Shown here in pieces: positions 1 through 45,534 of a stretch of DNA of 45,534 bases. The stretch covers positions 1 to 45,534 of the forward strand of contig JAOZUK010000017.1 in NCBI GenBank assembly GCA_029938715.1, given 5' to 3'. Made by a program: the position numbers and the translations under genes. Numbering within the stretch: the first letter of the stretch is position 1; each line of letters opens with the position of its first letter. This DNA comes from Bacteroidales bacterium (GTDB taxonomy: Bacteria > Bacteroidota > Bacteroidia > Bacteroidales > GCA-2748055). The notes below the pieces were generated by a model, which was not told where the DNA came from, did no database searches, and was given only the letters and a program-made list of their open reading frames with translations.

Positions 1-76
1 CGGTATCGTTAAACGGTAATCCTTCAGTGACTCCCGGTTTGGAAATGCAGTATTCTCTGATTTCTTCGATGTTCAT
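1..76 (-). CDS. MmcQ/YjbR family protein, N-terminal part only (runs off left edge)
   Basis: Reading the minus strand from an ATG at 76 gives MNIEEIREYCISKPGVTEG and then LPFNDT before the window ends. This is the characteristic opening of MmcQ/YjbR proteins, small single-domain proteins with a double-wing fold whose function is poorly defined and which usually have about 115-120 residues. An in-frame ATG at 103 would add nine residues (MEDCQYPAD), but family members typically begin at the MNIEE methionine, so 76 is preferred. The rest of the gene lies outside the window. A C-terminal scrap of the same family occurs at 6473-6613. Assignment rests on about 25 residues. Confidence 0.6.
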   Translation of the reverse strand, partial: MNIEEIREYCISKPGVTEGLPFNDT

Positions 77-151
77 GTCAGCAGGATATTGACAATCCTC
101 CATTCCATAAATGAAATGGATTCTTTGTGCGAGCCTAACCTAAAAGGGCTC

Positions 152-169
152 GGTTTGTTTTAACAAACC
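152..169. repeat. perfect palindrome upstream of the URO-D gene
   Basis: GGTTTGTT (152-159) and AACAAACC (162-169) form perfect 8-bp arms around two bases. There is no T-run on either side that would make it a clear intrinsic terminator. It lies between the divergent MmcQ/YjbR-like gene and the URO-D-family gene, where an operator would be expected, but nothing ties it to a regulator. The remainder of 104-351 shows no convincing gene. Confidence 0.3.
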
Positions 170-351
170 AAAGGTAGTACTTCATAGCTTCCTGCGGAGG
201 AGCTCCGCTTGATATTGTCAAAAAGTACATCGAAAATCAGTAAGTTTGTCCTTATATCCCCTCCTTGAAGCGAAGTGGTTTTACGGACAAGGTTGATAAA
301 TTGGATTATCCTTAAGGTTTCAATCAAAGAAATTAAGCCAATCGCATTCAA

Positions 352-1485
352 ATGACAAAATTCGATACATCAAAAAACGATGCACAGGCAACCAGAGTAG
401 ACCCGGTAAAAGTATCTGAATTTCCGTTTCAGGCCTATCAGCAATACGAACAAAAACTAACTGAGCGATGCCTGAATTTTATGAGATCAGATTCAGGTGC
501 ATTGGTTTATCGAAGAATGCGTGTTGCCGAAGTATTTTCTTATGGTTGCCGGGATATGAATCAATCGCTTGAATGGCAATTGGGTGCATTACAGAAAAGT
601 ATGGCTTACGAAGCCGATGTTCCCAATTTTCTTGAACCCTGGTACGGTATTGGAATGGTGGCTTGTTCTTTTGGCATCGATTACATTTGGAACAAAGGTC
701 AATCACCTGCCACAAAACCAGCTTTTCAAACCATTGATGAGGCAATGTCATTTGATATTAAGCCAGTAATTGAAACCGAAGTTGGGCAGCATTCTCTGAA
801 AATGATTGAATATTTCCTGGAACAAACCAGAGGAAAAATTCCCATGTCAATGGGAGATATTCAATCGCCATTTAACAATGCAACGAACATCGTTAACACC
901 AGTAATTTTCTAATGTCAATGATTTTAGAGCCTGAGAAAGTGCTTCATTTCCTGGATGTTCTTGCTAACATTGAAATCGATTTCTACAAAGAACAAGAAA
1001 AGTTAATTGGAGATTGTTTGGTAAAACCCGGACATGGTTTTGCATCATCGCGGGTTTTTGAAGGTTTTGCAATGAGTGATGATAATGTTGTTATGGTTGA
1101 TGAAGAAACGTATTTGAATTTTGTAACTCCTTCGTTTACAAAATTGGGTAACGCGTTTGGAGGACCGGCTCATCATTCATGTGGAAATTTTTCTGATAAA
1201 GCGCAAATGCTAAAAAAATTGAATGACTTAAAAATGACCGATGCCGCATTCACCGCTGAAACCGATCCACACCCAAATCCAACAGAACCATTTGTAAGGG
1301 CACTAAAAAATAGTGGCATCATTTTAAATGCAAGAATGGTTGGTAATTCGGAAACAGTAAAGGAGACAATTGAAAGACTGTGGACCGAAGGTATGAAACT
1401 GGTGGCTGTAACTTATTCTCAATCGCCCCAGGAACAAAAACAGGTCTATGATATTATCCATAATATTTGTACCAACCCTTCATGA
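352..1485 (+). CDS. Uroporphyrinogen decarboxylase (URO-D) family protein, likely methyltransferase-type
   Basis: A 377-residue protein of the URO-D superfamily, a TIM-barrel group that includes haem-pathway HemE and the corrinoid-dependent methyltransferases MtaA/CmuA. It keeps late family features such as HHSCG at residues 274-278, resembling the H-x-C zinc site of MtaA-type proteins, while the HemE N-terminal arginine motif is not evident. A methyl-transfer role is therefore more likely than porphyrin synthesis, but the substrate is unknown. The gene looks more A/T-rich than the glycan locus to its right. Its stop codon at 1483-1485 meets the convergent patatin gene end with only a few bases of overlap. 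A second, divergent family member lies at 31197-32237. Confidence 0.75.
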   Translation: MTKFDTSKNDAQATRVDPVKVSEFPFQAYQQYEQKLTERCLNFMRSDSGALVYRRMRVAEVFSYGCRDMNQSLEWQLGALQKSMAYEADVPNFLEPWYGIGMVACSFGIDYIWNKGQSPATKPAFQTIDEAMSFDIKPVIETEVGQHSLKMIEYFLEQTRGKIPMSMGDIQSPFNNATNIVNTSNFLMSMILEPEKVLHFLDVLANIEIDFYKEQEKLIGDCLVKPGHGFASSRVFEGFAMSDDNVVMVDEETYLNFVTPSFTKLGNAFGGPAHHSCGNFSDKAQMLKKLNDLKMTDAAFTAETDPHPNPTEPFVRALKNSGIILNARMVGNSETVKETIERLWTEGMKLVAVTYSQSPQEQKQVYDIIHNICTNPS

Positions 1486-2277
1486 AACTTCTCTATTTTG
1501 AATAGTCTCCAGGACCTCTATGGCAGCCTTCCTGCCAGCCTCCACCTGTTCTTCAGCTTTGTAAAAATCATACACATTGCAGGACTCCCGGGAGACAGAG
1601 ATCAGAACTTCCGGGGAGAACTGCTCTATCTTGTCCTCCGCCATGCGCATTGTCATCAGGTCCAAGGTCTTTGTAACCAGGGAGAAGTAGCCCAGGTTCT
1701 CTTCAGCCGATGAGGAGGACCTGCGAATATGACTGTAGAATTCACTTATCTTCTTGTGATACAGGGACTGCTTTTTCACTGCTTCTTCTGTCATCTCAGG
1801 CTTAACCAGGGGAATATCGGCATTGACATTAACAGCTATCATCATATCCCCTTCCTGGCGCTGAACATGCGCCATGGGAATGTTGTTCAGAACGCCTCCG
1901 TCTACCAGAAGCCGGTTCTCCTCCTTAACCGGGGTTAATACGGTGGGGATGGCAAGATCTTCAATAAGTATATCCGGCACGTAATCCTTCATTTTTTTCA
2001 AGACCCTTTCTCCCTTGAAGAGCCCCTGTTTACTCAGTGTGAAATCAACCAGGCGAAATACCTTGCCCTTATCCAGAGTATAGATCCATTCCTTTAGTTG
2101 GTTCATTTTTCCTGCAGCATAGACACCTCCAATCAGGGAGCCCATTGAAGTTCCGGCAATGGAGGTGATTTCATAGCCTCTCTTTTCCAGCTCTTCAATG
2201 ACCCCAATGTGGGCAATGCCACGGGCCCCTCCCCCGGACAGTACAAGCGCCACTTTTTGATTTCCAGTACTTTTCAT
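1480..2277 (-). CDS. Patatin-like phospholipase family protein, apparently internally shortened
   Basis: A cytosolic-looking 265-residue protein of the patatin/RssA lipid acyl hydrolase family. The oxyanion-hole glycine motif GGGARG is at residues 15-20, the nucleophile elbow GTSMG at 42-46 (Ser44) and the catalytic-aspartate motif DGG at 126-128, giving the Ser-Asp dyad. In typical relatives a segment of roughly 35-40 residues (the VATDL...ASISIP region) lies between the DLAIP strand and TPV...LLVDGG. Here DLAIPTVLTPV joins the two directly, so that segment appears missing in frame; activity is doubtful. The gene starts one base from the end of the TetR gene upstream on the same strand, so the two are likely co-transcribed and the regulator may control it. 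Confidence 0.82.
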   Translation of the reverse strand: MKSTGNQKVALVLSGGGARGIAHIGVIEELEKRGYEITSIAGTSMGSLIGGVYAAGKMNQLKEWIYTLDKGKVFRLVDFTLSKQGLFKGERVLKKMKDYVPDILIEDLAIPTVLTPVKEENRLLVDGGVLNNIPMAHVQRQEGDMMIAVNVNADIPLVKPEMTEEAVKKQSLYHKKISEFYSHIRRSSSSAEENLGYFSLVTKTLDLMTMRMAEDKIEQFSPEVLISVSRESCNVYDFYKAEEQVEAGRKAAIEVLETIQNREVS

Positions 2278-2278
2278 G

Positions 2279-2866
2279 TCAATACATTTTGCTTAAACCC
2301 TTCATAAGGATTTTAGCCAATCCATCAAAATATGGAGAATATTCGGTGTATCTTCCCTGGAGGTAGAAAGGACCTTCCAGACCCTTAACTATCATTATGA
2401 TGATATCGCTTAAAACCTCTACTGACAGGTCCAATTCAAATTCTCCCGTCTCCACTCCCTCCCTGATAATGCTGCAGATCTGCACCCTCTCCCAGTCATC
2501 CAGGTCTTTCCTGATATCTTTCATAAACTCAAAATGATCGTGGTCATCTGACTGTATGGTTTCATGGTAGTTGGTGGCATGTTGTAATACATCCATTCGT
2601 GTCTGCATGTATGTTTTCAACTTTCCGCCGGAATTATAATCCGAATTATTTACAATCACTAATAATTTGGACTTCATTCCATTAACCTCATTCTGTACTA
2701 CCTCCCTGAAAAGTTCCTCCTTGCCGGAAAAATGGTAATACAATGATCCTTTTGCCTTCCTGGCTATCCTGGCAATCTCATCCATGGATGTCTTCTGAAA
2801 ACCGAAGCGTCTGAACAACCTGTCAGCCACACTCACAATTTTCTCCCTGGTCTCTTCAATTCCCAT
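2279..2866 (-). CDS. TetR/AcrR family transcriptional regulator
   Basis: A 195-residue one-component regulator. The N-terminal helix-turn-helix covers about residues 8-55, with the classic TetR series TSMDEIARIARKAKGSLYYHF followed closely by GKEELF. The C-terminal two thirds is the variable all-helical ligand-binding and dimerisation part; its ligand cannot be read from sequence. It is directly followed by the patatin-like gene on the same strand and is divergent from the TPR gene at 3052, so the 185-bp intergenic region 2867-3051 is the natural place for its operator. No clear inverted repeat or consensus promoter was found there. Confidence 0.88.
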   Translation of the reverse strand: MGIEETREKIVSVADRLFRRFGFQKTSMDEIARIARKAKGSLYYHFSGKEELFREVVQNEVNGMKSKLLVIVNNSDYNSGGKLKTYMQTRMDVLQHATNYHETIQSDDHDHFEFMKDIRKDLDDWERVQICSIIREGVETGEFELDLSVEVLSDIIIMIVKGLEGPFYLQGRYTEYSPYFDGLAKILMKGLSKMY

Positions 2867-3051
2867 AATACTTTTAGACTATTTCCGTTTTTCAGTACAA
2901 CTTTGGGCAATTTTATTGAATTATACAACTCTTTATCGGAAGAACTTCTGAACTTATCTAAATCCATAAACTTGATTTTCATGTCTGAATACCATACATT
3001 TAACATACTCAATACCCGTATCTTCATCAGCATTAATTTAAGATATAACAG

Positions 3052-4827
3052 ATGGCCGATAAAAAGAACATCAACAGGTTTATTTCCAGCCCCATTGCCC
3101 AAACTTTCCTGGTGTATATAAGCGGGGGATGGATAGTCCTTGAAATGACGGACTACTTCATAAATTACTATAGCCTTACTGAAAGATTCAGGGACATTTT
3201 GCTCATAGTCCTGATCATCTGTTTGCCATTGGCCTTATTTCTTACCTGGTATTTCAGCCGGGACAAAGAAACAAAGGATGAAAAAGACAACCGCCTGTCC
3301 AGGATTCTGTGGAAACGTCCCTGGTTCTCAATTCCAGCTATTATGGTGGTAGTATTGGTGCTTTTTACTGCTGTCAGGTTTGTCTATAGACACAATGAAG
3401 GAGACTCCAGCCGTTTACCCGATTATTCGAATATTAAAGATGCTATTGACCGTGCCGAAGTTTCACTGGCCGTATTGCCATTCACAAACTTTTCCGGAAA
3501 TTCTGACCAGGATTGGTTAATTTCAGGTCAGCACGAAGCATTGATCCATGAGCTGTCCAAAATAAGCCAGTTCAGGCCATTTCGGATCATCTCCCGGAGC
3601 ACTGTGGATGCCTTTAAGAACCGTGAGAAGCCTGTGTCTGAAATTGCCAGGGAAATCAATGTGGAATACCTGGTGGAGGCATCGGTAGTGGCTTCTGCTG
3701 ACTCAGTTTCTATTCAGTTAAGACTGATCCGGGTCAACCCCGAAGAGAGTGTGGTTTGGGCAGAATCAGCCATCACAGATTTTACTCATATCCTTAAATT
3801 TTACAGTGACCTTGCGGAACAGATCGCGGAGAAGGTAGACCTGGGACTAACTCCTGATGAAACAGAGCGTTTATCTAATTCCAGGGAAGTGAATCCTGAG
3901 TCCTATAAAGCCTATCTCCGGGGTATGTATCATCTGAACCTGCTTACTCCTGAAGGTTTGGAAAAGGGATTGGAGTACCTTCATCAAGCCGTGAGCCTTG
4001 ATCCTGCAGAGCCATTTGCCTATGCAGGGCTTGCACTGGGTTATCTCGAAATTGCACACGGCCCCCTGGATCCCGGCGATGCACTTACCAAAGCTGAAGC
4101 GGCAGCTTCTCAGGCCTTCAAGCTTGATTCAACCATGGCTGAGGTATATGCAGCCCTTGCCGAAGTATACCTGTATGACGTTTGGGAATTTGACCTGGCA
4201 GAGGAATATTTTCTGAAGGCCCTGGATCTCAATCCCAATCTTGCCATTGTCCATTACCACTATGCATGGGCACTCTATCTCTTTGGTCAGCTGGATGAAG
4301 CGATCGTTGAACATAAACTGGCGCAAAAGTATGATCCTTTCAATCCATTACACACATCCTGGCTTGGAACATTATATTCAGCTAAAGGACTTCATGAAGA
4401 AGCCATAGAGGCCGCCCTGGAATCTCTTGACATGCGGGAAGATTATTCTTCAGGTTACTTTGTACTGGGCATGTCCTATTTATTTTCGGGCCAGGAAGAA
4501 AAAGCCATTGAAGCACATACAAAACTGATGGAGCTGCACCCCTGGTGGTCATGGGCTCTTGGTTACACCTATGCAACTACTGGTCATATTGAAGAGGCAG
4601 AAGAGATATTGCAGCAGCTTGAAAATGGCAACATCAATGGTTGGGTTGCCCATGGGTTGATGACCATAAATGCAGCTCTGGACAGAATGGATGAGGCATA
4701 TAAGTGGTTAAATTATGAACCACATCACGCTTTTGCCGCCTGGGCAGCAGTGATGGATGAGTACCAGACCTTGCGAAAAGATCCCCGTTTTGAGGATTTT
4801 CTGGCACGCCTCAATCTGCCTGACTAG
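3052..4827 (+). CDS. Membrane-anchored TPR protein with TolB-N/FlgO-like domain
   Basis: A 591-residue protein with about three hydrophobic helices near the N-terminus (roughly residues 15-35, 46-66 and 93-110). A module beginning SLAVLPFTNFSG and containing the ISRSTV-type and YLVEASV strands follows; this resembles the TolB N-terminal-like (FlgO) domain found in adenylate-cyclase-like and CadC-like sensors. From about residue 280 to the end come tandem tetratricopeptide repeats, for example NPESYKAYLRG, DPAEPFAYAGLALGYLE and NPNLAIVHYHYAWALYLFG. No cyclase catalytic domain or DNA-binding domain is present, so it is probably a scaffold or an envelope signalling component. It is divergent from the TetR-patatin pair. 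Function is not established. Confidence 0.72.
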   Translation: MADKKNINRFISSPIAQTFLVYISGGWIVLEMTDYFINYYSLTERFRDILLIVLIICLPLALFLTWYFSRDKETKDEKDNRLSRILWKRPWFSIPAIMVVVLVLFTAVRFVYRHNEGDSSRLPDYSNIKDAIDRAEVSLAVLPFTNFSGNSDQDWLISGQHEALIHELSKISQFRPFRIISRSTVDAFKNREKPVSEIAREINVEYLVEASVVASADSVSIQLRLIRVNPEESVVWAESAITDFTHILKFYSDLAEQIAEKVDLGLTPDETERLSNSREVNPESYKAYLRGMYHLNLLTPEGLEKGLEYLHQAVSLDPAEPFAYAGLALGYLEIAHGPLDPGDALTKAEAAASQAFKLDSTMAEVYAALAEVYLYDVWEFDLAEEYFLKALDLNPNLAIVHYHYAWALYLFGQLDEAIVEHKLAQKYDPFNPLHTSWLGTLYSAKGLHEEAIEAALESLDMREDYSSGYFVLGMSYLFSGQEEKAIEAHTKLMELHPWWSWALGYTYATTGHIEEAEEILQQLENGNINGWVAHGLMTINAALDRMDEAYKWLNYEPHHAFAAWAAVMDEYQTLRKDPRFEDFLARLNLPD

Positions 4828-4889
4828 CTAAACCTGTAAATGACCTATTCACAAAAGCTCAGGGGACTATTTCCTGAAATCTCACTTCA

Positions 4890-5483
4890 TTGGGAGGATT
4901 TGTTACCCTGATCCGCGAATATCCGGTGGTACACCGATTCCTGATCTCGAAGTATCCACCCATTGCTTCATTTCTTTCAGGAATCTTAAAGGAGAATAAA
5001 AATGCTGTTGATCAGCAAGAAATTGAAGAGATCATCTCTATTACTCCTATCAAGGGAAAGGTTGTGGCTGATGTGGGTGCGGGCTCTGGCAGAATAGCTT
5101 TCCTGGTGGCTCCGTTCGCTCAGACTGTATTCGCGGTTGAACCCATTGCCAGTTTTCGCTCTTTTATGAAAGAGAAGACCAGAAATAAAGGCGTGGATAA
5201 CCTGTATGTGATGGATGGTACCCTTGATTCCATACCACTGCCTGATTGCCTCCTCGATGTGTTGATCACCTCTAACGCTATAGGTTGGAACCTTCTCGAG
5301 GAGCTAAAAGAGATTGAACGTGTGGTTAAACCAGGTGGCCATGTGATTCATCTTTTGCATTCAGATAATACACAGGACAATCCTTTTCATGACACCCTGG
5401 TTTCATCCCTATGGAACTATACCTGCCTACGGGCTGAGGAGGGGGGAAAGTTAAAACTCAGGTATTATAAATCGTTTTCTTAA
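4890..5483 (+). CDS. Class I SAM-dependent methyltransferase (5' end uncertain)
   Basis: A 197-residue reading frame with the Rossmann-type SAM-binding motif I VVADVGAGSG (residues 58-67), an acidic motif II in AVEP and a motif IV/post-motif region (DVLITSNAIGWNLLEELKEI then RVVKPGGHVIHL) typical of the Methyltransf_11 type. The only start in this frame is TTG at 4890. An ATG at 4840 in another frame encodes MTYSQKLRGLFPEISLHWED and stops at 4909-4911, where the methyltransferase frame takes over. The two frames could be one gene split by a single-base shift, or the TTG may be real. The substrate cannot be predicted. The end converges with a decayed ATPase fragment. Confidence 0.7.
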   Translation: MGGFVTLIREYPVVHRFLISKYPPIASFLSGILKENKNAVDQQEIEEIISITPIKGKVVADVGAGSGRIAFLVAPFAQTVFAVEPIASFRSFMKEKTRNKGVDNLYVMDGTLDSIPLPDCLLDVLITSNAIGWNLLEELKEIERVVKPGGHVIHLLHSDNTQDNPFHDTLVSSLWNYTCLRAEEGGKLKLRYYKSFS

Positions 5484-5779
5484 GAAATTAGATGCTGTGA
5501 AATATTACGATAATTAACAAGCTGATGATCCTGGAACGGCATCTCCTGCATACCTGCATAACACAAATAAGTATGCCGAATCTTTGACGGCAGAATCTTT
5601 TGGATATAATTCAACCCTTTTAACAGGTTGTCAATAATCAAATCCGCTTCATTTTGATTGCTGTCCCGATAGAAAAAGAAATTATCCAAGAATCCATTAT
5701 TCTTTCTGGATTTTACAATATCGGCAACAACAAGGTTTTCAAACAGTGCTCCACGCAATGGGTTTTTCGCTGCAATATA
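5480..5779 (-). pseudogene. DUF4143-type AAA ATPase, C-terminal remnant
   Basis: The minus frame from 5779 reads YIAAKNPLRGALFENLVVAD and then VKSRKNNG...FFYRDSNQNEADLIID, which is the C-terminal DUF4143 domain of bacterial and archaeal DUF4143-containing P-loop ATPases (GALFENLVVAE and FYRDSNG.EVDLII are hallmarks). These proteins are normally about 370-400 residues with a Walker A/B ATPase domain at the N-terminus; only about 100 residues remain. A stop lies at 5780-5782 and nothing recognisable of the ATPase domain is upstream. The only start-like codon is a TTG at 5758. It is most simply a dead fragment. Confidence 0.68.
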
Positions 5780-5782
5780 TTA

Positions 5783-5920
5783 CAATTGACATTTTCAAAC
5801 AATGACTCCCAATATGGAGATCTTTCTGGATACTGTGAAAAGTTTGTTTTTGCACGCTGACTACCCCTAATAGACAACATAAACCATTAGGATACATTGA
5901 TTTTCTAACCAAGAACTACA
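5783..5920. other. Intergenic stretch with no assignable gene
   Basis: Between the ATPase remnant and the ORF6N gene no family could be recognised on either strand. A short open minus frame contains YPERSPYWESLFENVN, which looks protein-like but could not be assigned. It may be more decayed coding DNA. No consensus Bacteroidota promoter was found for the ORF6N gene. Confidence 0.3.
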
Positions 5921-6448
5921 ATGATAGTAAAGGAACTGATTCTTAGCAAGATTTATGAAATCCGCGGCATTAAAATCATGTTTGATTTTGATCTTTCTGA
6001 GCTTTTTGATGTTGAAACCAGAACATTAAAACAGGCCGTCAGACGGAATATTTATCGATTTCCAGATGATTTTTTAATAATCCTTTCAAAAGAGGATTGG
6101 AGACAGGTTATCACAACTTGTGATAACCTACCTGACACTGTGAAGTACAGCCCTGCACCTCCATTTACTTTTACAGAACAAGGTGTTGCCATGTTATCAA
6201 GCGTGCTAAAAAGTGAGAAGGCAATTTTGGTCAATATAGCCATCATGAGAGCATTTGTCTTTATCCGGCAATATGCTATGAACCATAAAGATCTGGCCAA
6301 TAAACTTAAAGAGCTTGAAAAAACATATAGTATGAAATTCAAAGATATATATGCTGCTATTAACTATTTATTGGAGAAGGACCAAAAGACGGCTGAAAAC
6401 AATAATAGAAAGCGGATTGGATTCAGACAAGATGAACATAAGCATTGA
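5921..6448 (+). CDS. ORF6N domain-containing DNA-binding protein
   Basis: A 175-residue protein dominated by an ORF6N domain (about residues 8-115), a KilA-N-related DNA-binding module common in phage and mobile-element proteins. The order of signatures is canonical: IYEIRGIKIMFDFDLSELF, then AVRRNIYRFPDDF, then FTFTEQGVAMLSSVLKSEKA and the helix VNIAIMRAFVFIR. A charged, probably coiled-coil tail follows (KLKELEKTYSMKFKDIYAAI), ending with IGFRQDE, which is also usual in the family. It appears intact, unlike its neighbours. Its location among gene remnants fits an origin from a phage or integrative element. Its target is unknown. Confidence 0.85.
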   Translation: MIVKELILSKIYEIRGIKIMFDFDLSELFDVETRTLKQAVRRNIYRFPDDFLIILSKEDWRQVITTCDNLPDTVKYSPAPPFTFTEQGVAMLSSVLKSEKAILVNIAIMRAFVFIRQYAMNHKDLANKLKELEKTYSMKFKDIYAAINYLLEKDQKTAENNNRKRIGFRQDEHKH

Positions 6449-6472
6449 TAAGTTAATGTCTCATACAGTATA

Positions 6473-6613
6473 TTAAAAAGAGATAATGATCTTATTCATA
6501 TGCCATCCGGGCTGAATTCCTTCGTGTTGGTTCCATAACTCAATGGCCCTATCGGGATCACACTTAAGGTTTATAAACTCTGGGACTATTTGATGCCAAA
6601 GACTTTCTCCACA
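6473..6613 (-). pseudogene. MmcQ/YjbR family remnant (C-terminal region)
   Basis: Minus-strand translation between two stop codons gives IVPEFINLKCDPDRAIELWN followed by QHEGIQPGWHMNK. The LKCDP-x-RAIEL and PGYHMNK signatures are those of the MmcQ/YjbR family. After HMNK the frame runs into IIISF and a stop instead of the usual KHWNTV continuation, and upstream the frame closes at 6614-6616. It has no start codon. It abuts the TolC-like remnant on the other strand, so the junction near 6614-6634 looks like a rearrangement point. Confidence 0.5.
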
Positions 6614-6633
6614 TCAAGCCTGTAGCTTTTGCC

Positions 6634-7125
6634 CACCGAAAGGTGGGTGCTTCAGGAGGCTATGGCAGCACAGAATCGGTCTACAATGAACATACTCAAT
6701 TGAACAATACCAGGAGCAACTGGAACACAAACCTCTCTGTATCCCTGTCCTACACCATCTACAATGGGGGCATCAGGAAGCAGGGGCTCCAGGTAGCTAA
6801 GCTCCAGAAAGAGATTACCGGAGTACAGACCGAGGAGATGGAACAGGAAATGAGGATTCCCCTACGGCAGGAGCTGGATTTCTACCAGGTACGGCAGGAA
6901 CAATTGGAACTGGCTGTAGAAAACCTGGAAGCAGCCGGGCTCAACATGGAGCTCTCCCGCGAAAGGTATCAGAACGGAACCATTAACTCATTCAACTACA
7001 GAGATGTGCAGTAAATCTACATGAATGCTGCCGTGAAGTACCAAAATGCCATTTTCAGCGTAATTTCCAGCTACAATGCCATCCTCCGGCTTACCGGAGG
7101 AATTATTGATGAATTCAGCACATGA
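6634..7125 (+). pseudogene. TolC-family outer membrane efflux protein, C-terminal remnant with in-frame stop
   Basis: The frame reads GASGGYGSTESVYN, then SLSYTIYNGGIRKQGLQVAK, a long heptad-like helix (QTEEMEQEMR...) and RYQNGTINSFNYRDVQ. It meets a TAA at 7012-7014 and then continues in the same frame as IYMNAAVKYQNAIFS...YNAILRLTGGI to a stop at 7123-7125. These are features of the second structural repeat of TolC/OEP family channel proteins. Only about 160 of the usual roughly 430-480 residues remain; the signal peptide and first repeat are absent. The premature stop together with the missing N-terminus marks a pseudogene. No inner-membrane pump partner is present in the window. The bases from 7126 to 7238 show nothing. 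Confidence 0.72.
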
Positions 7126-7238
7126 AAATGCAGGTTTTGGTATAGGATAGAATTAGTTTTAGGGTTAGTTTGACTTATGGGAAATCCGGACTGATTTTGA
7201 GCATTTGAAATCAGAACCTCTATTACCGGAATTTGGGC

Positions 7239-8117
7239 TCAGACTGTAATTGGTTGCCATTCCCAATTCTCCCCTTTCTGAACGATATGTCCCAGACCCG
7301 GAAATGGAAAATGAAAAGCAAGCACCAGAGAATTCTCGTCTGCGGCCCGGTGGAGGAGATGACGCCTGGTGGCCACGACTTGATTAGGAGCAAAATCGAC
7401 CGTCGCGCACCATTCTGGCTGTTCTAGATGGATGGGGTGGAGCACCGCATCGACGATATTCAGAAGTTGTTCCCCCTCTGATGAAATTAAGAGGGCCATG
7501 TGACCGGGCGTATGACCTGGTGCTGATATAGCTTGGATGCCAGGCAAGATTTCCCTGTCATGCTCAATGAGTTCCAACCGGTCTTGAATTGATGGAAGGT
7601 TCTTGCGTACGAAACTTAGGAGGGCCTCTCTGAATTTTTCATCAAGTTTCGCTTCAGCCTCTCCTGAGGTCCAGAAATCCCACTCACCCTTCCACATTGC
7701 GAAACGGGCGTTAGGAAAAGCAAGCTCGCCATCATCAAGGGTAATTCCACTAATATGATCAGGGTGACAATGCGTGATGATGACTATGTCTATGTCCTCG
7801 GGCGCAATTCCCTCAGCCTTCAGGTTCTGAATAAGCCTTCCTGTACTTGGGTCAAGACCTTTTGCGCCTGTATCCACTAGTACGAGATGTTCACCAGTAT
7901 TGATCAGAAGACAATTGTACGGACTTATCCATTCTGTCCAGTGATCCGGTTGGATATTGTGTTTACGAAGAGTCTGCTCAAGCTGATTTCTTGGCGCATT
8001 GCCAAAAAGAAAAGTGGCAGGTGGGGGAAATGTTGGCGGCGCGTAAGTGTGAATGCCGTCACTGACAGCAATACATTCGAAAGCGCCTACTTTGAAATGA
8101 TAGATTTCACTGCTCAT
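7239..8117 (-). CDS. MBL-fold metallo-hydrolase
   Basis: A 292-residue soluble protein of the metallo-beta-lactamase fold. The zinc-binding HxHxDH motif is HCHPDH at residues 116-121, a further metal-ligand histidine lies in APGHTPGHM (around residue 206) and VDTGAKG at about 81-87 is the strand preceding the metal site. The layout resembles quorum-quenching-lactonase or arylsulfatase-like MBL hydrolases, so an ester or lactone substrate is reasonable, but specificity cannot be read. The ATG at 8117 gives MSSEIYHFKVG and lies 28 bp after the NagA-like gene, so it is the last gene of the leftward glycan operon. A sugar lactone or acyl substituent would fit the context. Confidence 0.82.
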   Translation of the reverse strand: MSSEIYHFKVGAFECIAVSDGIHTYAPPTFPPPATFLFGNAPRNQLEQTLRKHNIQPDHWTEWISPYNCLLINTGEHLVLVDTGAKGLDPSTGRLIQNLKAEGIAPEDIDIVIITHCHPDHISGITLDDGELAFPNARFAMWKGEWDFWTSGEAEAKLDEKFREALLSFVRKNLPSIQDRLELIEHDREILPGIQAISAPGHTPGHMALLISSEGEQLLNIVDAVLHPIHLEQPEWCATVDFAPNQVVATRRHLLHRAADENSLVLAFHFPFPGLGHIVQKGENWEWQPITV

Positions 8118-8145
8118 GGTTCAATTCATGGATTAAGCTTTCATA

Positions 8146-9315
8146 TTAAAAGAGACTCCCGTCATGAAACACCTTCCAGATCGAGGGTGCTGCAAGGTTG
8201 GGATTCAGAAGAACAAGATTGGCCCGGGCACCCACTTCCAGGCCGAGAAGAGCATCAGGTTTCATTAAACGATCCGGGTGCAGTGATGCCATATCCCATG
8301 CCCGGGAAAATCCGACCAACCCGGAGGTCTTCTTTACTCCTTCCAGCAGGGTACTGGCCGAACCAGCCAGGGTGGCCGGTTTCCCATCCAGGTGCAGTTT
8401 TCCACCTGGAGTTAAGTTCACCCTTCCAGTGGCCGGAGAATCGTAGAGCCCTGGCACCAGCCCGGTATAAGTCATTCCGTCACTAATCAGGATTGCCTTA
8501 TCTCCTTTCGACTTAATAAATACCCTGAGTACAGAGTCGGGCAGATGGAACCCATCAGCAATCATGCTGGTCCATAGGTTCTCCTGAGCCAGCTGGTCCC
8601 AAATGTAGTTGGGATGACGGGGAAGTGTGGAGTGGCAACCATTTCCAAGGTGGGTGGAGAGCGTAGCACCAGCATCAACTGCTCTGTTGATCTGATTCGT
8701 ATTGGCTGCAGTATGACCTATACCCACCACGATTCCCATCGACACACAGGATTTTATAAATGGTACAGATCCCGGAAGCTCAGGTGCCAGGGTAACTATC
8801 CTGATCATCCCACCCGCTAGTTTCTGCCAGCGTCCAAGCAACCTAAGATCCGGATCCTGGCAAAATTGTTTTAAATGAGCTCCCCGGGGTCCGTCCTCTG
8901 CGGAAATAAAAGGACCCTCCAGATGAATGCCCCCAATCATCCTGGAGGCCTTGTCGTTCTGTCCAACTGCTCTGGCAAATGTTTTAAGCAAAGTGGACGT
9001 CTTCTCTCCTGATCCGGTAATCAATGTGGGATAGTAGGTAGTGACTCCAGTGAGCAACAATTCATCAGAAGCCCCCTCAATCTGCCCGGGAGTGAGTCCA
9101 GGATCATTAAAATCCACCCCCCTGTATCCATTGATCTGCAGATCTGTCAGTCCGGGTGCCACCACCGGAAGCTCTTTCTCCCCAGAATTCTCCTGCCCCG
9201 GCCCTTTCACTATTTCTTCAAGGCTGGAAATAACCCCATGACTAACTTCAATACGAACAGCTTTTCCACTGCTGTAATGGATCCCTTCAAGTATGAATTG
9301 CTTTTGTTCCAACAA
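8146..9315 (-). CDS. nagA: N-acetylglucosamine-6-phosphate deacetylase-like amidohydrolase
   Basis: A 389-residue amidohydrolase-superfamily protein matching NagA, which converts N-acetylhexosamine-6-phosphate to hexosamine-6-phosphate and acetate. Visible motifs are GLTDLQINGYRGVDFND (residues 55-71), the metal-binding HLEGPFIS with Glu133, GHTAA with His201, THLGNG with His222 and the catalytic aspartate in LISDGM (Asp279). THLGNGCH replaces the usual THLFNAM, so the acceptor sugar may not be plain GlcNAc-6-P. The only start giving the full domain is a TTG at 9315, seven bases after the symporter stop. It supplies substrate for the NagB-like protein at 27494. No amino-sugar kinase is seen in the window. 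Confidence 0.85.
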   Translation of the reverse strand: MLEQKQFILEGIHYSSGKAVRIEVSHGVISSLEEIVKGPGQENSGEKELPVVAPGLTDLQINGYRGVDFNDPGLTPGQIEGASDELLLTGVTTYYPTLITGSGEKTSTLLKTFARAVGQNDKASRMIGGIHLEGPFISAEDGPRGAHLKQFCQDPDLRLLGRWQKLAGGMIRIVTLAPELPGSVPFIKSCVSMGIVVGIGHTAANTNQINRAVDAGATLSTHLGNGCHSTLPRHPNYIWDQLAQENLWTSMIADGFHLPDSVLRVFIKSKGDKAILISDGMTYTGLVPGLYDSPATGRVNLTPGGKLHLDGKPATLAGSASTLLEGVKKTSGLVGFSRAWDMASLHPDRLMKPDALLGLEVGARANLVLLNPNLAAPSIWKVFHDGSLF

Positions 9316-9322
9316 GTCAGTT

Positions 9323-10747
9323 TTAGGATGAGCTTTTCCTGGTCAGTAGACCGGTTGCGCAGTAGACTAAAAAAGTGATGGCTACGGGTGAACCAATTTC
9401 AGCTGCCAGGGACAAATCCAGTATAAATTTAGTCATTACAAAGGTAAGAAACCCTGCACCTATGGAAAGAAGGGCGGCCCGATGGTCCATTCTGTTAAAG
9501 GCCGGTAACAATCCCAGCATCATGGGAATAGATACAGGTCCAATCAAGGCAGCAAACCATGAAATTATCAGACCCAGCACACCACCAAAACTATCTGCAT
9601 TCAGGGCAATGATAATGGTAAGACCCAGAAAAGAGACCGAGGTGATCCTTATAATCCTGAGGGTACTTATCTTTTTTTCGCGGCTGGGAAAAAGGAATGG
9701 AATGATATCCCGGCTCAATACAGCTGTGATGGTATTGGCATCGGAGGAGGTCATGGTAAGGGTATTGGCAAACATGGATGCCAGCACCAGTCCCACAAGT
9801 CCGACCGGCAAAAACTCCAGCGCCAATCGGGAATAGGAAGTTTCCGGATTTTCCATTCCGGGAAAGAAGATGGGTGCACACCACATGGGAAAAAAGAGCA
9901 CCAGTGGCCAGATCAGGTAGAGGAGGGCCGACAGGCGTGCCGATTTCCTAACGCTCTTTTCAGAAGGTTGTGAGATAAAGCGGGTGGCCAGGTTCCAGGT
10001 AGCTCCGTTATAACTGAGAAAATTCAGGATCAGAAAGGTGATTATAAACCAGATATTGTAAGGTTCAGCAACGGGATTGGTGTGCCCTGCTGGTAGCTTA
10101 TCCCAAATATGCATGGCTTCATTCACCCCGCCCAGCTCTTTAACCACAAACACCAGCATGGTGATCCCTGCCACGATTTGAATAGAAAACTGGAACAAGT
10201 CGTTCCATACATCGGCCCAGATACCCCCCAGAGAGATGTAAATAAGTGATATCCCTCCTGCCATGAGAATCCCGGCCATGATGGGTAAGCCTGTAAATCC
10301 ATTGAGCAAGATGGCAATGGCCGCCCACTTGGCTGCTATATCGAATAACTTCAGTATAACTCCGCTCCAGGCTATCAATTGCTGGGTGGCCATGTTGTAT
10401 CTTCGCTGCAAATATTCAGTGGGCGACTGAATGTTGTACTTAATCCGGAGCCGCACCCAGGCAGGTGCCAAAAAAAATGAACCGATCATCAATCCTGTAA
10501 AGATGGTCAGAGCCCACCAGAAATAAACCGAAATCCCATGGGTATATGCCAGCGCAGCATAGGCCACAAAGACCGCACCGGAGTATCCCGAAACATGATG
10601 TGAGATCCCTGCCAGCCACCAGGGGAGCTTCCCCCCTGCCACAAAAAAATCATCTGCGCTCTTTACTTTACGCAGATAGGCCCATACTCCGGTGCCGATA
10701 AGCACCATAAAAAAGAGGGCAATGACCAAATAATCTAATACTTGCAC
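9323..10747 (-). CDS. Sodium:solute symporter (SSS) family transporter
   Basis: A 474-residue inner-membrane protein with about 13 hydrophobic helices. SSS family marks include the opening LDYLVIALFFMVLIGTGVW, the conserved ADDFFVAGGKLPWWLAGISH near residues 31-50, the SLGGIWADVWNDLFQF segment and the ASMFANTLTMTSSDANTITA region. Relatives import sugars (SglT type), sialic acid, inositol or organic acids with sodium. Its position between a glycoside hydrolase lipoprotein and a NagA-like deacetylase suggests import of a mono- or oligosaccharide released in the periplasm. It starts with GTG at 10747, directly after the TAA of the upstream gene, implying translational coupling. Confidence 0.9.
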   Translation of the reverse strand: MQVLDYLVIALFFMVLIGTGVWAYLRKVKSADDFFVAGGKLPWWLAGISHHVSGYSGAVFVAYAALAYTHGISVYFWWALTIFTGLMIGSFFLAPAWVRLRIKYNIQSPTEYLQRRYNMATQQLIAWSGVILKLFDIAAKWAAIAILLNGFTGLPIMAGILMAGGISLIYISLGGIWADVWNDLFQFSIQIVAGITMLVFVVKELGGVNEAMHIWDKLPAGHTNPVAEPYNIWFIITFLILNFLSYNGATWNLATRFISQPSEKSVRKSARLSALLYLIWPLVLFFPMWCAPIFFPGMENPETSYSRLALEFLPVGLVGLVLASMFANTLTMTSSDANTITAVLSRDIIPFLFPSREKKISTLRIIRITSVSFLGLTIIIALNADSFGGVLGLIISWFAALIGPVSIPMMLGLLPAFNRMDHRAALLSIGAGFLTFVMTKFILDLSLAAEIGSPVAITFLVYCATGLLTRKSSS

Positions 10748-12004
10748 TTATTTATCAGCCTTTCCTCCAAATGTGTAGTTGTAATAACTGGCCAGGAATC
10801 TTACCCCAAACGTAGTTCCAACATCCCGTTGTGTAATCCACAATTTACCTTTTTTATGCCGTAGCCTGGTGTTAATTACCGCCCCGGCCAGATTTGGGTC
10901 CGGATGGTCAATGGCATATCGATTCTTCAGGATCCATTCCAGAGAGAGTTCAATATCGTCATCAAATCCTTCAACGCCATGTTCCCGCAACCTGAGCCAC
11001 AGGAGTCCGGAAAAAGCCACTGCCGATCCACAAACTGAACTTCGGTCGCGGGTACCATCCACAAAATTCTGATAGTAGATGGTGCCTGCACCATCCTGGA
11101 ATTCAGTGAAGGTCTCTGCCGTTTTCCGGGCAGCCTCCAGGTAACGTTTGTCTCCAGTCAGTTCATATCCATCAATTAAGGATTCGGCATACCAGAGGTT
11201 AAAACGGGGATGAACACTTCCCGACTCCTTGTGGTTGGGCATAAAATCCATCCATAACCCCTTCGGTCCCTGTTTCTCTACCAGGCTGTTGCAGAGGGTG
11301 ATAAAAACCTCCTTATACTCCTCATTTCCAGTATATTCATACATATCCAGAAAAAGGGACCCCTCATTATTGGGACGGGCCACATCGTAGAGATCCTGGT
11401 TCTCCTTGTCGGGCCAGAAGGGGCTGTATTCTTTCATCACTTCACCGGTTTCAGGATCCACATTGTCATAGCAGACCCCTTCATCCAGCAGGCACATATT
11501 CCGTAACATCCAGTCGCCTGCCTGTGTAGGCACATCTCCATATCGCATATCTCCTGTAAGATCGAACAGTTTATACAATCCTGCCGAACCATCCGACATG
11601 GTGGCAAAAACAATGGTCTCCCCTGCATGGTCGCCATGGGCCGATTTAACCATTCCTTTCAATTTGGGATGGTCCTTTATCTCCAGTCCAACCCACCAAT
11701 CGCCCGCCTCCCTGGCTTTGGACATATAAGATTCATCTCCGGTAATCTGGTAAGCTTCAAGAAGGGCATAGATGGCCTGACCCGTATGCCAGGGGGGTTC
11801 ATAATCGTACCACTTTCCTTCAGGAATGTTGTAATCGCACCTGGAGAAACCCTGCTCATTGATCAATACATTGGATATATACCCTGCAGTTTCGTTTAGA
11901 GCCTTAAGTACCCGCTTCTCCTTTTCGGGACCCTCATCTCCCGCACAATAGGAGAAGACAGGGATTAGAAAGAGCAACAGGGAATAGTTTATCATCTTTT
12001 TCAT
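10748..12004 (-). CDS. (alpha/alpha)6-barrel glycoside hydrolase-like lipoprotein
   Basis: A 418-residue lipoprotein: the N-terminus MKKMINYSLLLFLIPVFSYC places a lipobox cysteine at residue 20. The rest is a series of paired helices with repeated sugar-barrel phrases (HTGQAIYALLEAYQITGDESYM, GSAGLYKLFDLTGDMRY, NEGSLFLDMYEYTGNEEY, YAESLIDGYELTGDKRY), typical of six-hairpin glycosidases and related epimerase/lyase families. The repeated aromatic and acidic residues fit a GH88/GH105-like or glucuronyl-epimerase-like role, but no catalytic motif decides this. It lies 16 bp after the GH20-like gene and directly before the symporter. Acting on uronic-acid-containing oligosaccharides in the periplasm or at the surface is an inference from the neighbours. 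Confidence 0.65.
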   Translation of the reverse strand: MKKMINYSLLLFLIPVFSYCAGDEGPEKEKRVLKALNETAGYISNVLINEQGFSRCDYNIPEGKWYDYEPPWHTGQAIYALLEAYQITGDESYMSKAREAGDWWVGLEIKDHPKLKGMVKSAHGDHAGETIVFATMSDGSAGLYKLFDLTGDMRYGDVPTQAGDWMLRNMCLLDEGVCYDNVDPETGEVMKEYSPFWPDKENQDLYDVARPNNEGSLFLDMYEYTGNEEYKEVFITLCNSLVEKQGPKGLWMDFMPNHKESGSVHPRFNLWYAESLIDGYELTGDKRYLEAARKTAETFTEFQDGAGTIYYQNFVDGTRDRSSVCGSAVAFSGLLWLRLREHGVEGFDDDIELSLEWILKNRYAIDHPDPNLAGAVINTRLRHKKGKLWITQRDVGTTFGVRFLASYYNYTFGGKADK

Positions 12005-12020
12005 GTGTATCCTTTCATAG

Positions 12021-14588
12021 TTACTGAATATAGTATTTCTGCTTATGATTTCTTACCTCCACATCTTTAAGTCTGAATGCAAGGCTCCATCCTGCCTTCC
12101 ACTGTTCCACCTTTATCATCAGGTGGTTTCGCCCCTCTTCCAGGTCCAGCAGGATCTCATCCTCATCGGCGATCAGACTACGCTTTGCATGGATGTGATG
12201 CACCTCTTTGCCATTGCACCAGACTGTGGCCCCATCATTACTTCCCAGCAGGGCAGTCACCTGTTGCTTAAGGGGTGAATCTATGGTGCAGTAAGCATAG
12301 GCCACAGCGGTAATGTGAGGCTCGAAAATGATTTTAAAGTCGATCTCTCCCAACTTGGGAGAATCATACTTGATCCAATACCGTTCCTGACCAGCCTCAT
12401 CTGTAAATTTCATACCCGGGAAGGGCTTCACATTCGCTTCGCCTCCAATGGGTTTCAGAAAATCGGGTGCGTACTCCTCAAAAGAGTCTATTGTAAAACT
12501 TCCGGTAAGCAGCCAGTATTGGAAAAACTGACCTGATTGCTTCCTGATATCCAGTCTCACTTCGGTGGGCGGTGGCAGGTAGGCACCCCTTCTAAAATTA
12601 TCTACGGTAGCTTCAAGAAGGTTGGATTGATCCGCCAAAGCATCTGCATGTCTGTTGTATTCCATCAGTGCCCGATCCCTCCAGTAGGCACGGTTCTCCA
12701 TGTCCCAGAGAATTTCAAAATCGGCCCGTACCAGATCAAAACGGTATTTTAGATCGGATATGATCTCTTTTGCTTTTTCCAATTCGACCATGGCAGAAGG
12801 ACGACTCATTCGCTGGAAATTACAGGCCCGACTGTAAGCCTCGGAAGCTCTTAATAACTGCTCTCTGGCTCTGGCCATAAATTCATACTGCGAGATGGTA
12901 AACTTAATATAGATCAGATCCGTATCATAGTGGGGTGTTGAAGCTGCAAAAAGCGTATTCCTGGCTTCAGTTGTCCACCTCTTCACTTCGGTCCACTGGT
13001 CGGGATTGAAAGTCACTTTTTTACCCCTTTCCGGAATCAGGGTTTTATAAAAAACATTGGAGTTCATTTCGAATGTGGGTCCCAGATCGGTAAGGTGATT
13101 CAGTGTATGAAGGGATGACGGAATCAGATTGTTCTGGTCCCCATAGATCCCCCTGCTAAAACGCTGGTCATAGTCATCCAGCGGATCCCGATTGGGTCGC
13201 CAGCACTGCTCGGCATTGTAAGCCACGGCATACCAGTCGTGGGAGAAAAAGTGTGCTCCTCCATCATCCCATGATGTAAAGTATACCCCGATGGTTCCCT
13301 TCTCATACCCTTCATTAATAAAATTTCGGATATTGGCAGTGCTCATCCGGAAATCGGGAATCAGGCGGTTGGAGTTCAGTACGCCCGGAGCAATGGTAAA
13401 ATCAAATCCCTTTTCAGTAAGCGGATCAATAAATTCGGCAAAGGATTCGGAGGGACTATAGTTCCAGGCTCCCATCACTATATCTTTTGGGATCATATCA
13501 AGAATCTCAGGATGTTCCAGGACAATGTCTCCCCAGATAATGGTTCGCTTCCCCAGACTTTTAAGTACCGAATCGATCCGGGTCACATGATCGGCGTAGA
13601 TCCTGGCAGGCCCAAGAGTATCAGCGGCCCCTGTCAATCCTCCGCGGGAGAGGTCCCAGGCCTCATCACAATTTGGGGTAAACCAGGGTGAACTAAATGC
13701 CGGAGCCATCTCCTTATAGATATCCTCCAGGAACTCAATGGATGCCGGATTAAGGGGATCGATCATTCTTTCGGTAGCTCCCAGATGCCTGAACTGGGGC
13801 AGACTAAGAATTTTTTCAAAATGGCCAAGGGACTGGAAGTTACCCACCAGCTCCAGGTGATAGTCGGCCGCATACTCGGACAGTTCTCTGAACTCTTCTA
13901 TGGAGATTCCACCGTTTACCGGCGCCATATCAGGATACTTTTTGGTTTTCACAACATGTTCGATATAGAACGACATGTTGTTGATTTTCATCTCGGCATA
14001 GCGCCGAATCTGCTGCTTCAGAAAATCGTTGGTGGGAACAGGCCCCCGGCTGATGTCATCCATCACACACCGGAAGGCGATGGAGGGCCAGTCGCGGATC
14101 TCCACTGCCGGCAATTCTTCAGATTTACTGTACCCTCTGAGCATCTGCTTCAGTGTCTGCACTCCATAAAAGGCACCTGCCGGAGCGTTGGCAACAATGT
14201 AGATGTTCTTCTTCTCCACCCTAAGTATATATCCCTCCTCTCCAAGCTTCGTGTCGGGCAGAATATTTTTCTTTCGGGCCTGAACCAGCAATTGCTCATC
14301 GGACGATGCAAGTCCTATCCAGATGGTGGGTCGATCTGCATCTCCATGGATCAGCTCAGCGCCATATTTTTCCAAAAACGATAGGGATAACTGTTGCTTT
14401 ATGATTTCAGCCGAATTGCCTTCCAGTCCACTTAATCGAAGGGAGACAGGTTGTCCGGAAACAGAAAAGTATCCTTTTCCAAATACCACCTTCTGTGGAT
14501 AGGGTACCACAGGGATTCTTTCACCATCTGCGGCTTGTCCATACACAGAAACAAACAGCAGCATCAAGACAACAAGACCAATGTTCAT
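12021..14588 (-). CDS. Secreted GH20-like beta-N-acetylhexosaminidase with C-terminal beta-sandwich
   Basis: The start chosen is the ATG at 14588, which gives the signal peptide MNIGLVVLMLLFVSVYGQA; an in-frame ATG at 14603 adds five residues. Numbered from 14603, a GH20b-like domain (about 28-165, with IVANAPAGAFYGVQTLKQML) precedes a TIM barrel from about 170. The likely catalytic Asp-Glu pair is Asp313-Glu314 in NCDEAWDLSRGG, where classical GH20 enzymes have GGDE. A beta-sandwich (about 755-855, NDGATVWCNGKEV...LMIKVEQWKAGW) ends the protein and may bind glycan. The enzyme would release terminal N-acetylhexosamine by substrate-assisted catalysis. GH84 or GH123-like membership cannot be excluded. 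Confidence 0.78.
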   Translation of the reverse strand: MNIGLVVLMLLFVSVYGQAADGERIPVVPYPQKVVFGKGYFSVSGQPVSLRLSGLEGNSAEIIKQQLSLSFLEKYGAELIHGDADRPTIWIGLASSDEQLLVQARKKNILPDTKLGEEGYILRVEKKNIYIVANAPAGAFYGVQTLKQMLRGYSKSEELPAVEIRDWPSIAFRCVMDDISRGPVPTNDFLKQQIRRYAEMKINNMSFYIEHVVKTKKYPDMAPVNGGISIEEFRELSEYAADYHLELVGNFQSLGHFEKILSLPQFRHLGATERMIDPLNPASIEFLEDIYKEMAPAFSSPWFTPNCDEAWDLSRGGLTGAADTLGPARIYADHVTRIDSVLKSLGKRTIIWGDIVLEHPEILDMIPKDIVMGAWNYSPSESFAEFIDPLTEKGFDFTIAPGVLNSNRLIPDFRMSTANIRNFINEGYEKGTIGVYFTSWDDGGAHFFSHDWYAVAYNAEQCWRPNRDPLDDYDQRFSRGIYGDQNNLIPSSLHTLNHLTDLGPTFEMNSNVFYKTLIPERGKKVTFNPDQWTEVKRWTTEARNTLFAASTPHYDTDLIYIKFTISQYEFMARAREQLLRASEAYSRACNFQRMSRPSAMVELEKAKEIISDLKYRFDLVRADFEILWDMENRAYWRDRALMEYNRHADALADQSNLLEATVDNFRRGAYLPPPTEVRLDIRKQSGQFFQYWLLTGSFTIDSFEEYAPDFLKPIGGEANVKPFPGMKFTDEAGQERYWIKYDSPKLGEIDFKIIFEPHITAVAYAYCTIDSPLKQQVTALLGSNDGATVWCNGKEVHHIHAKRSLIADEDEILLDLEEGRNHLMIKVEQWKAGWSLAFRLKDVEVRNHKQKYYIQ

Positions 14589-14606
14589 TTCCTTCCTCCT
14601 CATCTT

Positions 14607-16061
14607 CTATTTTTCTAATACATCTATATTTTCCATACCTGCCATATTGATCCCTTCATACTTCATTCCTTTTACATCCTCTGCGATTAGGGGGACTCTG
14701 TCATCGGGGTTTTGAAGTGTTACAAAAATTTCAAAAAGATTGATCTGATCCACATGGCGCATATACAATATGGATGCCGGCAAGACTCCAAACATGGTAG
14801 CTTCCGGATAGAGATCCTCAAGTTCAGGAACCTCTCTCCGGGGATCACGAGCCCCTTCCCCACCTTCCAGTTCCATAGCAATCTGTGACAGAGTTACATT
14901 CCGTACCGGAAAACCAGGAATTCCCGTAATGGAACAACCAGTTGAACCTCCATTCCTGACCACCAGGTTCTCAATCAGGATATTCTTTACCTCGCCAACC
15001 CCAGGCATCTTTACTCCATTCATATATGGCCGGGCCCGGTTTCCCAACCTTATAAACAAAGGAACTTCCGGACCATCAATCACTACATTGGAGATATGCA
15101 CTTCATCCATGGTACCCCCATCTACTACTTCCAGGGAGATACCACTTATGCCCTGAGGCAAACCATAGATCACCTCCTTCCGGGAAGAGGGTTTCACCAC
15201 ACAATCTGTGATGATGATGTTCTTAAATCCCCCGGTGGATTCAGTTCCTAATTTGATGGCATTGCAGTGACTGCTAATTATACAGTTGGAAATGGTCACA
15301 TTCTCACAGGCCCGTGGTGAAGTACTCTTCAGGGTTATTGCATCATCATCGCTATCGCCCACACAACCTGTAATAACTACATTACTGCAGCCATCGATAT
15401 CAATCATATCATTGTTCTTGTTGCAGTGATTAAAGACCTTGATGTCCTCGATCAACACCTGGTCACAGGCAAGGTAGTGCTGCATCCACATGGCCGAATT
15501 CTGCAGGGTAACCTCTCGCACTTCTACACGGGAGCACTCTGTAAACCGGATCAGGAAGGGGCGGTTTATATAGCGGTCCGGTTTCACATTGGTGGTCACC
15601 TGAAATGCTTCTCCCTGTCCATCGATCACTCCTCCACCTGTGATAGCAATATCCACCAGGTTTGCTCCAAAAATAAGACTCTGTTTCACCCATTCGTCCC
15701 CGAAGAACCTGTATGCAGAAACCATTTCAGGATAGTCCTCCGGACTTTTACTTCCCAGTAGCACCGCACCCTTTGTAACATGCAGTTCCACATGATCCCT
15801 CATCACCAGGGTTCCCGTTAGAAATCTACCTGGGCCAATCACCACCCGGCCGCCACCTTCAAGGGCACATTTATCAATGGCACTCTGAATGGAAGCGGTA
15901 TTAAGGGTAATCCCATCTCCCACAGCCCCATAATCGGTTACCATGTAGTCGCCTAATGAGGCTACAGTTATTCTCTCCAAAGAGCAGGTTTTTTCCTGGG
16001 GTGCCACCAAAAGCACCATCACAACCAAAAGTTGAACCCCATATTTATGGACCAGCTTCAT
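14607..16061 (-). CDS. Glycoside hydrolase family 28-like protein (polygalacturonase-type beta-helix)
   Basis: A secreted right-handed beta-helix protein of about 484 residues. The N-terminal pattern DYGAVGDGITLNTASIQSAI and GGGRVVIGPGRFLTGTL is diagnostic of GH28. The catalytic region reads NNDMIDIDGCSN, SDDDAITLKS and SSHCNAIKLGTES, corresponding to the NTDGID, DD and GHG elements, but the glycine before the histidine is changed and the RIK motif is not obvious, so the substrate may differ from homogalacturonan. The start at 16061 overlaps the stop of the upstream isomerase gene (ATGA) and gives the signal peptide MKLVHKYGVQLLVVMVLLVAP; an upstream ATG at 16079 is less likely. Confidence 0.85.
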   Translation of the reverse strand: MKLVHKYGVQLLVVMVLLVAPQEKTCSLERITVASLGDYMVTDYGAVGDGITLNTASIQSAIDKCALEGGGRVVIGPGRFLTGTLVMRDHVELHVTKGAVLLGSKSPEDYPEMVSAYRFFGDEWVKQSLIFGANLVDIAITGGGVIDGQGEAFQVTTNVKPDRYINRPFLIRFTECSRVEVREVTLQNSAMWMQHYLACDQVLIEDIKVFNHCNKNNDMIDIDGCSNVVITGCVGDSDDDAITLKSTSPRACENVTISNCIISSHCNAIKLGTESTGGFKNIIITDCVVKPSSRKEVIYGLPQGISGISLEVVDGGTMDEVHISNVVIDGPEVPLFIRLGNRARPYMNGVKMPGVGEVKNILIENLVVRNGGSTGCSITGIPGFPVRNVTLSQIAMELEGGEGARDPRREVPELEDLYPEATMFGVLPASILYMRHVDQINLFEIFVTLQNPDDRVPLIAEDVKGMKYEGINMAGMENIDVLEK

Positions 16062-16990
16062 CCCCTGTGCTTGTACCATTTCTCAGTGAGCCAGGCAGCT
16101 GAAGAGCGGTATGCTCCATCCAGATCGCGCACATCCGATTCTGCTCCACCCACATCAATCCCAAACATACCCCTGTAATCGATCCTGTCCAGGGTTTCAA
16201 AAAAACGCTCCCAGTGAATCTCCCCTTGCCCCATGGCCAGGTGCTCCACTTTCATACCCCGGTTATCCGAAAGGTGGATATAATCAATGTGATCCTTCAA
16301 CCTGATCAGGGATAGAAACAGGTTGTCTTTCATAAAGTACTGGTTAGCCGTATCCAGGTTAAAGCGAAGGTTATCCCTCTTGAGTGCATCTGCAAACAGC
16401 AGATAGGCATCGGTGGAGTTGACAAGGGCTCCATAACAGGGATGCAGGTGATAGGTAAGTCCTCTATCGGCTGCCAGATCGCACACATTTCTAAATGTGT
16501 CCAGCAATCCATCCCAGTACTGGTCCCAATCCAGATCACCGGGAATGGTGGCCGTGGACAGCACCTCTTCATCATAGTGACGGGTGACGGGAATCCCGGC
16601 CGGGAACTGCCAGGGAGGGATGGGAGCATTGTCCAGTACCACCTTTGAACCCAGGGAGACAGCAACTTCACATCCCTTTTCAAACAAAGCCACGTTTTGA
16701 TCCCGCTCAGCAGGATCAGGTGAACATAATCCAGGAAGCACTACGCAAAAAACCGGGACCTTTATCCCCAGACCATCGGCCTTTTCCCTGATCTGCGTAC
16801 GCATCGAATGCACCCCTTCAAGGTGCTCTTTGCGAATTCCTTCAAGCTCAATACTGGCAAAGCCCAACTCCTTCAACTCCTCCAGGTGACTAAGCGCATC
16901 TGCTGCCACAGGAGGATAACCATGACGGGTAATTATATAGAGGTAGCAGGCTACGATATCCTCGCGAATTCCTTCCATGATCCTATCCAT
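16058..16990 (-). CDS. Sugar phosphate isomerase/epimerase (xylose isomerase-like TIM barrel)
   Basis: A protein of about 310 residues in the AP-endonuclease-2/xylose-isomerase-like family. The TIM-barrel landmarks are LKELGFASIELEG, the metal-ligand strands YHLHPCYG, FNLDTANQYF and YIHLSDNRG, then GQGEIHWERFFETLDRIDY and FGIDVGG. Members isomerise or epimerise sugars and keto-sugars or, less often, dehydrate inositol derivatives. The ATG at 16990 overlaps the Nramp-like stop (ATGGATAG), indicating coupling; starts at 17011 and 16978 are possible. It ends overlapping the following GH28 gene. A lack of any signal peptide implies a cytoplasmic step on an imported sugar of this locus. Confidence 0.82.
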   Translation of the reverse strand: MDRIMEGIREDIVACYLYIITRHGYPPVAADALSHLEELKELGFASIELEGIRKEHLEGVHSMRTQIREKADGLGIKVPVFCVVLPGLCSPDPAERDQNVALFEKGCEVAVSLGSKVVLDNAPIPPWQFPAGIPVTRHYDEEVLSTATIPGDLDWDQYWDGLLDTFRNVCDLAADRGLTYHLHPCYGALVNSTDAYLLFADALKRDNLRFNLDTANQYFMKDNLFLSLIRLKDHIDYIHLSDNRGMKVEHLAMGQGEIHWERFFETLDRIDYRGMFGIDVGGAESDVRDLDGAYRSSAAWLTEKWYKHRG

Positions 16991-18227
16991 TAAATTGCCC
17001 TGCAATGCCAATGATACCAGCTAATGCCATCGCAATGGTAAATAAAAGTATAAAGCCCATTGACACATTGGAGGTGACTCCCAGGGTATGATTTCCCACA
17101 ATGGATTTCTTATTGTATATGTACAACATAAGGGCAAGCACAAGCGGAGTCACAATGGCTGCCATGGCCTGCGAGATAATCATCACCATCACGGGTCTCC
17201 CGCCAAATACAGGCACCACCAAGCCAAGCAACACTCCAAAAAGGACCAACAATCGACTGCTGGTTGATTTCATATCCCTGGGCTTATTGTTAAAGTCAGC
17301 AAAGAGCCAGGGGGCAAGTAAAACAATAGGAAAGAGGGAGGAGAGTCCGGCCGCCACAATGCCACCCACAAAAATGGAGATAGCAAACCGTCCTGCCAGG
17401 GGCTCCATCAATTTTACCATATCAATGGCATTGTTCACCTTTAATCCGAGGGGATGCAGGGTTCCTGCAGCAGCAGCCATTACAGCCACGCTCAGTATAA
17501 ACATCATAGAGACTGAGATAATGGCATCACGCCGTTCAGCCTTAAGGTCTCCCGTGCCCCATCCCTTCTCCTGAACCAAAATGGACCTCACCACATAGAG
17601 TATGGCCCCCATTGTGGTCCCAACCATCCCGGCCATAATCAACATGGCATCGGAATCTTTGGGCACACTGGGAATCAATCCCCTCAGCACTTCTTCAGGC
17701 TCGGGAATAACCATAAACATGGTCATCACAAATGATAGGCCCATAATTCCCACAAAAACAGCGAGTACCTTTTCAAATATCTTATGCTGCCCATTCCAGA
17801 ATAGATAGTAGAGCATCCCTCCGAATATCAGTGCGGTAATGATAGGGCTAAACCCGTTCCCTGATTTGGTCAGGGGCCTGGACCACTCCTGCACCACCTG
17901 AGTAACCACTCCCATCACGCCCATGCAACTGACCCATTCACTCACCAGCAGCGAGATCAGAACAAAGACTGTAATGCCCAGACCGAAGTACTTTCGAAAG
18001 CTGGTAAGGATGGTTAACCCCGTCAATGAGGTATACCTCCCAAATAGCATGATCAGGAAAAAGGTGAAAATACAGGAAAGCAATAGTGGCCAGATCATGG
18101 TCAAACCGTAAGCTGCCCCTGAAGAGGCCATGGTGGTAATGCTGCCGGTTCCAATGTTATATCCGATCAGAAAGAGCCCAGGGGCAATACTGGCAAAAAA
18201 GAGTCCGGCTTTTTTAAATATGCTCAA
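16983..18227 (-). CDS. Nramp-related inner-membrane transporter
   Basis: A 414-residue polytopic protein with about 11 hydrophobic helices that resembles Nramp-family divalent metal transporters (APC/LeuT fold). The first helix reads IAPGLFLIGYNIGTGSITT; the canonical DPGN metal-binding motif of true Nramp proteins is absent, and the helix-6 MPH motif is not visible either (AAAAGTLHPLGLKVNN occupies that area). It is therefore probably one of the Nramp-related carriers with a different substrate. It sits inside the glycan operon, 45 bp after the GH28/lyase fusion and overlapping the isomerase gene, so a role in uptake of a glycan-derived solute or of a metal cofactor are both possible. Confidence 0.75.
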   Translation of the reverse strand: MSIFKKAGLFFASIAPGLFLIGYNIGTGSITTMASSGAAYGLTMIWPLLLSCIFTFFLIMLFGRYTSLTGLTILTSFRKYFGLGITVFVLISLLVSEWVSCMGVMGVVTQVVQEWSRPLTKSGNGFSPIITALIFGGMLYYLFWNGQHKIFEKVLAVFVGIMGLSFVMTMFMVIPEPEEVLRGLIPSVPKDSDAMLIMAGMVGTTMGAILYVVRSILVQEKGWGTGDLKAERRDAIISVSMMFILSVAVMAAAAGTLHPLGLKVNNAIDMVKLMEPLAGRFAISIFVGGIVAAGLSSLFPIVLLAPWLFADFNNKPRDMKSTSSRLLVLFGVLLGLVVPVFGGRPVMVMIISQAMAAIVTPLVLALMLYIYNKKSIVGNHTLGVTSNVSMGFILLFTIAMALAGIIGIAGQFNG

Positions 18228-18272
18228 AATATATGGTATTTAGATTTATTCATATGGGTATTTAAGAATCAT

Positions 18273-20717
18273 TTAGGGCTCTCCTACTGGAACTACATAC
18301 ACCTGTGAAACACCGGATCTATCGGATGTATAACAGATATATTTCCCATTGGGACTAAATGAAGGATGTACATGTGCCCTCATTGTATGCCCTCCATCTA
18401 CAGACGAATTTGGCCAGCATAGTACCTCTCCCTCACCCGAATCCAGATTTACCAATACCAGCTCATTGCTACCGGGTTGCTGGCAGTCAGAGATAAACCA
18501 ACGGCCATCACGGCTTGCAATTCCATGTCCGAGCTTTATACTATCGCTTTCATAATGTACCCTGAAATCGCCCCCGCTTTTATCCTGGGAACAAATGGCA
18601 GCGGGGCTCCAGCCCGGGCGCGTCTTTCGAAAAAAGAAGAAGCGCTCCCCATCATAGGACCAGCTCTCGTGGGTGGCCCTGAATCCGTAGGGCATAGTTA
18701 AGAACTGCCTGTCGGTCCCGGCTTTCAAATCCACTTTCCACGACCGTGCCCGCATCTCCATGGGGAGTGACATATCGTTCTGAGTATCGGGACCGGGCAC
18801 ATAGGTAATCACATTCGGGTCCTCAGGGTTGATCAGGGGGTGGGAGATCTTTCCTTCCAGGTGTCGGTGAACTTCCAGCACCTCTCCTGTTACCAGGTTG
18901 GTTCTGAAAATGGCTTTCAGGGTATCGTTATACACATAGACCAGAGTATAGTTGCCATCGTTGGTAAATGATCCTGTATACCTGGGTTTATCGGGCAACA
19001 ATCCGGTATAATCGTACAACATCTCCTCCTCTCCACTCTCTACCCGGGTGGCATAGAGTTTCCATCCATCCAGGTAGCACACCCGCTCTCCATCAGGCAT
19101 AAGGGTGTAGTCATCATCCATGATCTTCCTGGAAAGAGGTGTAATGGGAGCAGATACTCCCGATTTCAGGTCGGTTCGATAAAGCCTCCATACTCCGGAT
19201 TTTCGTGAAGCATAAATCACATACTTCTCATCGGAAGTAAAAGCCTGGCGTTCAAAATAACAGGCCACTGCAGGAGCTGTATCTGAGGTGATCTGCCAGA
19301 CCTCCCTGCCAGTTTCCGGGGATGTGCTTTTTACCCATGATGGCCATCCTCCATCCACATCAAAGGCCTGGCCATTGATTCGTACCCCTTCCATCTCCAG
19401 GTGATCCATGAAATTTACTTCCACAGGTTGGGGAGCCGATTTAATCTCCACATCCCTGATAAAAATCGAATCGAGGTGCACCTGGGGAGATCCATTTAAA
19501 TAAATCCCATGATCGGAAGCGTGACTGGCACTAATATGTTCTATCCAAATATTTTTAAAATGAGGCGGACAACACGATCCCTGGTTCTTATAGTTCGAAT
19601 CGATAATAATGGTCGAACGGGTGGAATCAAATTCAATATTGCGCGCATAGATATCATGTACCATGCCCCCCCGGTCCCGGTTGCCCTTCAGATAAAACCC
19701 ATAGATTACCTTTCCGGCAAAACTGCAGTCTTCCACATAAACATCATGCACTCCTCCAGACATCTCACTTCCCACAGCAATGGCATTGTGCCCGCTAAAA
19801 AGACAATTCCTCACTACGATATTTCGGGAAGGCCTCTTTAAGGTTCTTGCTTCAAGGTCCCTCCCGGCCTTAATAGCTATGTTATCGTCTCGATTGTTGA
19901 AAACAACATCTTCAATCAACACATTTTCACTGGACTCGGGATCAATTCCATCGTTATTAAAATTGAAAGCTTCGTAAGTAACCCTCCTCACTGTAATATC
20001 GCTGGAAAATACAAAGTGGAGGCACCAAAAGGGAGAGTCGGAGATTTTTACATCTTCCACCAGGATATTTTTACACTCGTAGAATTGCACCAGGTGGGGA
20101 CGCAGAAAGTGACCTTTCCCAAATACACGCTCCTCAAGGGGAACTTCCTGGTTATTCATGCCCCGAATTAATTTCTTATCCGGGTCCTGAAGACTTTTCC
20201 AGTTATTCCAGGTGGTAGATGCATTTCCATCGATCTCTCCTTTTCCTGTTATGGCAATGTTATTGGCTCCGTTTGCATAGATAAAGGGCGAATAGTTATA
20301 GGCCCTTGTACCCTCCCAGCTGGTAAGCACCACCGGAAGGTAATCGTCGGGATTGTTTCCAAAAACCAACCGTGTCTCCTCTTCCAGGTGCAGATTGGTA
20401 TGGCTGACCAGATGAATGGGACCATTGATCAGGTAGGTTCCGGGTTCTACCACGACCCGTCCGCCACCCGATTCTGCCACTGCAGAAATGATTCGATCAA
20501 ATGCACTTTTATTATCAGTAACACCATCACCCTTCCCTCCGAAATCTGACAGTAAAAAAGTCTGTTCAGGTATCTCAGGAAGTGTAATCTGGTCAACAAT
20601 ATCTGCAGCATGCCTCCATGGATCAACGCCGTCCTTCAGGTTCCTGTTTGACTTACATCCAAAGGTTGCCACCATCAAAGCAGCTGCGACAATCAGCAAC
20701 CGGACTCTACAATTCAT
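18273..20717 (-). CDS. GH28 - oligogalacturonate-lyase-like (PL22/TolB propeller) fusion lipoprotein
   Basis: An 814-residue lipoprotein starting at the ATG at 20717: MNCRVRLLIVAAALMVATFG then lipobox Cys21. The frame is open up to 20774, but that stretch is a terminator hairpin, so the upstream start is rejected. The N-terminal half is a GH28 beta-helix with canonical NNDGIDPE, RDDNIAIK and SGHNAIAVGSE motifs. From about residue 460 follow repeated beta-propeller blades (DEKYVIYASRKSGVWRLYRT, THESWSYDGERFFFFRK, HVHPSFSPNGKYICYTSDRSG) resembling the oligogalacturonate lyase/WD40-like TolB fold, with the RAHVHP segment matching the lyase metal-ligand region. One polypeptide may thus hydrolyse and eliminate uronic-acid linkages. 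The two catalytic assignments are by motif only. Confidence 0.8.
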   Translation of the reverse strand: MNCRVRLLIVAAALMVATFGCKSNRNLKDGVDPWRHAADIVDQITLPEIPEQTFLLSDFGGKGDGVTDNKSAFDRIISAVAESGGGRVVVEPGTYLINGPIHLVSHTNLHLEEETRLVFGNNPDDYLPVVLTSWEGTRAYNYSPFIYANGANNIAITGKGEIDGNASTTWNNWKSLQDPDKKLIRGMNNQEVPLEERVFGKGHFLRPHLVQFYECKNILVEDVKISDSPFWCLHFVFSSDITVRRVTYEAFNFNNDGIDPESSENVLIEDVVFNNRDDNIAIKAGRDLEARTLKRPSRNIVVRNCLFSGHNAIAVGSEMSGGVHDVYVEDCSFAGKVIYGFYLKGNRDRGGMVHDIYARNIEFDSTRSTIIIDSNYKNQGSCCPPHFKNIWIEHISASHASDHGIYLNGSPQVHLDSIFIRDVEIKSAPQPVEVNFMDHLEMEGVRINGQAFDVDGGWPSWVKSTSPETGREVWQITSDTAPAVACYFERQAFTSDEKYVIYASRKSGVWRLYRTDLKSGVSAPITPLSRKIMDDDYTLMPDGERVCYLDGWKLYATRVESGEEEMLYDYTGLLPDKPRYTGSFTNDGNYTLVYVYNDTLKAIFRTNLVTGEVLEVHRHLEGKISHPLINPEDPNVITYVPGPDTQNDMSLPMEMRARSWKVDLKAGTDRQFLTMPYGFRATHESWSYDGERFFFFRKTRPGWSPAAICSQDKSGGDFRVHYESDSIKLGHGIASRDGRWFISDCQQPGSNELVLVNLDSGEGEVLCWPNSSVDGGHTMRAHVHPSFSPNGKYICYTSDRSGVSQVYVVPVGEP

Positions 20718-20734
20718 AAGCTCAATTCCTAAGC

Positions 20735-20768
20735 AAAAGCCACCCTGCGAAGGGCAAGGCGGCTTTTT
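20735..20768 (-). terminator. Intrinsic terminator after the double beta-helix gene
   Basis: In the leftward RNA, arms at 20755-20767 and 20735-20747 pair over 13 bp (two G-U wobbles included) around a seven-base loop, and the 3' arm ends in GGCTTTT. The hairpin lies 20-50 bp after the stop of the gene at 20787-23384 and before the fusion gene start at 20717. It probably separates high expression of the receptor/exported protein from the enzyme genes or allows partial read-through. The + strand equivalent has A-C mismatches, so it works better leftward. Confidence 0.7.
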
Positions 20769-20786
20769 AATCACATTAACTTATAA

Positions 20787-23384
20787 TCACTTCTTCAGAA
20801 TCTTCAGGGTGGAAACCTCACTACCTGCATTCATCCTTAAGATGTACATTCCGGTTCCAAGTTGATGTCCTGAATCATCGGCACCATTCCAGGAAATGGA
20901 ATGACTGCCTGAAGGATAAGAACCATATGAAAGAGTTGCTACCTTCTGGCCCACCACACTATATAATGATATTTCAACCTCTGCATCTGTATCCAGGTTA
21001 AAACGAATGGTGGCAAAGTCTACAACAGGTACAGGGAACACTTCCAGATTTGAATTCGAGTAATCGAATTGCTCGGTTCCTATGACAATTTCACCATCCC
21101 ACCTCAAATCTCCAAGCTGACCACTGGTGGAGCTGGCTGCCATAAGTGGCGTATTTTTAAATCCGAAGTCGAAAGGTTCACCTGCAATATCGAATGCCGG
21201 CGGTGTCAGATTTGCATCGGGAGTGGCATACCAATCAGACACCATGGTATAATTCGCCACTGGTCCGTTTGTAAACATCACATCCTCGGCCAGCATGGTT
21301 GCTCCTGTTCCGGCTTCATCCACATAGGCCTGGGCAGCCATATTGAACATGGGAGTTACTATAATCGAATCGGGCTGCTGATCTGCATACCCTGCATCGG
21401 TAAAGATGCTGTTATTACTAATGGTTATGTCCTGTACAACTCCCTCAATGGAATCCACATTGATCACCCCGCGGGAATCATCCAGCTCTTTACCCAGCAC
21501 ACCGCAATCTTTAAAGATGCTGTTGGTAATCACAGCTTTGTAAACCTGGCCTACATCCATTGCACGGCGACCTGTATTCACAACAGTGTTGTGGTCGAAG
21601 TGAAAAAGTTGCATGGTTCCACCACCATCCCTGATGAGACGGGAACCGATGTTATAAAAGGTGGAGTTCTCAATCCAGATTGTTTTCACATCATTTCCTC
21701 TGTCATCGATCACCCTTCCATTGTCATAATCCTGGTCCATATTGGAAACGTTACAATTCTTCAGAATAACACTTATATTATCTGCATCCAGTCTGAATGG
21801 TGCCTGTGTATCCTCATTCAACAGGCAATCTTCCAATGTGATCACCGCAAAATCCCCTTTAACTCGGATCGTATTCTTATTGCGGGCTCCCAGCTCATCG
21901 GTATTGGAAATATCCAGACCAATAAGGGTAAGATCGTCACGCGGTACGAAAAGCCTTGCGGATTCATTTCCATCATCCACTGCCGGATAGAGTTTAGGCT
22001 TTACAGTTGCGCCTTCTTCTGCAATAATGGTTAATGGAAAACGATTCTCAATTTCACCCATGGAGAGGTAGTATCCTCCATCGCCAAGTATATAAATCGT
22101 GTAAGGATCTACCCTGTCGCCCGTGGCGGTGGTATCCCCGAAAATGGCATCATTGATGGTTCCCACTCCCTGCTCAATGGTTATATACCTTTGATCGGGC
22201 ATGGTTGCATCCCATCGTGGATCTCCAAGCGGCCCGTCATCGGTGTCGCCCATGGCCAGTGGTCTGCTGTTATATCCAAAATCGAAAGGCTCTCCTGTTA
22301 TATCAAATGCCGGAGGCGTAAGATCGGCATCCGGGGTTGTATACCAATCAGACACCATGGTGTAATTTGGAGCAGGTCCCTTGGTAAACATCACATCCTC
22401 TGCCAACATGGTGCCTTCGGTAACCGCTTCGTCAACAAAGGCCTGTGCAGCCATGTTAAACATGGGAGCTTCCAGAATGGTATCTGGTTGCTGATCGGCA
22501 TAGCCTGCATCGGTAAATGAGCTGTTGTTGCTGATCAGGATGTCCTGGGTGACTCCTTCAATGGAATCCACATTGATCAATCCCCGGGTATCAGTTGTAT
22601 CTTTACCCAATTGCCCGCAATCCTTCAACAGGTTATTGGTGATAATGGCTGCGTAAACTTGTCCCACATCCATCACCCGGCGACCGGTATTAACGACTGT
22701 GTTGTGATCAAAATAGAAGTAGTTCATACTACCACCACCATCCCTGATCAGGCGGGATCCTATGTTATAAATGGTCGAATTCTCAATCCAGATGGTATCC
22801 ACCTGATTTCCACGGTCATCAATCACCCTTCCATTGTCATAATCCTGGTCCATATTAGAGATCACACAATTCTTAATGATTATACTTATATTTTCACCAT
22901 CCAACCGGAATGGCGCCTGGGTATCCTCGTTCAGACTGCAATCTTCCAGGTAGATCCTTGCATTATCCCCTTTCACCCTGATGGTATTTTTATTTCGGGC
23001 TCCCAATTCGTCGGTATTGGAGATATCCAGTCCGATAAGAGTAAGATCATTACGCGGAACAAAGAGTCTGGATGATTCATTTCCATCATCTACAGCCGGG
23101 TAAAGTTTAGGTTTAACAGCTGCACCATCAGCTGCCACAATCGAAAGCGGGAAGCTAAAATCAATCTCACCGGTTGACAGGTAAAATCCTCCATCAGACA
23201 GTACATAGACCGTGGTACTATCGACCCGGTCACCGGTCTCAGTGGTATCACTGAAGATTGCTTCATTCAAAGTGCCCACACCCTGTACAACTTCCACAGT
23301 CCTCTGGGCTAAAATCGATGCAGACAGCCCCAGTAAGAGGGCCATCATCATCAGAGATGACATTGTTTTGTAAATTTTTTTCAT
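20787..23384 (-). CDS. T9SS-exported protein with two tandem beta-helix units
   Basis: An 865-residue protein with a signal peptide (MKKIYKTMSSLMMMALLLGL then SASILAQ). Two homologous units of about 365 residues follow (about 28-392 and 399-763), each with parallel beta-helix phrases such as LTLIGLDISNTDELGARNKN, RVIDDRGN and DHNTVVNTGRR, resembling pectate-lyase-like surface proteins (DUF4957/DUF5123 type). A short linker leads to a type IX secretion C-terminal sorting domain (about 775-865: LEVFPVPV, VEISLYSVVGQKV, GTGMYILRM, LKILKK). The protein is therefore predicted to be exported and surface-attached. It lies 42 bp after the receptor gene, in the position where susD is usually found, so glycan binding or lyase activity is plausible; no catalytic residues were identified. 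Confidence 0.8.
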   Translation of the reverse strand: MKKIYKTMSSLMMMALLLGLSASILAQRTVEVVQGVGTLNEAIFSDTTETGDRVDSTTVYVLSDGGFYLSTGEIDFSFPLSIVAADGAAVKPKLYPAVDDGNESSRLFVPRNDLTLIGLDISNTDELGARNKNTIRVKGDNARIYLEDCSLNEDTQAPFRLDGENISIIIKNCVISNMDQDYDNGRVIDDRGNQVDTIWIENSTIYNIGSRLIRDGGGSMNYFYFDHNTVVNTGRRVMDVGQVYAAIITNNLLKDCGQLGKDTTDTRGLINVDSIEGVTQDILISNNSSFTDAGYADQQPDTILEAPMFNMAAQAFVDEAVTEGTMLAEDVMFTKGPAPNYTMVSDWYTTPDADLTPPAFDITGEPFDFGYNSRPLAMGDTDDGPLGDPRWDATMPDQRYITIEQGVGTINDAIFGDTTATGDRVDPYTIYILGDGGYYLSMGEIENRFPLTIIAEEGATVKPKLYPAVDDGNESARLFVPRDDLTLIGLDISNTDELGARNKNTIRVKGDFAVITLEDCLLNEDTQAPFRLDADNISVILKNCNVSNMDQDYDNGRVIDDRGNDVKTIWIENSTFYNIGSRLIRDGGGTMQLFHFDHNTVVNTGRRAMDVGQVYKAVITNSIFKDCGVLGKELDDSRGVINVDSIEGVVQDITISNNSIFTDAGYADQQPDSIIVTPMFNMAAQAYVDEAGTGATMLAEDVMFTNGPVANYTMVSDWYATPDANLTPPAFDIAGEPFDFGFKNTPLMAASSTSGQLGDLRWDGEIVIGTEQFDYSNSNLEVFPVPVVDFATIRFNLDTDAEVEISLYSVVGQKVATLSYGSYPSGSHSISWNGADDSGHQLGTGMYILRMNAGSEVSTLKILKK
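21096..22190 (-). repeat. Second unit of the internal coding duplication
   Basis: Residues about 399-763 of the exported protein. Long stretches match unit 1 exactly at the protein level, for example LGARNKNTIRVKGD, RVIDDRGN and NIGSRLIRDGGG, at an offset of 371 residues. The nucleotide sequences also remain clearly alignable, with mostly third-position changes. Confidence 0.85.
22209..23303 (-). repeat. First unit of the internal coding duplication
   Basis: Residues about 28-392 of the exported protein, the partner of the unit at 21096-22190. The units differ mainly in scattered conservative replacements and near the end (SRPLAMGDTDDGPLGDPRWD versus NTPLMAASSTSGQLGDLRWD). Confidence 0.85.
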
Positions 23385-23426
23385 AATAGATTCATTAAGT
23401 TAGTACTCATTAATTTAAAGTAGAAA

Positions 23427-26285
23427 TTAAAATATATAACGTACCCCAACATCAGCCGACCAGCCAAAATACTCTTCACGTGTAGGGAAGTTGGCCGATC
23501 CCAGGAAAGCTCCTTCAGAATAGTTTGTAAGGTTATTTACATTCAGATAGACACTGAAATGATCACCGAATTTCTGCCGAACCACCATGTCCCACCGAAC
23601 ATAAGAATCGGTAAAGCCATCCAGCTCAGGACGGGTTCCCACAAATTGCAGGCTGGGTCCCTGAATCACAAGGGAAACTCTGCCCGAGAATCCTCTTTTT
23701 TCATATCCAATCGAAAAGTTTCCCACGTAATCCACCTGGCCGGGCATCCTGCCAATCCTCACCGTATCAATAATGGTAGGTGTAAATGGAGGAAGCGGAC
23801 TCCTCTCCCCAATCTCAAAGAATGGGAACTCGGTTTGTGAAAACATCCTTGAGTAGTTCAGATACAACACAATTCCATCAAAGGGTGCCGGCAGGTACCT
23901 GAAATTGGTCTGTAACTCCAGTTCCAATCCCTTCACAATAGAGGTGCCCTCTGCATTTACAGGTTCAGTGAGCGAATATCCAAAGTACTCTCCTTCATCC
24001 TGAATCCTGTTGGTTCTGATATAATCGATGTTATCAATTTCCTTATAGAAGAATCCGGCAGTAAACATCCCCACATTATGGTAGAAGGAGAGAAAAAGGT
24101 CATAATTGTAGGCTTCAACATGTTTCAGGGCTGGATTCCCCTGCTCAATGTTTTGATCCATCCGCACAATCTCCCTCCAGGGAACCAGGTTGAAGTAATC
24201 GGGGCGTGAAAGTGTTTTGGTATAGGCCAGCCTGATATCGAACCAGTCCAGGGGCTTAAGCCTAACGTGGATCATGGGAAGGAACTCTGCATAATTCTGC
24301 CCTCCCGTGGTATCAGTCAACCCCCCTATATTCTCTCCCTCTCCATCCTCACTGTTGAAGGGATTTCCAAATAGGGAAGAGTAGTTATTGGTGGTATACT
24401 CATAACGGACCCCCGGCATAATCATCGCCCAACTTCCAATGTTGATCTCGGTCATCAGGTAACCGGCTAAAATCTCCTCCTTTGCCGAATATACCTGCAG
24501 AAGAGCCCTGTTGTCCTGTATATACAATGAATCACCACCTGGAAGTACATAGTTCCGGTACTGCTCCCCAAAATCAAGAATCTCTTCCTGGTCCAGGGTG
24601 GGCCCGAAATCATACCTTCCTCCCAACCAGGGATTCAGATCCGTACCCGGGTCCAAAAAGCTTGAGATTGCCATCTTGCCTTCAGAGGTCAGATCATAGA
24701 GATCTGGTTCAGCTTCGGCAAATTCATTCAATCCGAAATGGGAGGTCCAGTAACGGTCCATATCCCGGTCCCGGTCCTTATGTCTGTATTTCCCCCCACC
24801 CTTAACGTAGCCATTGACTCTATTTCCTATGCTGAAGGGCAATTTCAAATCAAGTAGTCCGGTTACATTCCGGTCTTTACTCCTGGAGGTTTCAAAAGAG
24901 TTCTCCTTAAAGAAGGTTGCATCCAGGTTATTTTTGGCTCCCGCCGGAATATACTCAGGTCCCTTGTCCTCCTCCAGATCGGGATTAAATGCTGCAAGTT
25001 CACGAAAAACAGCATTTTGCTGAAAAGGGGTATTTTGCACACTCTGAGAATAGGAGCCTCTCCAGAAAATCTCCAGGCTTCTTACAAAATGTCGACCACT
25101 TAAGTTATTTGACAAAAGACTGGTTTTAATATCCCTGTCTCTCGTATCGTACTCCGTCCTCCAGGAACCAATCCTGTAGCGCTTTCTGCGACGAAGTTCG
25201 ACCCTGTCAGTCTGGTTGAACGATGAAGTAAAAAGTATCTTCCCTTTAGGAAGTTTATAATCCAAAGTCGCACTGGCCCCGCCTCTGTATCGAGTCTCCT
25301 GACGATCTATAAGGTTCATGTTATTGACGCCGATCACAGCCTCATCATTGGAAATCCCCTTGTAAACGTAACCCACATCCAGCAGGTCCGATCCCCTGTT
25401 GGCCCTTTGAAAGCTGCCTGTAATCAATGCCCCAAACTTATCTTCAAAAAAACGATTGCCCAGACTGGCTGATGTCTTGTATTGCCCAAAATCTTTTTCA
25501 TGGGCATTATACCCTGTCTGCAACAGAGCAGACCCATGAAATCCCGGATCAGCATTCCTGGCGATAAAGTTCACCGATCCTCCAATGGCATCACCATCCA
25601 TATCTGGTCTCAATGCCTTAAAAACTTCCATCCCTTCAAGCATATCAGGAGAGATCATACTTAGATCCACCGAACGGTCCAGGGGATCGGTAGAGGGTAT
25701 CCTCTCTCCATTGATGGTGATGGAATTAAACTTGGGAGCCAGGCCCCTTACCACCACTTTACTTCCCTCACCGGCATCCCTCTGAATAGATATTCCCGGA
25801 AGCCTGCCAATGGCTTCAGCAGCATTTGCATCGGGAAGCTCGCTGATTTTCTCTCTGGAAACCACATTGACAATGGTATTGGACTTTATCTGCCGGTTGA
25901 TGGCTGCAGTCTGACCCCGCATCATGGCTGTAACAACAGCCTCCTCACCCATGATCGACTCTACCTCAAGGACACCATCTATCTCTTTGGTCTCCCCTGC
26001 ACGAATCTCAATGGCCTGCTCAATATCCTTATAACCCAGGTAGCTAAAAATCAGAGTATAGGTCCCGGGTTTCACATTTAGCAGCTGATAATTTCCATCA
26101 TTATCTGTCACTGTACCGGTGGTGGTTCCCACAAGGGCTACATTGGCATACATCAGGACCTCTCCACTCTGGGCATCTTTCAGGGTACCTTTAACTCCCC
26201 CTCTCGTCTGTGCATTTACTACCAAAACAGATATGAATATCAGGGCAAAAGTCAAAACTCCAATTTTCCCCATACGTTGTTTCAT
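23427..26285 (-). CDS. TonB-dependent receptor (TonB-Xanth-Caul-like)
   Basis: An outer-membrane importer of about 952 residues. After the signal peptide (MKQRMGKIGVLTFALIFISV...NAQ) there is a carboxypeptidase-regulatory-like domain (about 30-115: GGVKGTLKDAQSGEVLMYAN, YQLLNVKPGTYTLIFSYLGY), then a plug with ISELPDANAAEAIGRLPGIS, VVRGLAPKFNSITING and GDAIGGSVNF, and a 22-strand-type barrel ending in aromatic VGVRYIF. The plug phrasing resembles the TonB-Xanth-Caul subgroup, which includes N-acetylglucosamine and other carbohydrate receptors that act without SusD. The ATG at 26285 is preferred over a GTG at 26291. A consensus promoter and a LacI-type palindrome lie upstream; the gene heads the leftward operon and would import the glycan fragments. 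Confidence 0.92.
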   Translation of the reverse strand: MKQRMGKIGVLTFALIFISVLVVNAQTRGGVKGTLKDAQSGEVLMYANVALVGTTTGTVTDNDGNYQLLNVKPGTYTLIFSYLGYKDIEQAIEIRAGETKEIDGVLEVESIMGEEAVVTAMMRGQTAAINRQIKSNTIVNVVSREKISELPDANAAEAIGRLPGISIQRDAGEGSKVVVRGLAPKFNSITINGERIPSTDPLDRSVDLSMISPDMLEGMEVFKALRPDMDGDAIGGSVNFIARNADPGFHGSALLQTGYNAHEKDFGQYKTSASLGNRFFEDKFGALITGSFQRANRGSDLLDVGYVYKGISNDEAVIGVNNMNLIDRQETRYRGGASATLDYKLPKGKILFTSSFNQTDRVELRRRKRYRIGSWRTEYDTRDRDIKTSLLSNNLSGRHFVRSLEIFWRGSYSQSVQNTPFQQNAVFRELAAFNPDLEEDKGPEYIPAGAKNNLDATFFKENSFETSRSKDRNVTGLLDLKLPFSIGNRVNGYVKGGGKYRHKDRDRDMDRYWTSHFGLNEFAEAEPDLYDLTSEGKMAISSFLDPGTDLNPWLGGRYDFGPTLDQEEILDFGEQYRNYVLPGGDSLYIQDNRALLQVYSAKEEILAGYLMTEINIGSWAMIMPGVRYEYTTNNYSSLFGNPFNSEDGEGENIGGLTDTTGGQNYAEFLPMIHVRLKPLDWFDIRLAYTKTLSRPDYFNLVPWREIVRMDQNIEQGNPALKHVEAYNYDLFLSFYHNVGMFTAGFFYKEIDNIDYIRTNRIQDEGEYFGYSLTEPVNAEGTSIVKGLELELQTNFRYLPAPFDGIVLYLNYSRMFSQTEFPFFEIGERSPLPPFTPTIIDTVRIGRMPGQVDYVGNFSIGYEKRGFSGRVSLVIQGPSLQFVGTRPELDGFTDSYVRWDMVVRQKFGDHFSVYLNVNNLTNYSEGAFLGSANFPTREEYFGWSADVGVRYIF

Positions 26286-26335
26286 ATCCACTCTTTCAAT
26301 TTATAGAAAAGCCATCAAATAACCCTCACAACTGA

Positions 26336-26366
26336 CAAATATATGACAATTATCGATCCTTCCAAA
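26336..26366 (-). promoter_or_regulatory. Promoter of the TonB-dependent receptor operon
   Basis: Leftward TTTG (complement of 26363-26366), a 19-bp spacer and TATATTTG (complement of 26336-26343) match the Bacteroidota consensus TTTG-N19-21-TAnnTTTG exactly. The expected transcription start is near 26331, leaving a leader of about 45 bases before the ATG at 26285. Confidence 0.75.
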
Positions 26367-26371
26367 AGAAA

Positions 26372-26389
26372 TGTGTGTCCGCACACACA
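26372..26389. promoter_or_regulatory. LacI-type operator between the receptor and regulator promoters
   Basis: An 18-bp palindrome with perfect 7-bp arms TGTGTGT and ACACACA around CCGC, centred on a CG step as in many LacI-family operators. It lies between the two divergent -33 elements (26363-26366 and 26391-26394). A matching site lies at 28275-28288; aligned on the CG centre they share TGTGTnCGnACACA. The likely binder is the LacI-family protein encoded from 26432. Confidence 0.75.
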
Positions 26390-26390
26390 C

Positions 26391-26422
26391 TTTGTCATAT
26401 CTGCATTTTTTAACTACATTAG
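26391..26422 (+). promoter_or_regulatory. Probable promoter of the LacI-family regulator gene
   Basis: TTTG at 26391-26394, a 20-bp spacer and TACATTAG at 26415-26422 (one mismatch to TAnnTTTG). The -33 box touches the palindrome at 26372-26389, consistent with autoregulation. The start codon lies only nine bases after the -7 box, so the mRNA leader would be very short. Confidence 0.55.
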
Positions 26423-26431
26423 CACAGATTT

Positions 26432-27511
26432 ATGAGTGAAAACGGAACCCATACCAGGATTAAGGACATTGCTGCCAGGGCGGGCTGTTCCATTGGGACC
26501 GTGGATCGGGTCATACACAACCGGGGGAAGGTATCTGAGTCGGTAAAAAAGCGAATTCTTGAGATCATCAGCGAGCTTGATTATAAACCCAATGTGAACG
26601 CCAGGGTTCTTGCCAGCAAACACCCCCTCAATCTGGGAATTTTACTTCCCGCTTATAATGAGGGAGAGTACTGGGAGCTGCCCACAGCTGGTATTCAACA
26701 CGCATTGGATCGATACAACGAGCAAGGGTACCAGATCAATGTATTCAGGCTAAGCTATCACAATCCAGAACAGTTTTACAAGGCAGGTATGCAAATGCTT
26801 GCGGAAAACATGGATGGGATCATCATGAGCCCGGCTACCTATAAGGAGAGTGTAAGGCTGGTCAGATCCTATTTTCAGGAGGCCAAACCTTTTATATTAA
26901 TTGATTCTGATATTCAGGGCTTACCCTCTCTCTCTTTTATTGGTAAAGATCCTGTACAATCAGGATCCACGGTGGCCAATCTGACCCACAAGGTAACCAG
27001 GCACATACCGGGACAAAAAAGAATATGGGTGATCAATATCTCTAAAAACCTTAGTCAGATGTACTCCTTCCTGGCCAGGGAGAGTGGTTTTATGAACTAT
27101 TTCTCAAACAAGCAGCTGCAGGAAGAATATAGTTTTAAGACCTATGAAATTGAGGACCGCGACATCCAGGAAGAGTTCGATAAGCACTTTCATAACCTGT
27201 TGTCGGATGGAGTGCCTCATGCCATCTATGTGACCGGCTCCAGAGTTTATAAGATCGCCAACAGCCTGAAAAAATATAAATCCGGATACAAGCCCCTGCT
27301 AATTGGCCACGATCTGATTCGACAAAACATGGAGAGGGTCAGGGATGAATCCATCGATTTTCTGATTGAGGAGGAGGCAGGCCGACAGGGTTATCTGGCT
27401 GTAGAAAGCATGATCAGAAGCATTGTTCACAAAGAGAAGATTGAGAAAAAACAGCTGATGAACCTGTTGATCTATACAAGGGAGAACCTACCACTAGATC
27501 CTTCGGAGTAG
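26432..27511 (+). CDS. LacI-family transcriptional regulator
   Basis: A 359-residue regulator. The N-terminal LacI helix-turn-helix (about residues 9-32: [20 protein letters not shown]) and hinge helix ([12 protein letters not shown]) are followed by a periplasmic-binding-protein-like sensor domain (about 65-335; [50 protein letters not shown]). [16 protein letters not shown] corresponds to the usual recognition-helix region. It is divergent from the receptor operon and convergent with nagB, whose end it overlaps by 18 bases. The two palindromes at 26372 and 28275 are its probable targets, so it likely senses an imported sugar of this locus. Whether it activates or represses is open; the site positions favour activation. 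Confidence 0.9.
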
Positions 27512-28228
27512 TGATGAGGAGCCTTTGTCCAGAAAAAGCCAGGTCTTCTTATGAGTCTTTAAAGCAGATGCGGGAATCTTTGGAGAGACCTCCTTTTCCA
27601 CTGCGTTTTTAACAGCTTCAGCTTTACGCTCATCGGGCACCGCACAGATTATATTTTCTGATTTCAGGATCTGGTTCACCGACATGCTGATGGCCGTTTC
27701 GGGAACCTTGTCAAGTGAAGGGAACCATCCCTCACCAAATTGTTGGTTCCTGCATTCAAGGTCCAGGTTTACCTCGATATATGGTTCTCTGGTTTTGAAA
27801 TCTGCCGGGGGATCGTTAAAGGCCAGGTGGCCATTTTCACCAATACCTATGAAAGCCACATCAACTGGCTGGTCTGCGATCAGCTCCCCCAGTCTTTCAC
27901 ATTCTGCAGCTGCATCAGATTCTCCATCGATATAATGAAACTCTTTGAGGGTAACACGATCCACAAACCTCTCCTTCAGGTATTTCCTAAAAGAAGCTCC
28001 ATGTGTAACCGGGATACCGATGTACTCATCCAGGTGAAAGGCTGTGACCTTCGTCCAGTCAACTTTTGCATGGATCAATTCATCCAGCATCTCAAACTGG
28101 GATGCTCCAGTGGCCACAATGATGGTCGCTGCTCCCTTTTTATTGATTGCTTTTCTGATCAGTTCAGCACCTTTCCTGGCTGCAGTCCTCCCCAGCTCTT
28201 CCTTGTTCTTGTAGATAAATACTTTCAT
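27494..28228 (-). CDS. nagB: Glucosamine-6-phosphate deaminase-like protein (NagB family)
   Basis: A 244-residue cytoplasmic enzyme of the NagB/6-phosphogluconolactonase family, expected to convert an amino-sugar 6-phosphate to the keto-sugar phosphate and ammonia. Motifs: [16 protein letters not shown] (about 36-51), HLDEYIG with Asp67-Glu68, and [13 protein letters not shown] (128-140) with His134. Compared with the E. coli enzyme the pattern VDGHIAFNE is ENGHLAFND, so two active-site positions differ conservatively. The start is the ATG at 28228 ([11 protein letters not shown]); a longer frame to 28291 would cross the promoter and the operator. It works downstream of the NagA-like enzyme at 8146 although the two genes are almost 20 kb apart. 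Confidence 0.88.
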
Positions 28229-28236
28229 AATGATTG

Positions 28237-28268
28237 CAAAAGTAGGACAATTCCAACTCCTCTCCAAA
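28237..28268 (-). promoter_or_regulatory. nagB promoter
   Basis: Leftward TTTG (complement of 28265-28268), a 20-bp spacer and TACTTTTG (complement of 28237-28244) match the Bacteroidota consensus exactly. The -7 box ends eight bases before the ATG at 28228, implying a leader of only about four or five bases. It fixes the gene start: the longer frame from 28291 would begin upstream of transcription. Confidence 0.72.
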
Positions 28269-28274
28269 AAAAAA

Positions 28275-28288
28275 TGTGTGCGCACACA
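28275..28288. promoter_or_regulatory. LacI-type operator upstream of nagB
   Basis: A perfect 14-bp palindrome TGTGTGCGCACACA, matching the site at 26372-26389 when both are aligned on their central CG. Its centre lies 44.5 bp from the outer base of the nagB -7 box, the same distance as for the receptor operon. It is also about 137 bp upstream of the divergent SLC13-type gene and might influence it. Confidence 0.75.
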
Positions 28289-28418
28289 CAAGATTCATTT
28301 AGAATACCTTTCTCAAACCAGTTTTTTCTGTTTTTAAATATCCTTAATCCATAGCCCATTAAACTACTAGCCAAAAAATAATTGCGCTCTGGAATGAAAA
28401 TTTTGTAGATTAGAGGCC

Positions 28419-29918
28419 ATGCAAAAGAGATACGTTGGTTTCTTTCTGGGGATTCTTGCATTTCTTGGTATCCTGATATTCACCGACCTGGAACCAGGAA
28501 AACCCGAGGTTACAGCAACCCTTGCTGTGGCTGCACTTATGGCCATCTGGTGGGTAACTGAAACAGTTCCTCTTGCAGTCACCGCACTTATACCCATAGT
28601 TCTATTCCCGGCTCTGGGGATTCTGGACGGGAAAGCCGTTTCGGAGGTATATATCAATCACATCATATTTGTATACGTGGGCGGATTTATGATGGCCCTT
28701 GCCATGGAGAAATGGAACCTGCATAAACGAATTGCACTCAAGCTGCTGGTCCTGATAGGAGTGAGTCCCAGGCGCATCCTGCTGGGTTTTATGGCCACTT
28801 CGGCTTTTCTGTCCATGTGGATCAGCAATACGGCCACCACCATGATGATGATTCCCATAGTGCTCTCTATTGTGGTGAGCCTGGAAGATAGCCTCTCCGA
28901 AAAAACCATCTCGAAGTACGCCACCGGACTTTTCCTGGCCATTGCCTACAGTGCTTCCATAGGTGGGATGTCCACGCTGGTTGGATCTCCTACAAACCTG
29001 GTTTGTCCAAGAATACTAACCCTGCTCTATCCGGAGGCACCGGAAATATCCTTTACCGGTTGGATGACATTTGCGCTGCCCATATCGGCGGTCATGCTGG
29101 TGGCTGTTTTCCTGGTCATTCACCTGATATTCAGCCCCCGGGATAAATGGGAACATATCGACCGGGCACATTTTAAAAAGGCTTACAACAAGCTGGGTAG
29201 AGCCAGTCATGAGGAGAAAGTCGTCTTTGTTCTGTTCCTTACCCTTGCACTCTTATGGATTACAAGGGCCGGAATCTCCTTCAATGGATTTACTATTCCG
29301 GGTTGGGCCACGATTTTTAAGATGCCTTCATACATCAACGATGGAACGGTGGCCATATTCATCTCAATTATTCTGTTTATTATTCCATCCCGTAGCAGAA
29401 AAGGAGAACGGATTATGGACTGGCAGACAGCACACAGGATTCCCTGGAACATTGTATTGCTGTTTGGTGGGGGATTCGCACTGGCCCTGGGATTTCAGTC
29501 CTCCGGTCTGGCCATCTGGTTTGGGGAACAGCTGCTCTGGACACAAGGGGTCCATCCATACCTGATCCTGCTTGCAGTGGTAGCCCTGATGTCATTTCTG
29601 ACTGAACTCACTTCCAATGTTGCCTCCACCCAGATGTTGCTCCCCATATTTGCCAGTCTGGCCATTAGCAGCGTTAACAATCCACTCCTGCTTATGATCC
29701 CAGCCACACTAGCCTCTTCCCTGGCCTTTATGCTTCCCACTGCCACACCACCCAATGCCATCATTTTTGGTACAAACCGGATCAGAATTGCCACCATGGT
29801 CAGAACCGGATTTGTGCTTAATCTGGTAGGGATCCTGGTGGTGGTATTGGTCACCTGGTTACTGGGGGGACGGATCCTTGATATTGATCCCGGAATCGTT
29901 CCGGCATGGGCACAATAA
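28419..29918 (+). CDS. SLC13/DASS-family anion:sodium symporter
   Basis: A 499-residue inner-membrane protein with about 12 hydrophobic helices of the divalent-anion:Na+ symporter family. Landmarks: WWVTETVPLAVTALIPIVLF near residue 43, MWISNTATTMMMIPIVLS (the SNT sodium motif, about 132-150), GGMSTLVGSPTNLV and, in the second half, FLTELTSNVASTQMLLPI with another SNx motif plus LPTATPPNAIIFGTN. Substrates of the family are di/tricarboxylates, sulfate or related anions; an acidic sugar or uronate product could be considered here. It is divergent from nagB. A weak promoter (ATTG-N21-TAGATTAG, 28381-28413) lies immediately upstream; no signal for regulation other than the shared palindrome was found. 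Confidence 0.87.
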   Translation: MQKRYVGFFLGILAFLGILIFTDLEPGKPEVTATLAVAALMAIWWVTETVPLAVTALIPIVLFPALGILDGKAVSEVYINHIIFVYVGGFMMALAMEKWNLHKRIALKLLVLIGVSPRRILLGFMATSAFLSMWISNTATTMMMIPIVLSIVVSLEDSLSEKTISKYATGLFLAIAYSASIGGMSTLVGSPTNLVCPRILTLLYPEAPEISFTGWMTFALPISAVMLVAVFLVIHLIFSPRDKWEHIDRAHFKKAYNKLGRASHEEKVVFVLFLTLALLWITRAGISFNGFTIPGWATIFKMPSYINDGTVAIFISIILFIIPSRSRKGERIMDWQTAHRIPWNIVLLFGGGFALALGFQSSGLAIWFGEQLLWTQGVHPYLILLAVVALMSFLTELTSNVASTQMLLPIFASLAISSVNNPLLLMIPATLASSLAFMLPTATPPNAIIFGTNRIRIATMVRTGFVLNLVGILVVVLVTWLLGGRILDIDPGIVPAWAQ

Positions 29919-29928
29919 AACCTAAACC

Positions 29929-30624
29929 GTGAATCTAAAACGAAAAATTATCACCATCACCGCCTTTGCCATTGCCATGGGTTTCCTTGAGAGCGCCGTG
30001 GTGGTCTATCTAAGAGAGATCCTCTACCCTGACGGATTTGCATTTCCCCTCTCTAATATGCCGGTCCGTCTGGCCCTTACAGAACTCCTAAGGGAGCTTG
30101 CAACCATGATCATGCTAGTGACCATTGGGATCGTAGCTTCCAGGCGATTCAGTACCGGATTTGCCTGGTTCCTTTACAGTTTTGCAATCTGGGATATCTT
30201 CTATTATGTGTTCCTGAAACTCCTCATTGGATGGCCCGAATCTCTCTTTACCTGGGATGTGCTTTTCCTGATTCCCACCACATGGACCGGTCCGGTCCTT
30301 TCCCCAATTCTTGTCTCCCTTACCATGATAATGCTGGCCATGGTGATCCTGTACCGTGCTGATCGCGGATTTCAGACAAAGATCTCTGGCCGTGTATGGG
30401 CGGGCTTAATCCTGGGATCTCTGATCCTGATCGTAGGATTCGTGTTTGACTATTCTCAACATATGCTCACCCACTTCTCCCTATTTGAAATGTTACAGCT
30501 GAAAAATCCCGAAGTACTGGAGGTGGCTACCTCTTATATTCCCCAAAGATTCCCCTGGTGGATCTTTGGTATAGGAGAAGGAGTCATATTGGCCTCCATA
30601 GGATGGTATTGGAAACAAACATAG
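29929..30624 (+). CDS. Polytopic membrane protein of unknown function
   Basis: A 231-residue protein with six or so hydrophobic segments (IITITAFAIAMGFLESAVVV, ELATMIMLVTIGIVA, FAWFLYSFAIWDIFYYVFL, LSPILVSLTMIMLAMVIL, GLILGSLILIVGFVF and WWIFGIGEGVILASIGWYW). No family was recognised. It begins with GTG at 29929, ten bases after the SLC13-type stop, so it is co-transcribed with that transporter. The conserved-looking WDIFYYVFLKLLIGWPESL and the TWTGPVLSPI loop may be functional. It might assist the adjacent transporter, but that is only a guess from proximity. Confidence 0.6.
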   Translation: MNLKRKIITITAFAIAMGFLESAVVVYLREILYPDGFAFPLSNMPVRLALTELLRELATMIMLVTIGIVASRRFSTGFAWFLYSFAIWDIFYYVFLKLLIGWPESLFTWDVLFLIPTTWTGPVLSPILVSLTMIMLAMVILYRADRGFQTKISGRVWAGLILGSLILIVGFVFDYSQHMLTHFSLFEMLQLKNPEVLEVATSYIPQRFPWWIFGIGEGVILASIGWYWKQT

Positions 30625-30634
30625 GATCCCTTGC

Positions 30635-31147
30635 ATGAAAAAATATGCCTTAGTATTTATCTCTTTACTTCCTATGGCACTTATTTACGCCCAGGAGGAA
30701 GCCGTACCTGACACTAACAGATCAGATTTTACCCTGAGTCTAAATGTGGTTGGTGATTTATCGCTTTTTTCACTAGGTTTTGACAAGCTCTTTTTTGTAA
30801 AGCCAGCCCTGGTAATTTCCGGAATGGTAGGATTGGGGTTCAACTCAGAATTCGATCTATCAGATAACCCCTCAAACACCTACTTTGTTTTGCCTCACCA
30901 TCTTACTGTCAATTATGGAAAAAGAAAGAGTTTCCTGGAATTTGGAATCGGAGGTTCATTAGTTACCAGATCGCAATATTCAGGGTATTTTGTATATCCC
31001 ATAATTGGATATAGACTCCACCCATTTAAAAATCCCGGATTTAGCTTCCGGGCATGGCTCTTTTACCCTTTTGGTCAAACTTCCAAAGTGGCAGAGTTAA
31101 ACATCCTGCTTGTGCCATACGGCCTGAGTTTTGCCATAGCTATTTAA
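30635..31147 (+). CDS. Small secreted beta-barrel-like protein of unknown function
   Basis: A 170-residue protein with a signal peptide (MKKYALVFISLLPMALIYAQ). The mature part alternates hydrophobic and polar residues in short strands (FTLSLNVVGDLSLFSLGFDK, LVISGMVGLGFNSEF, LTVNYGKRKSFLEFGIGGSL, FVYPIIGYRLHPF, FSFRAWLFYPFG, LLVPYGLSFAIAI), suggesting an eight-stranded outer-membrane barrel. No family was recognised. It follows the unassigned membrane protein by ten bases and probably belongs to the same transcript. The 49 bp after it contain a -7 box for the next gene. Confidence 0.6.
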   Translation: MKKYALVFISLLPMALIYAQEEAVPDTNRSDFTLSLNVVGDLSLFSLGFDKLFFVKPALVISGMVGLGFNSEFDLSDNPSNTYFVLPHHLTVNYGKRKSFLEFGIGGSLVTRSQYSGYFVYPIIGYRLHPFKNPGFSFRAWLFYPFGQTSKVAELNILLVPYGLSFAIAI

Positions 31148-31181
31148 TCGAAAATTAGTCTCTTTAATAGGAAGAGAAGAT

Positions 31182-31189
31182 TACTTTTG
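31182..31189 (+). promoter_or_regulatory. -7 box upstream of the second URO-D-family gene
   Basis: TACTTTTG matches TAnnTTTG perfectly, but no good TTTG lies 19-21 bp upstream. The ATG at 31197 follows after seven bases, the same short-leader layout as nagB. Confidence 0.4.
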
Positions 31190-31196
31190 AGATGAT

Positions 31197-32237
31197 ATGA
31201 CAGATAAACATTGGAAAGAGTTAATAGCCGTAGTTGGAGGAGAGGTTCTGTCCCCTCTTCCCGTTGGGTTTATTATCGATTCACCCTGGTTGCCCAACTG
31301 GCATCATATTTCAATCCTGGACTACTTCTCAAGCGACCAGCTCTGGTTGGAAGCCAACCTGAAAGCCATTGAGACCTTCCCAGAAGCCATGTTCCTGCCC
31401 GGATTCTGGTCCGAATATGGCATGTGCAGCGAACCCTCAGCATTCGGAGCAAAAACCTCCTTTCCGGAGAATGAGTTTCCTCATGCATTCCCCAACATCA
31501 CCGATGCAGAACAGATTCATGACTTGCCTGTTCCCGACCCGGTGAAAGATGGCCTGGGCCCTTTTATACTTAACAGGTTAAAGCTCATGCAGCCACACAT
31601 AGAAAATGCGGGCCATCGAATCAGGTTCTCAGTGTCAAGAGGGCCCCTGAATATTGCTTCATACCTGATGGGGGCCACAGAGTTTATGATGGCCATGATT
31701 ACAAATCCCGAAGAGATTCATCTCCTCATCAGAAAGATCACCGACTATCTGGCCGGATTTCATGACCATCAAAAACATATGTTTCCCTCCATCGACGGAA
31801 TCCTCATCCTGGACGACATAATCGGTTTTATCAGTGAAGATCAGTTCCTGGAATTTGGCCTTCCCTATTTTAAAGAACTATACAACAGAGATTTGAACAT
31901 AAAGTTCCTTCATAACGATGCCAACTGCATGGAATCCATACAGCACCTACCCGAAATGGGAGTGAACCTGTTTAACATGGGATTTGATACCGATCTGAAT
32001 CAGCTTAAAGAGCTCACCAATAATCAGGTTACCATGCTTGGGAACATTCCACCAAGAGATGTTCTTGCAAGAGGCACCGTAGAAGAGGTGAAGAGAGCGA
32101 CCCTGAATTTACTCCAGTCTACAAACAATCCCGCCAGGATTATCTTTTCCTGTGGCGGAGGAATGCCCCCCGGGGTATCTACTGAGCAATTAAGAACATT
32201 TATTAATACGGTTCATTCATACGCTCCACAAAACTAA
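31197..32237 (+). CDS. URO-D family protein (methyltransferase-like), second copy
   Basis: A 346-residue TIM-barrel protein of the uroporphyrinogen decarboxylase superfamily. It carries HNDANC at residues 239-244 and a late cysteine in SCGGGMPPG (Cys319), which correspond to the H/C...C zinc-ligand layout and PPG turn of methyl-transferring members such as MtaA, while the HemE N-terminal arginine motif is missing. It is therefore probably a methyl transferase or a relative with a small-molecule substrate rather than a porphyrin enzyme. It starts a tight four-gene run (gaps of 4-20 bp) with a DUF6807 protein and two oxidoreductases. It is divergent in sequence from the family member at 352-1485. 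The methyl acceptor, perhaps a corrinoid, is not encoded nearby. Confidence 0.78.
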   Translation: MTDKHWKELIAVVGGEVLSPLPVGFIIDSPWLPNWHHISILDYFSSDQLWLEANLKAIETFPEAMFLPGFWSEYGMCSEPSAFGAKTSFPENEFPHAFPNITDAEQIHDLPVPDPVKDGLGPFILNRLKLMQPHIENAGHRIRFSVSRGPLNIASYLMGATEFMMAMITNPEEIHLLIRKITDYLAGFHDHQKHMFPSIDGILILDDIIGFISEDQFLEFGLPYFKELYNRDLNIKFLHNDANCMESIQHLPEMGVNLFNMGFDTDLNQLKELTNNQVTMLGNIPPRDVLARGTVEEVKRATLNLLQSTNNPARIIFSCGGGMPPGVSTEQLRTFINTVHSYAPQN

Positions 32238-32241
32238 ACCC

Positions 32242-33201
32242 ATGCGTACCTATCTACTTATATTACTTGTTGGAATCCCCCTTCTCTCCCATGCACAGAA
32301 TCAAGAGAAGACAGGATTGAAAACCGACGATGCGAAAACCACGATCTATGCCGGTGAACGCCCGGTGCTCAGTTACGTTCACAAGGAAACAATGCCTCCT
32401 GAGGGGATAGATCCCCTTTTCAAACGTTCCGCCTATATACATCCGCTATGGTCGCCCGGAGGTGAGCGTCTGACCCGCATTCAACCCCCCGATCACTACC
32501 ACCACTATGGCATTTGGAATCCATGGACCCGCACCCACTTTGACGGTTACAAGGTGGACTTCTGGAACCTGGCCGCTGCCGAGGGCACAGTGAGATTTGC
32601 ACAATACCTGGATAAGTTTAATAAGGAGAACCGGGTAGGTTTTAAAGTAAAACAAGAGCACATCTATTTCAAAAAAGATGGATCCGAAGACGTAGCCATA
32701 AATGAATACTGGGAGATATCCCTGATTAAGGCAGAAGAGAAGGTTTATGTAGTGGATTTGATCACCACTTTAAATTCTCCTCTAAAAGAGGGAATCACCC
32801 TGGAGGCATACAGGTACGGAGGCGGACTGGGATTCAGGGCCACGGAAAGGTGGGGCACTGATAACAGTACGGTCCTCACTTCTGAGGGAAAGACAAGGAA
32901 GGATGCCGATGCTTCTGAAGCACGCTGGGTGATCATCGAGGGAGAATCCTCCGTTCCGGAAGGACGGTCGGGGATTCTCTTCCTGAGTCATCCTTCCAAC
33001 CAGTCGCACCCCGAGCCCATGCGCATGTGGCCACCGGATACGCAGGAAGGTAAAGAAAATGTATTCTTTGAATTCTGTCCCATACGTCATCAGGAGTGGG
33101 TCCTGGAGCATGGAAAAGAGTATACTCTAAAATACAGGATGGTTATTTTTGATGGAACCATGGAGCCCGAAGAAGCCGAAAATTATTGGAAACAGTTTTA
33201 A
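32242..33201 (+). CDS. DUF6807 (PmoA-like) family secreted protein
   Basis: A 319-residue protein with a signal peptide (MRTYLLILLVGIPLLSHAQ). The hallmark region is YIHPLWSPGGERLTRIQPPD then HYHHYGIWNPWTRTHFDG, with clustered histidines that could bind metal, followed by FEFCPIRHQEWVLEHGKEYT near the C-terminus. Proteins with this domain are often annotated as methane-oxygenase PmoA but are found in saccharolytic Bacteroidota and Planctomycetota next to Gfo/Idh/MocA enzymes, so a sugar-related role is more likely than methane oxidation. Four bases separate it from the URO-D-family gene. Activity is unknown. Confidence 0.75.
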   Translation: MRTYLLILLVGIPLLSHAQNQEKTGLKTDDAKTTIYAGERPVLSYVHKETMPPEGIDPLFKRSAYIHPLWSPGGERLTRIQPPDHYHHYGIWNPWTRTHFDGYKVDFWNLAAAEGTVRFAQYLDKFNKENRVGFKVKQEHIYFKKDGSEDVAINEYWEISLIKAEEKVYVVDLITTLNSPLKEGITLEAYRYGGGLGFRATERWGTDNSTVLTSEGKTRKDADASEARWVIIEGESSVPEGRSGILFLSHPSNQSHPEPMRMWPPDTQEGKENVFFEFCPIRHQEWVLEHGKEYTLKYRMVIFDGTMEPEEAENYWKQF

Positions 33202-33220
33202 TCAACTAAAAACATTTAGC

Positions 33221-34597
33221 ATGCAACGAAGAAGCTTTCTTAAGAAAACAACCGGAGCAGCAGTCAGCACCCTCATACTACCCACCATTATTCCTTCCCA
33301 TGTGCTGGGCAAAACAGCTCCCAGCAATAAGATCCGTATCGGACAGATCGGGTTTGGTCGCATTGCCATGAGTCACGACCTGCCCGAGACTCTTAAAAAT
33401 GAGATCGCTATGGGTGTAGCAGTGGCAGATGTGGACATCAACAGGGCAAAGCAGGGGAAAGCATGGATCGAGAAGTTTCATGCCGATCATGGCAAGTCTG
33501 GTGTGGATGTAGCTGTCTACCAGGATTACAGGGAGATGCTACAGGATAAAAGCATCGACGCTGTGATCATTTCCACTCCCGATCACTGGCATGCACAACC
33601 GGCCATGGAGGCAGCCCTTGCAGGCAAAGACATCTACCTGCAAAAACCTGCATCCCTCACCATTGCTGAGGGGCGACAGATGAGTGATATTGTTCACCAG
33701 ACCGGACAAATCTTCCAGCAGGGGAGCCAGCAGCGCGGAACCTCACCCTGGCCACAGTTCCACAGAGCTTGCGAACTGGTGCGAAATGGACGGATTGGTA
33801 CCCTGAAAAACGTACAGATAGGATTACCAGGTGATCCGGGGGGCAATGAGGAATCCCCCATGCATGTCCCCGATAACCTGAATTATGAAATGTGGCTGGG
33901 AAGCACACCTTATAAATATTATACTGAGAAGAGGGTACACCCACAGAACGACTTTTCCCGTCCGGGTTGGCTCCGCTGTGAACAGTTTGGCGCCGGAATG
34001 ATTACCGGATGGGGAGCCCATCACCTGGACACAGCACATTGGGCCATGGGTACAGAGTATACAGGTCCCATCGAAATTGAAGCTGAAGCCTCCTTCCCCC
34101 AATCCGGGCTGTGGAACGTGCATGGAGACTTTAAGGTACATGCTAAATATGCCAACGGGGTTTCCATGGAAATCAGTGGCACTTTTCCCAATGGCGTAAG
34201 GTTTGAGGGTTCGGAGGGATGGATTTTTGTATCACGGGGAAATGTAGCGGTCACTTCCTCAGATCCCACAAAACCTGGAACTGAGCTGAAAGCGCTGGAT
34301 GCCAGTGATCCTAAAATTCTGAAATCAGAAATTGGACCCCATGAGATCCATCTCTACAAAGCTCCCGAGCAACATGAGGACTGGCTCAATGCCATCCAGT
34401 CCAGGAAAACACCTGTAGCACCTGCAGAGGTGGGACACCGTTCTTGCTCTGCCTGCCTGGTAAGTCACATTGCCATGAAGGTTCCAGGGAAACTACACTG
34501 GAATCCGGATCGGGAGAAATTCATCGACAATGACAGTGCCAATGAAATGTTGAGCAGACCCCAGAGATTTCCATTTGGAACCGACTATGTACTCTAA
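33221..34597 (+). CDS. Gfo/Idh/MocA family oxidoreductase with twin-arginine signal
   Basis: Starting at the ATG at 33221, MQRRSFLKKTTGAAVSTLIL is a Tat signal (RRSFLKK), so the enzyme is exported folded with its cofactor; the frame is open further upstream to 33149 but that lies within the preceding gene. The NAD(P)-binding Rossmann part begins RIGQIGFGRIA, continues with VADVDINRAKQ and contains ISTPDHWHAQPAMEAALAGK and LQKPASLTIAEG (the EKP-type lysine motif reads QKP). The C-terminal substrate domain has GWGAHHLDTAHWAMG. Members reduce or oxidise sugars and inositols; exported versions in Bacteroidota include glycoside-processing enzymes with tightly bound NAD. Confidence 0.87.
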   Translation: MQRRSFLKKTTGAAVSTLILPTIIPSHVLGKTAPSNKIRIGQIGFGRIAMSHDLPETLKNEIAMGVAVADVDINRAKQGKAWIEKFHADHGKSGVDVAVYQDYREMLQDKSIDAVIISTPDHWHAQPAMEAALAGKDIYLQKPASLTIAEGRQMSDIVHQTGQIFQQGSQQRGTSPWPQFHRACELVRNGRIGTLKNVQIGLPGDPGGNEESPMHVPDNLNYEMWLGSTPYKYYTEKRVHPQNDFSRPGWLRCEQFGAGMITGWGAHHLDTAHWAMGTEYTGPIEIEAEASFPQSGLWNVHGDFKVHAKYANGVSMEISGTFPNGVRFEGSEGWIFVSRGNVAVTSSDPTKPGTELKALDASDPKILKSEIGPHEIHLYKAPEQHEDWLNAIQSRKTPVAPAEVGHRSCSACLVSHIAMKVPGKLHWNPDREKFIDNDSANEMLSRPQRFPFGTDYVL

Positions 34598-34615
34598 TGA
34601 AAAACTGAAATCCAT

Positions 34616-36028
34616 ATGATAAATTTCCATAATATAAAGTCCCTGGTGCTACCCGCACTGATACTTTTGCTGGTTTCATGCGGACAACGCACCACAATAA
34701 ACACCCAAAGCACAGAAACCATGTTTAACCCCGTTGAAGGAAATGTAAAACTGATGAACCTGGATCCCGGCCATTTCCATGCCTCCCTGGTTCAGAAAAC
34801 CATGTATGAAAGCGTGGATCCGACAGTCAACGTGTATGCCCCGGACGGACCGGAGGTAGAGAGCTATCTAAACCGTATTAAGGATTACAGCTCCAGACCC
34901 GAAAGCCCCACTTCGTGGGAAGAAAAGGTCTATAAGGGAGATGATTTCCTGGAGAAGATGCTGTCTGAAAAACCAGGAAATATGATGGTGGTTTCGGGCA
35001 ACAATTCCAAGAAGACTGAATACATCCTGAAATCGGTGGAGGCGGGAATCCATGTGCTGTCCGACAAACCCATGGTCATTTCACCCGAGAAGTTTTCCAT
35101 GCTGGAGCAGGCCTTTGAAACAGCAGCCAAAAATGGGGTATTGCTTTATGATATTATGACCGAGCGGCACGAGATCACCACCATGCTTCAAAAAGAGCTC
35201 TCTCTGATGCCCGAACTATTCGGAACCCTAAAGACCGGCACTCCAGAGGAGCCGTCCATCACCAAGGAGAGTGTCCATCATTTCTCTAAGATCGTATCGG
35301 GCAAACCACTGATCCGCCCCCCCTGGTTCTTTGATGTGTCTCAGCAGGGGGAGGGAATTGTGGATGTAACCACTCACCTGGTTGATCTGATCCAATGGGA
35401 AGCATTTCCAGGTGTAACTCTGAAGAAATCGGATGTGGAGATTGTTTCAGGTAAGAGGTGGACCACCGATCTCACTCCAGATATGTTTCGGAAAGTCACC
35501 GGTCTCGACACCTGGCCCGATTACCTGGAAAAAGATGTGGAGGACAAGCAACTGAAGGTTTACAGCAACGGGGAGATCAATTACAAGCTAAAAGGGATTC
35601 ATGCAAAAGCTTCTGTGATATGGAATTACGAAGCTCCTGCGGGGACAGGCGACACCCACTACTCCATCATGCGGGGAAGCAAAGTCAACCTGGTCATCCG
35701 GCAGGGAGAAGCCGAAGGGTATAAGCCCATTCTATACATTGAGGCCACCAGCATCGAATCCCCAAAAGCCTTCAAGAAGACGCTCGAAGCCTCCGTCAGG
35801 GATCTGGCTGGCAAATACCCGGGAGTAGAGGTACAGGAAATGGAGGGAATGATCTGGCAACTGCAGATCCCCGATAGCTACAAGGTAGGGCATGAGGCTC
35901 ATTTCGGACAGGTCACTGAAAAGTACCTTGGATACTTGAAATCAGGGAACCTACCCCAGTGGGAAATACCCAATATGATCGTGAAGTACTACACCACCAC
36001 TGAGGGAATGAAGAAGGCGATGGAATAA
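34616..36028 (+). CDS. Gfo/Idh/MocA-like oxidoreductase lipoprotein
   Basis: A 470-residue lipoprotein: MINFHNIKSLVLPALILLLV is followed by the lipobox cysteine (Cys22). An oxidoreductase-type N-terminal domain is visible in VKLMNLDPGHFHASLVQKTM, MMVVSGNNSKKTEYILKSVE and GIHVLSDKPMVI (the EKP-type motif reads DKP). The C-terminal domain has QQGEGIVDVTTHLVDLIQWE. It is the last gene of the run beginning at 31197, 18 bp after the Tat-exported relative, so two extracytoplasmic oxidoreductases probably act on one substrate. The classic GxGxxG is degenerate, so cofactor binding is uncertain. Confidence 0.78.
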   Translation: MINFHNIKSLVLPALILLLVSCGQRTTINTQSTETMFNPVEGNVKLMNLDPGHFHASLVQKTMYESVDPTVNVYAPDGPEVESYLNRIKDYSSRPESPTSWEEKVYKGDDFLEKMLSEKPGNMMVVSGNNSKKTEYILKSVEAGIHVLSDKPMVISPEKFSMLEQAFETAAKNGVLLYDIMTERHEITTMLQKELSLMPELFGTLKTGTPEEPSITKESVHHFSKIVSGKPLIRPPWFFDVSQQGEGIVDVTTHLVDLIQWEAFPGVTLKKSDVEIVSGKRWTTDLTPDMFRKVTGLDTWPDYLEKDVEDKQLKVYSNGEINYKLKGIHAKASVIWNYEAPAGTGDTHYSIMRGSKVNLVIRQGEAEGYKPILYIEATSIESPKAFKKTLEASVRDLAGKYPGVEVQEMEGMIWQLQIPDSYKVGHEAHFGQVTEKYLGYLKSGNLPQWEIPNMIVKYYTTTEGMKKAME

Positions 36029-36045
36029 GACCTCCTGCAGAAGAA

Positions 36046-36306
36046 CTATCTGTCGTAGTGGAACCTGCATGAATAGATGTTCAACTTTTCATCCTTTACT
36101 CGGTAAACCAGTCTGTGTTCATGGTCCATTCTTCGTGACCAAATTCCGGCTAAATCGTGTTTCAACATCTCGGGTTTTCCAAGGCCCGTATGAGGATGCC
36201 GCGCAATATCTTTCAGAAGAGCATTGATTTTCCGTATGATTCGCTTATCATTACATTGCCAATACAAATACTCTGACCAGGCTTTTTCACCAAAGATTAT
36301 TTGCAT
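36046..36306 (-). CDS. yoeB: YoeB/Txe family toxin
   Basis: An 86-residue ribosome-dependent mRNA interferase. The sequence follows YoeB closely: WSEYLYWQCNDKRIIRKIN, LLKDIARHPHTGLGKPE, LKHDLAGIWSRRMDHEHRLV and the ending YRVKDEKLNIYSCRFHYD, which includes the catalytic His and C-terminal Tyr positions. Its start overlaps the antitoxin gene by ten bases, the usual coupled arrangement. The module is convergent with the oxidoreductase gene and 17 bp from it. Confidence 0.9.
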   Translation of the reverse strand: MQIIFGEKAWSEYLYWQCNDKRIIRKINALLKDIARHPHTGLGKPEMLKHDLAGIWSRRMDHEHRLVYRVKDEKLNIYSCRFHYDR

Positions 36307-36575
36307 AACTCATCCAGGTCTTTCTCAACTACTTTTCCTTCTTTGAACTGCTGAATGGCTTCATACAGACTGTCTGAATTGGCCTTTGTCGAAAGCAGAT
36401 ACATGGTTTCCATCAGGGAATTATATTCATCCAGGGAGATCATTACAGCTCCCTTTCCCTTCCCCCGATTGATAATTAATGTTTCAAAATCTTCGATCAC
36501 CAGATCCAGGTACTTTTTCATTTCCTTCCGAAAATCGCTGACGTTTGCGCTTAACATAATGTTTTTTATGTACAT
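36297..36575 (-). CDS. yefM: YefM/Phd family antitoxin
   Basis: An antitoxin of about 92 residues: MLSANVSDFRKEMKKYLDLV is a typical Phd/YefM DNA-binding N-terminus, followed by the ETLIINRGKGKGAVMISLDEYNSLMETMYLL core and an acidic tail (VVEKDLDELCK) that would neutralise YoeB. The frame is open to an ATG at 36599, but the promoter -7 box at 36585-36592 excludes it, so 36575 (MYIKNIMLSANVS) or 36557 (MLSANVS) is the start. It probably autoregulates with YoeB. Confidence 0.88.
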   Translation of the reverse strand: MYIKNIMLSANVSDFRKEMKKYLDLVIEDFETLIINRGKGKGAVMISLDEYNSLMETMYLLSTKANSDSLYEAIQQFKEGKVVEKDLDELCK

Positions 36576-36584
36576 GTTATCGTG

Positions 36585-36616
36585 CAAATTTAAGTACATA
36601 ATTTTAATAAGTCAAA
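36585..36616 (-). promoter_or_regulatory. Promoter of the yefM-yoeB module
   Basis: Leftward TTTG (complement of 36613-36616), a 20-bp spacer and TAAATTTG (complement of 36585-36592) match the Bacteroidota consensus exactly. It excludes the ATG at 36599 as antitoxin start. Confidence 0.65.
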
Positions 36617-36736
36617 TCTAAGGATGACTCTCAGCGATTCCGCTCATTTATGTGAGGAGAGCCAGAATCACCTTTGCAGTGGGTCAGTAAGAGCCTCAGG
36701 AACATAGAGGCGACACTGAAGGCAAAGGTCATGTAT

Positions 36737-37063
36737 CTAAGCAATACTCCAATCCATATTTTCAAGTTCAATCTTAAAATTTACTTTAGCTTTTAGTGCT
36801 TGAAAAATCTTCAATACAGTACTAATAGTCATGTTTCTTGCGTTTCGCTCAAGTTTCGAAATCTCAGATTTATTTACTCCAATCAAGTCTCCTAATTGAG
36901 CTTGAGTCAAATTTCTTTCTTTCCGAGTTTGTTTAATCATCTCTCCTAAAATATCAAGATTTAACTCAAACTCATATTGATCTCTTTTTCCTGTCCCAAC
37001 CTCGCCTATATATTTATCCTTTAGCTTATCAAAGCTGTGGAATTTCATCTCTTTAGTTTCCAT
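36737..37063 (-). CDS. XRE-family antitoxin (HigA-like)
   Basis: A 108-residue protein with a Cro/C1-type helix-turn-helix in the second half (about residues 36-92: MIKQTRKERNLTQAQLGDLI then VNKSEISKLER and MTISTVLKIFQAL). The N-terminal part (FHSFDKLKDKYIGEVGTGKR) is likely the toxin-contacting arm. It follows the RelE/HigB-like toxin gene by 42 bp, the toxin-first order of higBA loci. It is expected to neutralise the toxin and repress the pair. The stretch 36617-36736 up to the next module shows no gene. Confidence 0.85.
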   Translation of the reverse strand: METKEMKFHSFDKLKDKYIGEVGTGKRDQYEFELNLDILGEMIKQTRKERNLTQAQLGDLIGVNKSEISKLERNARNMTISTVLKIFQALKAKVNFKIELENMDWSIA

Positions 37064-37105
37064 ATCTCATCTTTTAAAGTAAAAATCCATAATCTGTCTT
37101 GCTCT

Positions 37106-37396
37106 TTAAATCTCCACTTTTGGCGTCTTCTTAGTTTTCTTAATGAATCCATTTGTCGCAATCACAAGCGTTTCCAATCTATCTCGTTTATCCCAAAATG
37201 CCAATAATCGATATTGAATTTTATTGTATTTTGTCCTGAACTCCCAAATATCAGAATCAAGTTTTTTTAATAGTTCCGGATCTTGGGTCAACTTGGCTTT
37301 ATCAATGTTGTAAATTATCTTCCTGCGAGCCTTATCTGCCAGGGAATCCAAGAACTCTTCCACTTCATCTGAGTAAATAATTTTGAAGTATTCCAC
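37106..37396 (-). CDS. RelE/HigB-like (Gp49 family) toxin
   Basis: A 96-residue basic toxin. The fold is recognisable from KIIYSDEVEEFLDSLADKAR, the central strand DSDIWEFRTKYNKIQYRLLA and the end DRLETLVIATNGFIKKTKKT with its lysine-rich tail, matching the phage-derived Gp49/HigB group of ribosome-associated mRNA interferases. Its gene precedes that of the XRE antitoxin on the same strand. A promoter with a consensus -7 box lies about 22 bp upstream. Confidence 0.85.
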   Translation of the reverse strand: MEYFKIIYSDEVEEFLDSLADKARRKIIYNIDKAKLTQDPELLKKLDSDIWEFRTKYNKIQYRLLAFWDKRDRLETLVIATNGFIKKTKKTPKVEI

Positions 37397-37417
37397 CTTA
37401 ATAAAGATGTATTATTG

Positions 37418-37449
37418 CAAAGTTAATGAATGTTTCTATATATAGCAAC
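37418..37449 (-). promoter_or_regulatory. Promoter of the HigB-HigA-like module
   Basis: Leftward TAACTTTG (complement of 37418-37425) matches the -7 consensus; GTTG (complement of 37446-37449) is one base off TTTG at a 20-bp spacing. The 228 bp from here to the PhoD-like gene hold no convincing gene or consensus promoter. Confidence 0.5.
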
Positions 37450-37676
37450 CCTCCCTACCCTGTTACTGGCCAGTGAAAGTATCCCCATTTTTTATGCTTA
37501 TCACTTGTTGCATGCCGGAACCTCAGATCCAGCCTACAACGCAGAGAATCTCAGTGGATTTTTCGGGGTATGTCCAGACTCATTTATGTATTGAATAAAA
37601 GATTATCGGTCTCCTTAAACAGATAATTCGTCAGAACAATTAATTTTATGTATTATTCGTCCTACAAACACATGCC

Positions 37677-39302
37677 ATGAAAAAACTACGCTCCCCCATT
37701 GCCCTGCTCATTCTGATCACCATTGCAATCTCCTGCAACCCGAAAGTGATGGAGCCACCTGTTCTGGCGCCCTTTCAGGACCTGGATACCATTTGCACCA
37801 ACGACTGGTGGAACCGGGCTCCCAATCCCATACACAATGTGAAGGTGGAGCGGGATCAGGTGCTTGCTTTTGGGATGTACACTGTCATGAACAACACTCT
37901 GAAAATGAGCGCGCAGTTGTATCCTCTTTATCCGGATGAAACGCGGGTAGTCAGGCTGGAAGTCCAGAAGGATGGCCAGTGGGTAGAAATCGCACAGAAG
38001 GAGGTAAATGACATTGGCTGGTCTGCTCTTTTCAGAATCGAGAACTGGGATACCACCAAGGATGTAGCTTACAGGCTCAGGCACGGGAAAGTGGCTCTTT
38101 TTGAGGGACTAATCAGGAAGGATCCGGTGGAGAAGGATGAGATTGTTATGGCAGCATTTACGGGTAACAGCAATCAGGACCGCAGCGGAAGAGAAGAATA
38201 TGTCCGAAATATCAATTCCCTGGACCCGGATATCCTGTTTTTTTCCGGGGACCAGTCTTATGACCACAAAGAACATACTGCAGCATGGCTATTGTTTGGG
38301 ATGCAATTCAGGGACATTTTCCGCAATAGACCCTGTATTACTATTCCCGACGACCATGATGTCGGGCAGGGCAATCTCTGGGGAGAAAGTGGCAAGGTCT
38401 CACTTGAACCTGGTGGTAGCGACGGGGGATATACCTACCATCCGGAATATATAAAAATGGTGGAAAGAGGACAGACCAGTCATTTGCCCGATCCGTTTGA
38501 TGCCACACCCATTGAACAGGGAATTGGCGTCTACTACACAAATCTGGTGGTTGGTGGTATCGACTTTGCGATAATAGAAGACCGCAAATTCAAGTCAGGT
38601 CCCATGGGCAAGATTCCTCAACAAGGCCCAAGACCGGACCATATCCTTAACCCTGATTATGACCCGGCGTCCCTTGATCTGGAAGGCCTGGTCCTGTTGG
38701 GAGATCGCCAGCTTAAATTCCTTAATCAATGGGCAATGCAAGATGAAGGCATTGAAATGAAGGCAGTGCTGTCTCAAACTGGATTTGGCGGAACTGCACA
38801 TCTGCACGGAAGTATCGACAACCGTTTGCACGCCGACCTGGATTCGAATGGATGGCCCCAGACCGGACGAAATAAAGCACTCAGTGCCATCAAAAAAGCC
38901 AACGCTGTTCAGATCGGAGGAGATCAGCATCTGTCAACCCTGGTACAACATGGCATTGAAGAATTCAGGGACGGACCCTGGACATTCCTTGTTCCTTCCA
39001 TTGTGAACTACTATAAAAGATGGTGGTGGCCCGAGAATGAAATGCCGGGCATGAACCATGATCCGGAAAACCCTTTGCCCTGGACAGGGGACTATTTTGA
39101 TGGCTTTAATAACAGAATCACCATGGTGGCTTATGCCAATCCCGAAGGTTCCCTGGATGGTGCCGGTTTCGGATTGATCAGGTTCAATAAGTCTGCCAGG
39201 GAGGTCACCTTCGAATGCTGGCCCAGGGATGTAAATGTGATGGACAAAGGAGCCAAACAGTACACCGGCTGGCCCTTCAAAATCAAACTGGAGCATTTAT
39301 AG
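37677..39302 (+). CDS. PhoD-like metallophosphatase lipoprotein
   Basis: A 541-residue lipoprotein (MKKLRSPIALLILITIAIS then Cys20). Metal-binding motifs of PhoD-type alkaline phosphatases/phosphodiesterases are visible in sequence: MAAFTGNSNQDR, DILFFSGDQSYDHKEH, PCITIPDDHDVGQGNLWGE and the late IGGDQHLSTLVQHGIE and VVGGIDFAIIEDRKFKS. The first motif lacks the usual DxR aspartate spacing, so metal affinity may differ. It would release phosphate from esters at the cell surface. It converges with, and overlaps by 20 bp, the class A acid phosphatase gene. Confidence 0.8.
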   Translation: MKKLRSPIALLILITIAISCNPKVMEPPVLAPFQDLDTICTNDWWNRAPNPIHNVKVERDQVLAFGMYTVMNNTLKMSAQLYPLYPDETRVVRLEVQKDGQWVEIAQKEVNDIGWSALFRIENWDTTKDVAYRLRHGKVALFEGLIRKDPVEKDEIVMAAFTGNSNQDRSGREEYVRNINSLDPDILFFSGDQSYDHKEHTAAWLLFGMQFRDIFRNRPCITIPDDHDVGQGNLWGESGKVSLEPGGSDGGYTYHPEYIKMVERGQTSHLPDPFDATPIEQGIGVYYTNLVVGGIDFAIIEDRKFKSGPMGKIPQQGPRPDHILNPDYDPASLDLEGLVLLGDRQLKFLNQWAMQDEGIEMKAVLSQTGFGGTAHLHGSIDNRLHADLDSNGWPQTGRNKALSAIKKANAVQIGGDQHLSTLVQHGIEEFRDGPWTFLVPSIVNYYKRWWWPENEMPGMNHDPENPLPWTGDYFDGFNNRITMVAYANPEGSLDGAGFGLIRFNKSAREVTFECWPRDVNVMDKGAKQYTGWPFKIKLEHL

Positions 39303-40062
39303 CTTCCACCTCTGCTTTTGCGGCCTCCAGATCAATCAGGAAGTTTGCGTTGGCATGTAGTTTTGCAACAGCTGCAGCTCCCATCATTCTTCCGGCAACC
39401 ACATCGCTATGCCAGTGTACATTGCATATATTTCTACTGATCCCAAACTGTTTACCGCGCTCTAAAATCACCTCGGCCTGATCGGGAAACACCTCCGTAA
39501 GAATAAGCGCCCATGCCCAACCTATGGCCGTATGACCCGATGGATAGGAACCATCTTCCCTCAACATTTCCTCTTCATGAGGAACCAATGTGGGTGTACC
39601 ATTCACCACAAAGGGCCGGGTTCGCTGGTAATGATCTTTCGCTGTATAGGTTGATAAACCAGCATCGGCAAGGGTTCTGCGCAGTATCATATAGAGATGT
39701 GGAGTGGCTTGCTCCGATATTTTTGTTTCGAGCACAATGTTAAATGCCTCAGCTGCTTCGGGGAAATGCAGATCATTGTCTTTCACCGCCTGTGCCTTCC
39801 TGGCTTCATCATCAAGGCCCACACATTTTGCAGCATATTCCAGATCATGCTCATATGCCTTTGAACCTACCTCAGGTGGTGGAGGTACCAGCATCAGGCT
39901 ATTTGGGTACTCGGACTCAGAAAGGTAGCCTTCCAGGATCCCTGGCATGAGCTCTTTAAGCTCTTTGGAAAGCGAAGTAGCAGCTTGCTCACTCTGCTTG
40001 GTTTGTGGATTACAACTCCAAAGGACTATCAGTAAAAGTAAGGGCAGTAACTTGAGTTTCAT
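39283..40062 (-). CDS. Class A non-specific acid phosphatase (PAP2 superfamily)
   Basis: A 259-residue secreted protein (MKLKLLPLLLLIVLWSC, probably a lipoprotein with Cys17). The three-part PAP2 signature is complete: KDHYQRTRP (K-x6-RP), SYPSGHT (PSGH) and SRNICNVHWHSD (SR-x5-H-x3-D), spaced as in PhoN-type class A enzymes with vanadium-haloperoxidase-like active sites. It hydrolyses diverse phosphomonoesters outside the cytoplasm. The gene converges with the PhoD-like gene, the 3' ends overlapping. No Pho-type regulator is in the window. Confidence 0.88.
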   Translation of the reverse strand: MKLKLLPLLLLIVLWSCNPQTKQSEQAATSLSKELKELMPGILEGYLSESEYPNSLMLVPPPPEVGSKAYEHDLEYAAKCVGLDDEARKAQAVKDNDLHFPEAAEAFNIVLETKISEQATPHLYMILRRTLADAGLSTYTAKDHYQRTRPFVVNGTPTLVPHEEEMLREDGSYPSGHTAIGWAWALILTEVFPDQAEVILERGKQFGISRNICNVHWHSDVVAGRMMGAAAVAKLHANANFLIDLEAAKAEVEAINAPV

Positions 40063-40112
40063 GGTTTTTGGATTTAAGGATTTATCTATAGTTGTGCAAT
40101 TTGAATGAAATT

Positions 40113-40150
40113 AAAAAAAAAGCCCCAATCAACCGTATAACCGATAAGGG
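40113..40150 (-). terminator. Intrinsic terminator of the epimerase transcript
   Basis: Leftward RNA forms CCC..ATC / GAT..GGGG with several G-U pairs and an AUAC loop, directly followed by CUUUUUUUUU. It lies 12-50 bp beyond the epimerase stop codon and before the phosphatase gene on the same strand, separating the two. Confidence 0.6.
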
Positions 40151-40161
40151 AAATATCCAGA

Positions 40162-41619
40162 TTAAGATTTTAATACCTGTCCGGCAAAGGGATTCTTTGC
40201 TGCAAGGGTATTATAATCCCACGGCGGCGAGATGCACTCCTGGCACCAGTGCCCCCCTTTGAGCACTGCGTGCGGGGTCATCGTAAATGCATGTTTCTGA
40301 CAACATTTCCAGGAGAGCGTGAGATGCATATCTCCACTCCACTCTTTTGATAACAGGACCCCACCCCTAAACTCTGCCGCCTGCTGAAGATCTTTTAATT
40401 TCAACTCCTCTTTAGATTCATCATATCCATGGTTAAGTCTGGTGTACTCAAGATCATGATCCAGTGAGGGCATCTGCTGATCCCAGGCAGGAATATTCCC
40501 GAATGCTTCCATAGATCCATAGAATGCATTGATTTTTTCCTCATCCTGGTTGCTGATCCAGCCCATGGTACCGTCCTCCATAAAAGCCAACTTTTTCAGC
40601 TGAGACCGGGTGGCAGTCTTCACCAGCCAACGGTAAGGCGGAATTGCTATAGCCAACCTCACAGTAACCTTTAGATACCAGGGTAGCGTTCTCCACGCCA
40701 CACTGAAATAGTCTTCCATACCGTCTCCCCCTTCCCAGTGGTGCAGATAGGCATTCAGCTTTTCTGCATCCTCGTAAAACTGCATATGGAAATTCTTAAG
40801 AGCAAACCAGTTGCGGTCCATCACCTTTCGGTAATCGATCCCCAGCATCCTGTATATACGGTCCAGAAACTCCAGGTATGTGATTCGGCATTGTGGACCA
40901 CCCGAAATATTGTAATACCCACCCCAGAAATTCGAATCATCGGGCATATCCAGACAGTTCACCAGCAAACGGCCAGAGTCTTTTGCCGTGATACTCTCCA
41001 TAAAAGAATTGATGGGCTGATGAAACATAATGGGATCCATCAGAGAAAACAGACCGGGGATCATGATAAAGGTTTGCCTGAGCGATACCCTGTACCTGAT
41101 CTTCGATTGCATCACAGCTTGCTCACCCTTAATTTTTGAAAGGGCATAATGATCGTGCTTGCTTGGTAGAATGGGATCCCCTGTTCTTCCCATATGGACC
41201 GGGGGTAACCGATCTCCGTATTCGGCCACGGTCCCAATATAGATCATCTTAATGCGATCCGGGCCCTCGGCCTCAATGGCTTCAACCAGGTACCTGGTAC
41301 CCCGGGTATTCACTTTTTCCGCCATCTCGGGTCTGCGATCGGCTTCCGGTGAGATCAGTGCCATGGGATGAAGACACCAGTCAATTCCATGACAGGCCTC
41401 AACCACATCCTCACGATTCAAAACATCTCCCCATACGATTCTCAAATCTCCTCCAGGGGAGGCCCGTTTTACATATTTCCTGAACTTCTTTTTGTCCTTC
41501 CTGGAAGGAAGCAACAACAGTACAATCTCGTAACTACCCCTCTTTTCCCAGAGCAATTTAAAAGCTTCAAAACCCATTGAGCCTGAAGCCCCGGTCAATA
41601 ATACAACCTGTTTGCTCAT
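40162..41619 (-). CDS. NAD-dependent epimerase/dehydratase with cysteine-rich C-terminus
   Basis: A 485-residue extended-SDR protein. The nucleotide-binding loop is LLTGASGSMGFEAF (about 7-20), DWCLHPMALISPEA marks the following strand, and the catalytic YxxxK is HYALSKIKGEQAV. The family usually ends near residue 330; here about 150 more residues follow, including SWKCCQKHAFTMTP and GGHWCQECISPPWD, a CC...C..C arrangement that looks like a zinc-ribbon or treble-clef module. Substrate unknown: extended SDRs act on nucleotide sugars, steroids or quinone-like molecules. No sugar-nucleotide genes are nearby. A terminator follows the gene. Confidence 0.78.
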   Translation of the reverse strand: MSKQVVLLTGASGSMGFEAFKLLWEKRGSYEIVLLLLPSRKDKKKFRKYVKRASPGGDLRIVWGDVLNREDVVEACHGIDWCLHPMALISPEADRRPEMAEKVNTRGTRYLVEAIEAEGPDRIKMIYIGTVAEYGDRLPPVHMGRTGDPILPSKHDHYALSKIKGEQAVMQSKIRYRVSLRQTFIMIPGLFSLMDPIMFHQPINSFMESITAKDSGRLLVNCLDMPDDSNFWGGYYNISGGPQCRITYLEFLDRIYRMLGIDYRKVMDRNWFALKNFHMQFYEDAEKLNAYLHHWEGGDGMEDYFSVAWRTLPWYLKVTVRLAIAIPPYRWLVKTATRSQLKKLAFMEDGTMGWISNQDEEKINAFYGSMEAFGNIPAWDQQMPSLDHDLEYTRLNHGYDESKEELKLKDLQQAAEFRGGVLLSKEWSGDMHLTLSWKCCQKHAFTMTPHAVLKGGHWCQECISPPWDYNTLAAKNPFAGQVLKS

Positions 41620-41654
41620 CCTAACGAATCTTTTCGCAGTGCTTTATTGTACTT

Positions 41655-42224
41655 TCATTTCAATCCCAATTCTTTCCCCTGCTCCAGCAGCAGGATGGAT
41701 TCATTTAACCGCTTCTGAATGGTCCCGGCCCGTTTAGCCATATTGATCCATATGTTATACTGCTTCTGGCAGGAAACACTCATCTTAAAATAATGATCCC
41801 TTGCTTTGGGATTACGTTGAAAAGCCGTTAGCAGCGCACCGGGAAGTGAATCATTTACAACAGGAAGTATTATCCCCTTCTCCCACATACCATTTGCCTT
41901 TGCCACTTCAATGGTCCTCATCCCGGCAACTTTCATCCGCCCTTCCCTGATCAGCCCTTCCACCTTTTTCTTATTCAGATCAGACCAGGTACTGGAAGGC
42001 CTTCGGGGTGTAAACTTGCGCATATACTCCCGATCATCGATGGACTTCAGCAGGCTGTCCACCCATCCGTAGCAGAGGGCTTCATTGAGTACCATATGAT
42101 AATCAAATGGCACCGGCCCGGATCCCTTCTTCTTAAAGACCAGCCACACCACATCCTCCCTGTGGTGGTTCGCCTTCAGCCATTCCCTCCAGGCCTCGAT
42201 GCTATCTACTCGAAGTTTTTTCAA
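41655..42224 (-). CDS. YdeI/OmpD-associated (bacteriocin-protection) family protein
   Basis: A 189-residue soluble protein. The family signature is clear: WREWLKANHHREDVVWLVFK, LNEALCYGWVDSLLKSIDDR and FTPRRPSSTWSDLNKKKVEG, then the YdeI-type C-terminal alpha-helical part (LPGALLTAFQRNPKARDHYF). Biochemical function is not known; some members are linked to resistance to cationic peptides or bacteriocins. The start at 42224 overlaps the MFS gene end by 23 bases, implying co-expression. Confidence 0.87.
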   Translation of the reverse strand: MKKLRVDSIEAWREWLKANHHREDVVWLVFKKKGSGPVPFDYHMVLNEALCYGWVDSLLKSIDDREYMRKFTPRRPSSTWSDLNKKKVEGLIREGRMKVAGMRTIEVAKANGMWEKGIILPVVNDSLPGALLTAFQRNPKARDHYFKMSVSCQKQYNIWINMAKRAGTIQKRLNESILLLEQGKELGLK

Positions 42225-43464
42225 AAGCTCTGTGAAAGATATGGATATTTCTGATTAAAATAGTAGAGAGGGTGAGGAACAGGGAGACTGCTACAAAAGA
42301 AATCCCAATACCAAAATTGTCTGCAAGCAGGCCAAAAACCAGTGCTAGAATTGCCGTTAAAATGGTTCTCAGTAAGGATTGTGCTGATATGACTGATGTG
42401 AGAATTTCATTTGGCACATTATCTGCAATAATTCCTGTGAGTATCGGTTTCCTGATGTTCTCAACAATGTATATTCCGACAAATGCAATGATGGCAATGA
42501 TCCATAAACCATAGAAATAAAATACACCGCAGATGATTCCAAAAATAAACCCTAAAAGCAAGGTGATATGTGAAATATTCCACTTGCTTTTTGCTGCAAC
42601 TTTTGATGATAGTTGTGATGCACGTGATGTTGCCAGATAAATGAAAAAGTAGATCACTCCAATAACTATCCCATTCTTCTTTTCTGCTTCTACATTTAGC
42701 AAGATTGGTAGGATGAGTGCCACATTTACCATCACAATCTGGATATAATCTTTAACTGCCCGCAGGTAAGCTGTATGTGTAGCAGATGTATTAATGATCT
42801 TCAGAACATTCGGCTGTTTAATGATTTTAAAAAAGGATTTCAATGTGAACCCTATTCCAGTCCGGCCAATTGAATCAATTTGCTCTTGAGAACGATTAAG
42901 CTCCTTTGGATATGATAGAATCAATAGAAGATTAAACAGATAAGGAACAATGGAATAGAGAAAGATATTTTGATACGAACCACTATAAAAAACGATCAAG
43001 CCCGCAATAAGTGCAGATATGGCGGAACCTTTCTGGGACCAGGAACGGGTATGTCCGTAATAATTGATATTTTGCTTCTCCCAATGATTCAATTTCAGGT
43101 AATCCATGATCATACCCTTATGAGTACCAGAGCGAAAGGCTTCGCCTATCCCATATAGAATAAATGCGATCAGAAATAGCCAGAATTCACTGGAGAGGTA
43201 AAAGACAGAAAACGAGATGATGTAAACAAGAAGCGCACCGACCAGTGCAATTTTCCTCCCGTATGTATCTGCAATTATTCCTGACGGAATCTCAAATACA
43301 TTGATAATTATTTCCCGAACCGCATAGAGGATTCCTATTTGCGTAAAAGGCAATCCTTTTTCAACCAGGAACAGAATAAAGAAGGCATCAAAAAAACGAA
43401 GGTTTTTAAGAAAGCCGTAAGCACAAAATTTGAAATATTGTCTGTTCTTTACTAGCTGTTCCAT
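42202..43464 (-). CDS. Major facilitator superfamily transporter
   Basis: A 420-residue protein with about 12 hydrophobic helices. MFS marks are the first-half loop IPSGIIADTYGRKIALVGAL (D-x-x-GRK motif A) and the symmetric second-half segment ALVFGLLADNFGIGISF. FFDAFFILFLVEKGLPFTQI suggests the drug/efflux type with an open cavity. The long central loop includes KELNRSQEQIDSIGRTGIGF. The coding sequence is A/T-rich compared with the glycan locus, like its neighbours at 43473 and 44012. Substrate unknown; efflux or uptake cannot be decided. Confidence 0.86.
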   Translation of the reverse strand: MEQLVKNRQYFKFCAYGFLKNLRFFDAFFILFLVEKGLPFTQIGILYAVREIIINVFEIPSGIIADTYGRKIALVGALLVYIISFSVFYLSSEFWLFLIAFILYGIGEAFRSGTHKGMIMDYLKLNHWEKQNINYYGHTRSWSQKGSAISALIAGLIVFYSGSYQNIFLYSIVPYLFNLLLILSYPKELNRSQEQIDSIGRTGIGFTLKSFFKIIKQPNVLKIINTSATHTAYLRAVKDYIQIVMVNVALILPILLNVEAEKKNGIVIGVIYFFIYLATSRASQLSSKVAAKSKWNISHITLLLGFIFGIICGVFYFYGLWIIAIIAFVGIYIVENIRKPILTGIIADNVPNEILTSVISAQSLLRTILTAILALVFGLLADNFGIGISFVAVSLFLTLSTILIRNIHIFHRAFEKTSSR

Positions 43465-43472
43465 AATGCACT

Positions 43473-43976
43473 TTACCGCATTTTGATATATTGCTCAACC
43501 ACTCTTTTAAGCTCTTCGGGATTTTGTGTTCCAAACAAAATAGTTTTTTTCCTGTTTTTCAATTTTAATTCAAGTCCGATATTTCCGGAGACATTAAATG
43601 CTTTACCTCGTTTTCCAAATTTAATCCCCCAACCACCGTATTCTTTAATTGGATCATATTTTCTTAACTCAGCATATTCAATCATGTTCCAATCTATTTT
43701 GTGCCTTTTCAAATGAAAGGGTGTAAATCGATATTCAACTCCCTTTTCAGAAATCTTTGTTTCAAGTTTCGAATAATAAAACAGTAGAATAAGTCCAATT
43801 GGAATAATAGATATCAGGATTAGAATACTATCAGGTGCGGGATTAGTACCCCAGGGATTTCCTAAAATTACTTGCTGAATAATAGCCCACAAGAATAATC
43901 CAAATATCCCTGTTAAGGGGACCCAAATCCATTTCTGTCTGAATCTTTGAATCTCCTTGTACTCTTTACTTTTCAT
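43473..43976 (-). CDS. Two-helix membrane protein of unknown function
   Basis: A 167-residue protein with two hydrophobic helices (WVPLTGIFGLFLWAIIQQVI and SILILISIIPIGLILLFYYS) and a C-terminal domain of short strands (GVEYRFTPFHLKRHKIDWNM, LRKYDPIKEYGGWGIKFGKR, FGTQNPEELKRVVEQYI) that looks PH-like. Proteins with this layout are found in many Bacteroidota, but no function is known to me. It precedes the MFS gene by eight bases on the same strand, so the two are probably co-transcribed. Confidence 0.7.
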   Translation of the reverse strand: MKSKEYKEIQRFRQKWIWVPLTGIFGLFLWAIIQQVILGNPWGTNPAPDSILILISIIPIGLILLFYYSKLETKISEKGVEYRFTPFHLKRHKIDWNMIEYAELRKYDPIKEYGGWGIKFGKRGKAFNVSGNIGLELKLKNRKKTILFGTQNPEELKRVVEQYIKMR

Positions 43977-44011
43977 TTCATTCCTAATAATGCAGCTAAT
44001 GAGGCACTGAT

Positions 44012-45091
44012 TTACTCAAATGCTATTTCCTTTTGAATGACTTTCCCGGAATTTTTGCGTTCAAGTTGCAGCAGCCATTTTTTTCTACCAAGCCCTCCGC
44101 CATATCCTGTCAGATCTCCATTACTTCCAATAACCCTATGGCAGGGAATTACAAAAGCAATTCGGTTATTTCCATTGGCATTTGCAACTGCTCTTACTGC
44201 ATTTGGTTTATTCAGTTTAATTGCCTGCTCTTTATATGACCATGTATCTCCGTATGGAATTTGTTGCAATACTTTCCAGACAGATTGCTGAAATTCGGTT
44301 CCAGGAGTATCTAAAGGAATGGTGAAATCTTTTCTATTTCCTTCAAAATACTCTGACACCTGTATTTGCACCAGGTCAAGAAACTTATTCTCTCCAGGAA
44401 GTATGACTGCATTCAACCTTTTGCATAAGTCCTGAAACTCTGTTTCCAACATCCTTCTATCTGTAAACTCCAGCAAACAAAGGCCCTTATCTGTAGCACA
44501 GGCAAACATGGGGCCCAATATGGTGGTAAATCGAATAATATTAATGACACTCTTCTCTTTTATATTTTTAGGAGGCTTTCCAAAAATATTCTGCCATCCT
44601 TCATTAAACCCGCTCAGAGATTCATACCCCAAACCAAAAGCTGTATTCGTTACCGAATTTCCACCTTTTATCTGATTGTATGCCAAATTTATTCTAAGCA
44701 ATCTTTGATAGGAATGAAAGGTCATGTGATGATGTTTTTTAAACCATCTTCTGATCTGACTTGGTTCTATTCCCCTTTGTTTTAAATCAAAATCCTTAAT
44801 TTTAAGATAAGGGTTTTCTTGTAATTCACTAATAATATTTTTTATCTCATCAGGTGCATCTCCCTCCAAATTCATAGGTTTGCAGATCTTACAGGGTCTG
44901 AAACCATTTTGTATGGCTTGTTGGGGTGTATCATAGAAAATCACATTTTCCGCTTTTGGTTTCTTTGCCCTGCACGAAGGTCTGCAGAATATGCCTGTCG
45001 TAGTAACTGCAGTTATAAAGACTCCCTCATATAAAGATTCTCTTCTCCCTATTACATCATATTTTTCTTCAAATGATAATTCCTTGTACAT
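44012..45091 (-). CDS. ada: Ada: methylphosphotriester/O6-methylguanine repair protein and regulator
   Basis: A 359-residue full-length Ada. The N-terminal zinc domain has four cysteines (Cys36, Cys40, Cys67, Cys70; FCRPSCRAKKPKAENVIFYD and GFRPCKICKP), of which Cys36 is the methylphosphotriester acceptor. An AraC-type HTH follows (about 85-180; QRGIEPSQIRRWFKKHHHMT, AFGLGYESLSGFNEGW), then the methyltransferase domain with PCHRV, Cys317 as O6-methylguanine acceptor, and GSNGDLTGYGGGLGRK. Methylation converts Ada into an activator of its own gene. No alkB or alkA lies adjacent. Confidence 0.95.
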   Translation of the reverse strand: MYKELSFEEKYDVIGRRESLYEGVFITAVTTTGIFCRPSCRAKKPKAENVIFYDTPQQAIQNGFRPCKICKPMNLEGDAPDEIKNIISELQENPYLKIKDFDLKQRGIEPSQIRRWFKKHHHMTFHSYQRLLRINLAYNQIKGGNSVTNTAFGLGYESLSGFNEGWQNIFGKPPKNIKEKSVINIIRFTTILGPMFACATDKGLCLLEFTDRRMLETEFQDLCKRLNAVILPGENKFLDLVQIQVSEYFEGNRKDFTIPLDTPGTEFQQSVWKVLQQIPYGDTWSYKEQAIKLNKPNAVRAVANANGNNRIAFVIPCHRVIGSNGDLTGYGGGLGRKKWLLQLERKNSGKVIQKEIAFE

Positions 45092-45126
45092 GGATTTTAC
45101 TTAACAATGAATGATAAAGTACAGCC

Positions 45127-45134
45127 CAAATATA
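45127..45134 (-). promoter_or_regulatory. -7 box upstream of ada
   Basis: Leftward TATATTTG fits TAnnTTTG exactly and lies 36 bp before the ada ATG at 45091. No matching TTTG occurs 19-21 bp upstream, which would fit a promoter that needs activation, as Ada promoters do. Confidence 0.35.
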
Positions 45135-45214
45135 CAACGGATAAGAATCTTATGCTACCGGAAAATTGACAAGTTAATTTCTATATTTGTGCCGAAAGAT
45201 TGGTAATATGGCAT

Positions 45215-45394
45215 TTAGCGGACCTTAGTTATTGGCGATCTGTTCTCTTTTGCTGTGTGTCCACAGCATGAGCATCTTTGTGAGGTATGCCGGGGGTTGA
45301 CTTCAACCAGCAGCCCTCCCCTCCAGGATAGCTTATAGTCGAGCTGCCGTTTAAACTGATACCATCCCTGGTCCAGGATCGATTTATTCACTTC
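45215..45394 (-). pseudogene. IS200/IS605-type TnpB remnant
   Basis: The minus frame reads KSILDQGWYQFKRQLDYKLS then WRGGLLVEVNPRHTSQRCSC and CGHTAKENR, the unmistakable region of TnpB (OrfB) leading into its zinc finger (CSxCG). The first half of the protein, including the RuvC-like N-terminal part, and the second zinc-finger CxxC pair are missing: after ENR it runs to a stop at 45215-45217. No start codon. It is a truncated pseudogene. Confidence 0.75.
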
Positions 45395-45534
45395 ACATAC
45401 ATTTGGTCTTTGTAATCAAATACAGAAAGAAAGTCTTCACTGAGAAGATGTACGAAAGGCTATATTTTCATTTTGAAAGGGATTCCACTAGATGGAGAGC
45501 TCTCCATAAAAATGATCAATCATTCCGGAGCGCA
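45394..45534 (+). pseudogene. IS200/IS605-type TnpA (Y1 transposase) N-terminal remnant, cut by window edge
   Basis: The plus frame gives HIHLVFVIKYRKKVFTEKMY and ERLYFHFERD, the opening of Y1 (HUH-type) transposases of the IS200/IS605 family. Beyond FERD the similarity fades and the frame runs off the edge before the HUH motif, so either a frameshift or the edge prevents judging the rest. No clear start codon precedes it. It is divergent from, and directly abuts, the TnpB remnant, as in IS605-type elements. Confidence 0.55.

Follow-up and report, generated by a model that had tools for sequence, protein, structure and literature searches.

In the SusCD and RagAB systems, a glycan-use locus encodes a helical SusD lipoprotein directly after a TonB-dependent receptor. 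The locus described here resembles them in that a putative partner is likewise encoded directly after such a receptor, but the protein is a type IX-exported beta-helix and the receptor is of the TonB-Xanth-Caul type, not SusC. The BtuB-BtuG vitamin B12 complexes, as described in PMC10404256, also join a TonB-dependent transporter to a surface partner other than SusD, and one of the BtuG proteins has an additional binding domain. BtuG is, according to the same source, a lipid-anchored beta-propeller for B12, whereas the protein considered here is a type IX beta-helix; by analogy, these complexes are a precedent for a non-SusD lid. Closer in sequence are the DUF4957/DUF5123 lipoproteins of SusCD loci, homologous beta-helix proteins with the same terminal GDPRW-type motif, which are lipoprotein-like and often encoded after SusD, in contrast to the type IX-exported protein studied here. 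As a lead, the Bacteroides thetaiotaomicron pair BT1025-BT1026, a TonB-dependent receptor and a DUF4957 protein in the account of PMC10434189, is a candidate related arrangement. In searches of openly licensed PubMed Central papers, no listed title or abstract described a pairing between a receptor and a type IX beta-helix protein.

We analyzed a stretch of 45,534 nucleotides from a Bacteroidales bacterium (contig JAOZUK010000017.1; hereafter the window). Its 865-residue, two-unit beta-helix protein is, in our judgement, probably exported by type IX secretion and acts at the surface as the bivalent, glycan-capturing partner of a receptor that has no SusD, a reading in which we infer both glycan binding and complex formation.

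The locus and its two-unit protein

The two-unit gene and its neighbors are arranged as follows.

26432..27511, plus strand: divergent LacI-type regulator, on the other side of the receptor
23427..26291, minus strand: TonB-dependent receptor of the TonB-Xanth-Caul type with a CarboxypepD_reg N-terminal domain, a member of the beta-helix-linked clade
20787..23384, minus strand: two-unit beta-helix protein of 865 aa, putative type IX-exported receptor partner (ORF, HMM, unit alignment, AF2 model)
18273..20774, minus strand: GH28 domain fused to a PL22-like/PD40 beta-propeller
16983..18227, minus strand: Nramp-family transporter
16058..17011, minus strand: sugar isomerase/epimerase-like TIM barrel
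14607..16079, minus strand: GH28, rhamnogalacturonidase-like, scoring under the equivalog cut-off
12021..14603, minus strand: GH20-like glycosidase
10748..12004, minus strand: GH88/GH127-like enzyme
9323..10747, minus strand: sodium:solute symporter

The receptor scored 370 bits against TIGR01782 (cut-off 310) and 73 bits against the SusC model TIGR04056 (cut-off 368). Its gene ends 42 bp upstream of the two-unit gene, which thus occupies the position of SusD/RagB directly after a TonB-dependent receptor, as an earlier note made from the sequence alone had stated; our own SusD HMM matched none of the ORFs in the window. The GH28, Nramp, GH88 and other families found among the neighboring genes suggest a pectic, uronate-rich ligand. 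Across 22 of 25 loci, 71 downstream genes included GH28 (8), Nramp (8), GH2 (7), isomerase-like TIM barrels (7) and GH88 (6), counts that are non-independent in that 20 of the genes come from eight close relatives (L073-L080).

An Nramp transporter lies near a sugar isomerase in the window (16058-18227) and also at L073, L077, L083, L087 and L098, the latter five named by eye from N-termini; this recurrence suggests an unusual substrate for the transporter. The window joins GH28 and a PL22-like propeller in one protein; at L090, the gene immediately after the beta-helix gene is a separate one that matches PL22 weakly.

The protein itself is divided as follows.

23307..23384, minus strand: signal peptide, aa 1-26, ending in SASILAQ and without a lipobox cysteine (called by eye from the sequence)
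22200..23306, minus strand: beta-helix unit 1, aa 27-395 (unit alignment, AF2 model, fold search)
22740..22979, minus strand: Arg/Asp ladder stretch of unit 1 (R136, R160, D162, N184, R186, D189, D190, R191, R214, D215)
21087..22193, minus strand: beta-helix unit 2, aa 398-766 (unit alignment, model, fold search)
21627..21866, minus strand: the same ladder in unit 2, aa 507-586, with all twelve residues that were checked kept
20790..21041, minus strand: type IX secretion C-terminal sorting domain, aa 782-865 (TIGR04183, 32.1 bits; strands in the unit 2 model)

The unit limits given in the earlier note (28-392 and 399-763) are in the same register as ours, and the sorting domain that it had placed after the two units was recovered above the TIGR04183 cut-off of 23, which identifies it as a type A sorting domain; the Pfam model PF18962 scored 23.3, under its cut-off of 27. 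The same genome encodes the type IX sortase PorU (1295 bits against a cut-off of 420), in agreement with the protein being type IX cargo, and the mature protein is therefore expected on the cell surface. Its first cysteine is residue 149, so that it lacks the lipoprotein signal of SusD/RagB proteins. Nor does it belong to that family by sequence: SusD was absent from its Pfam matches up to E 0.1 and our own SusD HMM did not match it. DUF4957 (PF16318) came close, with 28.5 bits against a Pfam gathering cut-off of 30.8. A scan of a viral collection gave no matches, and sequence searches of the PDB returned the sorting domain and otherwise weak, probably chance matches.

Age and origin of the duplication

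The two units align without gaps at an offset of 371, with 281 of 369 residues identical (76%), and BLASTP of one against the other gave 582 bits, far beyond chance; the longest identical runs are 28, 18 and 15 aa. The tandem arrangement in the earlier note thus held, while its description of the units as near-identical was too strong. At the DNA level identity is 73.8%, falling to 53% at third codon positions, and the longest identical run is 35 nt. NG86 estimates between the units were dS 1.49 and dN 0.17. Codon pairs encoding the same residue (M and W excluded) were identical in 152 of 270 cases, compared with 106-115 expected at saturation; synonymous sites are well advanced in divergence but not fully saturated.

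Given a dS near 1.5 and DNA that lacks extended tracts of identity, the duplication is neither recent nor being homogenised; these data do not support the earlier suggestion that it is recent or that gene conversion continues. The two units have instead been kept under purifying selection. The window units group as sisters in a 26-row tree (100/100), where a stem of 0.86 leads to arms of 0.16 and 0.17. Relatives of the same genus with the same gene order carry a single unit, and a test of 35 relatives, including some partial sequences, found no internal duplication; the duplication is old, yet lineage-specific among the sampled lineages.

Tandem units also occur elsewhere. L216 (L216:3576-6656), a distant partner that adjoins a receptor from the same clade, has two units that are 93% identical, a duplication independent of that in the window. 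At a contig end, L210 (L210:2576-5794) encodes three tandem beta-helix units, 60-62% identical, followed by a sorting domain. The single-unit proteins of the same-genus loci L077, L078, L079 and L080 are ~90-150 residues longer than those of the other same-genus relatives and carry additional sequence ahead of the sorting domain.

Pairing with one receptor clade

A survey across the phylum that scored up to seven candidate receptors per genome yielded at least 66 matches, in 33 of 118 genomes. The receptor tree contains 62 of these; the other four are L124 (a near-copy with a partner), L150 (partner present, receptor ORF unrecovered), and L135 and L145_6 (receptors of the other type, without a partner). 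One clade, comprising 39 of the 62 receptors, all of the TonB-Xanth-Caul type, had an SH-aLRT support of 100. Within it, a beta-helix partner lies directly downstream in 36 cases, one receptor abuts a contig end, and two have no partner (L127 and L158, both in genome G162); none of the remaining 23 receptors has one. Mapping the presence of a partner onto the tree required 3 changes, compared with a mean of 20 after shuffling, and 0 of 500 shuffles gave a value as low.

Because the ORF caller may choose longer ORFs on the opposite strand, we assigned the survey labels anew from flanks translated in three frames. The iterated beta-helix HMM was partly trained on surveyed proteins, and a seed HMM built from alignment A2 before iteration, which shares the window, L085 and L097 with the survey, served as a check; it recovered all 36 partners at E 3e-7 or better. 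No SusD was found with our own HMM beside any of the 62 receptors, in flanks of up to 3.2 kb and often 1.5 kb, and PF07980, the single SusD model used for this count, had no match in 6 of 13 checked genomes with pairs.

The genome from which the window derives encodes seven such receptors, all with an adjoining beta-helix protein, six downstream and one upstream. At L053 (G000:C492) and L054 (G000:C516), similar beta-helix genes are cut by contig ends; on C516 the beta-helix gene precedes its receptor, in reversed order, and the receptor was read in two pieces.

Searches starting from the partner gave a similar picture. Among named genomes, a receptor lay upstream in 23 of 24 assessable loci, the exception being L091; of the 27 loci in this set, L099 was dropped (sorting domain only), and L076 and L098 start at contig ends. 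A second partner survey, which scored up to four candidates per genome and overlaps both the receptor and the named-genome sets, found matches in at least 51 of 394 genomes (at least 108 rows). We examined its 30 best loci and 19 weaker, hand-picked ones, with others covered where another search had reached them. Of the 30, 29 (window included) have a partner ORF and an upstream receptor; at the remaining one, L201/L228, the receptor was present and the partner ORF was masked by a longer one on the opposite strand. Among the 19 weaker matches, a receptor was present in 11, absent in 4, and beyond assessment at a contig end in 4, so that 4 of 15 assessable weaker relatives (L211, L212, L215, L223) do not adjoin a receptor. 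Clades in these later loci were labeled with two receptor HMMs trained on survey receptors.

The export signal accompanies the pairing. Pfam Por_Secre_tail matched 24 of 26 rows of alignment A2 at E 0.1, the two others presumably being the window units, which were cut before the tail, and our own tail HMM matched 29 of 29 partners from the second survey. Named relatives carry the labels Bacteroidota, Chlorobiota, Ignavibacteriota, Rhodothermota, Balneolota and Gemmatimonadota, provisional assignments in that nearly all are MAGs; Agaribacillus aureus (L088) is a cultured relative that has the pair.

Receptor and partner distances are correlated (Pearson 0.86, Spearman 0.60, n=36); shuffling partners within genomes gave a mean r of 0.27, and 0 of 5000 shuffles reached 0.86. 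Gene linkage or linked inheritance could by itself explain this co-divergence. Together, these data remove the possibility, raised in the earlier note as one that would refute it, that homologues never co-occur with TonB-Xanth-Caul receptors: the two occur together recurrently across genomes. Its proposal of a glycan-capturing surface protein in place of SusD gains the SusD position and a genomic pairing with one receptor clade across many genomes, while capture of a glycan is a deduction.

Behind four receptors of the other TonB-Xanth-Caul clade (L105, L106, L110, L112) lies a lipoprotein-like gene of ~350-360 aa, a putative phytase. It is perhaps another dedicated receptor partner.

Predicted fold, conserved residues and probable function

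The units were modeled separately, all single-unit relatives having fallen on unit 2 in the two-unit alignment. AF2 predicted a beta-helix for unit 1 (pLDDT 88, pTM 0.89) and for unit 2 with the sorting domain (pLDDT 83). For both, the best solved match was the C-terminal domain of the PL6 enzyme BcAlyPL6 (7dmk, residues 427-747; Z 31.4 and 30.9, rmsd 2.3), with a related match to AlyGC (5gkd); unit 1 superposed over 291 residues at 19% identity. Most neighboring folds were polysaccharide lyases and phage depolymerases, and the adhesins PfbA and SRRP were also among the matches.

These adhesins, and the weaker relatives that have no adjoining receptor, would suit an adhesin at the cell surface, or some different type IX cargo, that adjoins the receptor through operon membership and nothing else. 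We regard this as very improbable: the pairing is confined to one receptor clade (36 of 38 assessable members, as opposed to 0 of 23 elsewhere), and the pairs co-diverge within genomes.

The predicted models have the parallel beta-helix fold of PL6, and with PL6 and other beta-helix lyases and hydrolases as the nearest solved structures, the protein might be a two-domain surface enzyme, a polysaccharide lyase or related protein, with an acidic pectic glycan as its substrate and no tie to the receptor beyond co-transcription. An Arg/Asp cluster conserved in the window's subfamily would fit this, as would the weak lyase activity that a review attributes to the PL6 C-terminal domain (PMC8618178). 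That domain is, however, the one matched by both units, and the active site of two-domain PL6 enzymes is placed in the N-terminal domain (PMC11381880). Our check for lyase motifs covered the PL6 motifs and lysine columns. The active-site motifs NG(G/A)E, KS and R(H/S)G given for PL6 (PMC6627919) are all absent from the window protein, which shares the PL6 fold but not these motifs; of the 26 rows, none has NG(G/A)E and one has R(H/S)G, and no lysine column reaches 60% conservation.

Nor is the charged cluster kept by partners of this receptor clade outside the window's subfamily. In the 26 rows of the subfamily, R160, R186, D189 and R191 never vary, while 23-25 rows have R136, D162, N184, D190, R214 and D215. 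In 31 partners from other branches, these ladder residues are found in 0-12, whereas the scaffold positions D196, N202, T204, T229, N250, N251, N287, G387 and W391 are kept in 23-31; both counts derive from one MAFFT alignment of 62 divergent sequences, with five survey pairs of the window's branch left out. The uncharged subfamily positions Q156, S176 and N193 vary in other partners too, a variability thus wider than the charges. R136, R160, R186 and R214 are spaced 24-28 residues apart, and from the sequence and the strand list these arginines probably sit on successive turns of the beta-helix. Because the scaffold is conserved and the Arg/Asp ladder is specific to the subfamily, the pattern, as read from the alignment, would point to recognition of a ligand more than to catalysis at a fixed site. 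We therefore consider the enzyme unlikely. The comparison with lyases that the earlier note had called for confirmed beta-helices nearest to a domain without the active site; of its alternative, a bivalent lyase, the lyase-type fold survives, while the missing PL6 motifs, the lack of a conserved lysine and the charged cluster that partner subfamilies do not share speak against catalysis.

The comparison with DUF4957 proteins bears on a third alternative. A profile of 11 lipoprotein-like DUF4957 sequences aligned to the window family in hhalign with a probability of 97.7% (E 1.4e-12). All 11 aligned proteins end in GDPRW, and the window units end in LGDPRW and LGDLRW; our tail HMM had no match in the 11 sequences. 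It seems that one beta-helix family has been put to two uses: a lipoprotein form follows SusCD, and a form exported through type IX follows receptors that lack SusD. In 8 of 18 loci the DUF4957 gene directly follows SusD, the position of a surface glycan-binding protein (SGBP), and the window protein could by extension be an accessory binder in the SusE/SGBP role, with no SusD-like lid and a receptor that works alone. We think this quite improbable: the partner comes first after the receptor and is near-obligate in the clade, an association that we judge tighter than expected of an accessory protein.

We favor a glycan-capturing partner over an enzyme, an accessory binder or mere operon membership. 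The observations behind this reading are the anatomy of the protein, its export signal, PorU, the predicted fold, the near-invariant pairing within a clade, co-divergence, and a conserved scaffold with subfamily-specific polar positions. From these we deduce that the mature protein lies on the surface, binds a glycan and touches the receptor, and that it may move like a lid. Counting against it are the receptorless weak relatives and L091, the reversed order on C516, the partnerless receptors L127 and L158, a co-divergence compatible with linkage, and the lyase-like folds. According to the favored model, the two-unit protein would reach the exterior by type IX export and be retained there, where each unit would present its Arg/acidic ladder on successive turns. 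The ladder may bind an acidic oligosaccharide of the pectin type, containing uronate, which the protein would hand to the TonB-dependent receptor without SusD; two units would allow bivalent capture.

A broader and more tentative possibility is that SusD-independent import of glycans across the outer membrane extends through the Bacteroidota and neighboring phyla. This receptor clade would form lid-like complexes with type IX beta-helix proteins in which the scaffold stays fixed and a replaceable polar ladder reads acidic glycans, and tandem duplications, arising repeatedly, would raise avidity. The combination of receptor clade, beta-helix and sorting domain provides a genomic handle for the pair. 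If the model is true, loci of this kind escape any search for glycan use that is based on SusCD pairs, the pair predicts the place on the cell surface at which the receptor and type IX export come together, and SusD is not the sole surface partner for glycan uptake in these bacteria.
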